Assembly (NCBI RefSeq): GCF_964355755.1
Contig: NC_092672.1
Span: forward strand, 5,828,001 to 5,892,000
DNA length: 64,000 bases
Origin: Antedon mediterranea
Taxonomy: Eukaryota > Echinodermata > Crinoidea > Comatulida > Antedonidae
Direction of reading: 5' to 3'
The notes under the pieces were generated by a model. That model saw only the letters and a program-made list of their open reading frames with translations. It did not search any database and was not told the origin of the DNA. Shown in pieces: positions 1 to 64,000 of the stretch (the first letter of the stretch is position 1; the number at the start of each line of letters is the position of its first letter). The position numbers and the translations under genes are program-made.

Positions 1-103
1 GTGATTATGCAACGTCTCTGTATTGCGTTCTAGTGGTAACCACGCTTATAGAGGAAACTTTGTTGGGTCCTAACGGTGTCATTAATAATGATTCAAATTT
101 ATC

Positions 104-262
104 TAAAGCTCTGTCTACACTATCAAACTAGTTTGACACAAAAAAGTGTACCCAAATATGGTAGTGATATTCCCAAATATGGTATGACATCATCATGTCC
201 ATATATGGGCACATCACATTTTTTTGGTCACATAAAGTTTGATAGTGTAGACAGATCTTAAG
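104..262. mobile_element. Palindromic TTAA-type MITE, copy 1
   Basis: Starts AAGCTCTGTCTACACTATC and ends with the reverse complement (GATAGTGTAGACAGA). The core has CCCAAATATGG, a TGACATCATCATGTCC block and ATATGGGCACATCACA. It lies just beyond the last PPIL2 exon visible here. The same family recurs at least nine more times in the window. No coding capacity. Confidence 0.85.
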
Positions 263-311
263 ACAGCCTCATATATTTAGATTTTATGGGTGCATGAATA
301 TACTTTAATAC

Positions 312-3300
312 CTTGATGGACTACTTGAACTTGCTATGTATTTACCAACACCTGATCGATATACTACTGGTTTATCTGATGTCTTACTAACAGGTTTGGA
401 AGGTCCTGCCGCCATTTTGGCAGCTTCGTCGTCTTTTACTTGTTGCCTGTCATTTGCCAACTGTGAATAAATGTGATTTTACAATTACTATCAATATCAG
501 TAGACACAACAATGATTACATTTTACAATTACTATCAATATCAGTAGACACAACAATGATTACATTTTACAATTACTATCAATATCAGTAGACACAACAA
601 TGATTACATTTTACAATTACTATCAATATCAGTAGACACAAAAATGATTACATTTTACAATTACTATCAATATCAGTAGACACAACAATGATTACATTTT
701 ACAATTACTATCAATATCAGTAGACACAACAATTATTACATTTTACAATTACTATCAATATCAGTAGACACAAAAATGATTACATTTTACAATTACTATC
801 AATATCAGTAGACACAACAATGATTACATTTTACAATTGCTATCAATATCAGTAGACCCAACAATGATTACATTTTACAATTACTATCAATATCAGTAGA
901 CCCAACAATGATTACATTTTACAATTACTATCAATATCAGTAGACACAACAATGATTACATTTTACAATTGCTATCAATATAAGTAGACCCAACAATGAT
1001 TACATTTTACAATTACTATCAATATCAGTAGACACAACAATGATTACATTTTACAATTACTATCAATATCAGTAGACCCAACAATGATTACATTTTACAA
1101 TTACTATCAATATCAGTAGACACAACAATGATTACATTTTACAATTACTATCAATATCAGTAGACACAACAATGATTACATTTTACAATTACTATCAATA
1201 TCAGTAGACACAACAATTATTACATTTTACAATTACTATCAATATCAGTAGACACAACAATGATTACATTTTACAATTACTATCAATATCAGTAGACACA
1301 ACAATGATTACATTTTACAATTACTATCAATATCAGTAGACACAACAATTATTACATTTTACAATTACTATCAATATCAGTAGACACAACAATGATTACA
1401 TTTTACAATTACTATCAATATCGTTCGATAGAAACAGGAAAATTGCCTTTTAAACCCCCATAATATAAACAACGTATGCCAAAAACTACCTTATCCAAGC
1501 CTAAGGCTCTGTCTATACTATCAAACTTTATGTGACAAAAATATGTGATGTGGCCACATATGGACACAATGACATCATATCACTACCATATTTGGGCACA
1601 TCCCACTTTTTGATAGTGTAAACAGAACTTAACACAAAATGTTGCAATGGGCTACTTACTTGTTCATCAGCCTCTTCATAAGGGTTCACAAATACAGAAG
1701 CTTTCACTATTTTAATTTCTTCTTTAGGCCTGTCAGTTTTATCTGTTTCAATTTTCTCCATAGCAGTTAGCGTATCCAAGCCGCCAACTACTCGACCAAA
1801 CACAGTGTGTTTTCCATCAAGATGCCGGCATGATCGGTATGTTAAGAAACTATATTAAGAATATAGAGTTATCATCTTCTGGTGGTGTGTAAGCAGGAAA
1901 ACTTTACATTACATGTCCAAGACCACAAATCTGGTTCTGGTCTTCTCGGATAAGGACTATAAACCGTAGGTCCAGTGTGCACATCTAGTACAACCCAGTA
2001 CATCTTTCGAGACAAGTTACCTCAGTGTACTAGTACACACACAGCCACTGATCATAACTGGGCCCTCTGGGAGACCAATTTCGATTCAATCAATGCCAGA
2101 ATGATCAGTATATTAAGAATACACTGTATCAATAAAGGATAATCTGATTCAATTAAGATCATCTATGTTCTAGTAAGAATTGTGAAAACCTTTGAATCAA
2201 ACATTACATGCCAAGAACACAAATCAATGGGTCCATTGAATGGCTAAAACTCTGGCAAGTCTCTAGAACACTACCCTAAGTACCAACTGAATTCCACTGG
2301 GATATTAACAAAATATTGCAAAAAAAACTTACAATTGCGATTTGTTAGTATCTGGTCCCGAGTTAGCCATGCTTAATACTCCACGGCCTGTATGAGTTAA
2401 GTTGGGTTTAAAATCATCTCCAAATGCTCCTCCCCATATAGACTCTCCACCTTCACAAGAAAAGAAAAAAATCATACACTTTGAGCAAGAAAAAGTGATC
2501 AATACATTTTCACATAATGAGATAACCATAAACAATGACACAACAAAGTTGCCACAACCAAACACCCTTATAGATTTTATTATCTTTAGCCTTCCATATT
2601 TTTATTTTCTAAGTCTTGTTTGTGGGTAGTTTAATATATATGAATGTTTGGACATATATATTTAAATAATTTACCTTTGCCAGTTGCTGTTGGATCACCC
2701 CCTTGAATCTGTAATAGAACAAATTTTATTCATTTTGTATAAGCTGTCTACACTATAAAACTAGTTTGACAAAAAAAGGTATGACCAAATATGGTAGTGA
2801 TATGCTTAAATATGGTAGTGATATGACATCATCATGTCCATATATGGGCACATCACATTTTGTTTGTCACATAAAGTTTGATAGTGTAGACAAGGATTTA
2901 GAAACAATTGTAGAAAAACATTTGATGGTGATCAGATATCTAGGAATTTATATACATCTAATCTATATGACTGTTCACACTATTCCACTTCCCTACCCAC
3001 CCACATGGAAGATGGCCTTCTACTTGCCTTGATATTAATCCCTATTACAAACTTACCATAAAGTTTTTTATAGACCTGTGGAACACTGTGTTGTTGTAAT
3101 ACCCATTACTGCAATGCTTCATAAAATTCTCACATGTTTTTGGTACCTAAAAAAAAATCAATATAGATAAAGTAGTACATTAGAAGCCCTAATAACAGAA
3201 GCCCTTGATTAATTGAAGAATTACCTTGTATCTTGTTCCAGAAATAAATGTTAAAATACTTGATAAACAGAACGTTACAACTTTTGCCGATGAAAAAAAA

Positions 3301-6300
3301 GGGGATACATACAAAGATGCTGTTTCCAAAGGGTTGATTGAAATATATATTTATACTGGGTAACCTCTTCAGTCAAAGACTGGTCTCCCAGAGGGCCCAG
3401 TTGGTGATCAGTGGCTGTGATGTACTAATACACCGGGGTACCCCCCTACTCGTCTCGAAAGATGTACTAGGTTCTTTAAAGTGCACACGAGCAAGTTGTG
3501 TACACTGGACCTACGGTTTATAGTCCTTATCCGAGGAGACTCGTTCTACCACCAGAACCATGGAGTGAGTGAGCCTCGAACCCCTGCCGATGTTATGGCT
3601 ACGTGATTACGGTTCCACTGTCTTAACCGCTCGGCCACTCACCCACCCTCCGCTCGGCCACTCACCCACCCTGGTTTCTAGTTTTTATACAAAATATATG
3701 AAAAATGTTTAGGATAAATAAATCAAAGACAACAAAATAGAGGGAAATGGTGAACTGTGATGATGTCTCTAAATATTGGGAGTTTGGTATAGATTGTAAA
3801 CAAGAACAGATCTTTCTATGTTGTTGTATGCGGTAATTAATAAGGTGACCTGTCAATATTGACCTGCAATCAGAAACTTACCATTTCACAGTGCAGTTCA
3901 ATATTCAATGTGCCTTTGTTGGTTGTTAACCTAACATATCCCTTCTTCCTTACTCTTTCATATCGGATAATGTCTTCGTCAATCACCGCTAAAATACACA
4001 ATTTCTACATTTAACCTGTCTAATAATTAATTTTGCTTATTTTTGCCTATTATGGTAGATTTTTTAATCTCCAGTATCATACAGTCACGTTTGTATGCTC
4101 AACTTTTAAAAATCCTGATACACAGACAATAAATTATCTTTTATTAATATTCAATAGTTATTGGTTCAATATGTTTTTTTCAATGACCATTAACAAAAAA
4201 AAAAATATCGGTATCAGTTTGGTTTACTACAGTGGCTAAACAATTATTTTGAACGTTTACCATTTTTTAATAAATAATAAAAAGTTTTGAAGAAGTTTTT
4301 AATATATATTTAGATAACATACCAGCTTCATGCTTTGTCTCTATATCTATAGCAGTTGATGTGAAGCCAGCAGCAACCTTGCCAGTACTGTAATGGGCCT
4401 GCAAAGTGTTAAAATGTCATTAAAACTAGTTTGATAGTGTAGACAGAGCTTAAGACTAAATATAAATAGATAATTACGGCATTGAATGAATCTGCATGTT
4501 TGACAACTTCTTCCTTTTTCTCCTACAAGACAAAAACAATTTAACAGTTATAAGTAGGTTGATTTTTTAACGCAGTCCAGTCAACTACCTCACGTTTATC
4601 AAAAGCTGAACGTTTAAAGATGTAACAAAACAAAAAACAAGAAAAATGAAGATTAATTAAATCAGACTTAAGTCTTATTATGTTATTTTGTAGTTTTAAT
4701 TAAGTTAATCACTTCTGCACAAAAATAATGTTTTCACTTATAAAATGACAAAATAAATTGTTAAATTCAACAAGCAAAACATTATAATTGGTTAACAGCC
4801 AATTTGACTACTTTTTTTTCTCTTTAAATTACAGTATTTTCAAGTAAATAAATTAGTTTTCGATCCAATTTTGAGTCAAAGTGGTTAAAACTATTATATG
4901 AAATTAAAATGGCATATTTAAAAAAAATTGTAATAATTAAATTTTTCAGAGGTACAATACATCTTTAATAGTGCTGTTCATCATTTATTAGTGCAAAATA
5001 ATGAATAGCACATCAATCAATCAAATGGCACGGATACACTAAAGTGTGCAATAATATGTACTTACAGGTGCTTTGTAGTCCCGATATAATTCTGATAAGA
5101 TATCATCTGTTTCTGCATTTGTCTTGTTCAAATAATATTTTGATCCTCCTTTAGCTTTTCTTTCCTCTATAAAATTATGAACATTCAGAAAATAATATTA
5201 GGGAGCTTTCTCTTTAAGATGACTAAGAACCGATCTAGGTCAGGTAAATCCATGTGTGTCAGTCATCGTCTGGACCTAAAACCTGGGCTGAGGTGAGGAG
5301 CGAGGATACATATGAGGATAAGACAGTAGAACCCCATTTGAAACACTCCTATTAAGGGGACACTCCTATTAAGGGGACACCATATTCAGGGGACACCATA
5401 TTCAGGAGACACCATATTCAGGAGACACCCTATTAAGGGGACACCATATTCAGGAGACACCCTATTAAGGGGACACCATATTCAGGAGACACCCTATTAA
5501 GGGGACACCATATTTAGGGGACACCTCATTCAGGGGACACCATATTCAGGGGACACCTCATTCAGGGGACACCTCATTCAGGGGACACCTCATTCAGGGG
5601 ACACCCTATTCAGGAGACACCTCATTCAGAAGGTTTTCCAATCAGGGGACACCACCTATTCAGGGGACACCCCATTCAGGGGACACCATATTCAGGGGAC
5701 ACCCTATTAAGGGGACACCATATTCAGGGGACACCATATTCAGGGGACACCATATTCAGGGGACACCCTATTCAGGAGAAACCTCATTCAGAAGGCTCTC
5801 CCAATCAGGGGACACCACCTTTTCAGGGGACACCCCATTCAGAAGGCTTTCTAATCAGGGGACACCATATTCAGAAGGCTCTCTAATCAGGGGACACTTT
5901 CCTGTTAAAAGAAAGGCAATAAGAGTTTTAACACTACGGTCAAGGGTCAATTCTTTGACCGTAAAAACAGTAATGTTCTTTTTCACTATCACACTTATCA
6001 CACTATTTATTTCTTGCGTTATAAGTGTGGCAATTTATTTTTAAAAACTACACAATGATCTTTTTCAAGTCTCCTTATATTAAATAATTGAGTCCTGTAT
6101 CACTTACCTTCTGTTTCTGTTTTAATGTTGTTCTTTACATGATGAAATGCACTAATGTTAAATTTCTTTAAATCGTTTGGATCTTGTAACGTTATAATGT
6201 CTTTGCGGGTGAATGGTTCATCATTCAAAAGATCTTTCCAATTCTTTGTTTTTATGTTTAATTGATCAACTGCCTACAAAAGATAAAGTTTAAAAGTCAC

Positions 6301-9300
6301 TTTAAAGGTGCCATAGATATATTATTGGCTAGAGAGCCAACTAGGTACATTAAAGTGATGCTAATAGGTTATGAGGCATTTTTTAGCCTCAACACATGCT
6401 TCTCACAGGCTATCTAATATACCCTACCATTGTATTACTATATTGCTCACTTTATTGCACAAATATTTTAATAAGTTAGGGGGTATTTTTTTAAATAAGT
6501 TAGGGGGAATTTTTTAGCCTTTCATCAAACTGTATATTTATAAATATTGTAAACAATTCAACCAAACTTACTTCTTGTGCATAAACATTGCCAGTGGTTT
6601 TGATAGCCACAATAGTGGAGTTGTCGGTGAAAATCTTGAATGTAACTGGACAATGATACTTTCCTATTAATGAAAACATTAACAAATAATTGAGTATAAT
6701 CACACTTACCACTCATATGTTGTTCAAGCCCTACATGAGATAATTTACTTATTTTATTCACAAATTTTAAAGCAAAATGGCACTGAGCTTGGCCAACTAT
6801 TGTTTGAGCTAGTCATCCATTCATACTGTATGACCTTCTAAATAAGCAAACTTTATTACTCTCTCACTTCTCTACTCATCCACAATCTAAACACACAATT
6901 TCACATGACACCCTATTAAAGAGAAAATTTCTTGTTAGATGAGGGGCAATATATGAAAACAACAATTTAGGGACATTTTGGAGGGTCCCAAAAAGATTCT
7001 TTTGTATACAGTTATGCACTTGTCAATTGTATGATCCACAATTTGACCCACAGGAGAGGTGCACCATTTTTCGATGTGTGTCATACCTTAAAAATACCAT
7101 GACACACCCCTGCATCAAAAAGTGACTTACCTTTAGGTAACCCTGACGCACCCATTTTGAAGAACAATTAAGATGTTTTTTTTTATAATGGGATGTTAAA
7201 GTAACGGACATTGACACACCATTGTTCATTGATGTGATTTAACAATTACGTTTTTTTTTTACACATCCCTGTACCAATAATTATTTTTAAATGATGCACC
7301 ATAACTCACATTTACAAGGGGTTGTATAGTGGGTCATACAATTGACAAAATATATTAACTAAACTTACCATTAGAATTTTTGTGAATAGTCAACTTTACC
7401 AAAGCCTTTGTATCCATTGGCTGAAATACAAAAAGTTTTAAAAAGGTTAAAAGTTACATTCTAGAGACACCGGTGTTAAAAATATGAACAGAATTTGGCA
7501 CAAAAGAATTTCAAAAATGCGATCGCACATTACGTGGTGGAAAAAGTCTAATACCAGACCTATTTAGGTTATAACAACAATGTAATGGATGTGTTGAGTC
7601 GTTCATAATTTATTATTTACATTATCAAATGTATTTTGAGCGCAACACGTTTTTGTGGTAGTGGTGTGATATTACATATGTTTTATTGATACGCTGAGCA
7701 ACTTTTCTTGACCAATAATTTTATTTCTTATCGTCACATGTTAAAGTTCCAAAATTACATAATTTCAAAAGATGTTTACAATAATAATAATTTAATGCCA
7801 CACTGGTCACAATCTAAAAAAAACAACCTAAAAAAGTTTTGGAATAAAAATACAACCAATCAATGTTACCTCTCCTGTAATAGGATTAATTCCATAACGT
7901 TTCAGAAACGGAAGAATATTTGTAAGGTCAAATATCACACCCTCCTTCGTACAATAAGGATGTTCAAACGGCTGGAGAGAAAGGCTATGAGGAAAAAAAA
8001 GAGAAAATGCATGATTGGTGGCGACAAACAAATTACTTTATCTATTGCTTTATATACAACTTACAGAAAATTCTTGACAATTACAGATTCATATCAAGAT
8101 ACCAAAAGTAGGCAAAAATAAATAAAAAGTTATTTATTAAATTTGTTCTTTTTTTTAGTGCATTTACTTACCTACAATGATCAAATGGCAATCGCTTGAA
8201 GTCCGACTTTCCACTTTTTCCTATATGTAAATAGAATTTTTTTTTAAATATAACAAAAATACTAAAGGTAATTTATTATACTGTACCTATTTTGTGATAA
8301 CCAAGTGGGAATCATAGGTATCATTCTAAAAGAAAACCTTAAAGGTAATTTATTATACTGTACCTATTTTGTGATAACCAAGTGGGAATCATAGGTATCA
8401 TTCTAAAAGAAAACCTTAAAAGTTTACAATTAAACATCCTATTGGTAAACTGTATTATATTAAAAATGATATTCAATACTATAGTTTTAAAATGAGTTTA
8501 TGAATATTTAAAAGTGTGAGTATGCATGTCTTATTTTTTTAGGAATTTTCGTAGCGGACAAAATTTGATAAAATGCATAATAAAACCTTTTTAGAAAACA
8601 GTTAGATGTACTAACCTGCCTTTTTTCCTCCAAATAAGTTTGTCCATTCTTTGGACGTAATATACCTGAAACAATAACAAAATGAATTAATGAAATACTG
8701 TAGTAAACACAAATGAAAACAAAATGCTTTGTGGCTGAATATAAATTTACTAACTAAGTAAATATAAACATACATTTTGAAAAATGGAAGGTGGTTTATG
8801 GTAGCACTCAACATCGTACACCACTCTAAATGAGTGGTGCAAGAGGCTGGTGGGCCGGTCGTGGCCCTCTATTAGCCGGGTGTCACGAAAGCTCAGACCA
8901 CGAAAGCTCAGACCCCCTAAGACCTAAGATCACGAAAGCTAAGACCCAACACCTAAGATTACAAATATTTATCTTTCGCACCTGCCTTGTATTTTAACTC
9001 CCAACATTTATTCTGAATACCACACCTTAGAATTGGCACTTTCATGAAAAAGAATCACATAAAAAGTAACAAATACATTTTTAAATTGATGATTTTACAG
9101 ACGTTTTTCTCGCACACAAAATGACTAGCCTACAGTACAGTAGGCCTACCCCATGGGCCATGTTCAATGTTTTTGTTTCTATGGAACATCAAAAGAGCAA
9201 AAATTATATAGAGGGCTGAAAACTCTGTGGAGTCCATCTACAGTGTGGATGGAACAATGTAAAATTAAAATTGTAATGATAATAGTATAATCATGCAAGT

Positions 9301-12300
9301 ACGAAGAAATAAATACTGGCAAATAAATTTTAATTTAAAAATCATGATAAGTTTTTTTGTTTCGTTTTCTTTCTGTTTTTATACTTGTACTATTATTGTT
9401 GCTCTTTTGGCGCTCCATAGAAACAAAAACATTGAGCATGGGGAGCTCGAGGAGTTACATTGTCATTACAGCATACAGTACAAAGAAACACATCTGTAAA
9501 ATCATCAATTTAAAGGATTTATTTATTTGTTATTATGTGTTTCTCCTTCTGAAAGTACTTATAAGTCCTAATTTTAAAGTGTGGTGTTCAGGATAAAGTT
9601 AGTCAACAAATTTGGAGTCAAAATACAAGAAAGGCAGGTGCGTAAGAAAAACATCCTCGGAACCAACAGAATGGAGTAAATATATACCAACAAACAACCC
9701 GTCAAGTTTGTTTGTTGTAAAGAAAAAATATACATTTACTCAACGGGCGAAAATAATGTGAGTTTATCTATGTTTTGCGGTAGTATTAAATTATATTTAT
9801 GGTAATAAATGAAACCTACTGTGTTTAAAATTATGTATGGATAAACAAGTATTGTTTTTAAGCTGTAGTATATCTTAGTATTTGTAATCTTAGGTGTTGG
9901 GTCTTAGCTTTCGTAATCTTAGGTCTTAGGGGGGCTGAGCTTTCGTGGTCTGAGGTTTCGTGACACCCCTCTATTAGCCCCCTCGTCTTCTGAAATTGTC
10001 TTTTAAATAGTATGGTTGTGTCAACTTCTACTGTACTGGCAGGAGAGCATTCCATGAATTTACGACTCGTTGGGTAAAAAAATGACTACGGCAATTTAAT
10101 CAAGCATTATTCTTTTTCAATTTATGTTTATGACCCCTAGTGGCGGTATATTCAGACTTTTATTTTGAAAAAGTAAATCACTACCAATAGCCTCTTTGTT
10201 ACAAAGAAAATTATATGTTTGAATCATGTCCCCTCTATGTCGTCTTTCTTCTAAATTCAAATTCAAATTCAAATTCAAAATTCTTTAATCATCCCACACG
10301 GGGCAATTCAAATAAAAAGGTCTGGATTAAAATGATCTTACAAAATATACAAAATATCACAATACACAGAACAAAATAGAAAAAAAGTCAAGTCAAGGTT
10401 CAAGAATTTAAGAGTCGAATAGCCACTGGCAAAAACGAATTCCTTTTCCGGTTTGTTCTACATGCCGGGCATCGAAAGCGACGCCCATGAGGCATGAGCT
10501 CGAAATCACTGAACAAGGCATGGTTAATATTTTTTTGTTAAATTAAAAACTTTTAACCTATCTGCATAGGGCATGCCATGCAAACTAGGTGGTAGCCTAG
10601 TTGTTCTCCTCTGAACTTTTTCTAATAAAAGAATGTCTTTCCTTACTTAGTTGAGGACATTCCTTGGACTTGGTAGCAGGACGTTTCGGGCCAGGGATTT
10701 TTAAGCCCCTGAGAACAAGAAGTTCCAGTCACATAAAATTACTATTAATTAAATCTAATAGTATATTTATTATGCCTAGGCCTAGCCTAGAGGCTAGGGC
10801 CTAGGTAGGCCTACTATAGTAGGCCTAGGCCTAGGCCTATATGTGAAGTTTCTAAATTCTGTGACAATTTTTTTTTCGCCGTGGCTAAAGATACGGTACC
10901 GTATTCTAACTTCTGTTTACTAAAGGTACGGTAAAATTGCATTACGTCATAACCAGCCAATGGGGTGCTGGTACGTGTGTGACGTCATCGTATAAGGACT
11001 TTGGATTTTTTTTTCATATCGCGAAAACAGTATCAACCGCATTTTCTTTATGCTTCATTTATCGCTATTATCGCCGTCGTGTGTGACAAAAACTAAATGT
11101 AGCCTACGTCTGTTATTATTATTGAAAAGCGAAAACATGTTGATTTTAATTCTAGAATACAGAGAAAACCGTTTCAAAAGAGGCCTAGGCCTACTTACTA
11201 CGTACTATAACCTCATTATATGAGTTTGTTTGTGTGTAAGGAAAGCGATGCCAGGCTGGGGTCAGCTGCATGTGTGCGCTGATGATTGACTCAGCACTGG
11301 GGCTACTGTCTAAAAATCATAGTATTTGAGGGCCCCTTTATTGTCCGCATTTGCTTGTTGTTTATGGTCACCATTGTAAACAAAGTTTAATAAAAAATAT
11401 AGGCCTAAAGGCCATTTGGAATAAAAATAAAACCCTCATCAGCGCACACACATCCATGCAGCCTGGCGCCGCCGACAGGAATTCTCTACATACAACCAAA
11501 GAATATATATGTTATGCGCGATTTGAACAATTTGAAATTGCGCAAAAAAATCCTTGCGCAATTTGAAATTGCGCAAATAATTCTTGCGCAATTTCAAATT
11601 GCGCAAGGATTTTTTTGCGCAATTTCAAATTGCGCAATCAACTTGCGCAATTTCAAATTGCGCAAGAAAATCTTTGCGCAATTTTAAATTGCGCTGCACA
11701 ATTTGTAAATTGCGCAAGATAGTTCTTGCGCAATATGACACCTTTGCGCAATTTGAAAACGAACTGTAAATTTTCAAATTTCGCAACAAAATTCTACCAG
11801 ACAATCGGTATTATAATAATTTATTGGAAACTAAATAACTCAAAATAAAACATAATAAATCCGAAGATAACATGTGTATAATATAATAAATACATAACAT
11901 TTATTATTACAATTAAATAATACTATCACTGTAACTTGAAATAAATCAAAATAAATGTAAAAATTAAGTTTTTAATATTAGTTTAAGCTAGGCCATGTAA
12001 CCTAGTCAGTATCAGTAGTCCAGACCCTAGCTAGGCTAGAGTAGTATAGCCGGCCGCCCGCGCCGTGCCCGCCTGGTGGAACACCACCGCTTCGTTTTCC
12101 TTCGTTGGTTCTTCGACGGTATGCTAACTTATAACAATATTTATCTTTAATTTTGAATCATTAGAAATTACTATAAAAATATGGGTGTGCATGATTTCAC
12201 AATCTGTCGAAAAACCTTGCGCAATTTGCAGATTACTTGCGCAATTTAATACGTTGCTTGCGCAATTTGAAACACATGTTTCAATTCAAATTGCGCAAGG

Positions 12301-13675
12301 ATTTTTTTGCGCAATTTCAAATTGCGCAAATCGTTCAAATCGCGCATAACATATATAACAAGAATGAGTATTCCGCGATTTTTGCATGAGAAATTTGTAA
12401 CAGAGAGCTCCAGAGAGTGATGCCCGTGATGTATACATACTAAATAAGACTTGATTTAATAGATATTATACATGTCACATTAAATAGAATTATGATAATA
12501 TATTTCGCAATTGTAAACTATTTTATAATACATATTTATTAACAAACTAGTGTACATTCACTTTTACAGACAATTATTTACTAACATGCTAAATTAGTTC
12601 ACAAAAAAGGCCTAACACAGCAACACCAAAATCAACAAATCGTTACTCAGCACGGCCTATTCTTTACCATTGCCGCGTACTACTCTACGCCCGGTAAATT
12701 AAGTATTGTTTTTATGATATAAATTAGTATAAAATACATGTTATTTATAGGATAAAATGTTAAATGTCATTAACATTTATTTGTTTTACCAGAAAGAAGT
12801 TAAATATAGGAATATTATTAAACTATCCTTTGTGAAATCGCGTAAACACCAACACGCCCGGTCACGCTATCGTAGCGCCCGGTTGATAAAGCGAACTGTT
12901 TATACGGCAGTTTTTACTAAATAAATTGCATAAAACGAACAACTAAATATCCAAATAGCATTTAACATGATGTTGGCATGTAGTTGATAACATTTTTTAT
13001 CATGAAAATACTACCGGTGGTCTAGCCTTTGATTATTGAAACCGTCACAAAAAGTTGTATACATCCCAGATACATCCACACTTATGGCGGCGCCCTACCA
13101 CATGGACAATATTACTGTTACAGGGAAAATCGCGGATTACTCATTCTTGTTATATATATTCTTTGATACAACAGACGCGATATGAAAAAAAAATCCTTAT
13201 ATGATGACGTCACACACGTACCAGAACCCCATTGGCTGATTATGACGTAATGCAATTTTACCGTACCTTAGTATAACAGAAGTTAGAATACGGTACCGTA
13301 TCTTTAGCCACAGCGTTTTTTTTTAGTGCAAATTAATAATATTAACGCTTTAAGTTTAATAATAATAAAAAATGTTTCACTCTTCATCCAATACTGCTCT
13401 GTGGCTGTCTAGAACATTCTACAAACATAAATTGACGCACTAACCCCACTTTCTACTAGGCCTCTAGTCTATGCTATAGCATGACTAACAGACAGCAAAT
13501 CGCCCTTAACTCAGTCAGCTGCTGCCCTGGTAGGCCTAATTCCATCATCAGCAGTAAATGTTGGGCCTAGCCTAGCCTACGCTATTTATATTAATATCGA
13601 CGTCAAGTCCCGGTTAAAACAAAAATTAAATAAAACATCTTACATTTTATCTGATTGATGTTGTCGTTTCCCCAT
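312..13675 (-). CDS. PPIL2: PPIL2, U-box cyclophilin (RING-type E3 / PPIase-like 2), 3'-partial
   Basis: Nuclear U-box/cyclophilin protein of the spliceosome and ubiquitin system. I rebuilt 16 coding exons with GT-AG borders and matching phases: 13675-13644, 8665-8616, 8220-8172, 7984-7870, 7420-7369, 6663-6572, 6273-6108, 5166-5066, 4522-4478, 4398-4323, 3988-3882, 3146-3057, 2708-2675, 2450-2333, 1849-1660, 460-312. They give 488 codons; the human protein has about 520 residues. The start MGKRQHQ and the LPFDHCSLSLQPF U-box segment match the family, as do [30 protein letters not shown] and [11 protein letters not shown] of the cyclophilin domain, and GVGKYI near the C-terminus. The last exon ends at a donor (GTATTAAAG), so the final exon lies left of base 1. 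At the CypA Trp121 position this copy has His (RHLDGKH). Family assignment is very secure; exon edges are inferred by eye. Confidence 0.95.
473..1423. repeat. 44-bp minisatellite in a PPIL2 intron (~21 copies)
   Basis: Near-perfect head-to-tail repeats of a 44-bp unit (TGATTACATTTTACAATTAC followed by TATCAATATCAGTAGACACA and ACAA). Units differ by single substitutions: acaca/accca, atgatt/attatt, attac/attgc. The variants are scattered, which suggests recent expansion with gene conversion. It fills most of the intron between the last two visible PPIL2 exons. Confidence 0.97.
1502..1632. mobile_element. Palindromic TTAA-type MITE, copy 2
   Basis: Arms GGCTCTGTCTATACTATCAA and TTGATAGTGTAAACAGAACTT flank the CCACATATGGACA / CATATTTGGGCACATC core. 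It abuts the donor site of PPIL2 exon 15 (exon end at 1660). Confidence 0.85.
1930..2088 (+). mobile_element. tRNA-derived SINE family A, 5'-truncated copy
   Basis: Contains the family A body: GGTTCTGGTCTTCTCGGATA, AGGACTATAAACCGTAGGTC, CATCTTTCGAGAC, AGCCACTGATCATAACTGGG and CCCTCTGGGAGACCA. It lacks the tRNA-like head. In a PPIL2 intron. Confidence 0.8.
2741..2898. mobile_element. Palindromic TTAA-type MITE, copy 3
   Basis: Arms AAGCTGTCTACACTATAAAA and AAGTTTGATAGTGTAGACAA flank the duplicated TATGGTAGTGATATG motif and the ATATATGGGCACATCACA core. It lies 30 bp upstream of PPIL2 exon 13. Confidence 0.85.
3346..3672 (-). mobile_element. tRNA-derived SINE family A, full-length minus copy
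   Basis: Read on the minus strand it starts with a tRNA-like head: A box GTGGCCGAGCGGTTAAGACA and B box GGGTTCGAGGCTC. The common body follows, ending ACTGAAGAGGTTACCCAGTA. A 23-bp piece of the head (CGCTCGGCCACTCACCCACC) is duplicated at 3630-3672. In a PPIL2 intron. Confidence 0.9.
4424..4453. mobile_element. Half of a TTAA-type MITE
   Basis: Only one arm remains (AACTAGTTTGATAGTGTAGA, then CAGAGCTTAAG), between PPIL2 exons 9 and 10. It may be a solo arm after deletion. Confidence 0.7.
4585..4990. repeat. Interspersed AT-rich repeat R1, copy 1
   Basis: Shares AATGAAGATTAATTAAATCA, GTTTTCACTTATAAAATGAC and a GGTACAATACATCTTTAATA end with 40195-40560 and, inverted, with 52640-52960. No ORF and no clear terminal repeats. 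Probably a non-autonomous element in a PPIL2 intron. Confidence 0.6.
5341..5898. repeat. GGGGACACC minisatellite (15-16 bp unit)
   Basis: Imperfect tandem units such as AGGGGACACCATATTC, AGGGGACACCCTATTA and AGGGGACACCTCATTC, with a few AGAAGGCTCTCCAATC variants. It begins directly after CAGTAGAACCCC at 5324, a motif that also opens the MITE at 23004. It looks like an internal expansion of such a MITE, inside the intron between PPIL2 exons 7 and 8. Confidence 0.93.
7020..7348. mobile_element. 329-bp MITE with ~19-bp TIRs
   Basis: Left end TTGTCAATTGTATGATCCA and right end TGGGTCATACAATTGACAA are near-perfect inverted repeats. The interior has subterminal blocks such as GATGTGTGTCATACC and CATGACACACCCC and no coding sequence. 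It sits 20 bp from the donor of PPIL2 exon 5. Confidence 0.8.
8264..8417. repeat. 77-bp perfect tandem duplication
   Basis: Two identical copies (8264-8340 and 8341-8417) start AAAGGTAATTTATTATACTG and end in AAAACCTT. Intronic in PPIL2, just upstream of exon 3; a recent duplication. Confidence 0.95.
8878..9967. mobile_element. 1.1-kb foldback element with long, internally repeated TIRs
   Basis: Outer ends GGTGTCACGAAAGCTCAGAC and its inverted copy at 9950-9967. The arms contain short direct repeats (CACGAAAGCTCAGACC, CTAAGACCTAAGAT, CGAAAGCTAAGACCC). Inverted similarity continues inward through GCACCTGCCTTGTATTTT, TTGATGATTTTACAGA and CAATGTTTTTGTTTCTATGG, to a centre near 9300. A 12-bp direct repeat CCTCTATTAGCC flanks it (8866-8877 and 9968-9979). 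It has no transposase ORF and interrupts a LINE. The arm structure resembles foldback/MULE-type elements; the superfamily is not certain. Confidence 0.85.
9968..10250 (-). pseudogene. LINE (L2/CR1-like) reverse-transcriptase C-terminal remnant
   Basis: Minus-strand translation gives [10 protein letters not shown] and [14 protein letters not shown], the usual end of L2/CR1-type polymerase ORFs, with one stop between them. The reading continues [14 protein letters not shown] up to the foldback element and resumes at 8825-8877 ([12 protein letters not shown]), so the LINE was split by that insertion. Dead copy in PPIL2 intron 1. Confidence 0.75.
10253..10700 (-). mobile_element. Probable LINE 3' tail region
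   Basis: Starts with an (AAATTC)n microsatellite followed by TTTAATCATCCCACACGGGG, the look of a 3' LINE end in minus orientation. No recognisable protein. The neighbouring 10780-10845 is a low-complexity AGGCCTA palindrome run. Confidence 0.4.
10877..13315. mobile_element. 2.4-kb TIR element with 9-T target-site duplication
   Basis: Left end CGCCGTGGCTAAAGATACGG and right end CCGTATCTTTAGCCACAGCG are inverted. Similarity runs about 150 bp inward through TACGGTACCGTATTCTAACT, GTAAAATTGCATTACGTCAT, CGTGTGTGACGTCAT and TTTTTTCATATCGCG. Nine T's flank each side (10868-10876 and 13316-13324). No transposase is visible. Its left arm is interrupted by the element at 11511-12350. Long TIRs with a 9-bp duplication suggest a MULE-like non-autonomous element, by inference. 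It occupies PPIL2 intron 1. Confidence 0.85.
11511..12350. mobile_element. 840-bp nested element with TTGCGCAA palindrome arrays
   Basis: Ends GTTATGCGCGATTTGAACAA and the inverted TTGAAcGATTTGAACAA-like copy ending CGCGCATAAC. ATATAT repeats on both sides (11505-11510 and 12351-12356). Inside both arms are many GCGCAATTTCAAATTGCGCA palindromes (11526-11760 and 12218-12330). The empty site is preserved in the outer element's right arm near 13143-13164, so the insertion is well supported. No ORF of note; the centre has a short GC-rich patch at 12050-12115. Confidence 0.85.
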
Positions 13676-16215
13676 GTTGCTTGTTTGTGGAAAACCTAAA
13701 AAGTAGGGCCAAAAGTAGGACTAAACAAAAAATAATACAATTTGCAATTATTTATTCCCGTATTCGTTTGTTGGTAGTTTATGTACGTTGTAAATAAATG
13801 TAGTTAATAGAGGGGGCTATGTCCTTTTTTTTAAATGACAATTCCGATTTCAATTCTTTATTACTTTTTTACTAAGTATTTATTATACCTTGTAATTAAT
13901 ATGTTTTGTTATTATAGAGGTCTATTACCAAGGTAATTACTGAATTTTGAAACGGGCCATTACCAAAATAATTGTGACTGACATGATAGATGATAAATAG
14001 GCATTGTATATGGAAACGAATTAACACAACATAATATCATAATAGGCCTACTATTATTATACAATACAAAATAAATTCTACTAAACATTTCTAGATACTG
14101 GCCGATTTGAAAATAGTGAAACTAATATTCGTTGAAATTGCTTTATTAATAGCGGTAACAACTTGAGAAGTAAAGCTGTGCTTTGTGGGGAGCCTTTGTG
14201 ACAAATGTTGATGATATGCAAAGAACTGTTAAGTAGATTAATAGAATTAGTAAATCAGTGTAGACGCCCATAATCTACATCATTTGGCCATACATCGAGG
14301 GAGTCACACGCCCACTCATTAAATCCGCTGGAGTCAATACGTAACAGTTTGTCATTTTATTTATTTATTTATTTGTTTTAGTGTGACACTTTTTTCTGTA
14401 AAATTACGTCGTGTTCCTTACTGAACTGAACTGAACTTTTATTGTATCTCTTTTAAATCAGAGGCACAGTCTCAGTGAGATGTGCAACAAGTTTACAGTG
14501 AAAAATAATACATACACACTTAAATATAAATACAAAACATGAAATTAGACATAAGAACAAATTGTAATTAAATTAATTATTGATTGATTAACTTAACAAT
14601 GACGACAGTTTGCGCCTCACTTCTTAATTACGTATGATACATTTCTAACACAAGAAATACGAGCAGAAATGACTGTTAGACTCAATAGCTGTTTGAAAGA
14701 TTTTATCCCTGAGCGAACGCTGTACACGTAAACAATGTTTTTTTTATTGATACTTTGTATTCTTTGGAAATTGAGTACCGAATACGGTAGGTCAAAAGAT
14801 GAATTTACACAAAATCGTAGGTTAACAATAGAATTACTTACGAACTAGGAATACTAATAATATGAAGAAGAATAAACAAATAATACAATTAACACAACAT
14901 ATAAACTTTTAAAATGAATAACATACAATGACATTAACTCTTAATGAAAACATGTACCAATTATCGCTAACTTTAGGCCTAACAAAACTATGTGATAAAT
15001 TTGTAAATATATAAGAATTTGTAATAATTAATATCATCTTTTGATCATCTTTGTGCAATTATTATAGTAGTTTTAAGTTTAAATAAATTATAAAATAATT
15101 ACTACTGTATAGGCCTTAATGTGTTTTTTCACATTATCATTTTCCTATGTAAGCTCTTCATTTCAACTATGAGTTGTATTTTGAGTCTTTTTATACCAAC
15201 TAAATAAATAAAAACAAACGTGCATAACCCGTTCAGTCTTAGCCGGGTAGGTTGATAACCCACCTAACACCAAAGTTTGCGAGATTTTGACCCATGACCA
15301 TCGGGATACATTTTTCTATGCCATGGCACAAACTTAAAAGGGTTCATAACAACCAAACGACCTCATTGGATGCAACGTATCAGTGTCCTCATTCACCAAT
15401 CACACTAAGGTCCAGGGGTCCTTTTTATACCCTTTATCATTTAGCCAATATAGTCCTATTGAAGGATTTCTCTTCAATTTTTTTAGGACTGGAGAATTGT
15501 TAAAGTTCAAAGGGCAGAGTCTACCGTATCCTGGTGTGAATGGTGATTACGGCCACTGCACAATTACTTATTGTCAGTGAGTAACTTAGTAGTGTAAGTC
15601 TACAATATTGTATTATTATACTTTAAGTGCCAGTCAAGACACTTTTGTCATTACTTTCTTAAACATTCAAGAATAGTTTTAGAATATTAACTTATTTAAA
15701 TTCAGTTAAACCCTATTAAGAGACACCTTCTGAACGTCCAACGATTGTCCCTTAATAGCAGTGGTACTCTTATTCAGGGGATAAAGCCAATCACCCAATC
15801 CCCTTAATATACCAAAAACAATAATAATGGATCTGGACTCAGGAATTTAAGAAAAATTGAGAATGTAACAGCCAGCATATTAACCAGTGGAAATTGGCCT
15901 ACAAAGACAGATAGAATATCAAAAGTATTTAAATTTTCATAGATATATGAGATACCGATAAGTACTGTAATATTAAAGTTTGTTTATTTTATAGCTGTGA
16001 AATATTTTGTTAAAATTTGCGGAAAGACAATAACCCCAAACAAAGCCAATCAACAAAGTCTATAGACACAACACAAGCAAGTTGACCAATGACAACCAAG
16101 AGTTCGAATAATCTATTAGCCGTGATTGGTCAAATCACTTACGTTGCTCTTCTTACGTGTCCTTTTTTTGCGTCTTTAGTTGGAATCAAGCATTGTACTT
16201 AATAACAGATTCAGG
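13676..16215. other. Intergenic between PPIL2 and the MFS gene
   Basis: The PPIL2 promoter should lie just right of 13675, but I see no clear TATA box. The stretch 14418-14600 carries a CTGAACTGAACTGAACTTTT tail typical of a minus-strand LINE 3' end. At 15703-15790 there is a decayed CCCTATTAAGAGACACC MITE-like piece. Nothing else is recognisable. Confidence 0.5.
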
Positions 16216-17559
16216 TCAATGCTTATTCACAAGAGATTGTATATAGTGATTTATAACAGATATTAAAACAGAGATAAATGCCCAGATTCCAAAAAATAAA
16301 CAAACATTTCTGAATCCAAACATTCCCATTAAAATCGGTGATAAAATTGACGTTGTAAGAGCACAAATGTCTTCAGATAGAGAGATGAGCGCCTGCACCC
16401 GGCTAAACACATGACGATACTTTTCTCGACCTCTTTCCGATAAAATCACAAACATCCAATATCGGATCATTGAAAAAAGCAATTGTGAAATACCATAACA
16501 AGCTCCAACCATTGGTAGTGTTTCAGAAAACGGCAATAATATTGTTGATACGCCTATGGTTACAAAACATATTGATGTCCATAGGAATTGGTTCGTTTTG
16601 ATATTATACGCAATTGCTATTCCGACTGTTTGTAGAATGTATGCAGGGGCATACACAAGAGGGGTCCAGGATGAGTGAAATTTATCATTTAACCATAAAG
16701 CAATTACAGGCATAAGTGCACTTCTGGTTAAACTAGAACACGTGTATACGGACAATGCCGATGACATTGAGATATTGATTATGGGTAAAAAACTTTTAAT
16801 AAGTTGATTATGTTCTTTTTCATGTTTTGTAGTTGGTTCCATTTCCAATCCTTCGTCTATCGATTGATATTCACATTTTATAATAGGTTCGTTAATAACA
16901 ACTTGAACTTGATCAGTTTCATGTACGCATAGTAAATATAATACTATATTGATGAAAACTAGCGTTGTTATTGGTAAAAATGTCCACGTTTGGCCCAGTT
17001 CGTTATACACAAAACCAGCATAACTAGGCCCTAACAATTTAACACTGTATAGTATCTGAAGAATTGCAATGCACTGCATTCGAACTGTGGAATCTGCAAA
17101 AGGGCTCAATATAGAAGAAATACCTGATACTGTCAAACAACAAAGCGATATTCCTAAAAAGATATCACCGATAATATACCATGATAATTCTCTCGAGAAA
17201 GCAAAAATTAAAGTCTGCATGAAAAGCGACAACATACCAACAAACAGTGGTTTCTCGGCGCCGAAAACATCAGTTATGTACGCAAGTGCCGGAGTTAAAG
17301 ACATAGATACAATTGTCGGTGTTGCAAAAAGAAGTGCCGTGCTTTCAGTTGTTTCAATTGTGAGCTGATGACCCAGCGTGGTATTTTGAACGTAATAGAT
17401 TCCATGAACTGAAAGATGTAACATTTCAGGTACGATCGGTACTATAGCCGACATCACAGCAAACTGAGTAGCAATAGCTAGAAATATGAACATTACTTTC
17501 AAATAAAGTAACTTAAATTTCATTCGTTTATTACTGATCGCGTCCACCATGATAAACAT
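16216..17559 (-). CDS. MFS transporter, divergent SLC18 (vesicular amine transporter)-like
   Basis: 447 residues with 12 hydrophobic segments in the order of VMAT/VAChT. TM1 (about 20-43) ends in VPIVPEM. A short luminal loop follows with one sequon (NTT). Motif A-like TDVFGAEKP comes after TM2. TM4 reads YIIGDIFLGIS and TM5 KLLGPSYAGFVY. An acidic cytosolic loop lies between TM6 and TM7. TM8 contains VYAPAYILQTVG. It is intronless. Compared with VMATs, the TM1 Asp aligns with Gln32 and the TM10 Asp is not seen, whereas Asp397 aligns with the TM11 Asp. It is therefore likely an MFS drug/amine-proton antiporter relative of unknown substrate, not a proven monoamine transporter. MFS is certain; SLC18 is the best guess. 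Confidence 0.8.
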   Translation of the reverse strand: MFIMVDAISNKRMKFKLLYLKVMFIFLAIATQFAVMSAIVPIVPEMLHLSVHGIYYVQNTTLGHQLTIETTESTALLFATPTIVSMSLTPALAYITDVFGAEKPLFVGMLSLFMQTLIFAFSRELSWYIIGDIFLGISLCCLTVSGISSILSPFADSTVRMQCIAILQILYSVKLLGPSYAGFVYNELGQTWTFLPITTLVFINIVLYLLCVHETDQVQVVINEPIIKCEYQSIDEGLEMEPTTKHEKEHNQLIKSFLPIINISMSSALSVYTCSSLTRSALMPVIALWLNDKFHSSWTPLVYAPAYILQTVGIAIAYNIKTNQFLWTSICFVTIGVSTILLPFSETLPMVGACYGISQLLFSMIRYWMFVILSERGREKYRHVFSRVQALISLSEDICALTTSILSPILMGMFGFRNVCLFFGIWAFISVLISVINHYIQSLVNKH

Positions 17560-18568
17560 GCCAATCGACCGATATCTGACAAGCTTACTGTAAGATCAGT
17601 CGTCATTGTTAGTACGTCACTTTCACTTTATTTAGTCAGTGTAAACGAAAATACAATGAATCGGTTACATTGTATTCACACGTTAAATCTTTAATTCTGT
17701 AATCACAAAAGGTTATATAGTTTGCCAAAAAGATGGGGGATTTCGTTAATAATATGCATATGCGCAATACGTAACACACGACGACGCTCAGAAAAGAATC
17801 TCTATAACAACCAAAATCCAGTAAAACTTAGGCCTAATGTCATTGTACTCAGTAGTCTCTGTTTTGGGCTAAGGTAATAAGAAAATAGCAGTGGATGGAT
17901 GGGCTGGTTTCTGAGAATCATGCATTAAGGGTTCAAAAGTTTAAAAAATTAGCAATGGGCCTATGATTTTTTTTTTTATCGCAATAAGATTCGATACAGA
18001 AAACAAGTCCCAAGGCTACTTACCTGAAATAGGATTTCACTTGTATTTCATAATTATGATATTAATATTCATGATTTTCACTCCTAAAAAAATCGCATTT
18101 GTCTTATGTATGTTGATGGAAATTCGATAAAGATAAAATTAAAATTATAGAGGCCGGTGTGGGTGTAATTATTCGACTTGTATTATTATTTATTATAGAG
18201 TAGAACTACTTGTTTTCTTGACCTCATAAGTGTATAACCAAGGTGATGCTGAGCTCCGGAGATCAAAGGGTTTGTATGTGGCCTACGCCTCTTAAACAGA
18301 CACCGCGCGCCGCGGATGATGTACATAGTAGGTTTACTACTGTGGTATTTTTCGCATCCATACTAAGTTCAAAGGAACTTTACAAGTTTCTATATATTGG
18401 CGTACGAATCTTCCTAAATCTGGCATCAAATTAACATTTCAAATGATCAAAAATACGGATAACCTCCGAGCCATTTTCAACCAAAATTCATTACATCAAT
18501 TGAAAATGAGTGTTTTTTGAATGAAATAAACCTGCGCCGCGTTTTAGCAAAATTTAAAGAAGTTTTCG
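17560..18568. other. Intergenic, no gene seen
   Basis: Upstream of the MFS gene. Apart from AT-rich DNA and one short GC-rich patch (18250-18320) I see no exon, RNA gene or element end. Confidence 0.4.
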
Positions 18569-19265
18569 TGGGTCCTACTAAACACCACTCGCAACCACGT
18601 CCTAGCACTCGCTACAACGCGCGCAACCACTCGCAACCGAAATTCATATTAATTAAAGTACATTTGGCTTATTTATTGTCTTATTATCAATAAAAACTTA
18701 TTTTTATACATATAAACGTCAAATTAGTCATAAAACTACGGAAAACAATCGTCAATCAACGCGTCAACTCACGCAAGAAATAACAACTCAGAATATAGAA
18801 GGTGCCAGCCATTAATTATTCCAATGTTTTTCATAACGTTTATGTAATTCAACCATTATGTAATAATGACATAACGAAAATACAAGGATTTTTTTTCTCT
18901 TTCGGATCCGAATAGATTAAATTTAATATATATTAAAATAGTATAAGGTCTTCATGAAATATATTCAAATCAAATCAAATCAACTTTTGTTTTGGTTTGG
19001 ATAGCCTATATGTCCATAATAATACAAATTGGCATCATTTAATTAATTATTATCATTAATTAAATTATATTATTATGATAGGCCAAACAAGTATTAAAAT
19101 AGGTATTTAACTTTCCAATATTAATTTTTATATAAACATTCACAGTGGAATAGTCCCATTTAATTGTTGACGCATTCAACAATTGAAGCACAACAACGGT
19201 TGCGAGTGGTTGCGCGTTAAAGCGAGTGGTAGGACGTGGTTGCGAGTGGTGTTTAGTAGGACCCA
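18569..19265. mobile_element. 697-bp non-autonomous TIR element
   Basis: Left end TGGGTCCTACTAAACACCAC and its inverted copy at 19246-19265. The ~75-bp TIRs contain repeated CACTCGCAACCACGTCCTA / CAACCACTCGCAACC blocks. TTTTCG repeats on both sides (18563-18568 and 19266-19271), a 6-bp target duplication. The interior is AT-rich with a (TCAAA)n LINE-tail-like stretch near 18965. No transposase. Confidence 0.85.
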
Positions 19266-19391
19266 TTTTCGTAGGCTACACAAATATACGCTGACGTACG
19301 GACGGCGGATATCCGTCGTATGAACATGCACAGAGCCATATATAATTTATATATAATTATATATAGCTCTGATTTAACACAAAATACAGCG

Positions 19392-19463
19392 CCACCAACG
19401 ACTTTGGTGAGAGCTGGAAAAACAACACCACCAACGACTTTGGTGAGAGCTGGAAAAACAACA
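19392..19463. repeat. 36-bp tandem duplication
   Basis: Two copies of a unit containing CCAACGACTTTGGTGAGAGC and TGGAAAAACAACA, upstream of the PNLDC1-like gene. The first ~130 bp after 19265 hold only AT dinucleotide palindromes. Confidence 0.9.
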
Positions 19464-20474
19464 TGTGTACTACTGTGTGTGTGTAGTATGCGCGCAGTGT
19501 TTAAATTGCCACAAACACTTCATAAATCCATGATATACGAACGCATTATACGTTATATACCCTTTAAAAATATATATAGTAAGTGTAAGTAAGGATCCAG
19601 TAAGTAATTTAATCAAAGGAAAGCCTAGCTAACTATATAAAGATTGGATTCAGCTCGGCCCTACTAGATGAGGCCTGATGGGCTAGGGTTGGCCTAGTAG
19701 AGAAGTAGTAGTAGCTAGGCGCTAGCCTCTACTAGAGAACCAGTCTGTTAAGTTAAGCCTACCTAGGCCCTAGAGACTAGACCCCAGGCCTTATTAATGC
19801 TGAGTCAACCAGATTTTAATGGTAAGGCCTATGATTTTGAAAATGGAATTTGAAAATTTTGAAATAAACATTGTAAACGCCAACAAGGGACAAGTTCAAT
19901 ACGTCTCTTTTTTCAAGAAACGGAAACTTCAATAATCAAGCAATGCTGCTGTGCAGGGAAATGTAACTAAAAGAAATAACTAAACAGGATTTTAAGACAG
20001 CATGTTAATTAAAAAATCGTAATTCCTGCAAACAAAAATTACTGTAAAATGTTCTTTTATAATAGAAAGGTTGTGTTGATTGGCTAAAATCCAATGGAAA
20101 AAAAGATACAGTGTTAAACTTAAAGCATAGGCACACTGTTCACGCTGTTTTATCATGGTGCAGTTGCACCTGAACTTATACACTAAATTTAGGTAGTAAA
20201 TTACAGTTTTTTTAAGTGATTTTTTTTAATTCACTTTTTGAAAAAGTGAATAAATATTATTCTACATTAAAGTGGTATATTTCAGGGACAATAATATATC
20301 CTTTCAGTTTCTTTTGAAAGGCTATAAGGTTACATAAGACCAATAATTCATTTTATAAGTCTGCAAAATTGTCAAAAACATAATAAATATGTCTGGCTTT
20401 TAGAAACACTACAAAAGAATATACCTTGACCTCTGATTCGTCGTTTTTATGTAGATTTGTGAATATTCAATACA

Positions 20475-23400
20475 ATGTGTGAGGTGTTGAAGTCTAATTT
20501 TGATGAAATTTATCCAGAAATTGAGGATGCAATCAAAGAAAGTTCATTTATAGGTAAAGTATGATAATCTATTAATTTTTGTAATTAATAAGTATTTATT
20601 TTTTGTTACCATTTTAATGACTCGAGGGTGATCCATCCAGCAATTGCTGATCATTAGGGACCTTCAGAGGTTCACAAGACAAACATATACACAAGATGCT
20701 CTACATAAACAAAGTTCTATTGCAAGTCTTTGGGAGTGGAGTTGTAATTTTGTCCTTAGAAAAAATCCAGACATGTGACAGGACTTGAACCCAGGACCCT
20801 TCGAGTGGTAGCCAAGCATCATAACCACCAAGCCACAAGTCTCACTAATTTTATGTTTGTTCGCTATCAAATCACTGAAAAAAATTATTATTTATCCCAT
20901 AATTCAGAAATGATAATTAATATGTATAATATAACGCCATTTAACCAGTTTTCACTTTACAATATAAGCTGCAACAAAAAATATAGAGCTATTTGATTAA
21001 GCGTTCTTATCTTGATTAAACTAACTGTATCATCTTGAATGTTTAATGACCTTGCACATTGCATTTTGGGTAATCTTAATGTTTTTCTCGTTTTTATAAA
21101 TCTATTGTGCAAAGTATATAATGACTTTTTGTTTGGAGTGTTTTTACAATCCCTTCAGAGAAAGCTTTCATAGAATCACTAACCAAGACAGTAAAAGATT
21201 ATAGGCAATCAAGTCCACACCATTGGATTGTTTAAAAAACGACCTTATTTTAAATAAGATTAGAATTTTCATGAGGGATAAAGCTCGTCCTCTTTCCAAT
21301 ACTTTCTTTCTGTGTTAGTCCTCAAAGCTGCATGAGAAAAATAAATACTGAGCGCTATAATAAATCATTTATTCCTACTGCAGTTGGATCCTACAATGGT
21401 ACTCTAAGAAGATAGTGGTTTTGTTAAAATTTGTTAGATTTTTACTATTGTTGTGCTTTTTAAACGTTTTATGAATCTTTGTATACCACAACCAAATAAA
21501 ATTTGGGGTTTGGGATAATAAAGTTTTATTGAATTGTGATTACTGGGTCAACTAAACATTCTTCACACTTGTAAATAATGACTTAGTTCCGCTCATGCAT
21601 GCCTCAGAAGATTTTTTAATACAATGGGATTAAAAGAAATCAAGCTAGTCCTAGTCATTATCCCAGATTGACTTAAACTAATTCAATGCACCTACTTCTT
21701 CATAATTATGTACAATAGAGGAATATATGGGGAACAGGGATGATGTCACTAAAATCTGGCTATAAAGGTTTTGGTAGAAAGACGGATCTCTCTATCTTTT
21801 TTGTGTGTTGTAATAATAATAATAGTCCATTCTTATAGTACATATAAGCAAGCTCTCAATTCGCTGTACATAAATTAAAATAGGTAGGATTAAAAAAAAA
21901 AGTAGAACAAATGTGTAAAAACCATAAATAAATAGCCTCTTACAATCCTAATGTATTGCTTATTCTGAAGACATTAAATTAAATGCTTAAAAAAAAAAGC
22001 TGGTTGGCATGAAATCGCTGACTTTTTATTTAAAAAATGGAATATTAAAATACACAAGTACTTTTATAAGTAAAATTTGCAAATTTTTTATGCTGAGGAA
22101 TTTCTGAAAATCACAATTCAGGCATGATTGGCCAGATATAACAATGTATATTTCATTTGACTAATTTTGACAAGATAAATAGTACTGTAGAAACAGTGTG
22201 TCAATGACAAAAGAGGTCAACAAAAGTTGTCGCTAATTAAGCATGTCATTCCAACAAAAAAATAATACAACAGAAAGAAAACTACTAATAAAGTATTTAA
22301 ACAAATTATTTTACCTTTTTCATATACATGATTAACGTTTATAATGCTGCCCTTTCGACCCATACCTTCTAACTCCCCAATGTCTCTAATTCCCCATAAG
22401 CCTTGTCTACACTATCAAACTTTATGAGTCAAGAAAATGTGATGTCCCCATATATGGCAGTGCTATGCTTGAATATGGTAGTGCTATGCTTAAATATGAT
22501 AGTGATATGCTTAAATATGGTAGTGATATGACATCATCATGTCCAACCATATACTGTATGGGCACATCACATTTTCTGGAGACATAAAGTTTGATAGTGT
22601 AGGCAGAGCTTTAGCAAGCAAATAGTTTTCTTTGTACTAAACCTGAAGCCTGTGTTGTCAGAATTTTGGTTAAATGTAACCATTAAAAAAAAAAAAAGAT
22701 TCTGCTTATAAAAAAGAAAAAATATATTATATATATTATAAGCAAAATCTTTATTTTTTTTTTTTTTTATGGAAGTGAATAACTTTTATTATAAAGTCAT
22801 TTTTTATTTGTCATGCTTTGGGGACAATAAAAAAAAGTATGTTCTATTTTTAGCAATTGATTTAGAATTCACCGGTTTGCACATTCAAGATAGTTGTAAT
22901 AACATGATGTTTGATGGAGGAGCTGAACGGTACCTAAAACTGAAAAAGAATTGTCAGAGTTTTACAATAAGTCAGATAGGTATGCTATTGGTACATCTAT
23001 TTACAGTAGAACCTTCATTTTACGTACGGTACGGGACCAAAAGGCGTACGTAAAACATAGGATTTGTCAAATCTAGGTTGACCTTAAATTGACTCCAAGA
23101 TACGTAGGTCGTAGCTAAAAAGGCCGTCGTGTTTACCTACTTTACTCACGCAGTGGTCACTAGCATATCCTAGACAAAACCTAGCTAGATGTGAGGCCTA
23201 GCTGTGAGGCATAACTAGAAAAGTATATGCAGGCTGTGCGATGTTTAAATAAAGTATTATAAATAAAAAATCAATGTTCTTGTATTTTCTATCAATAAAA
23301 ACAGTCGCTGCTGTAGGGGTAATGCATGTGTGTGTGACTTGTCTCACAGCTCAGGCACAGCCTTGGCTTTGTGGTTTGTTGTTAAATTGCGCCCTCAATG

Positions 23401-26400
23401 TAAGAAAATAACACTATTTACTAAAAATGATGAAGTCATCGGTCATTTTCTGCATATGTAAAATCCAGGCAACGTAAAATCAGGGTACGTAAAACTACTG
23501 TATTAATAGGTAGAAAGTGTGTTTTAGTCCCTCAATAAAAAGTTAAGTTAAGCATACTAATATCACAACTTCTTTTACCTTCGCCACTAATCAGCTTCAG
23601 AATTACCTCTTCTTCTAGATCTCCAACTTCCTTCTTCCTAAAGCCACCTGAACACACCCTGTTTGACCTCATCCTGTTTGACCTCACCCTGTTTGACCTC
23701 TACACCATGCCGGCAAATTCACACAAATACATTTCTATTTAATTTCTATTTTCAGGTTTGGCAGCTTTTACTCACAATCCAACTAATAATTGGTGAGGAA
23801 TATTTGTTAATGCTTTATATTTTGTTTAATTAGGGTTCTTTATAGAAAAGACGTAAAGAAAGAAAAGAATTCAGTAAAAATTGTTTTATTTATTTTATTT
23901 TATTTCATCAAATTAAGTTATGTGAACAATTTACATTATGCTTTAAATCTATATATTTTTAAAATCAAATACAGAATAAACACAATGTGTATCTTATTAT
24001 ATCATATTTATTTTTGTTTAGTTACACTGCTCATGTCTTTAATGTGTACGTATTCCCACAAAGCTGTACAACCATTGATGAAAGATTCTCCTGTCAGGTA
24101 AGTTTAATTAAATTACTGTAAACCTCCATTAATGGGACACATTTGGGACAAAACAAGTTCCCCCCCTTAACAGGGGTGTTCAGTGAATATGGTTAGACAT
24201 AGTGTTAAAAACCATACATAAAGTTGTCTTAATCAGAGTGTCCATTTAATGAGTGTGTCCCTTTAATATTGTTGTTCCTATAATGTTGGTGTCCCTTTAA
24301 TAATCTACTGTACTAGAAATAGTAATTTGTAGGTTACATTGTATTTTTATACAGATTTTAATTTAAAAAAATATAGTATGTCGAAAGAAGTTATAAATAT
24401 GTTTACTTTTTGCAGGCATCTTCACTGAAATTTCTCTGTCAATATGAATTTGATTTTAATAAGGTATAGAATATTTACATTAAAATGCAGTCAATTCTAT
24501 TATTTTGGAAATATTCTTTTTTTCAAACCAACAATTACTATTAGTCAACTAACCTTCTTGACAGTTTCGCTGTCCTGATCGGACAGCTTCTTCAGAAATA
24601 ATGACGATCTGTCATCAAACAGATTGACCTCTAGAGGGCCTATTCTGTTTAATGATAGGGTCATACACGTGACTGAGTTGGTGGGTGCCCTCGTCTCTGT
24701 TGATGATTTGGTTTCCTCGTCTGCGGATCCAGATGGCTTCTCTGATGCGTCGGTTGTTTGTATCTAGTTCCCTCTCGATGATTTTAGGTTGTGTCCAGTC
24801 TATGATGTGGTTTAACTGGACGGCATGATCTGCTATAGCTGATTTGCTCAGTTCCTTTTCTGATTCTCGATGTGATTGACGAGTGAAGTTCCTTCTCTGT
24901 TGGGTTACCTTTTCTGTTTCTTTTCTATGTTCTTTTAATCTTGTGCCAAAACAACGACTCGTTTCTCCAATGTAGGTGTGATCACAATTAGCACATGGAA
25001 TTTCGTAGACCACCAACTCAGTCACATGTATGACCCTGTCATTAAACAGAATAGGCCCTATAGAGGTCAATCTGTTTGATGATAGATCGTCATTATTTCT
25101 GAAGTAGCAGTCCGATCAGGACAGCGAAACTGTTAAGAAGGTTAGTTTACTAATTGTTGGTTTGAAAAAAAAGAATATTTCCAAAATAACTTATATCTAC
25201 AAACCAGATGAACATTTTCAATCAGTCAATTCTATTATTTAAAAAAAGGAGGTGCGGGGAGAGGGAGTGGTTTTCCAGAAAGGCTAGTGGAGAAATTGTA
25301 TTATTATGAAGTAAATATAATATTTTGGATCACAAAAATTTGTAGCAATTGTACAAATGCAGTAGAGTTTAGAATAGAACCCGGGAGACCCCTTAATAGG
25401 AGCGCTGCGTCAACTAATAGGTTGACTGTAGTGTAGTTGTAGGGTAAATGAGCAACAGAGTATTATTGTTGAATAGAGGGTGCTTTTTCAATTCTCTACA
25501 CAATATTCTGTGATTACTAGTAGCTTAGACCAGGTAAGAATGAACCCTGCCTAGACTTTTCATGTTGTAGAGAGGTTGTTGGGGAGGGAAGTATGGATGT
25601 TCTGAACAAAAGAGGCATAGCCAAAAAATGGGGTCGATAGACTAGGTCACCTCTCAGTCCTACCCAAGAATGTTTTAATAGAATAAGGCACACTCTGTAC
25701 AGCACTCAAAACAAAGTAGTTATTGCTGTATTGAAACTTTTGATTTTGATGTGTTGTGTTAATATTGAAATTATATTTGTTAGTTTATTTACGAAGGAGT
25801 TCCATTTCTCACTCATGAGCAAGAAGAACGATTGTCGACATTGAGTAATCAAGATGAAGTCATTAGGTATTGACACATCTATTAAGTTATTACATTGATA
25901 ATTTTGTTAATTGATTTAAAATGTTAAACAGAACTTATGCATTATTTGAAAGAATGTTTTATAATATAGTATATGAGAATGTTACATTTAAACGTGTGAT
26001 GATGTTTTTAATGTATTCATTTTTGTAATGCTGTGGATTTAAATTATATTTATACGAGATTTAAAATCTTTTTTTTATAGTGACCTAAATGAATCCTACT
26101 TCGCTCCAATATTTACAAAGATATCAGATTGGTTGAGGCAGGCTGATAATGAGGATGAAATGACAATACCAACTAATAGAGGTTAATATAACATTTTAGA
26201 ATTGAAATTTTGATTTTACTAAAATAGTTCAAATTAGCGAGATGCGCTCTATTAAATTCAATTAACTAGCACAATAGGCAAAAAACACCTATTTTAAAAA
26301 TTTGTGTCGTCAGAACTCTCGTCAAGCAAAAATGATACATGAATTTATATCTGTAACTCGTCAACTTCCTTCCCAAGCTTCAGGACAATCACAAGGAGTC

Positions 26401-29400
26401 GAGGTGTGGATAACCAATTAAAGGGTGAAGGACATTAGAAACGATTGTTACATACTTCTAAGACTCTTAATAATAAATTTTCAGTTTCACATGATTAATA
26501 TTAGCATTTAATTGCTACCTGGGTGGTTTACAGTTTCTCTTGCGATTGAAACTGTTTACAAATCATATAGATAATAAAGTATTTTATGGAAACCATTAAT
26601 GATCCCACATCCTTAAGTATAATGTGAAATGTAAACAAACAAGTTGATTCTCTTTGAGGAAATGAAATGGGAGATTCCTCAAATTATGCAATGAACAGGT
26701 GATTCTACTAGTTTGAGGAAATATATAGAATATAGAAATCAAGTCCGGCAAATTAAGCAAAGTCCTGAATTATTGATATACTATAAGATGTAACTAATCT
26801 ACTAAATAAAACAAATAATATTGTACTTTGTCTTGTCAAAATATAGCCTTTGATTTTCTTTTGGTCGATGTTTGGAATGGCTAAAGCCTAACCTTATATA
26901 TACTATATACCTACCTATATATACACTAGATAAGTGTTTATTTTATGTATGATTTTCTTACACCATTTTCAATACCGGTTGGAGGCAATTTAGTCTGGCA
27001 TATCTTACTGGAAAAAACCTGCCTCGAGGAACCTTTAATGACTCTTATTTGCTTTGTTTATTTTTACAGTAAATTATTGTTTAATGTAAACAAAATTGTC
27101 TTTTTTTTTCATACAACTGTGGCATGCTTGTCTGATTATATTACTATTATTTTTGATCATTGATTTTCATTTTGTTTATTTGATCTATTTTGCATGCTGC
27201 TTTGAATTGAATTAAATTTTGTTTTATAGGTGTTAGTGTTTTAATGCTACAGGCTAAAATTTGTTTCATGTTCAAAGAAGTATGGACAAAACTGTCAAGC
27301 AAAAATGAAGTAAGAAATAACATGCCTTCTCAATTGTTATAAAAACAAACATCAATTGATTGATTGATTGGATTTGATTTATTTATCATGTCAAAATTAT
27401 TATACTGCAGTAACTACAGTTTTACTGCAGTAACAACATGATTTTAGTTTGTGAAGTTTATGATAAACAATGTGTATGTTTATCAAACAAAAGCTTGTCA
27501 ATATTGTGCATAAACAGGTTTTTAAACAGTAAACAAAAGGTAGTTAACTGCAGTAGAATAATTTTCACATGTTCCCTTAGATTAACAAATGTTACTGTGT
27601 ACATTCTTATCCATTTTTAAATATGTTTGTTATTATTTTGAATTTAATGATCTGATCTCTACTATTCATTTAAAAAGGTTGTTGTAATCAAAGTCAGCAG
27701 AGAAAAAAGAGAGGAATTTGAAGCTGAATCACCATCATGGAACGAAAGGTAAAAGAGAAAAATAAATTTTTTTTTTTTTTAAAGAATGATATTACATTGG
27801 AAATTTTGCTACTTCTTTAATGTGTCTGTACTTTTTCTTTATATTTCCTGTGTCTGTAATTTGATATTTTTATGGGCAACATAAATATGTTATTACATAG
27901 ATAATGTTTGTGCTGTAAAGCTTGCTGAAGGTGAATAAGAAAATTAATTTAAAAGTAGGCTAATACAGCATATTAATTTAAAAGAAGAATATTATAGCAT
28001 ATTAATAATGTTCAATCTTATTTTATGCTGTTAGATGTGAATGAAATAAAATAAACAATTTTGTTGCAGAATTATAGAAAGTCTCGTTGGATTCTCAAAA
28101 GTGTTTAGACTTATCACAGACTCTAAAAAGGTAATGAACAATACAGTACCTCTATTTTGTTTTACCAATATCATATCAATCAATTATCGACATTTTTATT
28201 CCATAATCAATATAAAAACATATACAAATACAATACAAATAATATGATAATGGAATGGGATACAAAATAAGCACAAGTGCAAAAAAGAACAAACATTTAT
28301 AATACTGTATAACAATAGGATTGTGAAAATACAATTTTGTTTCATTTTAGCCTGTAATTGGGCATAATATGTTGATGGATCTGCTACTTATGTACGACAA
28401 GTTTCACAATAAATTACCAAGTAAGTTGTAAACAATTAATTCTTCAATACTAATTATAATAATATCTAGGATTTATAAAGTGCCTCTAATGCACGACAAA
28501 GTGTGATAAATAACAAAGGAAGTTTACAAACAATTATTGATTTAAGCAGTGCAATGAAAGATGGTTTATTAGTGTTGTACATTTGCTTCTATGATATGAG
28601 GTTCTTGTATGTGCACCCTGTTTCACAAAAGAGGCCACTGCCTGACTTTATGATACATAGCAAAAACTATACAATCTTACTTACACAATACTAGAGTTTT
28701 CAGTGCATTAAACTGGTCTACAAACTGGAAGAAACGTATGCCTACTCATGAATGTCAAAATGTAAAGCTCTGTCTACACTATCAAACTTTTTGTGACAAC
28801 AAAATGTTATGTGTTCGTATATGGACATGATGTCATATCACTACCATTATTTGGGCACATCACACGTTTTTTGTCAAACTAATTTGATAGTGTAGACAGA
28901 GCTTTAACGTAAATAAGGTCTATATGGCAAGTGTAACAAACATTAATATGCGAATCGTTTCTTATGATACCAAAAACTAAACTGTATTTTTTATAGAATC
29001 TTGGTCGGATTTCAAAATAGAACTGCATCGTATTTTACCAAATATTTATGATACTAAGCACTTAGCTAGCAAATGTAAAAAGGTATGTTTAATACAGCAC
29101 ATCCAATGAACTTGTATTTATTACTATTTTCTTAAGCTCTGTCTACACTATCAAACAAAAAAGTGTGATGTGCCCTAATATGATAGTGTTATGACCAAAT
29201 ATGGTAGTGATATGACATCATCATGTTCATATATGGACACATCACATTTTTGTCACATAAAGTTTGATAGTGTAGACAGAGCTTAAGATATAATGGAATT
29301 TAGAGTGGCTAAGTGAGTATAGACTGTCAGTGTGCAAACTTTACCTTCATGGACGCCCCAATTTGTGTCACCACTCCAACAAATTAAATGCACTACAAAT

Positions 29401-30064
29401 GAGACCTTTCTTTTTTCATGATGCATCACTCTATATCATCTATTCAGCTGTATAGTCAAAAAGTCATTCTGTGCACGCTCATAATGACTTTTGGAATCAA
29501 TAGGTGACGAATCAAGTGGGCACCACATTGGGACAACGTACCACATCACAATTTTTAACATGATTGGACTAAAAAATGTTTAATAGGTTATTGTTTTTAT
29601 CACAGCATTATTTTGATTTTATATTGTGTTTATTAAATGAATCAATATTATGATATATTTTTTTATAAGCTTCTTGAAGATCATAACCTTGTCCATCAGA
29701 CAAACATACAAGATCTATTTCAAATTCTTCAAAGGTAGGAAGACAAATGTATTTTCACTTTCAATCCAACTGTGTAAAACACCAATAACAGGCTCAATAA
29801 AAAAATATAAATCGGACAAAGAACAAAATGTGCAAAAAAGGTTCAAACGTTATTGTAATGACAATTATATTGATAATGATTTGATAGTGATGAGGGTAAT
29901 AATGATAATGATAATAACAATAATGGTAATAAGTTTGTCCTATTAAATGAGTGAGTGAGTGAGTCAGTGGCCGAGCGGTTAAGACAGTGGAACCGTAATT
30001 ACGTAGTCATAACATCGGCAAGGGTTCGAGGCTCACTCACTCCATGGTTCTGGTGGTAGAACAA

Positions 30065-30098
<34 letters not shown>

Positions 30099-30717
30099 AA
30101 TGTACATCTAGCCCATGTGCACTTTGAAGAACCTAGTACATCTTTCGAGACGAGTAGAGGGTTACCCTGGTGTACTAGTACATCACAGCCACTGATCATA
30201 ACTGGGTCCTCTGGGAGACCAGTCTTTGACTGAAGAGGTTACCCAGTATAAATAAAATATTTCAATTTCAATTCAAAGTTTTTTTTTATTTTAAGTGAGA
30301 AAGCAAGATTTGCAGCCTTTAATTCACCAACAATAGGTCTGGATTCAAGAGCCCACAGATATGGTATGTGCAGTCGTGGGAAAGTATGCCATTCTATATA
30401 AGATACAATAAAACCACTTCTTTTGGACGCCCTTATTAAGAGTACACAAATAGATATTGATAATAATAAACTTATTTATTTATTATCATCTTTAATGGTG
30501 GCCTATTCAGTTCCAATAATATTTATTAGGATGCTATTTATAACCACAGAGAACTAATTTTATTTCTAAATGTAGAATGTTAAATATTGTTAAGATTTTT
30601 ATAATTCAAAACCAATTTGAATATCATTTTTATGTGATAAAATTTATATTTCGGCATTCACAGATGAGAAAGAATACAATCATGAAGCGGGCTATGATGC
30701 GTATATATGTGGATATG
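20475..30717 (+). CDS. PNLDC1: PNLDC1-like PARN-family DEDD exonuclease (3' end unresolved)
   Basis: 3'-to-5' RNA exonuclease family; PNLDC1 trims piRNA 3' ends. Fifteen exons have matching phases: 20475-20553, 22854-22979, 23756-23792, 24022-24097, 24416-24463, 25784-25866, 26081-26181, 27230-27309, 27678-27748, 28070-28130, 28351-28420, 28997-29082, 29670-29734, 30296-30363, 30664-30717. They give 368 codons. DEDD acids are present: AIDLEFTGL (Asp, Glu), GHNMLMDLL (Asp) and HEAGYDAY (His, Asp). Also seen are FTISQIG, EGVPFL and DTK. QFTVCQIG-type spacing favours PNLDC1 over PARN. The first ATG gives MCEVLKSNFDEIYPEIEDA, aligned with the family start. About 160 C-terminal residues of the human length are not placed; after exon 15 the frame meets a stop in three codons, so a donor (GTGAGT) is assumed. 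Confidence 0.88.
20632..20860 (-). mobile_element. tRNA-derived SINE family B
   Basis: Minus strand: A box-like TGTGGCTTGGTGGTTATGAT, B box GGGTTCAAGTCC, then a body ending CAGCAATTGCTGGATGGATC. Different from family A. It lies in intron 1 of the PNLDC1-like gene. Confidence 0.75.
21290..21540 (+). pseudogene. LINE 3' remnant (CR1/L2-like)
   Basis: Contains a short reading ERYNKSFIPTAVGSYNGTLR before a stop, typical of the last residues of CR1/L2 polymerases. It then has a 3' end AATAAAGTTTTATTGAATTG. Intronic in the PNLDC1-like gene; clearly dead. Confidence 0.5.
22397..22613. mobile_element. Palindromic TTAA-type MITE, copy 5 (internally expanded)
   Basis: Arms AAGCCTTGTCTACACTATCA and TTTGATAGTGTAGGCAGAGC. 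The ATATGGTAGTGCTATGCTTA motif is repeated four times inside, making this copy about 60 bp longer than its relatives. Confidence 0.85.
23004..23500. mobile_element. ~500-bp MITE with TA flanks
   Basis: Left CAGTAGAACCTTCATTTTAC and right GGTACGTAAAACTACTG are inverted imperfectly (CAGTAG ... TTTTACGTAC). TA is found on both sides, as for Tc1/mariner-type insertions. Intron 2 of the PNLDC1-like gene, 25 bp from the exon 2 donor. Confidence 0.7.
24115..24310. mobile_element. ~196-bp GGGACAC MITE
   Basis: CTGTAAACCTCCATTAATGG at the left and GTCCCTTTAATAATCTACTG at the right are imperfect inverted repeats with TA outside. The interior repeats GTGTCC/TTTAAT blocks. It sits 17 bp after exon 4 of the PNLDC1-like gene and is related to the 5341-5898 repeat. 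Confidence 0.6.
24495..25190 (-). mobile_element. Penelope-like element fragment: GIY-YIG ORF in ~190-bp inverted repeats
   Basis: An open frame of 151 codons on the minus strand (25070-24615) carries the Penelope GIY-YIG endonuclease domain: VVYEIPCANCDHTYIGET (VYE/YIG with the CxxC of the linked zinc motif), RLKEHRK, DHAVQLNHIIDW and NRDEGTHQLSHVYDP. The reverse transcriptase is absent. The ends are inverted repeats: 24495-24690 (AACCAACAATTACTATTAGT ... CAGTTTCGCTGTCCTGATCG) against 25010-25190. The ORF starts in one arm and ends in the other. Located in intron 5 of the PNLDC1-like gene. Confidence 0.85.
28763..28906. mobile_element. Palindromic TTAA-type MITE, copy 6
   Basis: AAGCTCTGTCTACACTATCA at the left and TTTGATAGTGTAGACAGAGC at the right are perfect inverted ends around TATGGACATGATGTCATATC. 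Intron upstream of exon 12 of the PNLDC1-like gene. Confidence 0.92.
29132..29286. mobile_element. Palindromic TTAA-type MITE, copy 7, with intact TTAA ends
   Basis: TTAAGCTCTGTCTACACTAT opens and ATAGTGTAGACAGAGCTTAA closes the copy, so TTAA is present at both borders, the piggyBac-style target. It is the best-preserved copy. It lies 50 bp past exon 12, so copies 6 and 7 bracket that exon. Confidence 0.93.
29949..30254 (+). mobile_element. tRNA-derived SINE family A, full-length plus copy
   Basis: Head GTGGCCGAGCGGTTAAGACA and GGGTTCGAGGCTCAC, the body, and an end ACTGAAGAGGTTACCCAGTA followed by an AT-rich tail. It lies 40 bp upstream of exon 14 of the PNLDC1-like gene, close to its acceptor. 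Confidence 0.92.
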
Positions 30718-30935
30718 GTGAGTAGATTATTATTATTAATATTACCTAATTGTTTGTTGTTGCATACCTTTTCATGTATTATATATTTGTATTGTCGAAG
30801 CCCTCATGAGACAAGCTTCTAGTGAGTGCCCCAGTTTTTGAAACTGTATAAATTATTATTACATTTCAATGCCTTCATAAGATAGTATATTACTATTTTA
30901 TTATTGTTATTATTTATTTATTTTTAAAATTTGTG

Positions 30936-31095
30936 TTAAGCTCTGTCTACACTATCAAACTTTATGTGAAAAAAAAAATGTGATGTGCCATATATAGACA
31001 CGATGATGTCCTATCACTACCATATTTAGGCATATCACTATAATATTTGGGCACATCACATTTTTTTGTCTTGTCAAACTAGTTTGATAGGGTAG
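30936..31095. mobile_element. Palindromic TTAA-type MITE, copy 8, right arm decayed
   Basis: Left end TTAAGCTCTGTCTACACTAT is intact; the right arm reads AGTTTGATAGGGTAGTTTGC. Duplicated ATATTTAGGCATATCACTA motif inside. From 31110 to 31830 I see nothing but AT-rich DNA. Confidence 0.8.
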
Positions 31096-31831
31096 TTTGC
31101 ATTAAAGCATCCACAATTGTCAAGTTATTATCCTGATTTTTTTTCTTTAAAGTATATTTATATATACAAACAAAGAAAAATGTATATTATTGTCCAAAAG
31201 TTTATAAAAATCTTCAGAATATCTGTATCTTAAATATGGGCTGAAAAATAAAATTGCATACCCTCTGCATTGGATTGTATTTCTAGTAAAAGTGCCAAGG
31301 CAAAATGTACACCATCAAGTGAAAAATATTACGATTGATTGATATTTAGTTTTTAAAATTAATGTACTAATGGTTAACTGTTACAAATAAACAGAAATGT
31401 CTCGCACAGAGAGAAATTCTTGTCTATTTTTTAAATAAAACATTCCTTTACAAATACAATGTAATAAAACACTAATTTAAAAAACGTATTTTATTAATGA
31501 CAAAAATTAATCAAAAATAAAGAGGTATTCTTTTTATTAACAAAATTATGAGTTATATAAACTATAATTACGTTTTTGTTATTTATAATAAAACTACAGT
31601 GTTTTGAAATAATGCTTTTGTATAAGCATCTAATAATATGTATGTTGAATTGCATTTATGATTCAGCAATATTATAGTATTGTCAACAGGATACAAGAAA
31701 AAAACAAAATTGTTTGGAACATTCACTTTGTTATTTATAATACTGAATTGATCGTTTTTTTTTTTTACATTTTTTCCTAATACAACGTTTGTATCGTAGT
31801 CCCAGCTCAAGGGAGGATTCAGTAATTTTAG

Positions 31832-31996
31832 TTGCGTGCAACGCGACTCTACAGCTCACTATGTCGGTTGGTCGGTCGGTAAACACTAACTTGAGCATGC
31901 GACTGCAGCCGTATATATGACCTTGTTTGAACAGGGAAGTGCTAACACGTATAGTGTTTTAATAGTAAATAGTCTGCCAAGAATAGATATCACAAA
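31832..31996 (+). CDS. Candidate further exons of the PNLDC1-like gene
   Basis: Two short open segments have plausible splice sites and consistent phases with exon 15. 31832-31878 (TTTTAG acceptor, GTAAAC donor) reads VACNATLQLTMSVGRS. 31935-31996 (AACAG acceptor, GTATTT donor) reads through VLIVNSLPRIDIT. The second resembles the NLIRAGVPKINFS stretch of human PNLDC1. No following exon with a GPD motif was found; without the last donor, the frame stops at about 32018. Weak evidence. Confidence 0.35.
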
Positions 31997-32049
31997 GTAT
32001 TTAATAATGTCATTTTAAATGACAAAATGGGGAGTATGTAACTCAATCG

Positions 32050-32345
32050 CTACACCTGGATCTGTTCCTACACCTGGATCTGTTCCTACACCTGGATCTG
32101 TCCCTACACCTGGATCTGTCCCTACACCTGGATCTGTTCCTACATCTGGATCTGTCCCTACCCCTGGATCTGTCCCTACCCCTGGATCTGTCCCTACACC
32201 TGGATCTGTCCCTACACCTGGATCTGTCCCTACACCTGGATCTGTCCCTACATCTGGATCTGTCCCTACACCTGGATCTGTCCCTACACCTGGATCTGTC
32301 CCTATCCCTGGATCTGTCCCTACCCCTGGATCTGTCCCTACCCCA
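32050..32345 (+). repeat. 18-bp minisatellite, open as (TPGSVP)n
   Basis: About 16 copies of TACACCTGGATCTGTCCC, with C/T and ACACC/ACCCC/ACATC variants. The length is a multiple of three, so one frame stays open from 32019 to 32351. That ORF has no other protein-like sequence, and I treat it as a chance ORF over a minisatellite. Confidence 0.95.
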
Positions 32346-33845
32346 GCTTGAATGAAAGAAGGTTTATGACTAAAAATATATATCTACCATGAATTGTTAT
32401 GGCATGTTACTTGACCTTTAAATGTTAAGTTCACATATTTGAATCTTGGTATTTTTGTGGAATAAAGTCTGATGAGCTAAACACAACATAATTATGACGA
32501 CATCATAAACTATTTCTGTATTTCTTGTAATAGTTACGTAAATAAGTTTACCAAAAACAAGTACAAAACAATTCTTCAGAACTGCTTGTATAACTTCCTG
32601 TATTCTTAATATTTGTCCTGCCCAGGTTATAAGTTTGCTTCACCTATTTGTGAGATCACAAAATGTGCTTATAATCAATTGCCAATCTCTATTTAGTCCC
32701 TCTAAAGCTTTGTCTACACTATGAAACTAGTTTTTATCATATATTGATTCAATTTTCTCTACTACTACATTTGCAAAGTGTAGTTGTTTTGGCCTTCTGA
32801 GCCTCCCATACTTTTTTGTACTTAATTAGTTTACTGTGTGTGCATCTTATTTACAATTGTTATTTTTTGTATTTAAAAGAAAAGACTGGTAGAGCAGCAA
32901 AATACATTTTTTTTTCGACCTAATATCTACTTTCAACCAATATCAAGCATGTATTCGCAACATTTGCACTTTAAGAGCAGGTCATTGTGGTTTCAACTTT
33001 AAAACAGCAAGAGAAATATAAACACAGCACTCCTAAATTGTTGTTCACTTCCCTATAATAAAGGAGTGTTATCATTATTATTATTATTTAATTATTTATA
33101 GATATCTCACCAAAGTCATTACATCATCAGTTCTCAGAAACTTTTTCAATTCAAAATCAGGATATTTGCATTTCGTTAAGGAATGAGCAATAATCTTTAT
33201 AGATTTATAATGGTACAAAAATCCACAATTGTCAGGAAGTTCTTGGTCTGATACAGACTAGAGATTCTTGGGGAAAAAATAAATCAATTGTTCTCTTATA
33301 ATATATCTTGACCTTTGTGAAAGGTTGGTTAATAGGCAGTTTCAATGATTTCAAAATTAGAGAGCTTTCGCTTTCCAACGACCTTTTACTTTGCAATGAC
33401 CTTACTTCACGTTAACTCATTCTGCGTATACCGGGACATTAGGACGTCGCTTGATTCCAAAGTTTTGGAGGATTGTAGATCCAGACATGTACCCACGTCA
33501 CAGTAATACGTATATCATAGGTTGTTCAATATCAAAAGCTTCCTATTGCTAGTTTTGAGGTCCTTAGTAAACGAAGCAATTTCAGTTTTGTCGGCAATTG
33601 TTTTTTTATTGTTTTTTAAGCTGTGAGAGATAATTTAGTCTCCATCATTGTATTTTAAGTACTTACTATAATTATAATCCAAATTAATAATTAATAATTT
33701 AGAGTAGTTTAATTAATAGAAAGGTTTTTGATTTATCTCAAAGTAACTAGTAATTAAGTTATTAATTTTCTTGCCATTAAAAAGGCATTGCAACAATTTA
33801 GAGCTGTATGCTGACTTTTAGTATTAAAAGGAAATTCAGGAAACA
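32346..33845. other. Intergenic, decayed repeats only
   Basis: A half MITE arm (AAGCTTTGTCTACACTATGA) lies at 32704-32730. A CAAAGTCATTACATCATCAG stretch near 33113 reads on the minus strand as FLRTDDVMTLVRY, perhaps a retroelement remnant. No exon with good support. Confidence 0.4.
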
Positions 33846-34695
33846 TTTTATCCAGGGATTTTGTTGTGCAGGGATGTTGTTGCGCAGGGAATTGTTGTCC
33901 AGGGATGTTGTTGCCTAGGGAGATACTTGTTCAGGGATGTTGTTGTACAGGGAGGTAGTTGTGTAACCTTTGATTGTAATTAGTGGTAGTATAACACTAA
34001 CAGTAGTCAATAAACAATCTTGACATCCAGCTCTTTAACCGTACTCCTCTATTGCGTTATTATACACCTTACATCGCCATGATGTATCTCACCTCTTCAA
34101 CCCACGAGGTTCTCTCTATGAACGCCCTCTATAGCGTGACCTTAACTTCTGGGGTTACAGTTGTACAAGGGGATTGTTGTCCAGGGATGTTGTTGTACAG
34201 GGAGGTAGTTATACAGTGAGGTAGTTATACAGGGATGTTGTTGTCCAGGGATGTTGTTGTGCATGGAGTTTGTTGTCCAGGGATGTTGTCGTCCAGGGAG
34301 GTAGTTATACAGGGAGGTAGTTATACAGGGAGGTAGTTATACAGGGAGGTAGTTATACAGGGAGGTAGTTATAGAGGGATGTTGTTGCGCAGGGGATTGT
34401 TGTCCAGGGATGTTGTTGTACAGGGAGGTAGTTGTACAAGGGGATTGTTGTCCAGGGATGTTGTTGTCCAGGGATGTTGTTGTTCAGGGATGTTGTTGTA
34501 CAGGGAGGTAGTTAACTTATACAGGGAGGTAGTTATACAGGGATGTTGTTGTACAGGGATGTTGTTGTGCAGGGATGTTGTTGTGCAGGGATGTTGTTGC
34601 ACAGGGGATTGTTGTCCAGGGATGTTGTTGTCCAGGGAGATACTTGTCCAGGGATGTTGTTGTACAGGGAGGTTGTTGTACTGGGGGATTGTTTT
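33846..34695. repeat. CAGGGATGTTGTTG / CAGGGAGGTAGTT minisatellite field
   Basis: Degenerate ~15-bp units (CAGGGATGTTGTTGT, CAGGGAGGTAGTTATA, AAGGGGATTGTTGTC) fill 33846-33961 and 34160-34695, interrupted by a solo LTR. Long open frames on both strands here are by-products of the repeat. Confidence 0.93.
33962..34159 (+). mobile_element. 198-bp solo LTR
   Basis: Starts TGTAACCTTTG and ends GGGGTTACA (TG...CA with TGTAAC/GTTACA). It has an internal AATAAA and is flanked by GTTG on both sides (33958-33961 and 34160-34163). Short LTRs of this form occur in Gypsy/Mag-like elements and TRIMs. It was inserted into the minisatellite, which makes the borders clear. Confidence 0.75.
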
Positions 34696-34811
34696 CCATG
34701 ATAGATAAATGTAACTAAAAATAAAATAACGATTTCAACAGTTTCATTCATTTTATTAACACTTCTAAAACTTAAAAAAATTAGAATTAAAAATTCATGT
34801 GTAATATTTAA

Positions 34812-35860
34812 ATGTATAAACAATTTTCTTTTTGTTATATACATAAAGAGGTTGATACAATAGACAAAAATGTTAATATTACTTCAAATTATACAACTGT
34901 CAAACAATTCTATTCCACTTTTACCGATGTAGCATATAAAGCGTGCATACCAAAAGCACAAGATAAATGGGAAAACCAACTTCAAAATTGTTTTATTGAC
35001 TGGAATCTATGTTGGAAAAACAAAGTTAAGAGTATGTTGCACATAAAAAGAGTGGCTTTCTTTAATTTTAAGTTGCTACATAAAATTTTACCAACTAGGT
35101 GTAAGCTAAAATTTGGAATTTGTCAAACAATAATTATTGTGAATATTGTAATGAGGAGGTTGAAAATGAAAAGCATATGTTATTTACATGCAAAGAAGTA
35201 AAACATTGCTGGGTAAAATGTTGCGCTATGCTGAAAACATGTTTTGCATTTACTCAGGAAGTTACATGGGAGAAAATTTTACTTGGAAATATGTCAAAAT
35301 TAATGAAATATTTTCCATTTTAACTTTCTGTGTTTATAAAAGTAAAGTCAAACACAGACTAGGACTTGTTAAAAAATGTCCATGGTTAATGTTCACTGCG
35401 GAGTTAGAAGGTATAATCAATTGTGAGTTTTTAATAAATAAAGAAAAGGCAAAAAAAATGTGGTCAGATATGGACCGTAACAATTTAGCAAGGTATAAAA
35501 TTAACGTTTATAAAATTGATATTTAGGTAAAGTAAAATATAAATTTTTTTTTTGATTGCCTGAAAGAGATAAAAAGAGTTATAAAATAAAGAATTCTGTG
35601 GTAAATTATACGTACATTGTTAAGGATTGAAAAACGTGTAAAAAGTGTATAACATAGAGGAAATTTTTTTTTTCTTTCCTTATACTATTATATATAAAAT
35701 GCAATGGTAGGAGTGAGATATCAGATGTACTGAAAGTTACTTAATGTCAATTATATAGTATTGTATCATTACATTACTCATGTGCAATGCATTGTAAACG
35801 AACATTTTATTGATGAAGAAATAAAAGTGGGTCGATCCTACATAAGACAAAAAAAAAACA
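34812..35860 (+). pseudogene. LINE (L1/Tx1-like) ORF2 C-terminal remnant with 3' UTR and poly-A
   Basis: Three frames in turn give KWENQLQNCFIDWNLCWKNK with FNFKLLHKILPT, then YCEYCNEEVENEKHMLFTCK (C-x2-C...H...C zinc knuckle), then FCVYKSKVKHRLG to a stop near 35524. Two frameshifts make it dead. An AATAAA at about 35819 and an A-run at 35849 mark the 3' end. Confidence 0.8.
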
Positions 35861-36103
35861 ATTTTCATTAACATTTCTATAATATTTGTTGAATTTGAAA
35901 AGGCATCATTTTCACTGCAATAATGTACGATTTTAGATTGTTTAAAGTAGAAAGTTATGAGCCAGTCACTGCTTTTAACAATGGGTATTATTTACATAGA
36001 AAAAGCTTGCGAAATAATTGCATAAATAGATTAAAATGGTGTTAAAATATGTAGTTACTGTGGTAGAATATGGTCTCTTAAGGAGTAACAAAATCCATGA
36101 TTT

Positions 36104-36335
36104 AAGCCTTGTTTACACTATTATACTGTACGTGACAAAAAATGTGATGTGGACATATTAAATTCAAATTTATTAACATTCACCTTAACATCAAGGTATA
36201 GTTAACAACAACATTTACAAAAATAAACAAAGATATAAAAGAAAAAGTAATAATAAAAGCATTCAACATGATGATGTCATATCACTACCATATTTGGGCA
36301 CATTACACTTTTGTTGTCACACCAGTTTGACAGAG
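36104..36335. mobile_element. Palindromic TTAA-type MITE, copy 9, split by a LINE tail
   Basis: MITE arms AAGCCTTGTTTACACTATTA and CACCAGTTTGACAGAGCTT. Between the halves, about 36156-36267 is a TTAAATTCAAATTTATTAAC ... AAAGCATTCAAC stretch that is absent from other copies and looks like a short LINE 3' end. It lies right after the stop of the first GPCR gene. Confidence 0.75.
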
Positions 36336-36342
36336 CTTTTAT

Positions 36343-37440
36343 TTACACTGTTGATGAATCATTGTTCTTAGAGTTTGATGTTGAAGCTTCTTCCTTCGAC
36401 CTCCCGAAAAAGTGCCGGCAAGTAATGATCCGTTTGTACGCGTTGCGAAAATGACGATTCCTCCAAGCATATATAAATGGATTAACACTAGAGTTGGCTA
36501 ATGATAATAAAGCAAATGCGTGAACAAGCACACTAGGAGCCGAGTGGTTTCTATCAAAAACAACTTGCAGAACAGCTGGTGTCCAACAAATCATAAACGT
36601 TATGAGAATAATGAAAGATGTTTTTGCTACTTTGATTTCCCGGTTTTGTTTTTTCATGTATTTTGATAAGTTTCTTTGTAGTTTATGGAGAGTTCTGACT
36701 GAGCTAGCAACACTCACCTGGCTGGTTGTACTGTTTTTACGTCGTCTACTTCGTCTAGAGCTCATCTGGACCGTTTTACAAATTTTATAGTAACAGAAAA
36801 AAAAAGTCATCATAGAAAACGCAAACATTATTAACATAGTAATAATTTGGTATATCCATGAATCATTGGTAGCTTTTATACCGCATGCCACAAGGTATTC
36901 ATTGTATCCAAAAACATCAATGGCACTTCCAGCAGGCAATACTAAGATGAAACTTCCAACCCATATCATGACACAGTAAAATATTGAACGGCATGTTGTG
37001 TAAAGAGTTGCATAACGTTGGTTCTGTACTATACAAAAGTAGCGATTTACCGCAATGGCTAAAAGGTTCAACACTGATGATACTAATGCTATAATTGCCA
37101 TTGCAGCCAATATGACACAAAATGTTTTTGAGGAGAACGGCCATCTGTCACTAATCAAAGTTAACAAATAAAACGGCTCGATAATCACGCAGACAATTAT
37201 GTCAGCTAGAGCTAAATTCACGAGGAAATAATTTCCTGTAATTCGTAGTTTATTTGTACGAACGATTGCAACGATTGTCAACAAGTTACCAAAAAGTCCA
37301 ACGACACAGAGAATGCTTAAAATGATACTTTCAACAATTAATAGCACTTGCGTTTCTTGTGGCTCTTTGGCAGCATTGTCCGACCCATTCATCACATTAT
37401 TATCTAGACTACTCATCGTGTTGTTATCAGGACTGTTCAT
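36343..37440 (-). CDS. Class A GPCR, NRY-type (melatonin receptor-like), paralogue 1
   Basis: 365 residues, intronless, seven TM segments. The N-terminus has sequons NNT and NGS and a short repeat (SPDNNTM, SLDNNVM, GSDNAA). Key motifs: GN 51-52 (TM1), LALAD 76-80 (TM2), Cys108 with Cys186 (likely disulfide), NRY 132-134 in place of DRY, CWTP 285-288 (TM6), NPFIY 320-324 (TM7) and a Cys341 likely palmitoylated. A basic Ser/Arg-rich third loop (SSRRSRRRK). NRY with LRITxNYF and NQRYATLY recalls melatonin-receptor and moody/Tre1-type receptors, but TM7 has NPxxY rather than the melatonin NAxxY. Ligand unknown. Closest to paralogue 4 in the third loop. Confidence 0.92.
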   Translation of the reverse strand: MNSPDNNTMSSLDNNVMNGSDNAAKEPQETQVLLIVESIILSILCVVGLFGNLLTIVAIVRTNKLRITGNYFLVNLALADIIVCVIIEPFYLLTLISDRWPFSSKTFCVILAAMAIIALVSSVLNLLAIAVNRYFCIVQNQRYATLYTTCRSIFYCVMIWVGSFILVLPAGSAIDVFGYNEYLVACGIKATNDSWIYQIITMLIMFAFSMMTFFFCYYKICKTVQMSSRRSRRRKNSTTSQVSVASSVRTLHKLQRNLSKYMKKQNREIKVAKTSFIILITFMICWTPAVLQVVFDRNHSAPSVLVHAFALLSLANSSVNPFIYAWRNRHFRNAYKRIITCRHFFGRSKEEASTSNSKNNDSSTV

Positions 37441-37593
37441 TTCGTGATGTAATTATCTGGGCTGGTCGTGTTATTTTTGGACTGCTTGTTTCAACTTTGT
37501 GCTGTGAAATTGTATGGTTTTTAAAAATTGTATTTTTATTCAGGAACCATCTCTATGTCACTGAACAATCGCCTTAGGTTTTACCTGTACACT

Positions 37594-37623
37594 ATTCAAC
37601 CAATGAGAATGCTCTATCATCAA
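37594..37623 (-). promoter_or_regulatory. Conserved CCAAT-box block upstream of GPCR 1
   Basis: ATTCAACCAATGAGAATGCT followed by CTATCATCAA, about 155-185 bp upstream of the ATG. Matching blocks precede the other three tandem paralogues, and they share a TATCACTG / GAACAATC segment nearer the gene. Inferred proximal promoter or simply duplicated flank. Confidence 0.5.
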
Positions 37624-37981
37624 ACAATTCTCTGCTATTTTCAATTCATACATCAATCATTCCAGGAAGATTTCAACCACTATGATACAAACTCAGTTTT
37701 TTTGTCTTTCTATTTCCTTATTAATTGTGTTATTTTTTTTTTTATTTATTCGGTATATAAAAAATATATTACAAAACGACAGTCAAGGACTGAAATGAAT
37801 TGTATTACAAATATATAAAAATTAGTTAAAATTGCTATAAAAATAGAAACATCTAATTTAACATTTAATTAAAATTAAATATCGTACCATGAAATTAGAA
37901 AACATACATGAATAAAAAACCTCAAAACATTCACTTATTAGATATCTAAAAAATACTGGGGTACCAAATTACAAAATAAAA

Positions 37982-38460
37982 GAGCTAGTGGTGCCTATTA
38001 ATTATATCCACCATGGTGGGAACTGGAGACGACCCAAGTCTGCTGGTTTTACAATGAGGTACTTCTAGAAAGCGGTTGACTCTGAGAGACCGAGCTGGCT
38101 TATGAAGAGGGGGAAGTATTTCCCTAAACAGCTCGGATTTTAATAAGCCTTCCACGAAAGACAACACCAGTTTGTTTCTTGTCTCTACAAGAGTAGGTAA
38201 TCCAGTAACAGACAATGCAATGCATGATCATAGCACAAATAGGTGTTACCTAGCATGATTCATAATACTCTTTTTTTGTACTTTTTCAATAGACTTATCT
38301 TTAGTGATAGCGCCATGCCAAACAGGGGCAGCATATTCTAATATAGGTCTTATATACGGTAAGCCATATAAACAGTCAACAGATCATTAATTAAGATTAA
38401 ATAAAATAAACGTCTAGAAGCTCTAGACACAATATTATTAGTGTTAAGTATGAGATGAAT
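37982..38460 (-). pseudogene. CR1-like LINE reverse-transcriptase remnant
   Basis: Minus strand gives SRASRRLFYL, IRPILEYAAPVWHGAIT, then LSVTGLPTLVETRNKLVLSF and VPHCKTSRLGSSPVPTMVDI: the thumb and C-terminus of CR1 polymerases, across two frameshifts. Dead. Confidence 0.85.
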
Positions 38461-40194
38461 GAATGAGTACGAGTAGGAAATCCCATTCCTTATGTTTGGC
38501 GTACCGTAATTATGTACCCAGACCCCCATGGAACTATTCTCGGTCTTGTACAATATTTTGATATAAATTTTGTAGTACATCACATATAGTTCTGAAAAAA
38601 ACTGTTGAGTTTCTCAGAAGAGAAATTTAACAGTTCTTTTCAGGACTATATACATGTGGTGTACCACAAACTATATGTCAACATATTGATTTTGCCAAAC
38701 ATTTAAACAATAAATTGTATGATATTATTATACAATACAATAAAATATACATATACATATATCTCTTTTGGGACATCCCTATTCTTCGTATTGCTATCAG
38801 AACAGCTCATTTCAACATATGTCAAAATTGATTTGTATTTCAAGAAACATTGTGAAAATAGCAATGAGCTGATAACCTTATCCGAAAATATCACCATTTC
38901 AATCATACTATTTTATTCTATATGCCTACTTTGATCAAGTTATTGAAAAGTATGATGATGTCTGTATGATTTTTGTGCGTTCATGCCACAACTATCGACC
39001 AAATACAGTTATAACCAATGAAAAGGTCATCTTGTGAATTTAAACATGTGTTATAATTAATTATAAGAAGTAGTCTATTTTAAGATTTGACTTTTTAAGA
39101 TCAATTATTATGATTAGTTTTGATTAAATTACAAATGATACTTAGAATCCTTGAACAACTGTTATATATTAATAATAAATATGCTCTATGTTAACGTAAT
39201 GAAAGTGGTATAATCAGTATATGGAATATTGAAGGTTTCAGAGCAGAGCATAAGATTTTGCATGCCCCAATCTAGCATCCACATTTTTCTAGATAGGAGC
39301 AATGAACTATAGTGATATAATAATGTGAATGATAATATTGGAATAGCATATGATAGCCATGGGGGTGAGCCTATGTACCATACCGATTGCATCATTTAGC
39401 AAGATGCTTCACTCTCATTGGAGTATTTTGAGCGTTGAGATTGTTTAACGAAAAAGCTTTCGTTGCCAACGTTTTCTATTCAAAGACCTTCTGTTGAGCA
39501 CAAATTTACAATTCGAATACAAAAAGTACTCAACGAATCTTTACGTTGAAAACGAAAGTTCCCAATCGAATACGACAATTGCTTGTCCTTCAAATGGGAT
39601 GTAAAGCTGTCCCATGTAGTGCACCTTAAAGAACTTGGTATACAATTCGAGCCTGGTGTGCTGATCTAGTAGGCGCTGCACTGCTGGCTGCCATGGGTCC
39701 GTGGAGTGCCTAATCCAATTTTCCTCAGTTTCCAGTTAACTTTGAGTACGAATTTAAAATACATTCAACATTTTACATTTATATTTGCTGTTATATATAC
39801 TCCATAACCTTTTGTCATTATATTGACTTTACTTGTACGTGAACAACATTATACCAGGACTTTAAAGACCAGAGTGCCACTCATAGAGATGCCATTTGTA
39901 ATATGCTATCAAAAACATTTGTTTAAATGTGTAATAAAGCGGTTTTACGAAGATTTTGACTTTATTTTCTGGAACTACCGATTTTTATTATAGTTAGATT
40001 TTTATTGCTATCTTGTGACCTGAAGAATACATAGCTCTTATATATTTAGCATTTACAATATTATGATTGTTGATTTCTACACATTGCACTTAAAGTACAA
40101 GTCATTAGTAGAATACAGATTTCTTGAAAAATATATTAATAGCTTTTTTAAAGCAATATTTCCTTGAGATTGAAAAACATTTTATTTTTTGTTT
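38461..40194. other. Intergenic between GPCR 1 and GPCR 2, repeats only
   Basis: A diverged SINE-like piece at 39598-39720 (GTGCACCTTAAAGAACTTGG, GGTGTGCTGATCTAGTA) matches the family A body. The block 39855-40000 (TTTAAAGACCAGAGTGCC, GTAATAAAGCGGTTTTACGA) is repeated at 41515-41720. No gene seen. Confidence 0.55.
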
Positions 40195-40560
40195 TGTAAT
40201 ATTTAAGATGTATTGTCCTCAAAAAACATGAAAAATGAAGATTAATTAAATCAGACTTTAAATATGCCGTTTTGTAGTTTTAATAATGGTAATCACTTCC
40301 GTAGAAAAAAGAATTAAAGCAAATAATGTTTTCACTTATAAAATGACAAAATAGATGGTTAAATTCAACCAAAAACCCATTGGCTGGCAGCTAATTTGAC
40401 TAGTTTTCGCTTTAAATTTAGGTAAATACATTTTGTTTCAATCAAATTTTTGGTTAAACTGAATAACTATTATATTAAAATGAAATTTTTCATGGGACAA
40501 TTATACATGTAAATACTGTTATTAAAACACAATTTGTTTTTGAAAGGTTAAAAAAATGAA
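40195..40560. repeat. Interspersed AT-rich repeat R1, copy 2
   Basis: Begins AAGATGTATTGTCCTCAAAA and contains AATGAAGATTAATTAAATCA and GTTTTCACTTATAAAATGAC, as at 4585-4990. Directly followed by a SINE. Confidence 0.65.
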
Positions 40561-40585
40561 TTTTTCTGCTTTTAAATACAAATTG

Positions 40586-40888
40586 GTGAGTGGCCGAGCG
40601 GTTAAGACAGTGGAACCGTAATTACGTAGCCATAACATCGGCAAGGGTTCGAGGCTCACTCGCTCCATGGTTCTGGTGGTAGAACGAGTCTTCTCGGATA
40701 AGGACTATAAACCGTAGGTCCAGTGTACACATCTAGCTCGTGTGCACTTTAAAGAACCTAGTACATCTTTCGAGACGAGTAGGGGGTTACCCCGGTGTAT
40801 TAGTACATCACAGCCACTGATCACCAACTGGGCCCTCTGGGAGACCAGTCTTTGACTGAAGAGGTTACCCAGTATAAATATAAATTTC
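40586..40888 (+). mobile_element. tRNA-derived SINE family A, best-preserved copy
   Basis: Complete head (GTGAGTGGCCGAGCGGTTAA, GGGTTCGAGGCTCACTCGC) and body (AGTACATCTTTCGAGACGAG, GGTTACCCCGGTGTATTAG, GGGCCCTCTGGGAGACCAG), with the end CTGAAGAGGTTACCCAGTAT. A mirror of this body gives the minus-strand shadow peptide seen also at 3338. Confidence 0.93.
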
Positions 40889-41869
40889 AAAATTTTGGTT
40901 AGGTTCTACTAATTTGTGCCATTTATTCCTGCCGTAGGCCAGATGCGTGGGTCAGTGTAATTTAATAAGTCATATTATGTTAATTATTATTTATCCTTTA
41001 TATTTTTAATAATGGCGGCCAGTATAGATTCATGTCCTGATTCTTTAGTTCATTGTCATACAGAATTATAAACTCTTTTATATACTTTTATCCCCTTTGA
41101 AGACAATAAAAGAATTATTAGTTGGATTGTCAAGGTCCCCGGATATACTTTATGCCACTAAAACCAAATAACTTTATGAGGCCATAATTTTTTTTTTCCT
41201 TTTATTCCTGATCAGTTTTTGTGGATTGAATATGGATCTGAATAAATTTTATTATACCAATTAAATTATAAATAATTGATTAATAATCCAAAGTCTTATG
41301 GAAGGCCATATAGATTTGTTGGTTCGTTGAATTTGATTTGATTCTAGTCATTAAAATACTTCTATGATTTACTGTATGGTTTAGCAATAAAACGCAAAAC
41401 ATTTTAATAAAATGCAACAAAAGCAATTTCTTCAGATCAAAATGTCACAATGTAATGTATAAATGACGTACAAAGAATTGTACTGGTATTTGAACAGCAT
41501 TGAACCAGGAATTTGGATTTAAAGACCAGGGTGCCAGGTTACAGTACCACTCATCTATCAGATACCCTTTGTAATATGATTAAAAACATTTGTATGTATG
41601 TAATAAAGCGGTTTTACAAAGATTTTATCCGCGTTCAATTTCTAGAAATTCTTTCATCACTACCGATTTTATTGTTGTCTTTTACTTGGAATAAAAAACT
41701 ATTTTACTTGGAATGTTTGTTGTACGGTACGTAAACTTCCTTGTATCTTTAGGGTCAACCTGACCGTAGTGAACGGATTTAAAGTGAGTTTATATTACAA
41801 ATTGAGTTTATATTTGCCAGTTTCCTTCTAAACTCATTTACATTGTAGCTGGATTTTTACTGAGCTAAA

Positions 41870-42900
41870 CAAGTTTTTTTCCAGTTTTTGTAGAACTATT
41901 AATTATTAACCATAATAGTTCATAGGCAAACGTGCAAATGAGTTAAGGTTAAGTTAGTTTTTTGATGTTGCACCATTGAAATTACCTAAAACTCGGCTTG
42001 AAGTCCGTTGATACTACAATTGAGGCCAAAATCGCCCCAGTTTCAAAACAGATTCAATTTAGAGGTTTTTTTTATAAAAATTGAGTCTTAAATATTCCTT
42101 TCTTTCATGATAATGAAACTAATATATGAACATGGACACGATGTGTTATGGTGCTTAGTTGCTGATGTGACTAAATAAAAATGAGAATTATTCACATAAA
42201 CTATGCATAGGTTAGTGTTTGCCAATGTTATTTTTATTAATAAATGTGAATGTTAAACATACATATTAGTGTCCAATTAGCAAAATAAGGTTTTTTAAAA
42301 GTAACTTTTAATATTAATACAGTATTTCCTTTACACAATCGTCTATTGCTAATTCAATATCATGTCGTTGGTGTAAAAATTACTTTACTTTATAACAGTC
42401 AAATTGTATTAGTAATGGAGGATTTAATGAAAAGATTTATATAGAAATTACTATCTATTTTCTGAACAAATATTTAAATTTGTTTATATTAAATTATACA
42501 ATTATATTATGAAATTCAGTAATCCATGAAATAAGGGTGTCCCAAAGGAAGGTTCTAGTCAGAAATATTACAATACTTTCTTCCAAGATTCTGCAAAGGT
42601 TATTGTATCAGAACAAGTACTTAACGAATCAAGATATCAAAATCTGTTAAAAACAACTGATGCAGATGTTAAAAGTGTATTTACAGTACTCCAAGGTTAT
42701 GTGTTTAATTTTATTTGTTATTAAAACTAAGAAGTTGCCTATTATATATTATGTATTTGATATATTTAAAAAAATAATGCTTACATAGACATTTAAAAAA
42801 ATTGAAAAAACAAGCCTTAAATATGATTTATAACTCATCTTCTAGTCCAGCATGTTAAATTGTGTGTCATGAATATAGTAATCATTGAATGTCCTCTGTG
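41870..42900. repeat. Downstream duplication block of GPCR 2 (copy of 44650-45620)
   Basis: Long collinear match to 44650-45620: AGAACTATTAATTATT, CATAGGCAAACGTGCAAATG, TAATGAAACTAATATATGAA, TGTTAAACATACATATTAGT, CAACTGATGCAGATGTTAAA. The two blocks lie 3' of GPCR 2 and GPCR 3 and mark the duplication unit. The rest of 40889-41869 is unique AT-rich DNA plus the second copy of the 39855 block. Confidence 0.9.
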
Positions 42901-42980
42901 AGTGTTTGCTGTTTTAAGCCGATTTTCAACTAGGTGAATTTGTTCGCGCAAATGGAAAGCAGGAATTAAGAATTCCTGTT

Positions 42981-44138
42981 TTATAACTTGGTTGTCAAAT
43001 CATCAGTCCTTTGTCTTGGTGAAACGTCTTTAACTGACTTCTCAAAAAAGTGCCGGCAAGTAAAGATCCGTTTGTACGTGTTGCGGAATTGTTGATTTCT
43101 CCAAGCATATATAAATGGATTGATGCTAGAGTTGGCTAATTCCAATAAGATAAACATGGGAGCAAAAACACCAGGAGCCACGTGAGTTCTGTCAAAAACA
43201 ACTAGCAGGACAAACGGTGTCCAACAAATAATAAATGCAGAGAGAACAATGAAAGATGTTTTTGCTACTTGGATTTCTCGTGTTTGTTGGTTAAGTTTGC
43301 TTTTTGATAGATGTTTCTGTAGTTTAGTAAGGGTTCCGACAGAGCCAGCAAGACATACCTGACTGGTTGTGTTGCTGCTACTACATTGTTTAGTTCTTGT
43401 AGAGCTCATGTGGGCTTCTTTCCAAATGTTATAATAACAGAAGACAAAGGTAATGATTGAAAATGTAAATAGTATTACCATACTAATCGTTTGGTACATC
43501 CATGATTCATCGCTATCTATAAATCCGCATCCTAGATAGGGTTCATCGAATCCAAGTATGCCAAATCCTGCAGGAATTATTGTGGATGAAATTGAACCAA
43601 CCCATATCATGACGCAGTAAAATATTGTGCGGCGTGTTGTGTAAAGAGTTGCATAACGTTGGTTCTGTACTATACAAAAGTAGCGATTTACAGCAATGGC
43701 TAAAAGATTCAACACTGATGATGATAATGCTACAACTGCCATTGCAGCCAATATGGCACAAAATGTGTTTGAGGAAAACGGCCATCTGCCACTTATCAAA
43801 GTTAACAAATAAAACGGCTCGATAATCACGCAAACAATTATATCAGCTAGAGCTAAATTCACGAGGAAATAATTTTCAGTAATTCGTAGTTTATTTGTAC
43901 GAACGATCGCAACGATTGTCAATAAGTTACCAAAAAGTCCAACGACACAGAGAATGATTAAAATGATAATTTCAACAATTAATAGCACTTGCGTTTGTTG
44001 CGGCTCTTTTGCAGCATTATCCGACCCATTCATCATGAGATTATCTAGACTATTCATTGTGTTGTTATCTGGACTGATGCTCATTTCAACGTATTCTGTA
44101 AAATTATATTCCCTTGGGTCTAAGGACCCAATCACCAT
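42981..44138 (-). CDS. Class A GPCR, NRY-type, paralogue 2
   Basis: 385 residues, intronless. N-terminus with sequons NFT, NNT and NGS and the SPDNNTM / SLDNLMM / GSDNAA repeat. TM1 GN 70-71, LALAD in TM2, NRY 151-153, CWTP in TM6, NPFIY in TM7, then CRHFF. Its third loop (SSTRTKQCSSSNTTSQVCL) and second extracellular loop (GFDEPYLGCGFIDSDESW) resemble paralogue 3 closely. The first Met is 18 residues upstream of the Met (MSISPDNN) shared with paralogue 4, so the true start may be 44084. Confidence 0.92.
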   Translation of the reverse strand: MVIGSLDPREYNFTEYVEMSISPDNNTMNSLDNLMMNGSDNAAKEPQQTQVLLIVEIIILIILCVVGLFGNLLTIVAIVRTNKLRITENYFLVNLALADIIVCVIIEPFYLLTLISGRWPFSSNTFCAILAAMAVVALSSSVLNLLAIAVNRYFCIVQNQRYATLYTTRRTIFYCVMIWVGSISSTIIPAGFGILGFDEPYLGCGFIDSDESWMYQTISMVILFTFSIITFVFCYYNIWKEAHMSSTRTKQCSSSNTTSQVCLAGSVGTLTKLQKHLSKSKLNQQTREIQVAKTSFIVLSAFIICWTPFVLLVVFDRTHVAPGVFAPMFILLELANSSINPFIYAWRNQQFRNTYKRIFTCRHFFEKSVKDVSPRQRTDDLTTKL

Positions 44139-44300
44139 GTGAATATTCTGGTCTGTTCATGTTATTTTCTAGACTGCTTTTTTTATTAATCAGACTGTTC
44201 GTTTCAACGGATGCTGTGAAATTGTATGGTTTTGTTATCTATTCGGAAACCATCGTATATCACTGTTTTGAACAATCACCTTTGTTTTAACATTTAATAT

Positions 44301-44330
44301 ATTCAACCAATGAGAATGCTCTATCATCAA
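44301..44330 (-). promoter_or_regulatory. Conserved CCAAT-box block upstream of GPCR 2
   Basis: ATTCAACCAATGAGAATGCT then CTATCATCAA, identical over 30 bp to the block upstream of GPCR 1 and about 160-190 bp from the ATG. Confidence 0.5.
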
Positions 44331-44649
44331 ACTATTCTCTGCTATTTTCAATTAATACATCAATCACTTTATTCATTTTTAAAAACCACAAGCAGATTTC
44401 AATCAGTGTTCTACACGATATAAAGTCAGGATTGGTTTTCGTCTTTGTATTTCCTTATTATCATATGAGAGTATAATCATTTTTTTACGCCTCCCCTCAT
44501 CGGACAATTCTAGCTTATACAATACAATAAAATATTTTCTCTTTTTCGTTTCGTTGCGCGAACGGTGAGAATGCTCAGGCTTATAAATTCATGGTGTTTT
44601 ACGCTATATAGCTTCCTAGCTTATAATAGATTGATTCGTATATGATTTT

Positions 44650-45620
44650 TTTTCTAGTTTTTGTAGAACTATTAATTATTTATAGTTCATAGGCAAACGT
44701 GCAAATGAGTTGAGGTTAAGTTAGTTTTTTTAATGTTGCACCAATGAAATTACCTAAAACTCGGCGTGAAGTCAGTTGATACTACAATTGAGGCCAAATT
44801 CGTTTTTTAGAAATTATTTAAGTCTTTTTTTTCCTTTATTTTTTTTTTTACCTATTTCTATAAAAATTGAGTCTTCAATAATATGCCTTTCTTTCATGAT
44901 AATGAAACTAATATATGAACATCACGATGTGTTATGGTGCTTAGTTGCTGATGTGACTAAATAAAAATGAGAATTATTCACATAAACTATGCATAGGTTA
45001 TTGTTTGCCAATGTTATTTTTATTAATAAATGTGAATGTTAAACATACATATTAGTGTCCAATTAGCAAAATAAGGTTTTTTAAAAGTAACTTTTAATAT
45101 TAATACAGTATTTCCTTTACACAATCGTCTATTGCTAATTCAATATCATGTCGTTTGTGTAAAAATTACTTTACTTTATAACAGTCAAATTGTATTAGTA
45201 ATGGAGGATAATGAAAAGATTTATATAGGATACAGTATAGTAATTTTCTGAACAAATATTTACATTTTTTTATATTATATTATACAATTATATTATGAAA
45301 TTCAGTAATCCCTGAAATAAGGATGTCCCAAAGGAGGGTTCTAGTTAGAAAAACTGCAATACTTTCTTCCAAGATTTTTTTACCGAATCAGGATATCAAA
45401 ATCTGTTAAAAACAACTGATGCAGATGTTAAAAGTGTATTTACAATACTCGAAGGTTATGTGTTTAATTTTATTGTTATTAAAACTAAGAAGCCTATTAT
45501 ATATTGTGTATTTGATATATTTTCAAAAATAATGCTATACATAGATATTTTTAAAAATTGAAAAAGCAAGCCTTAAATATGATTTATAACTCATCTTCTA
45601 ATCCATATCATGTAATCATT
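44650..45620. repeat. Downstream duplication block of GPCR 3 (copy of 41870-42900)
   Basis: Collinear with 41870-42900, with small indels such as the loss of TTGAT-type segments and a T-rich insertion at 44820. The 45640-45885 segment after it (GCGAAGCGAAATATTGCGAA ... ATTCGCGCGAACAAATTCAC) has no counterpart there except an inverted ~35-bp piece at 42910-42945, suggesting a MITE end. Confidence 0.9.
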
Positions 45621-46186
45621 GGATGTCCTCCGAATAGTTCAAATTGTTTCTACTTTTTGCGAAGCGAAATATTGCGAAACCAATCAGAGCCCAGGAAATG
45701 AGCCATGACGCTTTCATGAGCACTCATGCGAATCGAAAAGCTCAGCAGCCATGCGAGGAACATGAAAGTCGCAGCTAATTCGCTCATTTAGTGGAAAGAG
45801 AGTAGCGCGATTGTTTTTCTCTTCGAAACATTGGATTCGCGCGAACAAATTCACCTAGTAGAAAATCAGCTTTACCAAACCTCTAAATTCTAAGATCTTC
45901 ATATGTCATATTAAACTCCACCTCATAACAGCTTTCATCAGATTCATGAGTTACTGTATGTTATTTCTTCTTTCTTATCATCTCAAAGTGCCATATTTTT
46001 TCATTAAATTCCACATTTTGTCTGATAGACAATTTGTAGATCCATTAAGCCTAGTGTTATCCTGAACATTCTGCCGTATAGATTTGGCCAACTTATTGTT
46101 CAACTTAGTTCTTCCCAATGGACACACTTCTCATAGGCCTTACTGACTGCTATGCATGAATTAAGAATTAAGACAAAATTCCTACT

Positions 46187-47302
46187 TTATAACTCGGTTG
46201 TGGAATCATCAGTCCTTCGTCTTGATGAAATATCTTTAACTGACTTCTCAAAAAAGTGCCGGCAGGTAATGATCCGTTTGTATGCGTTGCGAAATTGTCG
46301 ATTCCTCCAAGCAAATATAAATGGATTGATGCTAGAGTTGGCTAATGACAATAATACCAACATGGAAGCAAGAACACTAGGAGCCACATGTTTTTTATGA
46401 AGAACAACTAGCAGGACAAACGGTGTCCAACAAATTATAAATGCAGAGAGAACAATGAAAGATGTTTTTGCTACTTGGATTTCTCGTGTTTGTGTGTTAA
46501 GTTTGCTTTTTGATAGATGTTTCTGTAGTTTAGTAAGGGTTCCGACAGAGCCAGGAAGACATACCTGACTGGTTGTGCTGCTGCTACTACATTGTTTAGT
46601 TCTTGTAGAGCTCATGTGGGCTTCTTTCCAAATTTTATAGTAACAGAAGACAAAGGTAATGATCGAAAATGTAAATAATATTACCATATTAATAATTTGG
46701 AATATCCATGAGTCATCACTATCTATATATCCGCATGCTAGATAGTGTTCATTGAATCCAAGTATGCCAAATCCTGCAGGAATGATTACAATTGAACTTC
46801 CAACCCATATCATGACACAGTAAAATACTGTACGGCGTGTTGTGTAAAGAGTTGCATAACGTTGGTTCTGTACTATACAAAAGTAGCGATTTACAGCAAT
46901 GGCTAAAAGGTTCAACACTGATGATGATAATGTTATTATTGATATTCCAGCCAATATGACACAAAATGTGTTTGAGGAAAACGGCCATCTGCCACTGAAC
47001 AAAGTTAACAAGTAAAACGGCTCGACAATCACGCAAACAATTATATCAGCTAGAGCTAAATTCACGAGGAAATAATTTGCCGTAATTCGTAGTTTATTTG
47101 TACGAACGATCGCAGCGATTGTCAACACGTTACCAAAAAGTCCAACGACACAGAGAATGATTAAAATGATACTTTCAACAATTGGTATCACTTGCTCTTC
47201 TTGTGGCTCTGTGTTGGTAACATTATCCGACCCATTCAACATGTTATTATCTAGACTACTCATCATGGTGTATTCTGTAAAATTATCTAATGACATGATC
47301 AC
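46187..47302 (-). CDS. Class A GPCR, NRY-type, paralogue 3
   Basis: 371 residues, intronless. Sequons NFT, NGS and NVT in the N-terminus; GN 57-58, LALAD 82-86, Cys114, NRY 138-140, CWTP, NPFIF (Phe in place of Tyr in the NPxxY motif), CRHFF. Third loop near-identical to paralogue 2. The NPxxF change may alter activation. Second extracellular loop GFNEHYLACGYIDSDDSW. Confidence 0.92.
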   Translation of the reverse strand: MIMSLDNFTEYTMMSSLDNNMLNGSDNVTNTEPQEEQVIPIVESIILIILCVVGLFGNVLTIAAIVRTNKLRITANYFLVNLALADIIVCVIVEPFYLLTLFSGRWPFSSNTFCVILAGISIITLSSSVLNLLAIAVNRYFCIVQNQRYATLYTTRRTVFYCVMIWVGSSIVIIPAGFGILGFNEHYLACGYIDSDDSWIFQIINMVILFTFSIITFVFCYYKIWKEAHMSSTRTKQCSSSSTTSQVCLPGSVGTLTKLQKHLSKSKLNTQTREIQVAKTSFIVLSAFIICWTPFVLLVVLHKKHVAPSVLASMLVLLSLANSSINPFIFAWRNRQFRNAYKRIITCRHFFEKSVKDISSRRRTDDSTTEL

Positions 47303-47426
47303 CGTGTGATTATCTGGGCTGCAAGTTTTGCGTGTGCTGTGAAATTGTATGGTTTTGTTATTCAGGAACCATTGCTATATCACTGTTTTGAACAATCACC
47401 TTTGTTTTTAACCTTTATAACTGTAT

Positions 47427-47456
47427 ATTCAACCAATTAGAATGCTCTATCATCAA
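47427..47456 (-). promoter_or_regulatory. Conserved CCAAT-box block upstream of GPCR 3
   Basis: ATTCAACCAATTAGAATGCT then CTATCATCAA, one change from the GPCR 1 and 2 blocks, about 125-155 bp from the ATG. Confidence 0.5.
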
Positions 47457-49536
47457 TCAGTGTTTTACAGGATATTAAACAATACAATAACATATTTTCT
47501 CATTATCGTTTCGTTTTTTTTGTTTTTGTATTTTCTCATTATCTAATATTTTGATTTATAGTGATGAAAACCAAAATTTCAAATTGTAACTTTATCAAAC
47601 TAACAGTTTAGCTGTATCTCTGGAAATACAGGTCCGATTTTAAAATTAAGGTATTTTTTTTAAAGAGAGATCTTAAGGAATCTAAATATAGCATTTGTGT
47701 GTGCTTTGGTGTACTCATGAGTTGGATAAAACTTTGATCTTTATTTTAACCTTGAAAATTAGAATGTTTTACGCTATTAGCTTCCCAGCTTAAAATAGAT
47801 TGATTTGTATGCATGATTTTTTATTACAAGAACCCTTAGCACATAAAGAATAAAGCTATTTTTTCTTTTTTCTATATTGCGGGTTAATTCCTTTTATTTA
47901 ATTCCTTATTGTTCATTTTTTAAAACTACAAGCAGATTTCAATCAGTGTTCTTACACGATATAAAGTCAGGATTTGTTTTCGTCTTTGTATTTCCTTATC
48001 ATATGAGAGTATAATCATTTTTAAATTTACGCCTCCCCTCATCGGACAATTCTAGCTTATACAATGCAATTAAATATTTTCTCTTTTTCGTTTCGTTTTT
48101 TTTTTGTCTTTGTATTTCCTTATTTTCTAATATATTAATTTATAGCAGTAAAGCCAACATTTAAAATTTTGACTTTAATCGTAAAACGGATGGTTTTCGA
48201 GATATCGCAATTAAAATTTTTCGCGAATGGTGAGAATGCTCAGGCTTATAAATTCATGGTGTTTTACGCTATGTAGCTTTCTAGCTTAAAATAGATTGAT
48301 TCGTATATGATTTTTTATTGCAAGAAACTTTAACACATAAATAATATAATTTCTTTTGTCTATTGTGGGTTAATTCCACTTTTATTTCTTCATTTGTTAT
48401 AACATAATATACATAATTTTATGTAACATAAATAATAATATTGAAATCAATTATAAGCATTTACATTGCCACATACACATGTATAATGTATATATTTCTT
48501 TACTTACAGTATATTTACCATTTATTATAAAACAAGTTGGACAAAAAAATAGTTATTGTGAATAGCCAGCAATATCGTACTATTTAAACAATCAGTTTTG
48601 TTTAAACTTTAAAATGTTGCAATTTTTCACTAATTACCATACTGACACAGGTGTAAGCCCACCATCTGGTACGGTCCACTCCCTCCATTTTGTGCACAAA
48701 CAAACAAACTGGTATAAGTCCACCCTTAATTTTGAGATCTAAGAACACTCCTTTGTCCCTATTGTTACAGTGCAGTAGTTATGGGGAATTTGCTAATATT
48801 TCTTCCAAAATCTACTGTATATTGGCTATTAGTATTTTATATGAATAGCGAATATTTGAACAAAAATATAAAAGACCTTGGAGTTTCTTAACCTTTTAAT
48901 TTAATTTAATTTTTTGTATGATAACTTTATGGCCACCATTGAGATGAACAAGTGTTACTGTGATTAAATCAAGTTTGATTTAATATTATTATGATCTAGC
49001 CGAGAACATTAGCTGAAGTGTAAGGAGACAATTATCAGCTGTGTCTACTAGCTATCATTAAATATACTAGAAAATATCTGCAAATAAGCAATGTTTGTTT
49101 GTTTTTCTTTCATTGTCTTCCTCTTCAGATTACATGATTATCTTCTTTATATCTTGTGCCTCTATTTCCTCCAATCTGATTTTCAACTATCTTTTGATGT
49201 GATCTCTTATCATTACTTACTGTTCTACCAAACTCTAAAATTCCAAGCACTTTTCAGTACATCATTTTCATATGTCCCATAAATTTCATACTCATATCAG
49301 CTTCTTTCTTTCAGTTTTGTGTTTTGTTTTGTTCTGTCTTCCATTAATTAGTTATACCACTCCTTCATTTTGGTTCTTTTCAAAATTACTTTTTTTCTGT
49401 ATGTTCCACATTTTGGCACAATACATCAATTTACATAGACTTGGTAGTCATTTTCATTGTAAACATACAGCCATACAGATATGACCAACTCATTTACATT
49501 GTCAATTTCAATGAACTTCTCATACAGCTAATTTCT
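47457..49536. other. Intergenic, GPCR flank duplications
   Basis: 47930-48310 repeats 44390-44640 (AGCAGATTTCAATCAGTGTT, ACGATATAAAGTCAGGAT, TACGCCTCCCCTCATCGGAC, GGTGAGAATGCTCAGGCTTA), so the duplicated unit extends upstream of GPCR 2 and 3. The rest is AT-rich with a T/C-rich stretch at 49090-49400; no gene seen. Confidence 0.6.
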
Positions 49537-50694
49537 TTATGCTATTGTAGAATTATTGTTCCTAGTGTGTGAAACATCTTCAATTGCCTTCCCAAAAAAG
49601 TGCCGGCAAGTAATGATCCGTTTGTACGCGTTGCGAAAATGACGATTCCTCCAAGCATAAATAAATGGATTGACGCTAGAATTGGCCAATGACAATAAAG
49701 CAAATACCTGAACAAACACATTAGGAATCTTGTATTTCTTATCAAAAATAACTTGCAGTACAATCGGTGTCCAACAAATCATAAATGTTATGAGAACAAT
49801 GAAGGATGTTTTTGCTACTTGGATTTCTCGTGTTTGTGGGTTAAGTTTGTTTATTGATAAATGTTTCTGTAGTTTGTTTAGGGTTTTGACAGAACCAGCA
49901 AGACTTACCTGACTGGTTGTGCTACTTTTACGTCGTCTACTACGTCTAGAGCTCATATGGGCCTCTTTACAAATTTTATAGTAACAGAAGACAAAAGTTA
50001 TCATAGAAAAAGCAAACATTATCGCCATAGTAACAATTTGACAAAGCCATGATTCTTCACTTACTTTATATCCGCAAATTAGAAGGTGTTTGTTGAATCC
50101 AAACTCGCCAAAACCAAAACTTGCAGGCATTATTAATGTGAAACTAACAACCCATATCATGACACAGTAAAATATTGTACGGTTTGTTGTGTAAAGAGTT
50201 GCATAACGTTGGTTCTGTACTATACAAAAGTAGCGATTTACCGCAATGGCAACAAGATTCAAAACTGATGATGATAATGTTATAATTGATATCCCAGAAA
50301 TTGTAGCACAAAACATGTCGGACAGTGGCCATTTGCGATAAAACAAGCCCAGCAAATAAAACGGCTCGACAATCACGCAGACAATCATATCCGCAAGAGC
50401 TAAATTTACGAGGAAATAATTTGCCGTAATTCGTAGTTTATTTGTACGAACAATCGCAACTATTGTCAACAAGTTACCAAAAAATCCAACGACACAGAGA
50501 ATGATTAAAATGATACTTTCAACAATTGCTATTACTTGCCCTTCTTGTGGCTCTATGTTGGTAACATTATCCGACCCATTCATGTTATTATCTAGACTAC
50601 TCATTGTGTTGTTATCTGGACTGATGCTCATTTCAAATGTATTCTGTGAAATTATATTCCCTTTTTGCTGAGCAATGATGAAAAACAATAGCAA
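49537..50694 (-). CDS. Class A GPCR, NRY-type, paralogue 4
   Basis: 385 residues from the first Met, intronless. GN 73-74, LALAD, NRY 153-155, CWTP, NPFIY, CRHFF. Third loop SSRRSRRRKSSTTSQ is like paralogue 1. Extracellular loop 1 is changed (FYRKWPLSDMFC) and loop 2 reads FGFNKHLLICGYKVSEESW. Residues 1-21 are hydrophobic and unlike the others; Met22 (50631) starts the shared MSISPDNN and places the CCAAT block at the same distance as in its sisters, so 50631 is the likelier start. Confidence 0.92.
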   Translation of the reverse strand: MLLFFIIAQQKGNIISQNTFEMSISPDNNTMSSLDNNMNGSDNVTNIEPQEGQVIAIVESIILIILCVVGFFGNLLTIVAIVRTNKLRITANYFLVNLALADMIVCVIVEPFYLLGLFYRKWPLSDMFCATISGISIITLSSSVLNLVAIAVNRYFCIVQNQRYATLYTTNRTIFYCVMIWVVSFTLIMPASFGFGEFGFNKHLLICGYKVSEESWLCQIVTMAIMFAFSMITFVFCYYKICKEAHMSSRRSRRRKSSTTSQVSLAGSVKTLNKLQKHLSINKLNPQTREIQVAKTSFIVLITFMICWTPIVLQVIFDKKYKIPNVFVQVFALLSLANSSVNPFIYAWRNRHFRNAYKRIITCRHFFGKAIEDVSHTRNNNSTIA

Positions 50695-50760
50695 ATGGAA
50701 AGATACCTATTCAGGAACTATTTATGTATCACTGTTTTATTTATTTTTACCTTTGCTTCA

Positions 50761-50790
50761 GTCAACCAATGAGAATGCGTTGTCATATTA
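50761..50790 (-). promoter_or_regulatory. Conserved CCAAT-box block upstream of GPCR 4
   Basis: GTCAACCAATGAGAATGCGT then TGTCATATT, less well conserved. It is 67-96 bp from the upstream ATG but 130-160 bp from Met22, matching the other paralogues. Confidence 0.45.
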
Positions 50791-50948
50791 AATTCAATCA
50801 GGGTATTTTGTGCTATAACAGCTTCCTGTCCTTACAAATAGATTGATTACCTTTACAAAGAGTGATTATGCTTTATAGTGTGATTTGCTGAAAATACAAG
50901 GAACTTATCGGCTTATAACAATAAAGCTCACTTTATTATTTTCTTTTT

Positions 50949-52525
50949 AGGTGATCATTTAGAATAAAATGATCACCTATTGTTATTGTATGAAATCTTT
51001 ATTGTTGTTTTTATTGTTTCTGTACACTATTTTGTGTAACAATTATCTCAAAAAGTTTAATGTCAATGATTACCAAAATTTCACAATGTCTTTCAAATAC
51101 TTTAACTTAGTCCTAATAAGCTTTTCAGCGTGATCACTCATCCGTGACGTCATTTATACGCCATTTTGTGAAATCACATTATCAATCATATCTCCATAAT
51201 TCATTATCACATATTAATGAATTTCACTATAAATAAACTTCAGGTCAAGATTAAAAATATTAGCTAATAAAACGCACGTGCACGTAGGGTCATACGCGTG
51301 AAATCGCGCGTTAACAATTTAAAAAGCTCAAAATTAAGTTTTGATCAATTCAGAGCATGAATTAGGCCATTTGCGTGTTTAAAAAAATTACTGCGCAAAA
51401 ATGCATTTTTGCGCGTGCGATTCTTAAAAAGTGTAAAAATATGATTTTTTTTATAGAAATCGCATTCTACTCACCATCCTTAGTACATTCACCAAATTTG
51501 AATCCGTTCCGACTTAAAATAACGCTATACGAGCATGTTCAAAATGACAAAAAGCGCAAATAAATAGCATCAAAGTGCTGAAAATGGTGAAAAATAAGGC
51601 ATTTTTAAAATGAAAATAATTCTTCAGAATGCACAATGACCCCCAATTTTTTTTAATTATTCTGGAAGCCATTGAGTTGTAGATATTAATTCATGTACAC
51701 ATTTGACGTACAAAATGTTTTTATGTCATGAAATGGCCACTCGAATTTAAAAAATAGGTTTTTTTCACTTTCGTCATAGATTATCACATTCAACAGAGCG
51801 CATCTCGGTTATTTTGTGCCCGATTTTTGCTCAAATTTTAGTATATGATTGCTCAATTAATTATCTTTCTCATGAGTTGTCAACATTTTCATTTTTATGA
51901 CGTCATCACGCGTAAAAACTTGAATAACGTAGGTCGTGTAATTTTACTTACACCATAATGTTGAATATCTTACAGCTCTTCAGAATAAAATGTGACCTTG
52001 ATGATTATAATTTATTATGAAAGCTGATGAAATGTAGATATGAATTAATATAAAAATTAAGCCTATCGGATGTTGTGACATTATGAAATGGCCAGTTGAA
52101 GTTAAAAAGTAGTTTTTTCCTCTCTTTCGTTAAATTTATACAAATTTCAAAGAGCGCGCAGTGCGCTTCTACGTGCCAAATTTTCTTCCAAATCTTATAA
52201 TCTTTTGCTCAATTCATTGTCTTTCAAAATTGTGATCTTCAAGTTTATTTTGACAACGTCATCATACCAACAAATTAGAACATGATGTGGGTCCCGTAAT
52301 TTCACCTATGCTACACTGTATATGGATATACAGTATACTGTACATATTATATGACACATATTAGGTACAACTACTCAGCACTATAAGCATATATGCATCA
52401 TGTCGTAGGATGGTGACTTTTTACGATCGTATGTTAATGTACATGCATGTTTAAAAATTTTTAATTTCATTAAAATGATAAAAATGATCACCTATAATTC
52501 GTCAAAGTGACGAATTAAATTCTAG
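50949..52525 (+). mobile_element. Helitron/Helentron-like non-autonomous element
   Basis: The 3' end has a perfect 9-bp-arm hairpin AATTCGTCA-AAG-TGACGAATT (52496-52516), then AAATT and CTAG before T, the Helitron terminal pattern. The 5' end has the palindrome AGGTGATCATTT ... AAATGATCACCT (50949-50979), and AAATGATCACCTAT recurs just before the 3' hairpin. The interior is AT-rich with CGCG-containing patches and no Rep/helicase ORF. The 5' border is uncertain. Confidence 0.55.
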
Positions 52526-52639
52526 TTTAAATTTTGTTGTTGTTTGTTTTGTGGTACTAGACAAAATCCCCATTAAGAGTACACTGTCAGGGCCTAACAT
52601 GTCCTCTGAATGAATTTTAGTGTATAAAATATATGTTGC

Positions 52640-52960
52640 CCCTTGCCACATTTCAATGATGTATTGTTCTTACAAAAATGTTGTTGGATATTCCATTTTA
52701 ATGTTACATAATAGTTATCCACTTGACCAAAAACTTGATCGAAAATAAATGTATTTACCTGAAAAATGTAATTTAAAGCAAAAAATAGTCAAAATGGCTG
52801 CGTGCCAGCCAATGAATTTAACCATTTATTTTGTCATTTTATAAGTAAAAACATTTTTTTTTCATTTTTTCTATGGAAGTGATTAACTTTATTCAAAGTC
52901 TGATTTTATTAATCTTTATTTTTCATGTTTTTGGAGGACAATACATCTTTAATAGGGATG
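52640..52960. repeat. Interspersed AT-rich repeat R1, copy 3 (inverted)
   Basis: Contains GTCATTTTATAAGTAAAAAC and GGAGGACAATACATCTTTAA, the reverse complement of the R1 segments at 4585 and 40195. A further fragment lies at 22770-22830. GGGATGTCC/GGGCTGTCC repeats follow to 53000. Confidence 0.6.
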
Positions 52961-53514
52961 TCCTTTAAATAGGGCTGTCCCTTGAATAGGGCTGATCCAC
53001 ATGAGGATTATACTCTAGGAAGATAATGTAAAGATATTTAAAGTGGCATATATTGTAATATGTAATTGGAGCATTGGACACTATTCATATTTGTTCATTC
53101 CACCTGGAAGAAGAATATGTCATGTATGTAGCCAGATGTAATACAGATTTGTATTTAAATTTATTCATTCAATAATTACAGTATATGCAATTTCTGAGTA
53201 TACTCCAGTTAGACATAAATTATCAACCTAATAATTCCAAGAAATTATTAATGAAGTTCAGAAAAGATTTAATACTTACTAAATGTTAAGACAAATATAA
53301 TATTAATTATTTATAATATTCTATCATCCCACTATTAGTGGTGGGTGTATACTCAGTTTAGTTCCTGTCTGACCAGTTATTGAATGAACATACTCGGTCT
53401 GTCCCATTCATAGCCACTCGTTATAAATAGTCTGTGTTTTCAATAACCCCTTCCTATTCATATACGAGGGCGTACTTTCGTTTTTTTTTCTAAGTTCATA
53501 TGTACAGCGCTTTA

Positions 53515-53660
53515 TTTATTTATTTATTTCATTCCTTTCAGTAAAGACAATACAAACATAACATAAAACGTGAAAGTAGAGCACTGAGGAGAGACAAAAG
53601 CTGTCAAAGACTACTATCGCCAAAGGGTGTGCCTCTCCAACTCCAACTTTAGAGGTTTCA
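53515..53660 (-). mobile_element. Probable LINE 3' end
   Basis: (TTTA)n tail followed by TTTCAGTAAAGACAATACAA, matching the style of other minus-strand LINE tails here. Neighbouring 53335-53830 has CCATAGCCACTAATTGG-type repeats of unknown origin. Confidence 0.35.
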
Positions 53661-54164
53661 CAACATTGGCCGCTTTATAATCCAGGATATTATAGCCACG
53701 CTTAACCAGTAGCGATATATTGAATATACCCAATGTGTTATATAAACCCTTCCCATCCATAGCCACTAATTGGTGTTTTCAACACCATAGTAACTGAATG
53801 GGTGGGTTCCTGGGCTACCAAATATTGTTTAACCATAACCATTTTTTTTTTTTGCTGTAATAATGAAAGTATTTAAGTCGCACTTAAAGCTGGTGTAGTG
53901 CGTAATTGTAAGTATTGTTATCACATTTTAACGTCATTATACTGGCTTTGTTCTCCATGATTAAATTAATAAATCTTTAAGATGTATGGTTTACTAATTT
54001 ATACCTGTATAATTATTACAAGTATGACATTTGATATGTGCCCACGTATTTATTATGCTTTATAAACTATTTATAACACATACGTCAGTAAATTACTAAA
54101 TATGCGTCTGTTATGCGTCTGTTATTTACGCAACAAGGGCATTTTGTGAGTTCAAATTATTCTA

Positions 54165-54380
54165 CTCCTTTTGGTGACCGATATAAAAAAATCCTTTTCA
54201 GTTTCAATGAATTTGTTTATTCTGCCCATGCCATCTAGAGTTACTACTGCAATAAGACGAAAATCTGGTCTGGTTTTTGGTCTTCCTCAGCCTCATACAC
54301 CTGTTCTTGGCATCTATTCTCTTGTCGTTCTGGTGAGGTGGCCTATCCATTTTTACTTGTTGCCGGATGTGTCCTGAACC
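54165..54380 (-). pseudogene. LINE remnant with GHLTR / GRPKTR motif
   Basis: Minus strand reads KWIGHLTRTTRE, then a stop, then GRPKTRPDFRL, like the C-terminal WxGHxxRM...GRPxxRW segment of RTE/Jockey-type polymerases. Short and broken. Between 54400 and 56140 I see only a CTAGAGGG...CCCCCTCTAG hairpin (54692-54726), a poly-G run (55112-55127) and AT-rich DNA. Confidence 0.5.
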
Positions 54381-56141
54381 TTCATTTGGCTATCTAATCC
54401 ACTTTTAGTTTTTTCTGTCCAATTACATCATTGTGTTTTTTGTTTCTTTTCTTATTTTGCTTTTTGGTTCAGAGTGATTCTGCTTCATAAAAAATATTTA
54501 ATTTTTTTTTCTGAATTCATTACAAAACACTATTCTGTTTGCTATTTTTAACATTTTCCTAATTTTCTTGATACAAAGTTTCTAATGAATTTAATATTGT
54601 TTGGTGCCCTCTATAGGTGAGTATATATTTCTATGGAAAATTACGTTAATATTAAAATTGTGTTTTGTCTTCTCTCAAAATTATTATTACTAGAGGGTGA
54701 GCTCGCTTCGCTCGCTCCCCCTCTAGGAAGTGTAGACGATGGTTCTCGGAATGATAATGTTCTCCAAAATGCTTGACATTCGTAAAACTAAACTACTTTG
54801 TTTCACAGTGTTTTAGATGATTAATAACATTTTAAAGTATAGTTTTTATTGTTTGGTAGGGCCCTTTGAGGAGGCGGAGGTCATTTGAGGGAGGTGCTTA
54901 TTCAAGGGATATATGTTAAATTTTTTAGTTCTAATAATATGGTAACATTTATAATCAAATGAAATCCTCTCATAGATATGAAAAGTGGTAAAAAAGAATA
55001 ACAAATGCTTGGTAAATTGCAGATAACAGTGCGGTGAATTCTACTACAAATAGTATAATTGTGTTATTATAAATATGTGGATGGACGTTTATTAGATAGT
55101 TGGGTTGTGGGGGGGGGGGGGGGTTATTATTCAAAGTGATGTTTAATTGGAGAGGCGTTTATTCAAATGAATACCATCCTAATAATTATTAATACATTAT
55201 TTAATTTAATCATCTTTTGAAACTAACTGCCGTGACAGAGTGGGCCCAAGAAAGAAGACATTACGGCTTGCAACATGGGCAGACATCTCGGTCCTAACGG
55301 GACACAGGAAGATAGCCTACAGTTATTCCTGCAAGCTTACTCAATAAAACTCAGCAATCGGGATTTCACTCGAAAAATGTCTTATCAAATCTCCCTATGT
55401 AATTTTATAATACTATTCCCCACAATATATTCTGATTCTTTATGGCGTATATTTAATTTGATCTTTATTAATTTGCAGTATAATTCCTATTATTTAACTA
55501 CTGTACCTTCACACACGTGTGGTATGTTTTAAAATAAACAAAAAACTGAAATGGCTATGATTAATGGCCAATTTTTTTTTCGTCTTCCAAAGGGACACTG
55601 TATTGATTGATGGAAAGTGCCTGTTTCCAGTCACCTTTAGGGTCAAATCTATTATTTTAACTGCTCCCTTGTGTATAAAAGAGAGAAAATATTTGGTGAA
55701 CTTATCTTAAACCCGGAAATTACTTTGACCGGGAAGAATTGAAATTGAGAGGAAAATCCAATGTTGAAATCATAAATGTTGTTAAAAAACTCTTTATAAT
55801 ATCTTCCTAAGATATAAATATGGAACAATAGCGTCGGCGTGCACACTAATGTTATCAAATCTACGTTTCGCGGTACATCTCGGATAGATAAGGTAGGTAT
55901 CCAAGGCGGAGATTTGTAACGAAGTTTTTGCATTGTGCTCGCCTATGTCAGAATTAACCATAATTTATATATAGATAAATACGTCTTGGTGGTTTTAGTG
56001 TTCTTAAATTATTATAGTTACTTTAATAAATTTAATAGCAACATCTTTGACTTGTCTGCGAAGATTAAAAACCACAACCAAAAACACAAAGCAATTATAG
56101 AGGGCAGGAGACAGCAATTTGAATAGAACATTACCTTTACT

Positions 56142-56275
56142 AAAGCCTTGTCTTCACTATCAAACTTTATGTGATGTGCCCATATATTTACATGATCATG
56201 TCATACCGCTACCATATTTGGGCACATTACACTTTTTTTTTGTAAAACTAGTTTGATAGTATAGACAGAGCTTAA
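56142..56275. mobile_element. Palindromic TTAA-type MITE, copy 10
   Basis: TAAAGCCTTGTCTTCACTAT at the left and AGTTTGATAGTATAGACAGA then GCTTAA at the right, around CATGATCATGTCATACCGCT. It lies 3' of the GPCR 5 gene. Confidence 0.85.
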
Positions 56276-56994
56276 AACTCATAAAAGAAAGTATTGCTAT
56301 TTACAGTATCACAGGATTTCGCTCATTTATTTCAATCCAAATAATTTATTTACAAAAACCATAATAAATTTGTACAGATTTAAAAAAAAAATGATAATAA
56401 TTTACATTTATATATCTTAAGATTAATATTATTAAAAAATTAATTGTACATGATATGCTGGTATAAACAAATTTAAATTATAATTTTACATTTTAAGTTA
56501 TTTTTAGTTAGTAAAACTACATTTGCTGTAAATAATAGAATTGCTTTATATAACATAGGTCAAAGTGGTATTATTTTAATGGTTTATAGTTCCAATGTCA
56601 ACTTAATTAATGGTGTTTAAATTGATGTTTCTAGAGGCGTAATCTACTAAAGAGCTACCAACACAAATTCTACTGCTTCTTCAAGCCGGACTATTTACGC
56701 ATGACAAACATTTGTAATAAAAATGCTATTTTGCTAAATGAAAATTGAGTGTTTATCAGAAATCTGATTTTAAAATTCTAGAGGATCTGATAATTTGGTT
56801 TAAAAATTATTAATTTATGATATTAATTATTATTTCTAAATTATTTATTTAAAAATAAGAGAGGAAAAGTATAGTACCCTAGAATATTGTCGAGTACAAT
56901 ATGCATAGCATTTCCATCAAATAAATCAAACGCCTTTATTTTAAATATTCCACGAGGATGGGAAGGAAGTTCGCTCCTTTTTAGGTTATATATT

Positions 56995-58116
56995 TCACAT
57001 TTTGTTGGTTGTACTGTCCATTTTCGACACGTCGTGTTCATCCTCTCCAGGTCTCAACCAGTGGCGGCATTTGATAATTCTAATGTAAGCCAATCGGAAG
57101 CCACGATTTCGCCAAGCATAGATGAAAGGGTTAACGCTGGAATTAGTTAATGCGAGTATTGCGGTTATTTGTCGAAGTAGATCGGGTGCTTTGTAGTATT
57201 TGTCAAATACGGTTAGCAAAACGGATGGAGTCCAACATATAACAAATGTTAGAAGCACAATAAGTAACGTCTTCGCTACTTGCAAATCTCGTTTTTTCGG
57301 AAGCATCGTCATATTTGATGATTTATGACTTTTCATTCGAGAAAATGTTGATTTTTTTTCCTCAACGCAATTAATATTACTGTTCGATTCGCTGTTGGTG
57401 CTTGTAATGCGCTGTGTTCGACGAGAACTATCTTGCATACGCTTGTAAATGTTGCAGTAACAGTAAACAATAACGCACGTTGAAGCTACGAACATGATGA
57501 CCATAGAGACAATTTGGTAAACGTATGATGCATGCGTGGCTGGATATCCGCATATCATAAGGTGTTCATTAAAACCGAAATCACCGACACCTGCAGATGG
57601 TAACACTATCGAAAGAAAGGATATTGCCCAAATTACCAAGCAATATATAATGGTACGATTGCTACTGAACACCATGGCGTACAATTTATTCTTCACGATA
57701 CAATAATAACGGTTCACCGAAATTGCCAATAGATTTATAACCGAAGCTGCTAAACTCAAACAAGTTAACGCACCAATCGTTTTGCAGAATTCCGTGGACA
57801 TTGGCCAACCACGATATATCAGAGATACGATGTAAAATGGTTCAATGATCACACACACAAGAATATCCGCAATCGCTAAGTTGATTAGGAAATAGTTTGT
57901 TGTGATGCGTAAGCTTTTCGTGCGGAAAATGGCAATAATTGTAAGAGTGTTACCCAATAATCCAACCATACTAATAATGATTAAGAGTATAACTTGTAAA
58001 CAGATGGCAACTTGATATCCAGTGGACAACAACTCAAACGACATTCTGCTTGGCGCGACATCATCAGTACTAAAAGTGACATCATCATTAGGGACTGTAG
58101 TAGTAACCTCATCCAT
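56995..58116 (-). CDS. Class A GPCR, NRY-type, divergent paralogue 5
   Basis: 373 residues, uninterrupted coding exon. Same architecture: GN 55-56, LAIAD, NRY 135-137, Cys in GWPMSTEFC and LMICGYP, CWTP, NPFIYAWRN, KCRHW. The N-terminus is acidic (DEVTTTVPNDDVTF) and lacks the DNN repeats; the third loop has a Ser/Asn-rich insert (TSTNSESNSNINC). It is clearly older than the 36-50 kb paralogues. A good acceptor (TTTTCTCTTACAG) ends at 58165, so a 5' UTR intron is likely. Confidence 0.93.
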   Translation of the reverse strand: MDEVTTTVPNDDVTFSTDDVAPSRMSFELLSTGYQVAICLQVILLIIISMVGLLGNTLTIIAIFRTKSLRITTNYFLINLAIADILVCVIIEPFYIVSLIYRGWPMSTEFCKTIGALTCLSLAASVINLLAISVNRYYCIVKNKLYAMVFSSNRTIIYCLVIWAISFLSIVLPSAGVGDFGFNEHLMICGYPATHASYVYQIVSMVIMFVASTCVIVYCYCNIYKRMQDSSRRTQRITSTNSESNSNINCVEEKKSTFSRMKSHKSSNMTMLPKKRDLQVAKTLLIVLLTFVICWTPSVLLTVFDKYYKAPDLLRQITAILALTNSSVNPFIYAWRNRGFRLAYIRIIKCRHWLRPGEDEHDVSKMDSTTNKM

Positions 58117-58418
58117 ATTGCCGCTGTGTTGCTATTCAATAAGATGATCAAAAGTTCTTGGTATCTGTAAGAGAAAATGTAAATTTTATATCACTATAAA
58201 TAAACTTACTTGAATAAAGAAACACCATAGGCAGCAATATATGATAAAGTACAACCTTGTCTGTGTTCTGATTACATATAGTTCGTTTCCCTCATGTATG
58301 GAAAATTAAATTATTGTACTGTATATACATAATGACGCTGAAAGTAATACTATGGATTGCATTAAGTAAAATTTAATCTGATTCAAAATACACTACACGA
58401 GGGGAATATAACACAGCC

Positions 58419-58661
58419 CATCTATTTAGGTGACACTACTTGTAATTGAATTGATGTTCTGGTTACCGCATTACTGACACTGCCGTTAATGTCTTGCCTA
58501 TCAACACAACAGTACTTTACCTACTGTAGTTAACATATCTCATCTATAGGTGACACTACTTGTAATTGAATTGCTGTTGTGGTTACCGCATTCTGACATT
58601 GCCGTTAATGTCTTGCCTATCAACACTACTGTCAGTAATTTACTTACTGTAGTTAACTATC
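58419..58661. repeat. ~122-bp tandem duplication
   Basis: Copies start at 58419 and 58541, with shared TGACACTACTTGTAATTGAA, GTGGTTACCGCATT and GCCGTTAATGTCTTGCCTAT; a few substitutions. Upstream of GPCR 5, possibly in its 5' intron. Confidence 0.9.
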
Positions 58662-59483
58662 ACAATTCATGAGATATCATGTCAAACATGATTTCACACC
58701 ACTTAAGCAGGCCTGTTTATGACGCGCCGGACAAATTTACTTTGGAACTATAGGCGGATTCAATTTCAAGCTGTTTGTATTGTGAGTTAAAAAGATTGAG
58801 GTTTGAGGTAGTGGAACATATTTAAAAATGATGGTGCGATTACTTTTCAATAATAAACATAAATAATTGGTTCTTTTCATTCATGGGATGATGTCATAGG
58901 AAGGCAGTGTTTATTTTGATATTCACAACATGGTGATTAAGATATTTTTTGTGTCCTATAATGAAATATATGAGTTTACTGTCTAAATATCTTAGAATCT
59001 AAAATGTCACGTATGTCTGCAGAAATTTCAGTTCTAGTTTTTCTCGGAATCTTTCTTGCTTCTAGACGTGGAATTTACTATAAACAGTATCATCATGATG
59101 TAATGAAATAAAGACAATTAAACAATACAGTAGAATACTGTATTTCCACTTTGTTTCTATCAAAATAGGGGCTAGGTGGTGGGGACAGGTAAAATGAGGT
59201 GCTTACCTGTAACCTAACTGCATTCTAAATTTAAGGGGCTTGGCCAACTGGGCGCCCCCCCCCCCCCCTTCGGATCTGCATATGATTATATATTGTACTT
59301 GTGCTTGATAATGATTATTTGTTGGAATTTAACCAACTGAGCTCACCCCTATTGTAGAATGTACATGCTTGGTAAATGATATGTAAAATTTTCCCACAAA
59401 TTATATTATTTTCGGAGTTAATGTGTGAGCATTTAGGTTAACTGAAGTTTTCACTCAATGCCTCTGTAAGTAAGAGTAAGGGA

Positions 59484-59925
59484 AATTTTGAATCAAAAAA
59501 AGCAACATATTAGTATGGACATCCAATCATTAACTAAAATTAAGATTAACAGCAGGGTTTTATGTCTCAAACTCTGTGAATGTTGTTACATTAACTTTGA
59601 ACCAGAACAACAAATATTTTGGTATGAGAATCCAATCAGTAACTGTAAAATTAAGATATTAACAGCAGGATTTTATGTCTAAACTCTGTGAATTTTTACA
59701 TTTTGAACCAGAAAAACAAACATTTTGGTATGATAATCCAATCAGTAACTGTAAAATTAAGATATTAACAGCGGGGTTTTATGTCTCAAACTCTGTGAAT
59801 GTTGTACAATAACTTTGACCCAGAAACAACAAACACATTGGTATGAGAATCCAATCATTATTACTGAATTTAAGATATTAACAGCGACGTTTTATGTCTC
59901 AAACTCTGTGTGAATGTTGTACATT
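59484..59925. repeat. Tandem repeat, ~115-bp unit, four copies
   Basis: Units share GAGAATCCAATCA, AAGATATTAACAGC, GGTTTTATGTCTCAAACTCT and TGAATGTTGT. Diverged by indels. A poly-C run lies at 59256-59269. Confidence 0.85.
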
Positions 59926-60239
59926 AATGGGCCAAAACATTCCTATAAAAGTGCATTACTAATATTGCCTCAAAATTCTTTTTGAGTAAAGAACATTCAG
60001 GCACTTTTAGGATTTAAGAAAAACATGAATTATAGCATAACGTTTGTGTATAATAATAATGTGGGCTGTATCCAAGGACAAAATTATGGGGCATTCATAA
60101 ATAACACTAATATTTATAATAATATTTATTATAATATACTTATTTAATTTTACTGTACTATAAGAATTTATTTATTTATATTCAGAATTGACTAGATCCA
60201 GTATACAGTTTATAAGAATTTGTTACATGGTTGGCATCT

Positions 60240-60660
60240 AAATGACCTTAGATCTGTGTATTACCTAGTTTTGGTTGGGGGATAGGGGAAGGGACATGAG
60301 GCGTTAAGGATGTTAAATCTGTTTGTGCCCTTGTTTTCGGTTAGAAAAGAGGAGGGGCGCATGATAGGATCCTAGATCTGTGTATGTTTTGGTTGGGTAG
60401 TGGGGAAGAGTTATGAGGCATGGAGGGGATGTTTAATCTGTTTGTACCCTTGTTTTTGGTTGAGGGGTGGGGGGGGGGAGGTGCGTATGATAGGATTTTA
60501 GTTCTGTATATGACCTTGTTTGGTTGGGGGAGTGGGGAAGAGTTATGAGGCATGGAGGGGATGTTTAATCTGTGTATGTCTTGGTTGGGGAGTGTGGAAA
60601 AGGAATGAAAAAGATGTAAGATGTATGTGCCTTGGTTTGGGGAGGGGTGTGCATAAGATA
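60240..60660. repeat. Degenerate G-rich tandem repeat
   Basis: Imperfect ~110-bp units with TTGGTTGGGGA, GAAGAGTTATGAGGCATGGA, GGGGATGTTTAATCTGT and ATGATAGGAT. The 130-codon Pro/Asn-rich minus frame over it is a by-product of the repeat. Confidence 0.8.
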
Positions 60661-61011
60661 CACTTTTATAAATGTTGCATGAACACAATTGATTAGGAAT
60701 GGAATTATGCCCAAAGGTGGATTTAAGAGGCAAATTGGAATAAGGAACTCATTACAGTATATATTTAATTAAGTTGCTCAGTTCCGGGATCTAAATTACC
60801 TTCATAATTTGCTTCACTTCTGTATCAACACGTTTGATCAAAGTAAAAAATATAACACTTTAATTTCATTACAATTAGTGGAAAAATCCAGCACTCTGGT
60901 CATGTTACAAGAGTTGTCAGAACAATATAGGTTATTTTTCAAGTAGTTCAGCTGCTATTTTCACTGACTTTTTCGAAATCACTTTTCCAACTTTTATTTC
61001 TTAAGTCCTTG

Positions 61012-61255
61012 ATTGAGTCAAATGGTTAAGGCAGGGGCGCCATTTATCCAACAACACCGGCAAGGGTTCGAGGCCAACTCGCTCCTAGTTCTGGGGGTGG
61101 AAGAAGTCTTATCGGATAAGGACTATAAACCATAGGTCCAGTGTACATAGTTATAACCTGTGTGCATTTGAAAGAACCCAGTTCATTATTCGAAAAGAGT
61201 AGGTGGTTACCCCGGTGAACTGGTTTACAAAAAAGCCCATTTATCAGAGGGATTA
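61012..61255 (+). mobile_element. tRNA-derived SINE family A, diverged copy
   Basis: Decayed head (GAGTCAAATGGTTAAGGCAG, GGGTTCGAGGCCAACTCGC) and body (CGGATAAGGACTATAAACCA, GAGTAGGTGGTTACCCCGGT). The oldest copy in the window. Confidence 0.8.
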
Positions 61256-61996
61256 CTACCTATCTGATAGGAAAGTGATTAATTTACTATTGGTTATCCT
61301 TGGCCACATTGCCTAAAGACATAAACTTTAAAAAAAAAAAATTAATTAATTTAAAAAATAAATAAAATAAACGTATACGTATAAAATGTATAATATAGGT
61401 TATGTGATAAAACTCTTAGAAACTAGGAGTTTCTTTCAAAATTGTATTATATTAATCATTGAATTCATAAATTACTTTAAAAATTGTGTTTTATGTATTA
61501 GTATTTGTGTAGTTTTTTAACATTCTTTAATAAATAGCTAGATGGGAGGCAAGGCCTTTATTCCTTATTCTATGCTCATATCCACATCAAATTCACATGT
61601 ATGTATTCAGGAATGTTATCTTAGCTATATTAGGTATTCCATTGGTATCTCTTACAAATGAAATTGCCAGTAGACTTTATGTATTTATGTAACAACACAA
61701 CATACATGTTTAAGAGCTCTTTTCACATTGATTTTTCTTTAAATCATGTTTCTCACACATGTACACAGACGTGATAAAATATCTTATGTTAGAAGGTGCA
61801 CACTAAATGCTATGTAGCGGCTATACCCGCTAGCGTGTGCGTAATACAGCTGTGTTTTCAGTTAGATTTTGCGATCTTTCAGGAAGCATAACATTGTATT
61901 ATGTCCTTGAGTCAAACAATTTATCTTTATTTCTTTTACACCCACCTGAAAAGGATGTATTTTACATTTATTGTAGCCGACAGAAATTGTTTGAAA

Positions 61997-62257
61997 TTTG
62001 GAATTCATGGTAGGTCATGTTTGCTTTCACTGTAAGTGTAACTTTCTCTTTTGGGTTTAAAATAAGAAGGAAGAGAAAATATTTTACATTTTATGTTAGA
62101 AAATATGAAAAAATACATACCGTACATAAATATACAATACAAAACAATGAAGCATCATACTTCATAATAAAATTTTGGAATTCATGGTAGGTCATGTTTG
62201 CTTTCACTGTAAGTGTAACTTTCTCTTTTGGGTTTAAAATAAGAAAGAAGAGAAAAT
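61997..62257. repeat. Direct repeat of ~83 bp, spaced
   Basis: TTTGGAATTCATGGTAGGTC ... TTTGGGTTTAAAATAAGAA occurs at 61997-62079 and 62174-62257, differing by one base in the matching part. Function unknown. Confidence 0.9.
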
Positions 62258-62984
62258 ATTATTTGAGTACCTCTAATAAAAATACACAGTAACATGTTAG
62301 GATAAAAGAACTAAAAATGTATACAATTGCTAAACTAAAAAAAAAGTATGTGAATAAAATGTACTTTATAAGCTAGATTAAAATATTAATGATACTAGCA
62401 ACCAAAGTGGCAACATATTTAAAAGTAACTCGCATCACAACACTTAATTTCACCAGACAACAAAAAGTTGAAGAAAAAGCATAAGATTATAAATATGTTG
62501 TTTAGGTGGGAGATATAAACTTGCAAATGATAACGATAACACTGCAAAATAAATTTACATCAATCTTTTAATTAAGAGATCACGAGTTTAAACCCTACGC
62601 TGTCCAGTTGTCCTTGGTGAATACAATTTATCTACCTATCTGTCTACCTAGCAGGACATTATTCATACCGTTTCCTTGTAGATTTCCGACTGTATGTTTA
62701 TTATTTGTTGCGGGAGCTAGTTACATATACATATTCCGACTCCAGATGTATAAACACTTACCACAAGTGGGAAGTTCTATCAAGCCATTCCACTGCAATC
62801 AAACACATGTTTTAAGAAACATGATCAAATTTATTGGACAATAAAATACATGACTCTAGTCTACAGTCTACAGCCGTGAATCCGCAATGTAGCAGCTTTA
62901 TAAAAAAAAACTTTTTATATGCCAGAAATTACAGAACAGCCTTAAGTTATATAACGTGTCATCTTTTTTTTCTATTTCAATACA

Positions 62985-63560
62985 GTTTGATATAGGATTA
63001 ATTTAAAGATATATTGCTGAAAAAATAATTTTAAAAAATTGTTTAACATGCCATTTAATTGGATTGGATACAAATTATTAAAGTTTGATGGAATTAATTT
63101 AAAGATATGTTGCTGAAAAAATATTTAGAAAAAATAATTGTTTAATATGCCATTTACTTGGATTGGATACAAATTATTAAAGTTTGATGGGATTAATTTA
63201 AAGATATATATTTCTAAAAAAAATAGTTTGAAAAAAAATTGTTTATGACATTTACTTGGATGGGATACAAATTTTTAAAGTTTGATGGAATTAATTTAAA
63301 GATATATTGCTGAAAAAATATTTAGAAAAAAAAATGTTTAATATGACATTTACTTGGATTGGATACAAATTATTAAAGTTTGATGGAATTAATTTAAAGA
63401 TATGTTGCTGAAAAAATATTTAGAAAAAAAAAATGTTTAATATGACATTTACTTGGATTGGATAACAATTAATTAAAAAATATATTGCTGAAAAAATAAT
63501 TAGAGAAAAAAATTGTTTAATACTGGCATTTAATCGGATTGGATAAAAATTATTTTCCAG
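62985..63560. repeat. Tandem repeat, ~100-bp AT-rich unit, five to six copies
   Basis: Units share TTAATTTAAAGATATATTGC, TGAAAAAATATTTAGAAAAA, ACTTGGATTGGATACAAATT and AAAGTTTGATGG. Region 62280-62980 before it has no recognised gene. Confidence 0.9.
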
Positions 63561-63732
63561 AAAACCGTAATTGAAAAGAGAAAAAAAAGTCAATCAGAAA
63601 CCCATTGTCTGAAAATCAAGGTGTTTTTAGTTTAATTTAAATATTTTATCTTTTTTATAACCAAAATTATTATTATTATTTTTTTTTTTTTTTAAGTGAA
63701 AACATTTTTACTCCAGATTAGTTTCTGTAGAA

Positions 63733-63851
63733 ACCATCTAAACACTATGCTTCTCTCACTCTTTGTGACACCATTGGACACCATCTAAACACTATGCTTC
63801 TCTCACTCTTTGTGACACCATTGGACACCATCTAAACACTATGCTTCTCTG
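63733..63851. repeat. 47-bp tandem repeat, 2.5 copies
   Basis: ACCATCTAAACACTATGCTT then CTCTCACTCTTTGTGACACC and ATTGGAC, repeated perfectly at 63733, 63780 and (partial) 63827. Confidence 0.95.
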
Positions 63852-64000
63852 GGTCTGTTTCTGCTGAAAAAATCAAAATAATCAATTTTTTCCAGTCACC
63901 GCAAACCACAAAAATAATCGCGTTGCAATTGAAAATTGCTACGACTTTAATCGGTTTTTAAAATCACGTCATCATTCCCCCACACAGCGCAGTTCAAGTT

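Follow-up and report, generated by a model that had tools for sequence, protein, structure and literature searches.

Five single-exon NRY-type class A receptors in a tandem array of the crinoid Antedon mediterranea, with divergence concentrated in the ligand-facing half

The window analysed here is a stretch of 64,000 nucleotides of Antedon mediterranea DNA, located on contig C3 at 5.83-5.89 Mb of an assembly of 354 Mb with 11 chromosome-sized contigs. Five intact single-exon class A GPCR genes lie side by side on its minus strand between 36343 and 58116, in agreement with a preliminary description of the locus (Table 1). No internal stop was present in any of the five ORFs, and all of them are covered by a full-length Pfam 7tm_1 domain (positions 1-260 of 260; E values from 1e-41 to 2e-51). 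Since the listed ORFs of copies 3 and 4 open with GTG and TTG, their likely starts were placed at the first in-frame ATGs; in copy 2, the second ATG, at 44084, corresponds to the start of copy 4. An acceptor-like tttctcttacag located 5' of the ATG of copy 5 suggests a possible intron in its 5'UTR. Neither further copies nor recognisable remnants were found within the window.

Table 1. Receptor copies, duplicated flanks and other features of the window (positions are those of the window).
Feature	Position	Strand	Description
Copy 1 (g1/L003)	36343-37440	-	365 aa, NRY, NPFIY; mosaic, 5' part g2-like and 3' part g4-like
Copy 2 (g2/L004)	42981-44138	-	385 aa, NRY, NPFIY; likely start 44084 or 44138
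Copy 3 (g3/L005)	46187-47302	-	371 aa ORF, likely ATG 47296, NRY, NPFIF (Y7.53 replaced by F)
Copy 4 (g4/L002)	49537-50694	-	385 aa ORF, likely ATG 50631, NRY, NPFIY
Copy 5 (g5/L001)	56995-58116	-	373 aa, NRY, NPFIY; older paralogue
Non-coding flank downstream of copy 2	41874-42849		87% identical to 44647-45605
Second copy of flank, between copies 2 and 3	44647-45605		87% identical to 41874-42849
Minisatellite	476-1422		44 bases, 21 copies, 97% uniform
Cyclophilin-type isomerase exon	1528-1854	-	sequence recalls PPIL2
Minisatellite	5350-5874		16 bases
Major facilitator superfamily transporter	16216-17559	-	447 aa, single exon, VMAT-like in appearance
CAF1 ribonuclease match in exon	22742-23053	+	PARN/TOE1-like gene
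ORF with weak GIY-YIG match	24615-25115	-	below the Pfam cut-off; recalls Penelope-like element endonuclease
Minisatellite	32050-32341		18 bases
Minisatellite	34174-34685		16 bases

Class membership is clear from the full domain together with R3.50, the C3.25-ECL2 cysteine pair, W4.50, P6.50 and N7.49-P7.50. The NRY motif announced for the whole set was found in every copy, as were both cysteines, W6.48 and P6.50. Two other motifs had been attributed to all five receptors, and each holds in four of them: the TM7 motif is a normal NPxxY (NPFIY) except in copy 3, which reads NPFIF, and the segment NQRYATLY is confined to copies 1-4, with NKLYAMVF at that place in copy 5. Residue 3.32 is T, S or A, and because the aminergic D3.32 is missing, aminergic receptors were ruled out as the identity of the copies.

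Copies 1-4 share 68-84% of their amino acids with one another and 44-48% with copy 5, which agrees with the proposed division into four duplicates and an older paralogue. The term "recent" used for these duplicates fits copies 2 and 3 best, with a dS of 0.14; for the remaining pairs among copies 1-4 dS is 0.33-0.40, and the synonymous sites of copy 5 are saturated. The non-coding flanks were duplicated along with the genes, therefore the duplication took place at the DNA level and not by retroposition. On these grounds we rejected retrogenes as the source of the tandem copies, a second reason being that relatives on contigs C1 and C10 are single-exon too. Informative sites among copies 1-4 are clustered (runs test p=0.0003), those of the 5' part supporting 12|34 and those of the 3' part 14|23, and copy 1 groups with copy 2 over its first part and with copy 4 over the rest. 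This site pattern of copy 1 is what gene conversion or unequal recombination leaves behind. Overall dN/dS among copies 1-4 is 0.43-0.65, and since it stays below 1 in every region and all frames are open, the copies are, judged by their coding sequences, constrained proteins and not pseudogenes.

When the genome was searched with copy 5, the other four copies came out on top (48-53% identity), followed by a pair of single-exon receptors on C1 with 15 kb between them (39%) and by three single-exon receptors within 11 kb on C10 (35-39%). With array members 44-84% identical to each other versus 39% for the best match of copy 5 elsewhere in the genome, the kinship within the array is, by this measure, far beyond chance. 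The five copies, the C1 pair and the C10 trio make up a ten-gene group in which every gene is a single-exon ORF. One of the C10 relatives, L011 (C10:18.387 Mb), has a very long ICL3, most of it built from short ISGEVGDISKCNAV-like repeats within a single open frame. NRY occurs in 13 of 87 receptor proteins taken from the genome, namely the ten-gene group, L014, L015 and L078, the last of which lies outside the group; L019 has NRF. A further locus, L057 (C3:10.09 Mb), also carries NRY, and its frame stops after TM4, being probably split by an intron. A larger tandem cluster is present at C3:31.55-31.65 Mb, with at least ten DRYWM-type class A receptors (L016-L018, L022-L025, L028, L030 and L059), mostly in single open frames and with internal stops in some.

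Phylogenetic relationships were examined in a 90-row tree made of the five copies, 82 further receptors of the genome and human MT1, MT2 and GPR84. The human MT1 and GPR84 sequences agree letter for letter with the solved chains, and that of MT2 was taken from the alignment of chain 7vh0. The five copies formed a single clade with full support (100/100) instead of being split among families, and the ten-gene group was recovered both in this tree (97/87) and in a 32-row tree (92/86). The single clade, the shared duplicated flanks and the gene conversion bear out the local expansion of intronless NRY receptors that had been proposed. In the 90-row tree, the group lies near a clade of L014, L015 and L019 and near human GPR84 (fork 96/94), which falls beside the group and not inside it and whose very long branch makes its placement unsure. 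Motifs set the two apart, GPR84 having GRY and Y6.48 where the array has NRY and W6.48. Human MT1 and MT2 fall outside the ten-gene group and inside a wider supported group (98/84).

The likeness to melatonin receptors pointed out in the preliminary description is real at the level of this neighbourhood, shared with GPR84 and recovered by trees and profile search, but does not extend to membership. The array shares with MT1, MT2 and GPR50 the NRY motif, an LR-x-x-x-N-x-F segment after TM1, a similar ICL2 segment (NRY...Y..[LVI][YF]) and W6.48. When a profile of eight group members was compared with solved structures, MT2, GPR50 and MT1 were among the top matches and melatonin receptors came first, which they did with the profile only, single-sequence searches giving a mixed aminergic and melatonin ranking. 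In the reverse direction, the C1 relatives were among the best matches of human MT1 in the genome. However, forcing the window genes into a clade with MT1 and MT2 was rejected in the 32-row tree (AU test, p=0.0225), and the array has NPxxY/F instead of NAxxY and S instead of P at 5.50. Of two ligand contacts of MT1, Q181 in ECL2 is replaced by V, A or D, and N162(4.60) by A or P. Mutation of N162 disrupts MT1 (PMC8786939). Because of the rejected clade and of these four missing features, we conclude that the array does not consist of melatonin receptors, and the idea that the copies are true, expanded melatonin receptors is very improbable indeed. Somewhat easier to defend, and still improbable, is the idea that the copies are a local expansion orthologous to the moody/Tre1-type receptors of insects and act in the migration of cells or in forming a barrier. 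Drosophila Tre1 carries NRY (PMC3848830), as the array does, and the ten-gene group lies close to GPR84 and to other NRY receptors of the genome. Against this idea, those other NRY/NRF receptors (L014, L015 and L019) form a clade of their own, and it is L015, with NRYILIT, that recalls the NRYILIACH of Tre1.

Differences among the copies are unevenly distributed along the protein. TM boundaries were placed by motif anchors, since the AlphaFold model of the five window sequences was poor (pLDDT 45, pTM 0.33). Among copies 1-4, 74 of 120 positions (62%) are variable in the ligand-facing part, versus 55 of 200 (27%) in the cytoplasmic half (Fisher test, 2.5e-9). The corresponding dN/dS values are 0.63 and 0.37, a marginal difference (permutation p=0.04), and dS is likewise higher on the ligand-facing side (0.41 versus 0.24), so that the contrast is partly due to uneven gene conversion rather than to selection. 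Constraint is tightest in ICL1/TM2 (dN/dS 0.09) and in TM7-H8 (0.20). This pattern of divergence fits receptors in which the signalling interface stays the same while the ligand site varies.

On balance, we consider it rather probable that the array encodes functional plasma-membrane class A receptors with a constant intracellular half, and that the chemical cues sensed differ from copy to copy but belong to one class. The ancestor would already have been an intronless NRY-type gene close to the melatonin and GPR84 receptors, from which the copies would have been made by unequal crossover, with partial homogenisation by gene conversion. The constant ICL1, TM3-ICL2 and TM7-H8 would preserve G-protein coupling, probably to Gi/o, judging from melatonin receptors and GPR84. 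Because the ligand-facing half diverges, the copies most likely bind different members of one cue class, and the divergent ECL2, TM6-ECL3-TM7 and top of TM2-TM3 would give each copy a different but related ligand, as in clustered single-exon chemoreceptor families. The Aplysia candidate chemoreceptors AcCRa, AcCRb and AcCRc are such a case, being class A-like, lineage-specific, chiefly single-exon and genomically clustered (PMC2700072). The array resembles them as a cluster of single-exon paralogues, although they belong to a different subfamily, with ERC in place of NRY.

The chemosensory or peptide-receptor role suggested in the preliminary description is plausible, and for a sensory role of the array we see close to even chances. 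Five copies are few for a sensory array, which speaks against our main reading and in favour of receptors for an internal signal, be it a neuropeptide, a hormone or a lipid, whose duplication would have served dosage or a division among tissues and not environmental chemoreception. The canonical class A anatomy and the kin in the GPR84/melatonin neighbourhood, which sense internal metabolites and hormones, point the same way. This alternative deserves serious consideration, but we hold it to be the less probable one, as change is fastest in the ligand-facing half and sensory families typically grow by tandem multiplication of single-exon genes, a mode of growth that the C1 and C10 relatives show too. 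A broader proposal can be put forward only tentatively and is, in our opinion, rather unlikely: that the ten single-exon genes in their three clusters (window, C1 and C10) represent an undescribed invertebrate chemosensory family on a melatonin/GPR84-like NRY scaffold, in which gene conversion pairs constant cytoplasmic halves with varied ligand sites. The literature searched yielded no account of a comparable NRY receptor array. If the array is sensory, a lineage whose chemoreceptors are poorly known would have put a melatonin/GPR84-like NRY scaffold to chemosensory use, and the five close receptors of the array would offer natural variation at the ligand site for deorphanisation.
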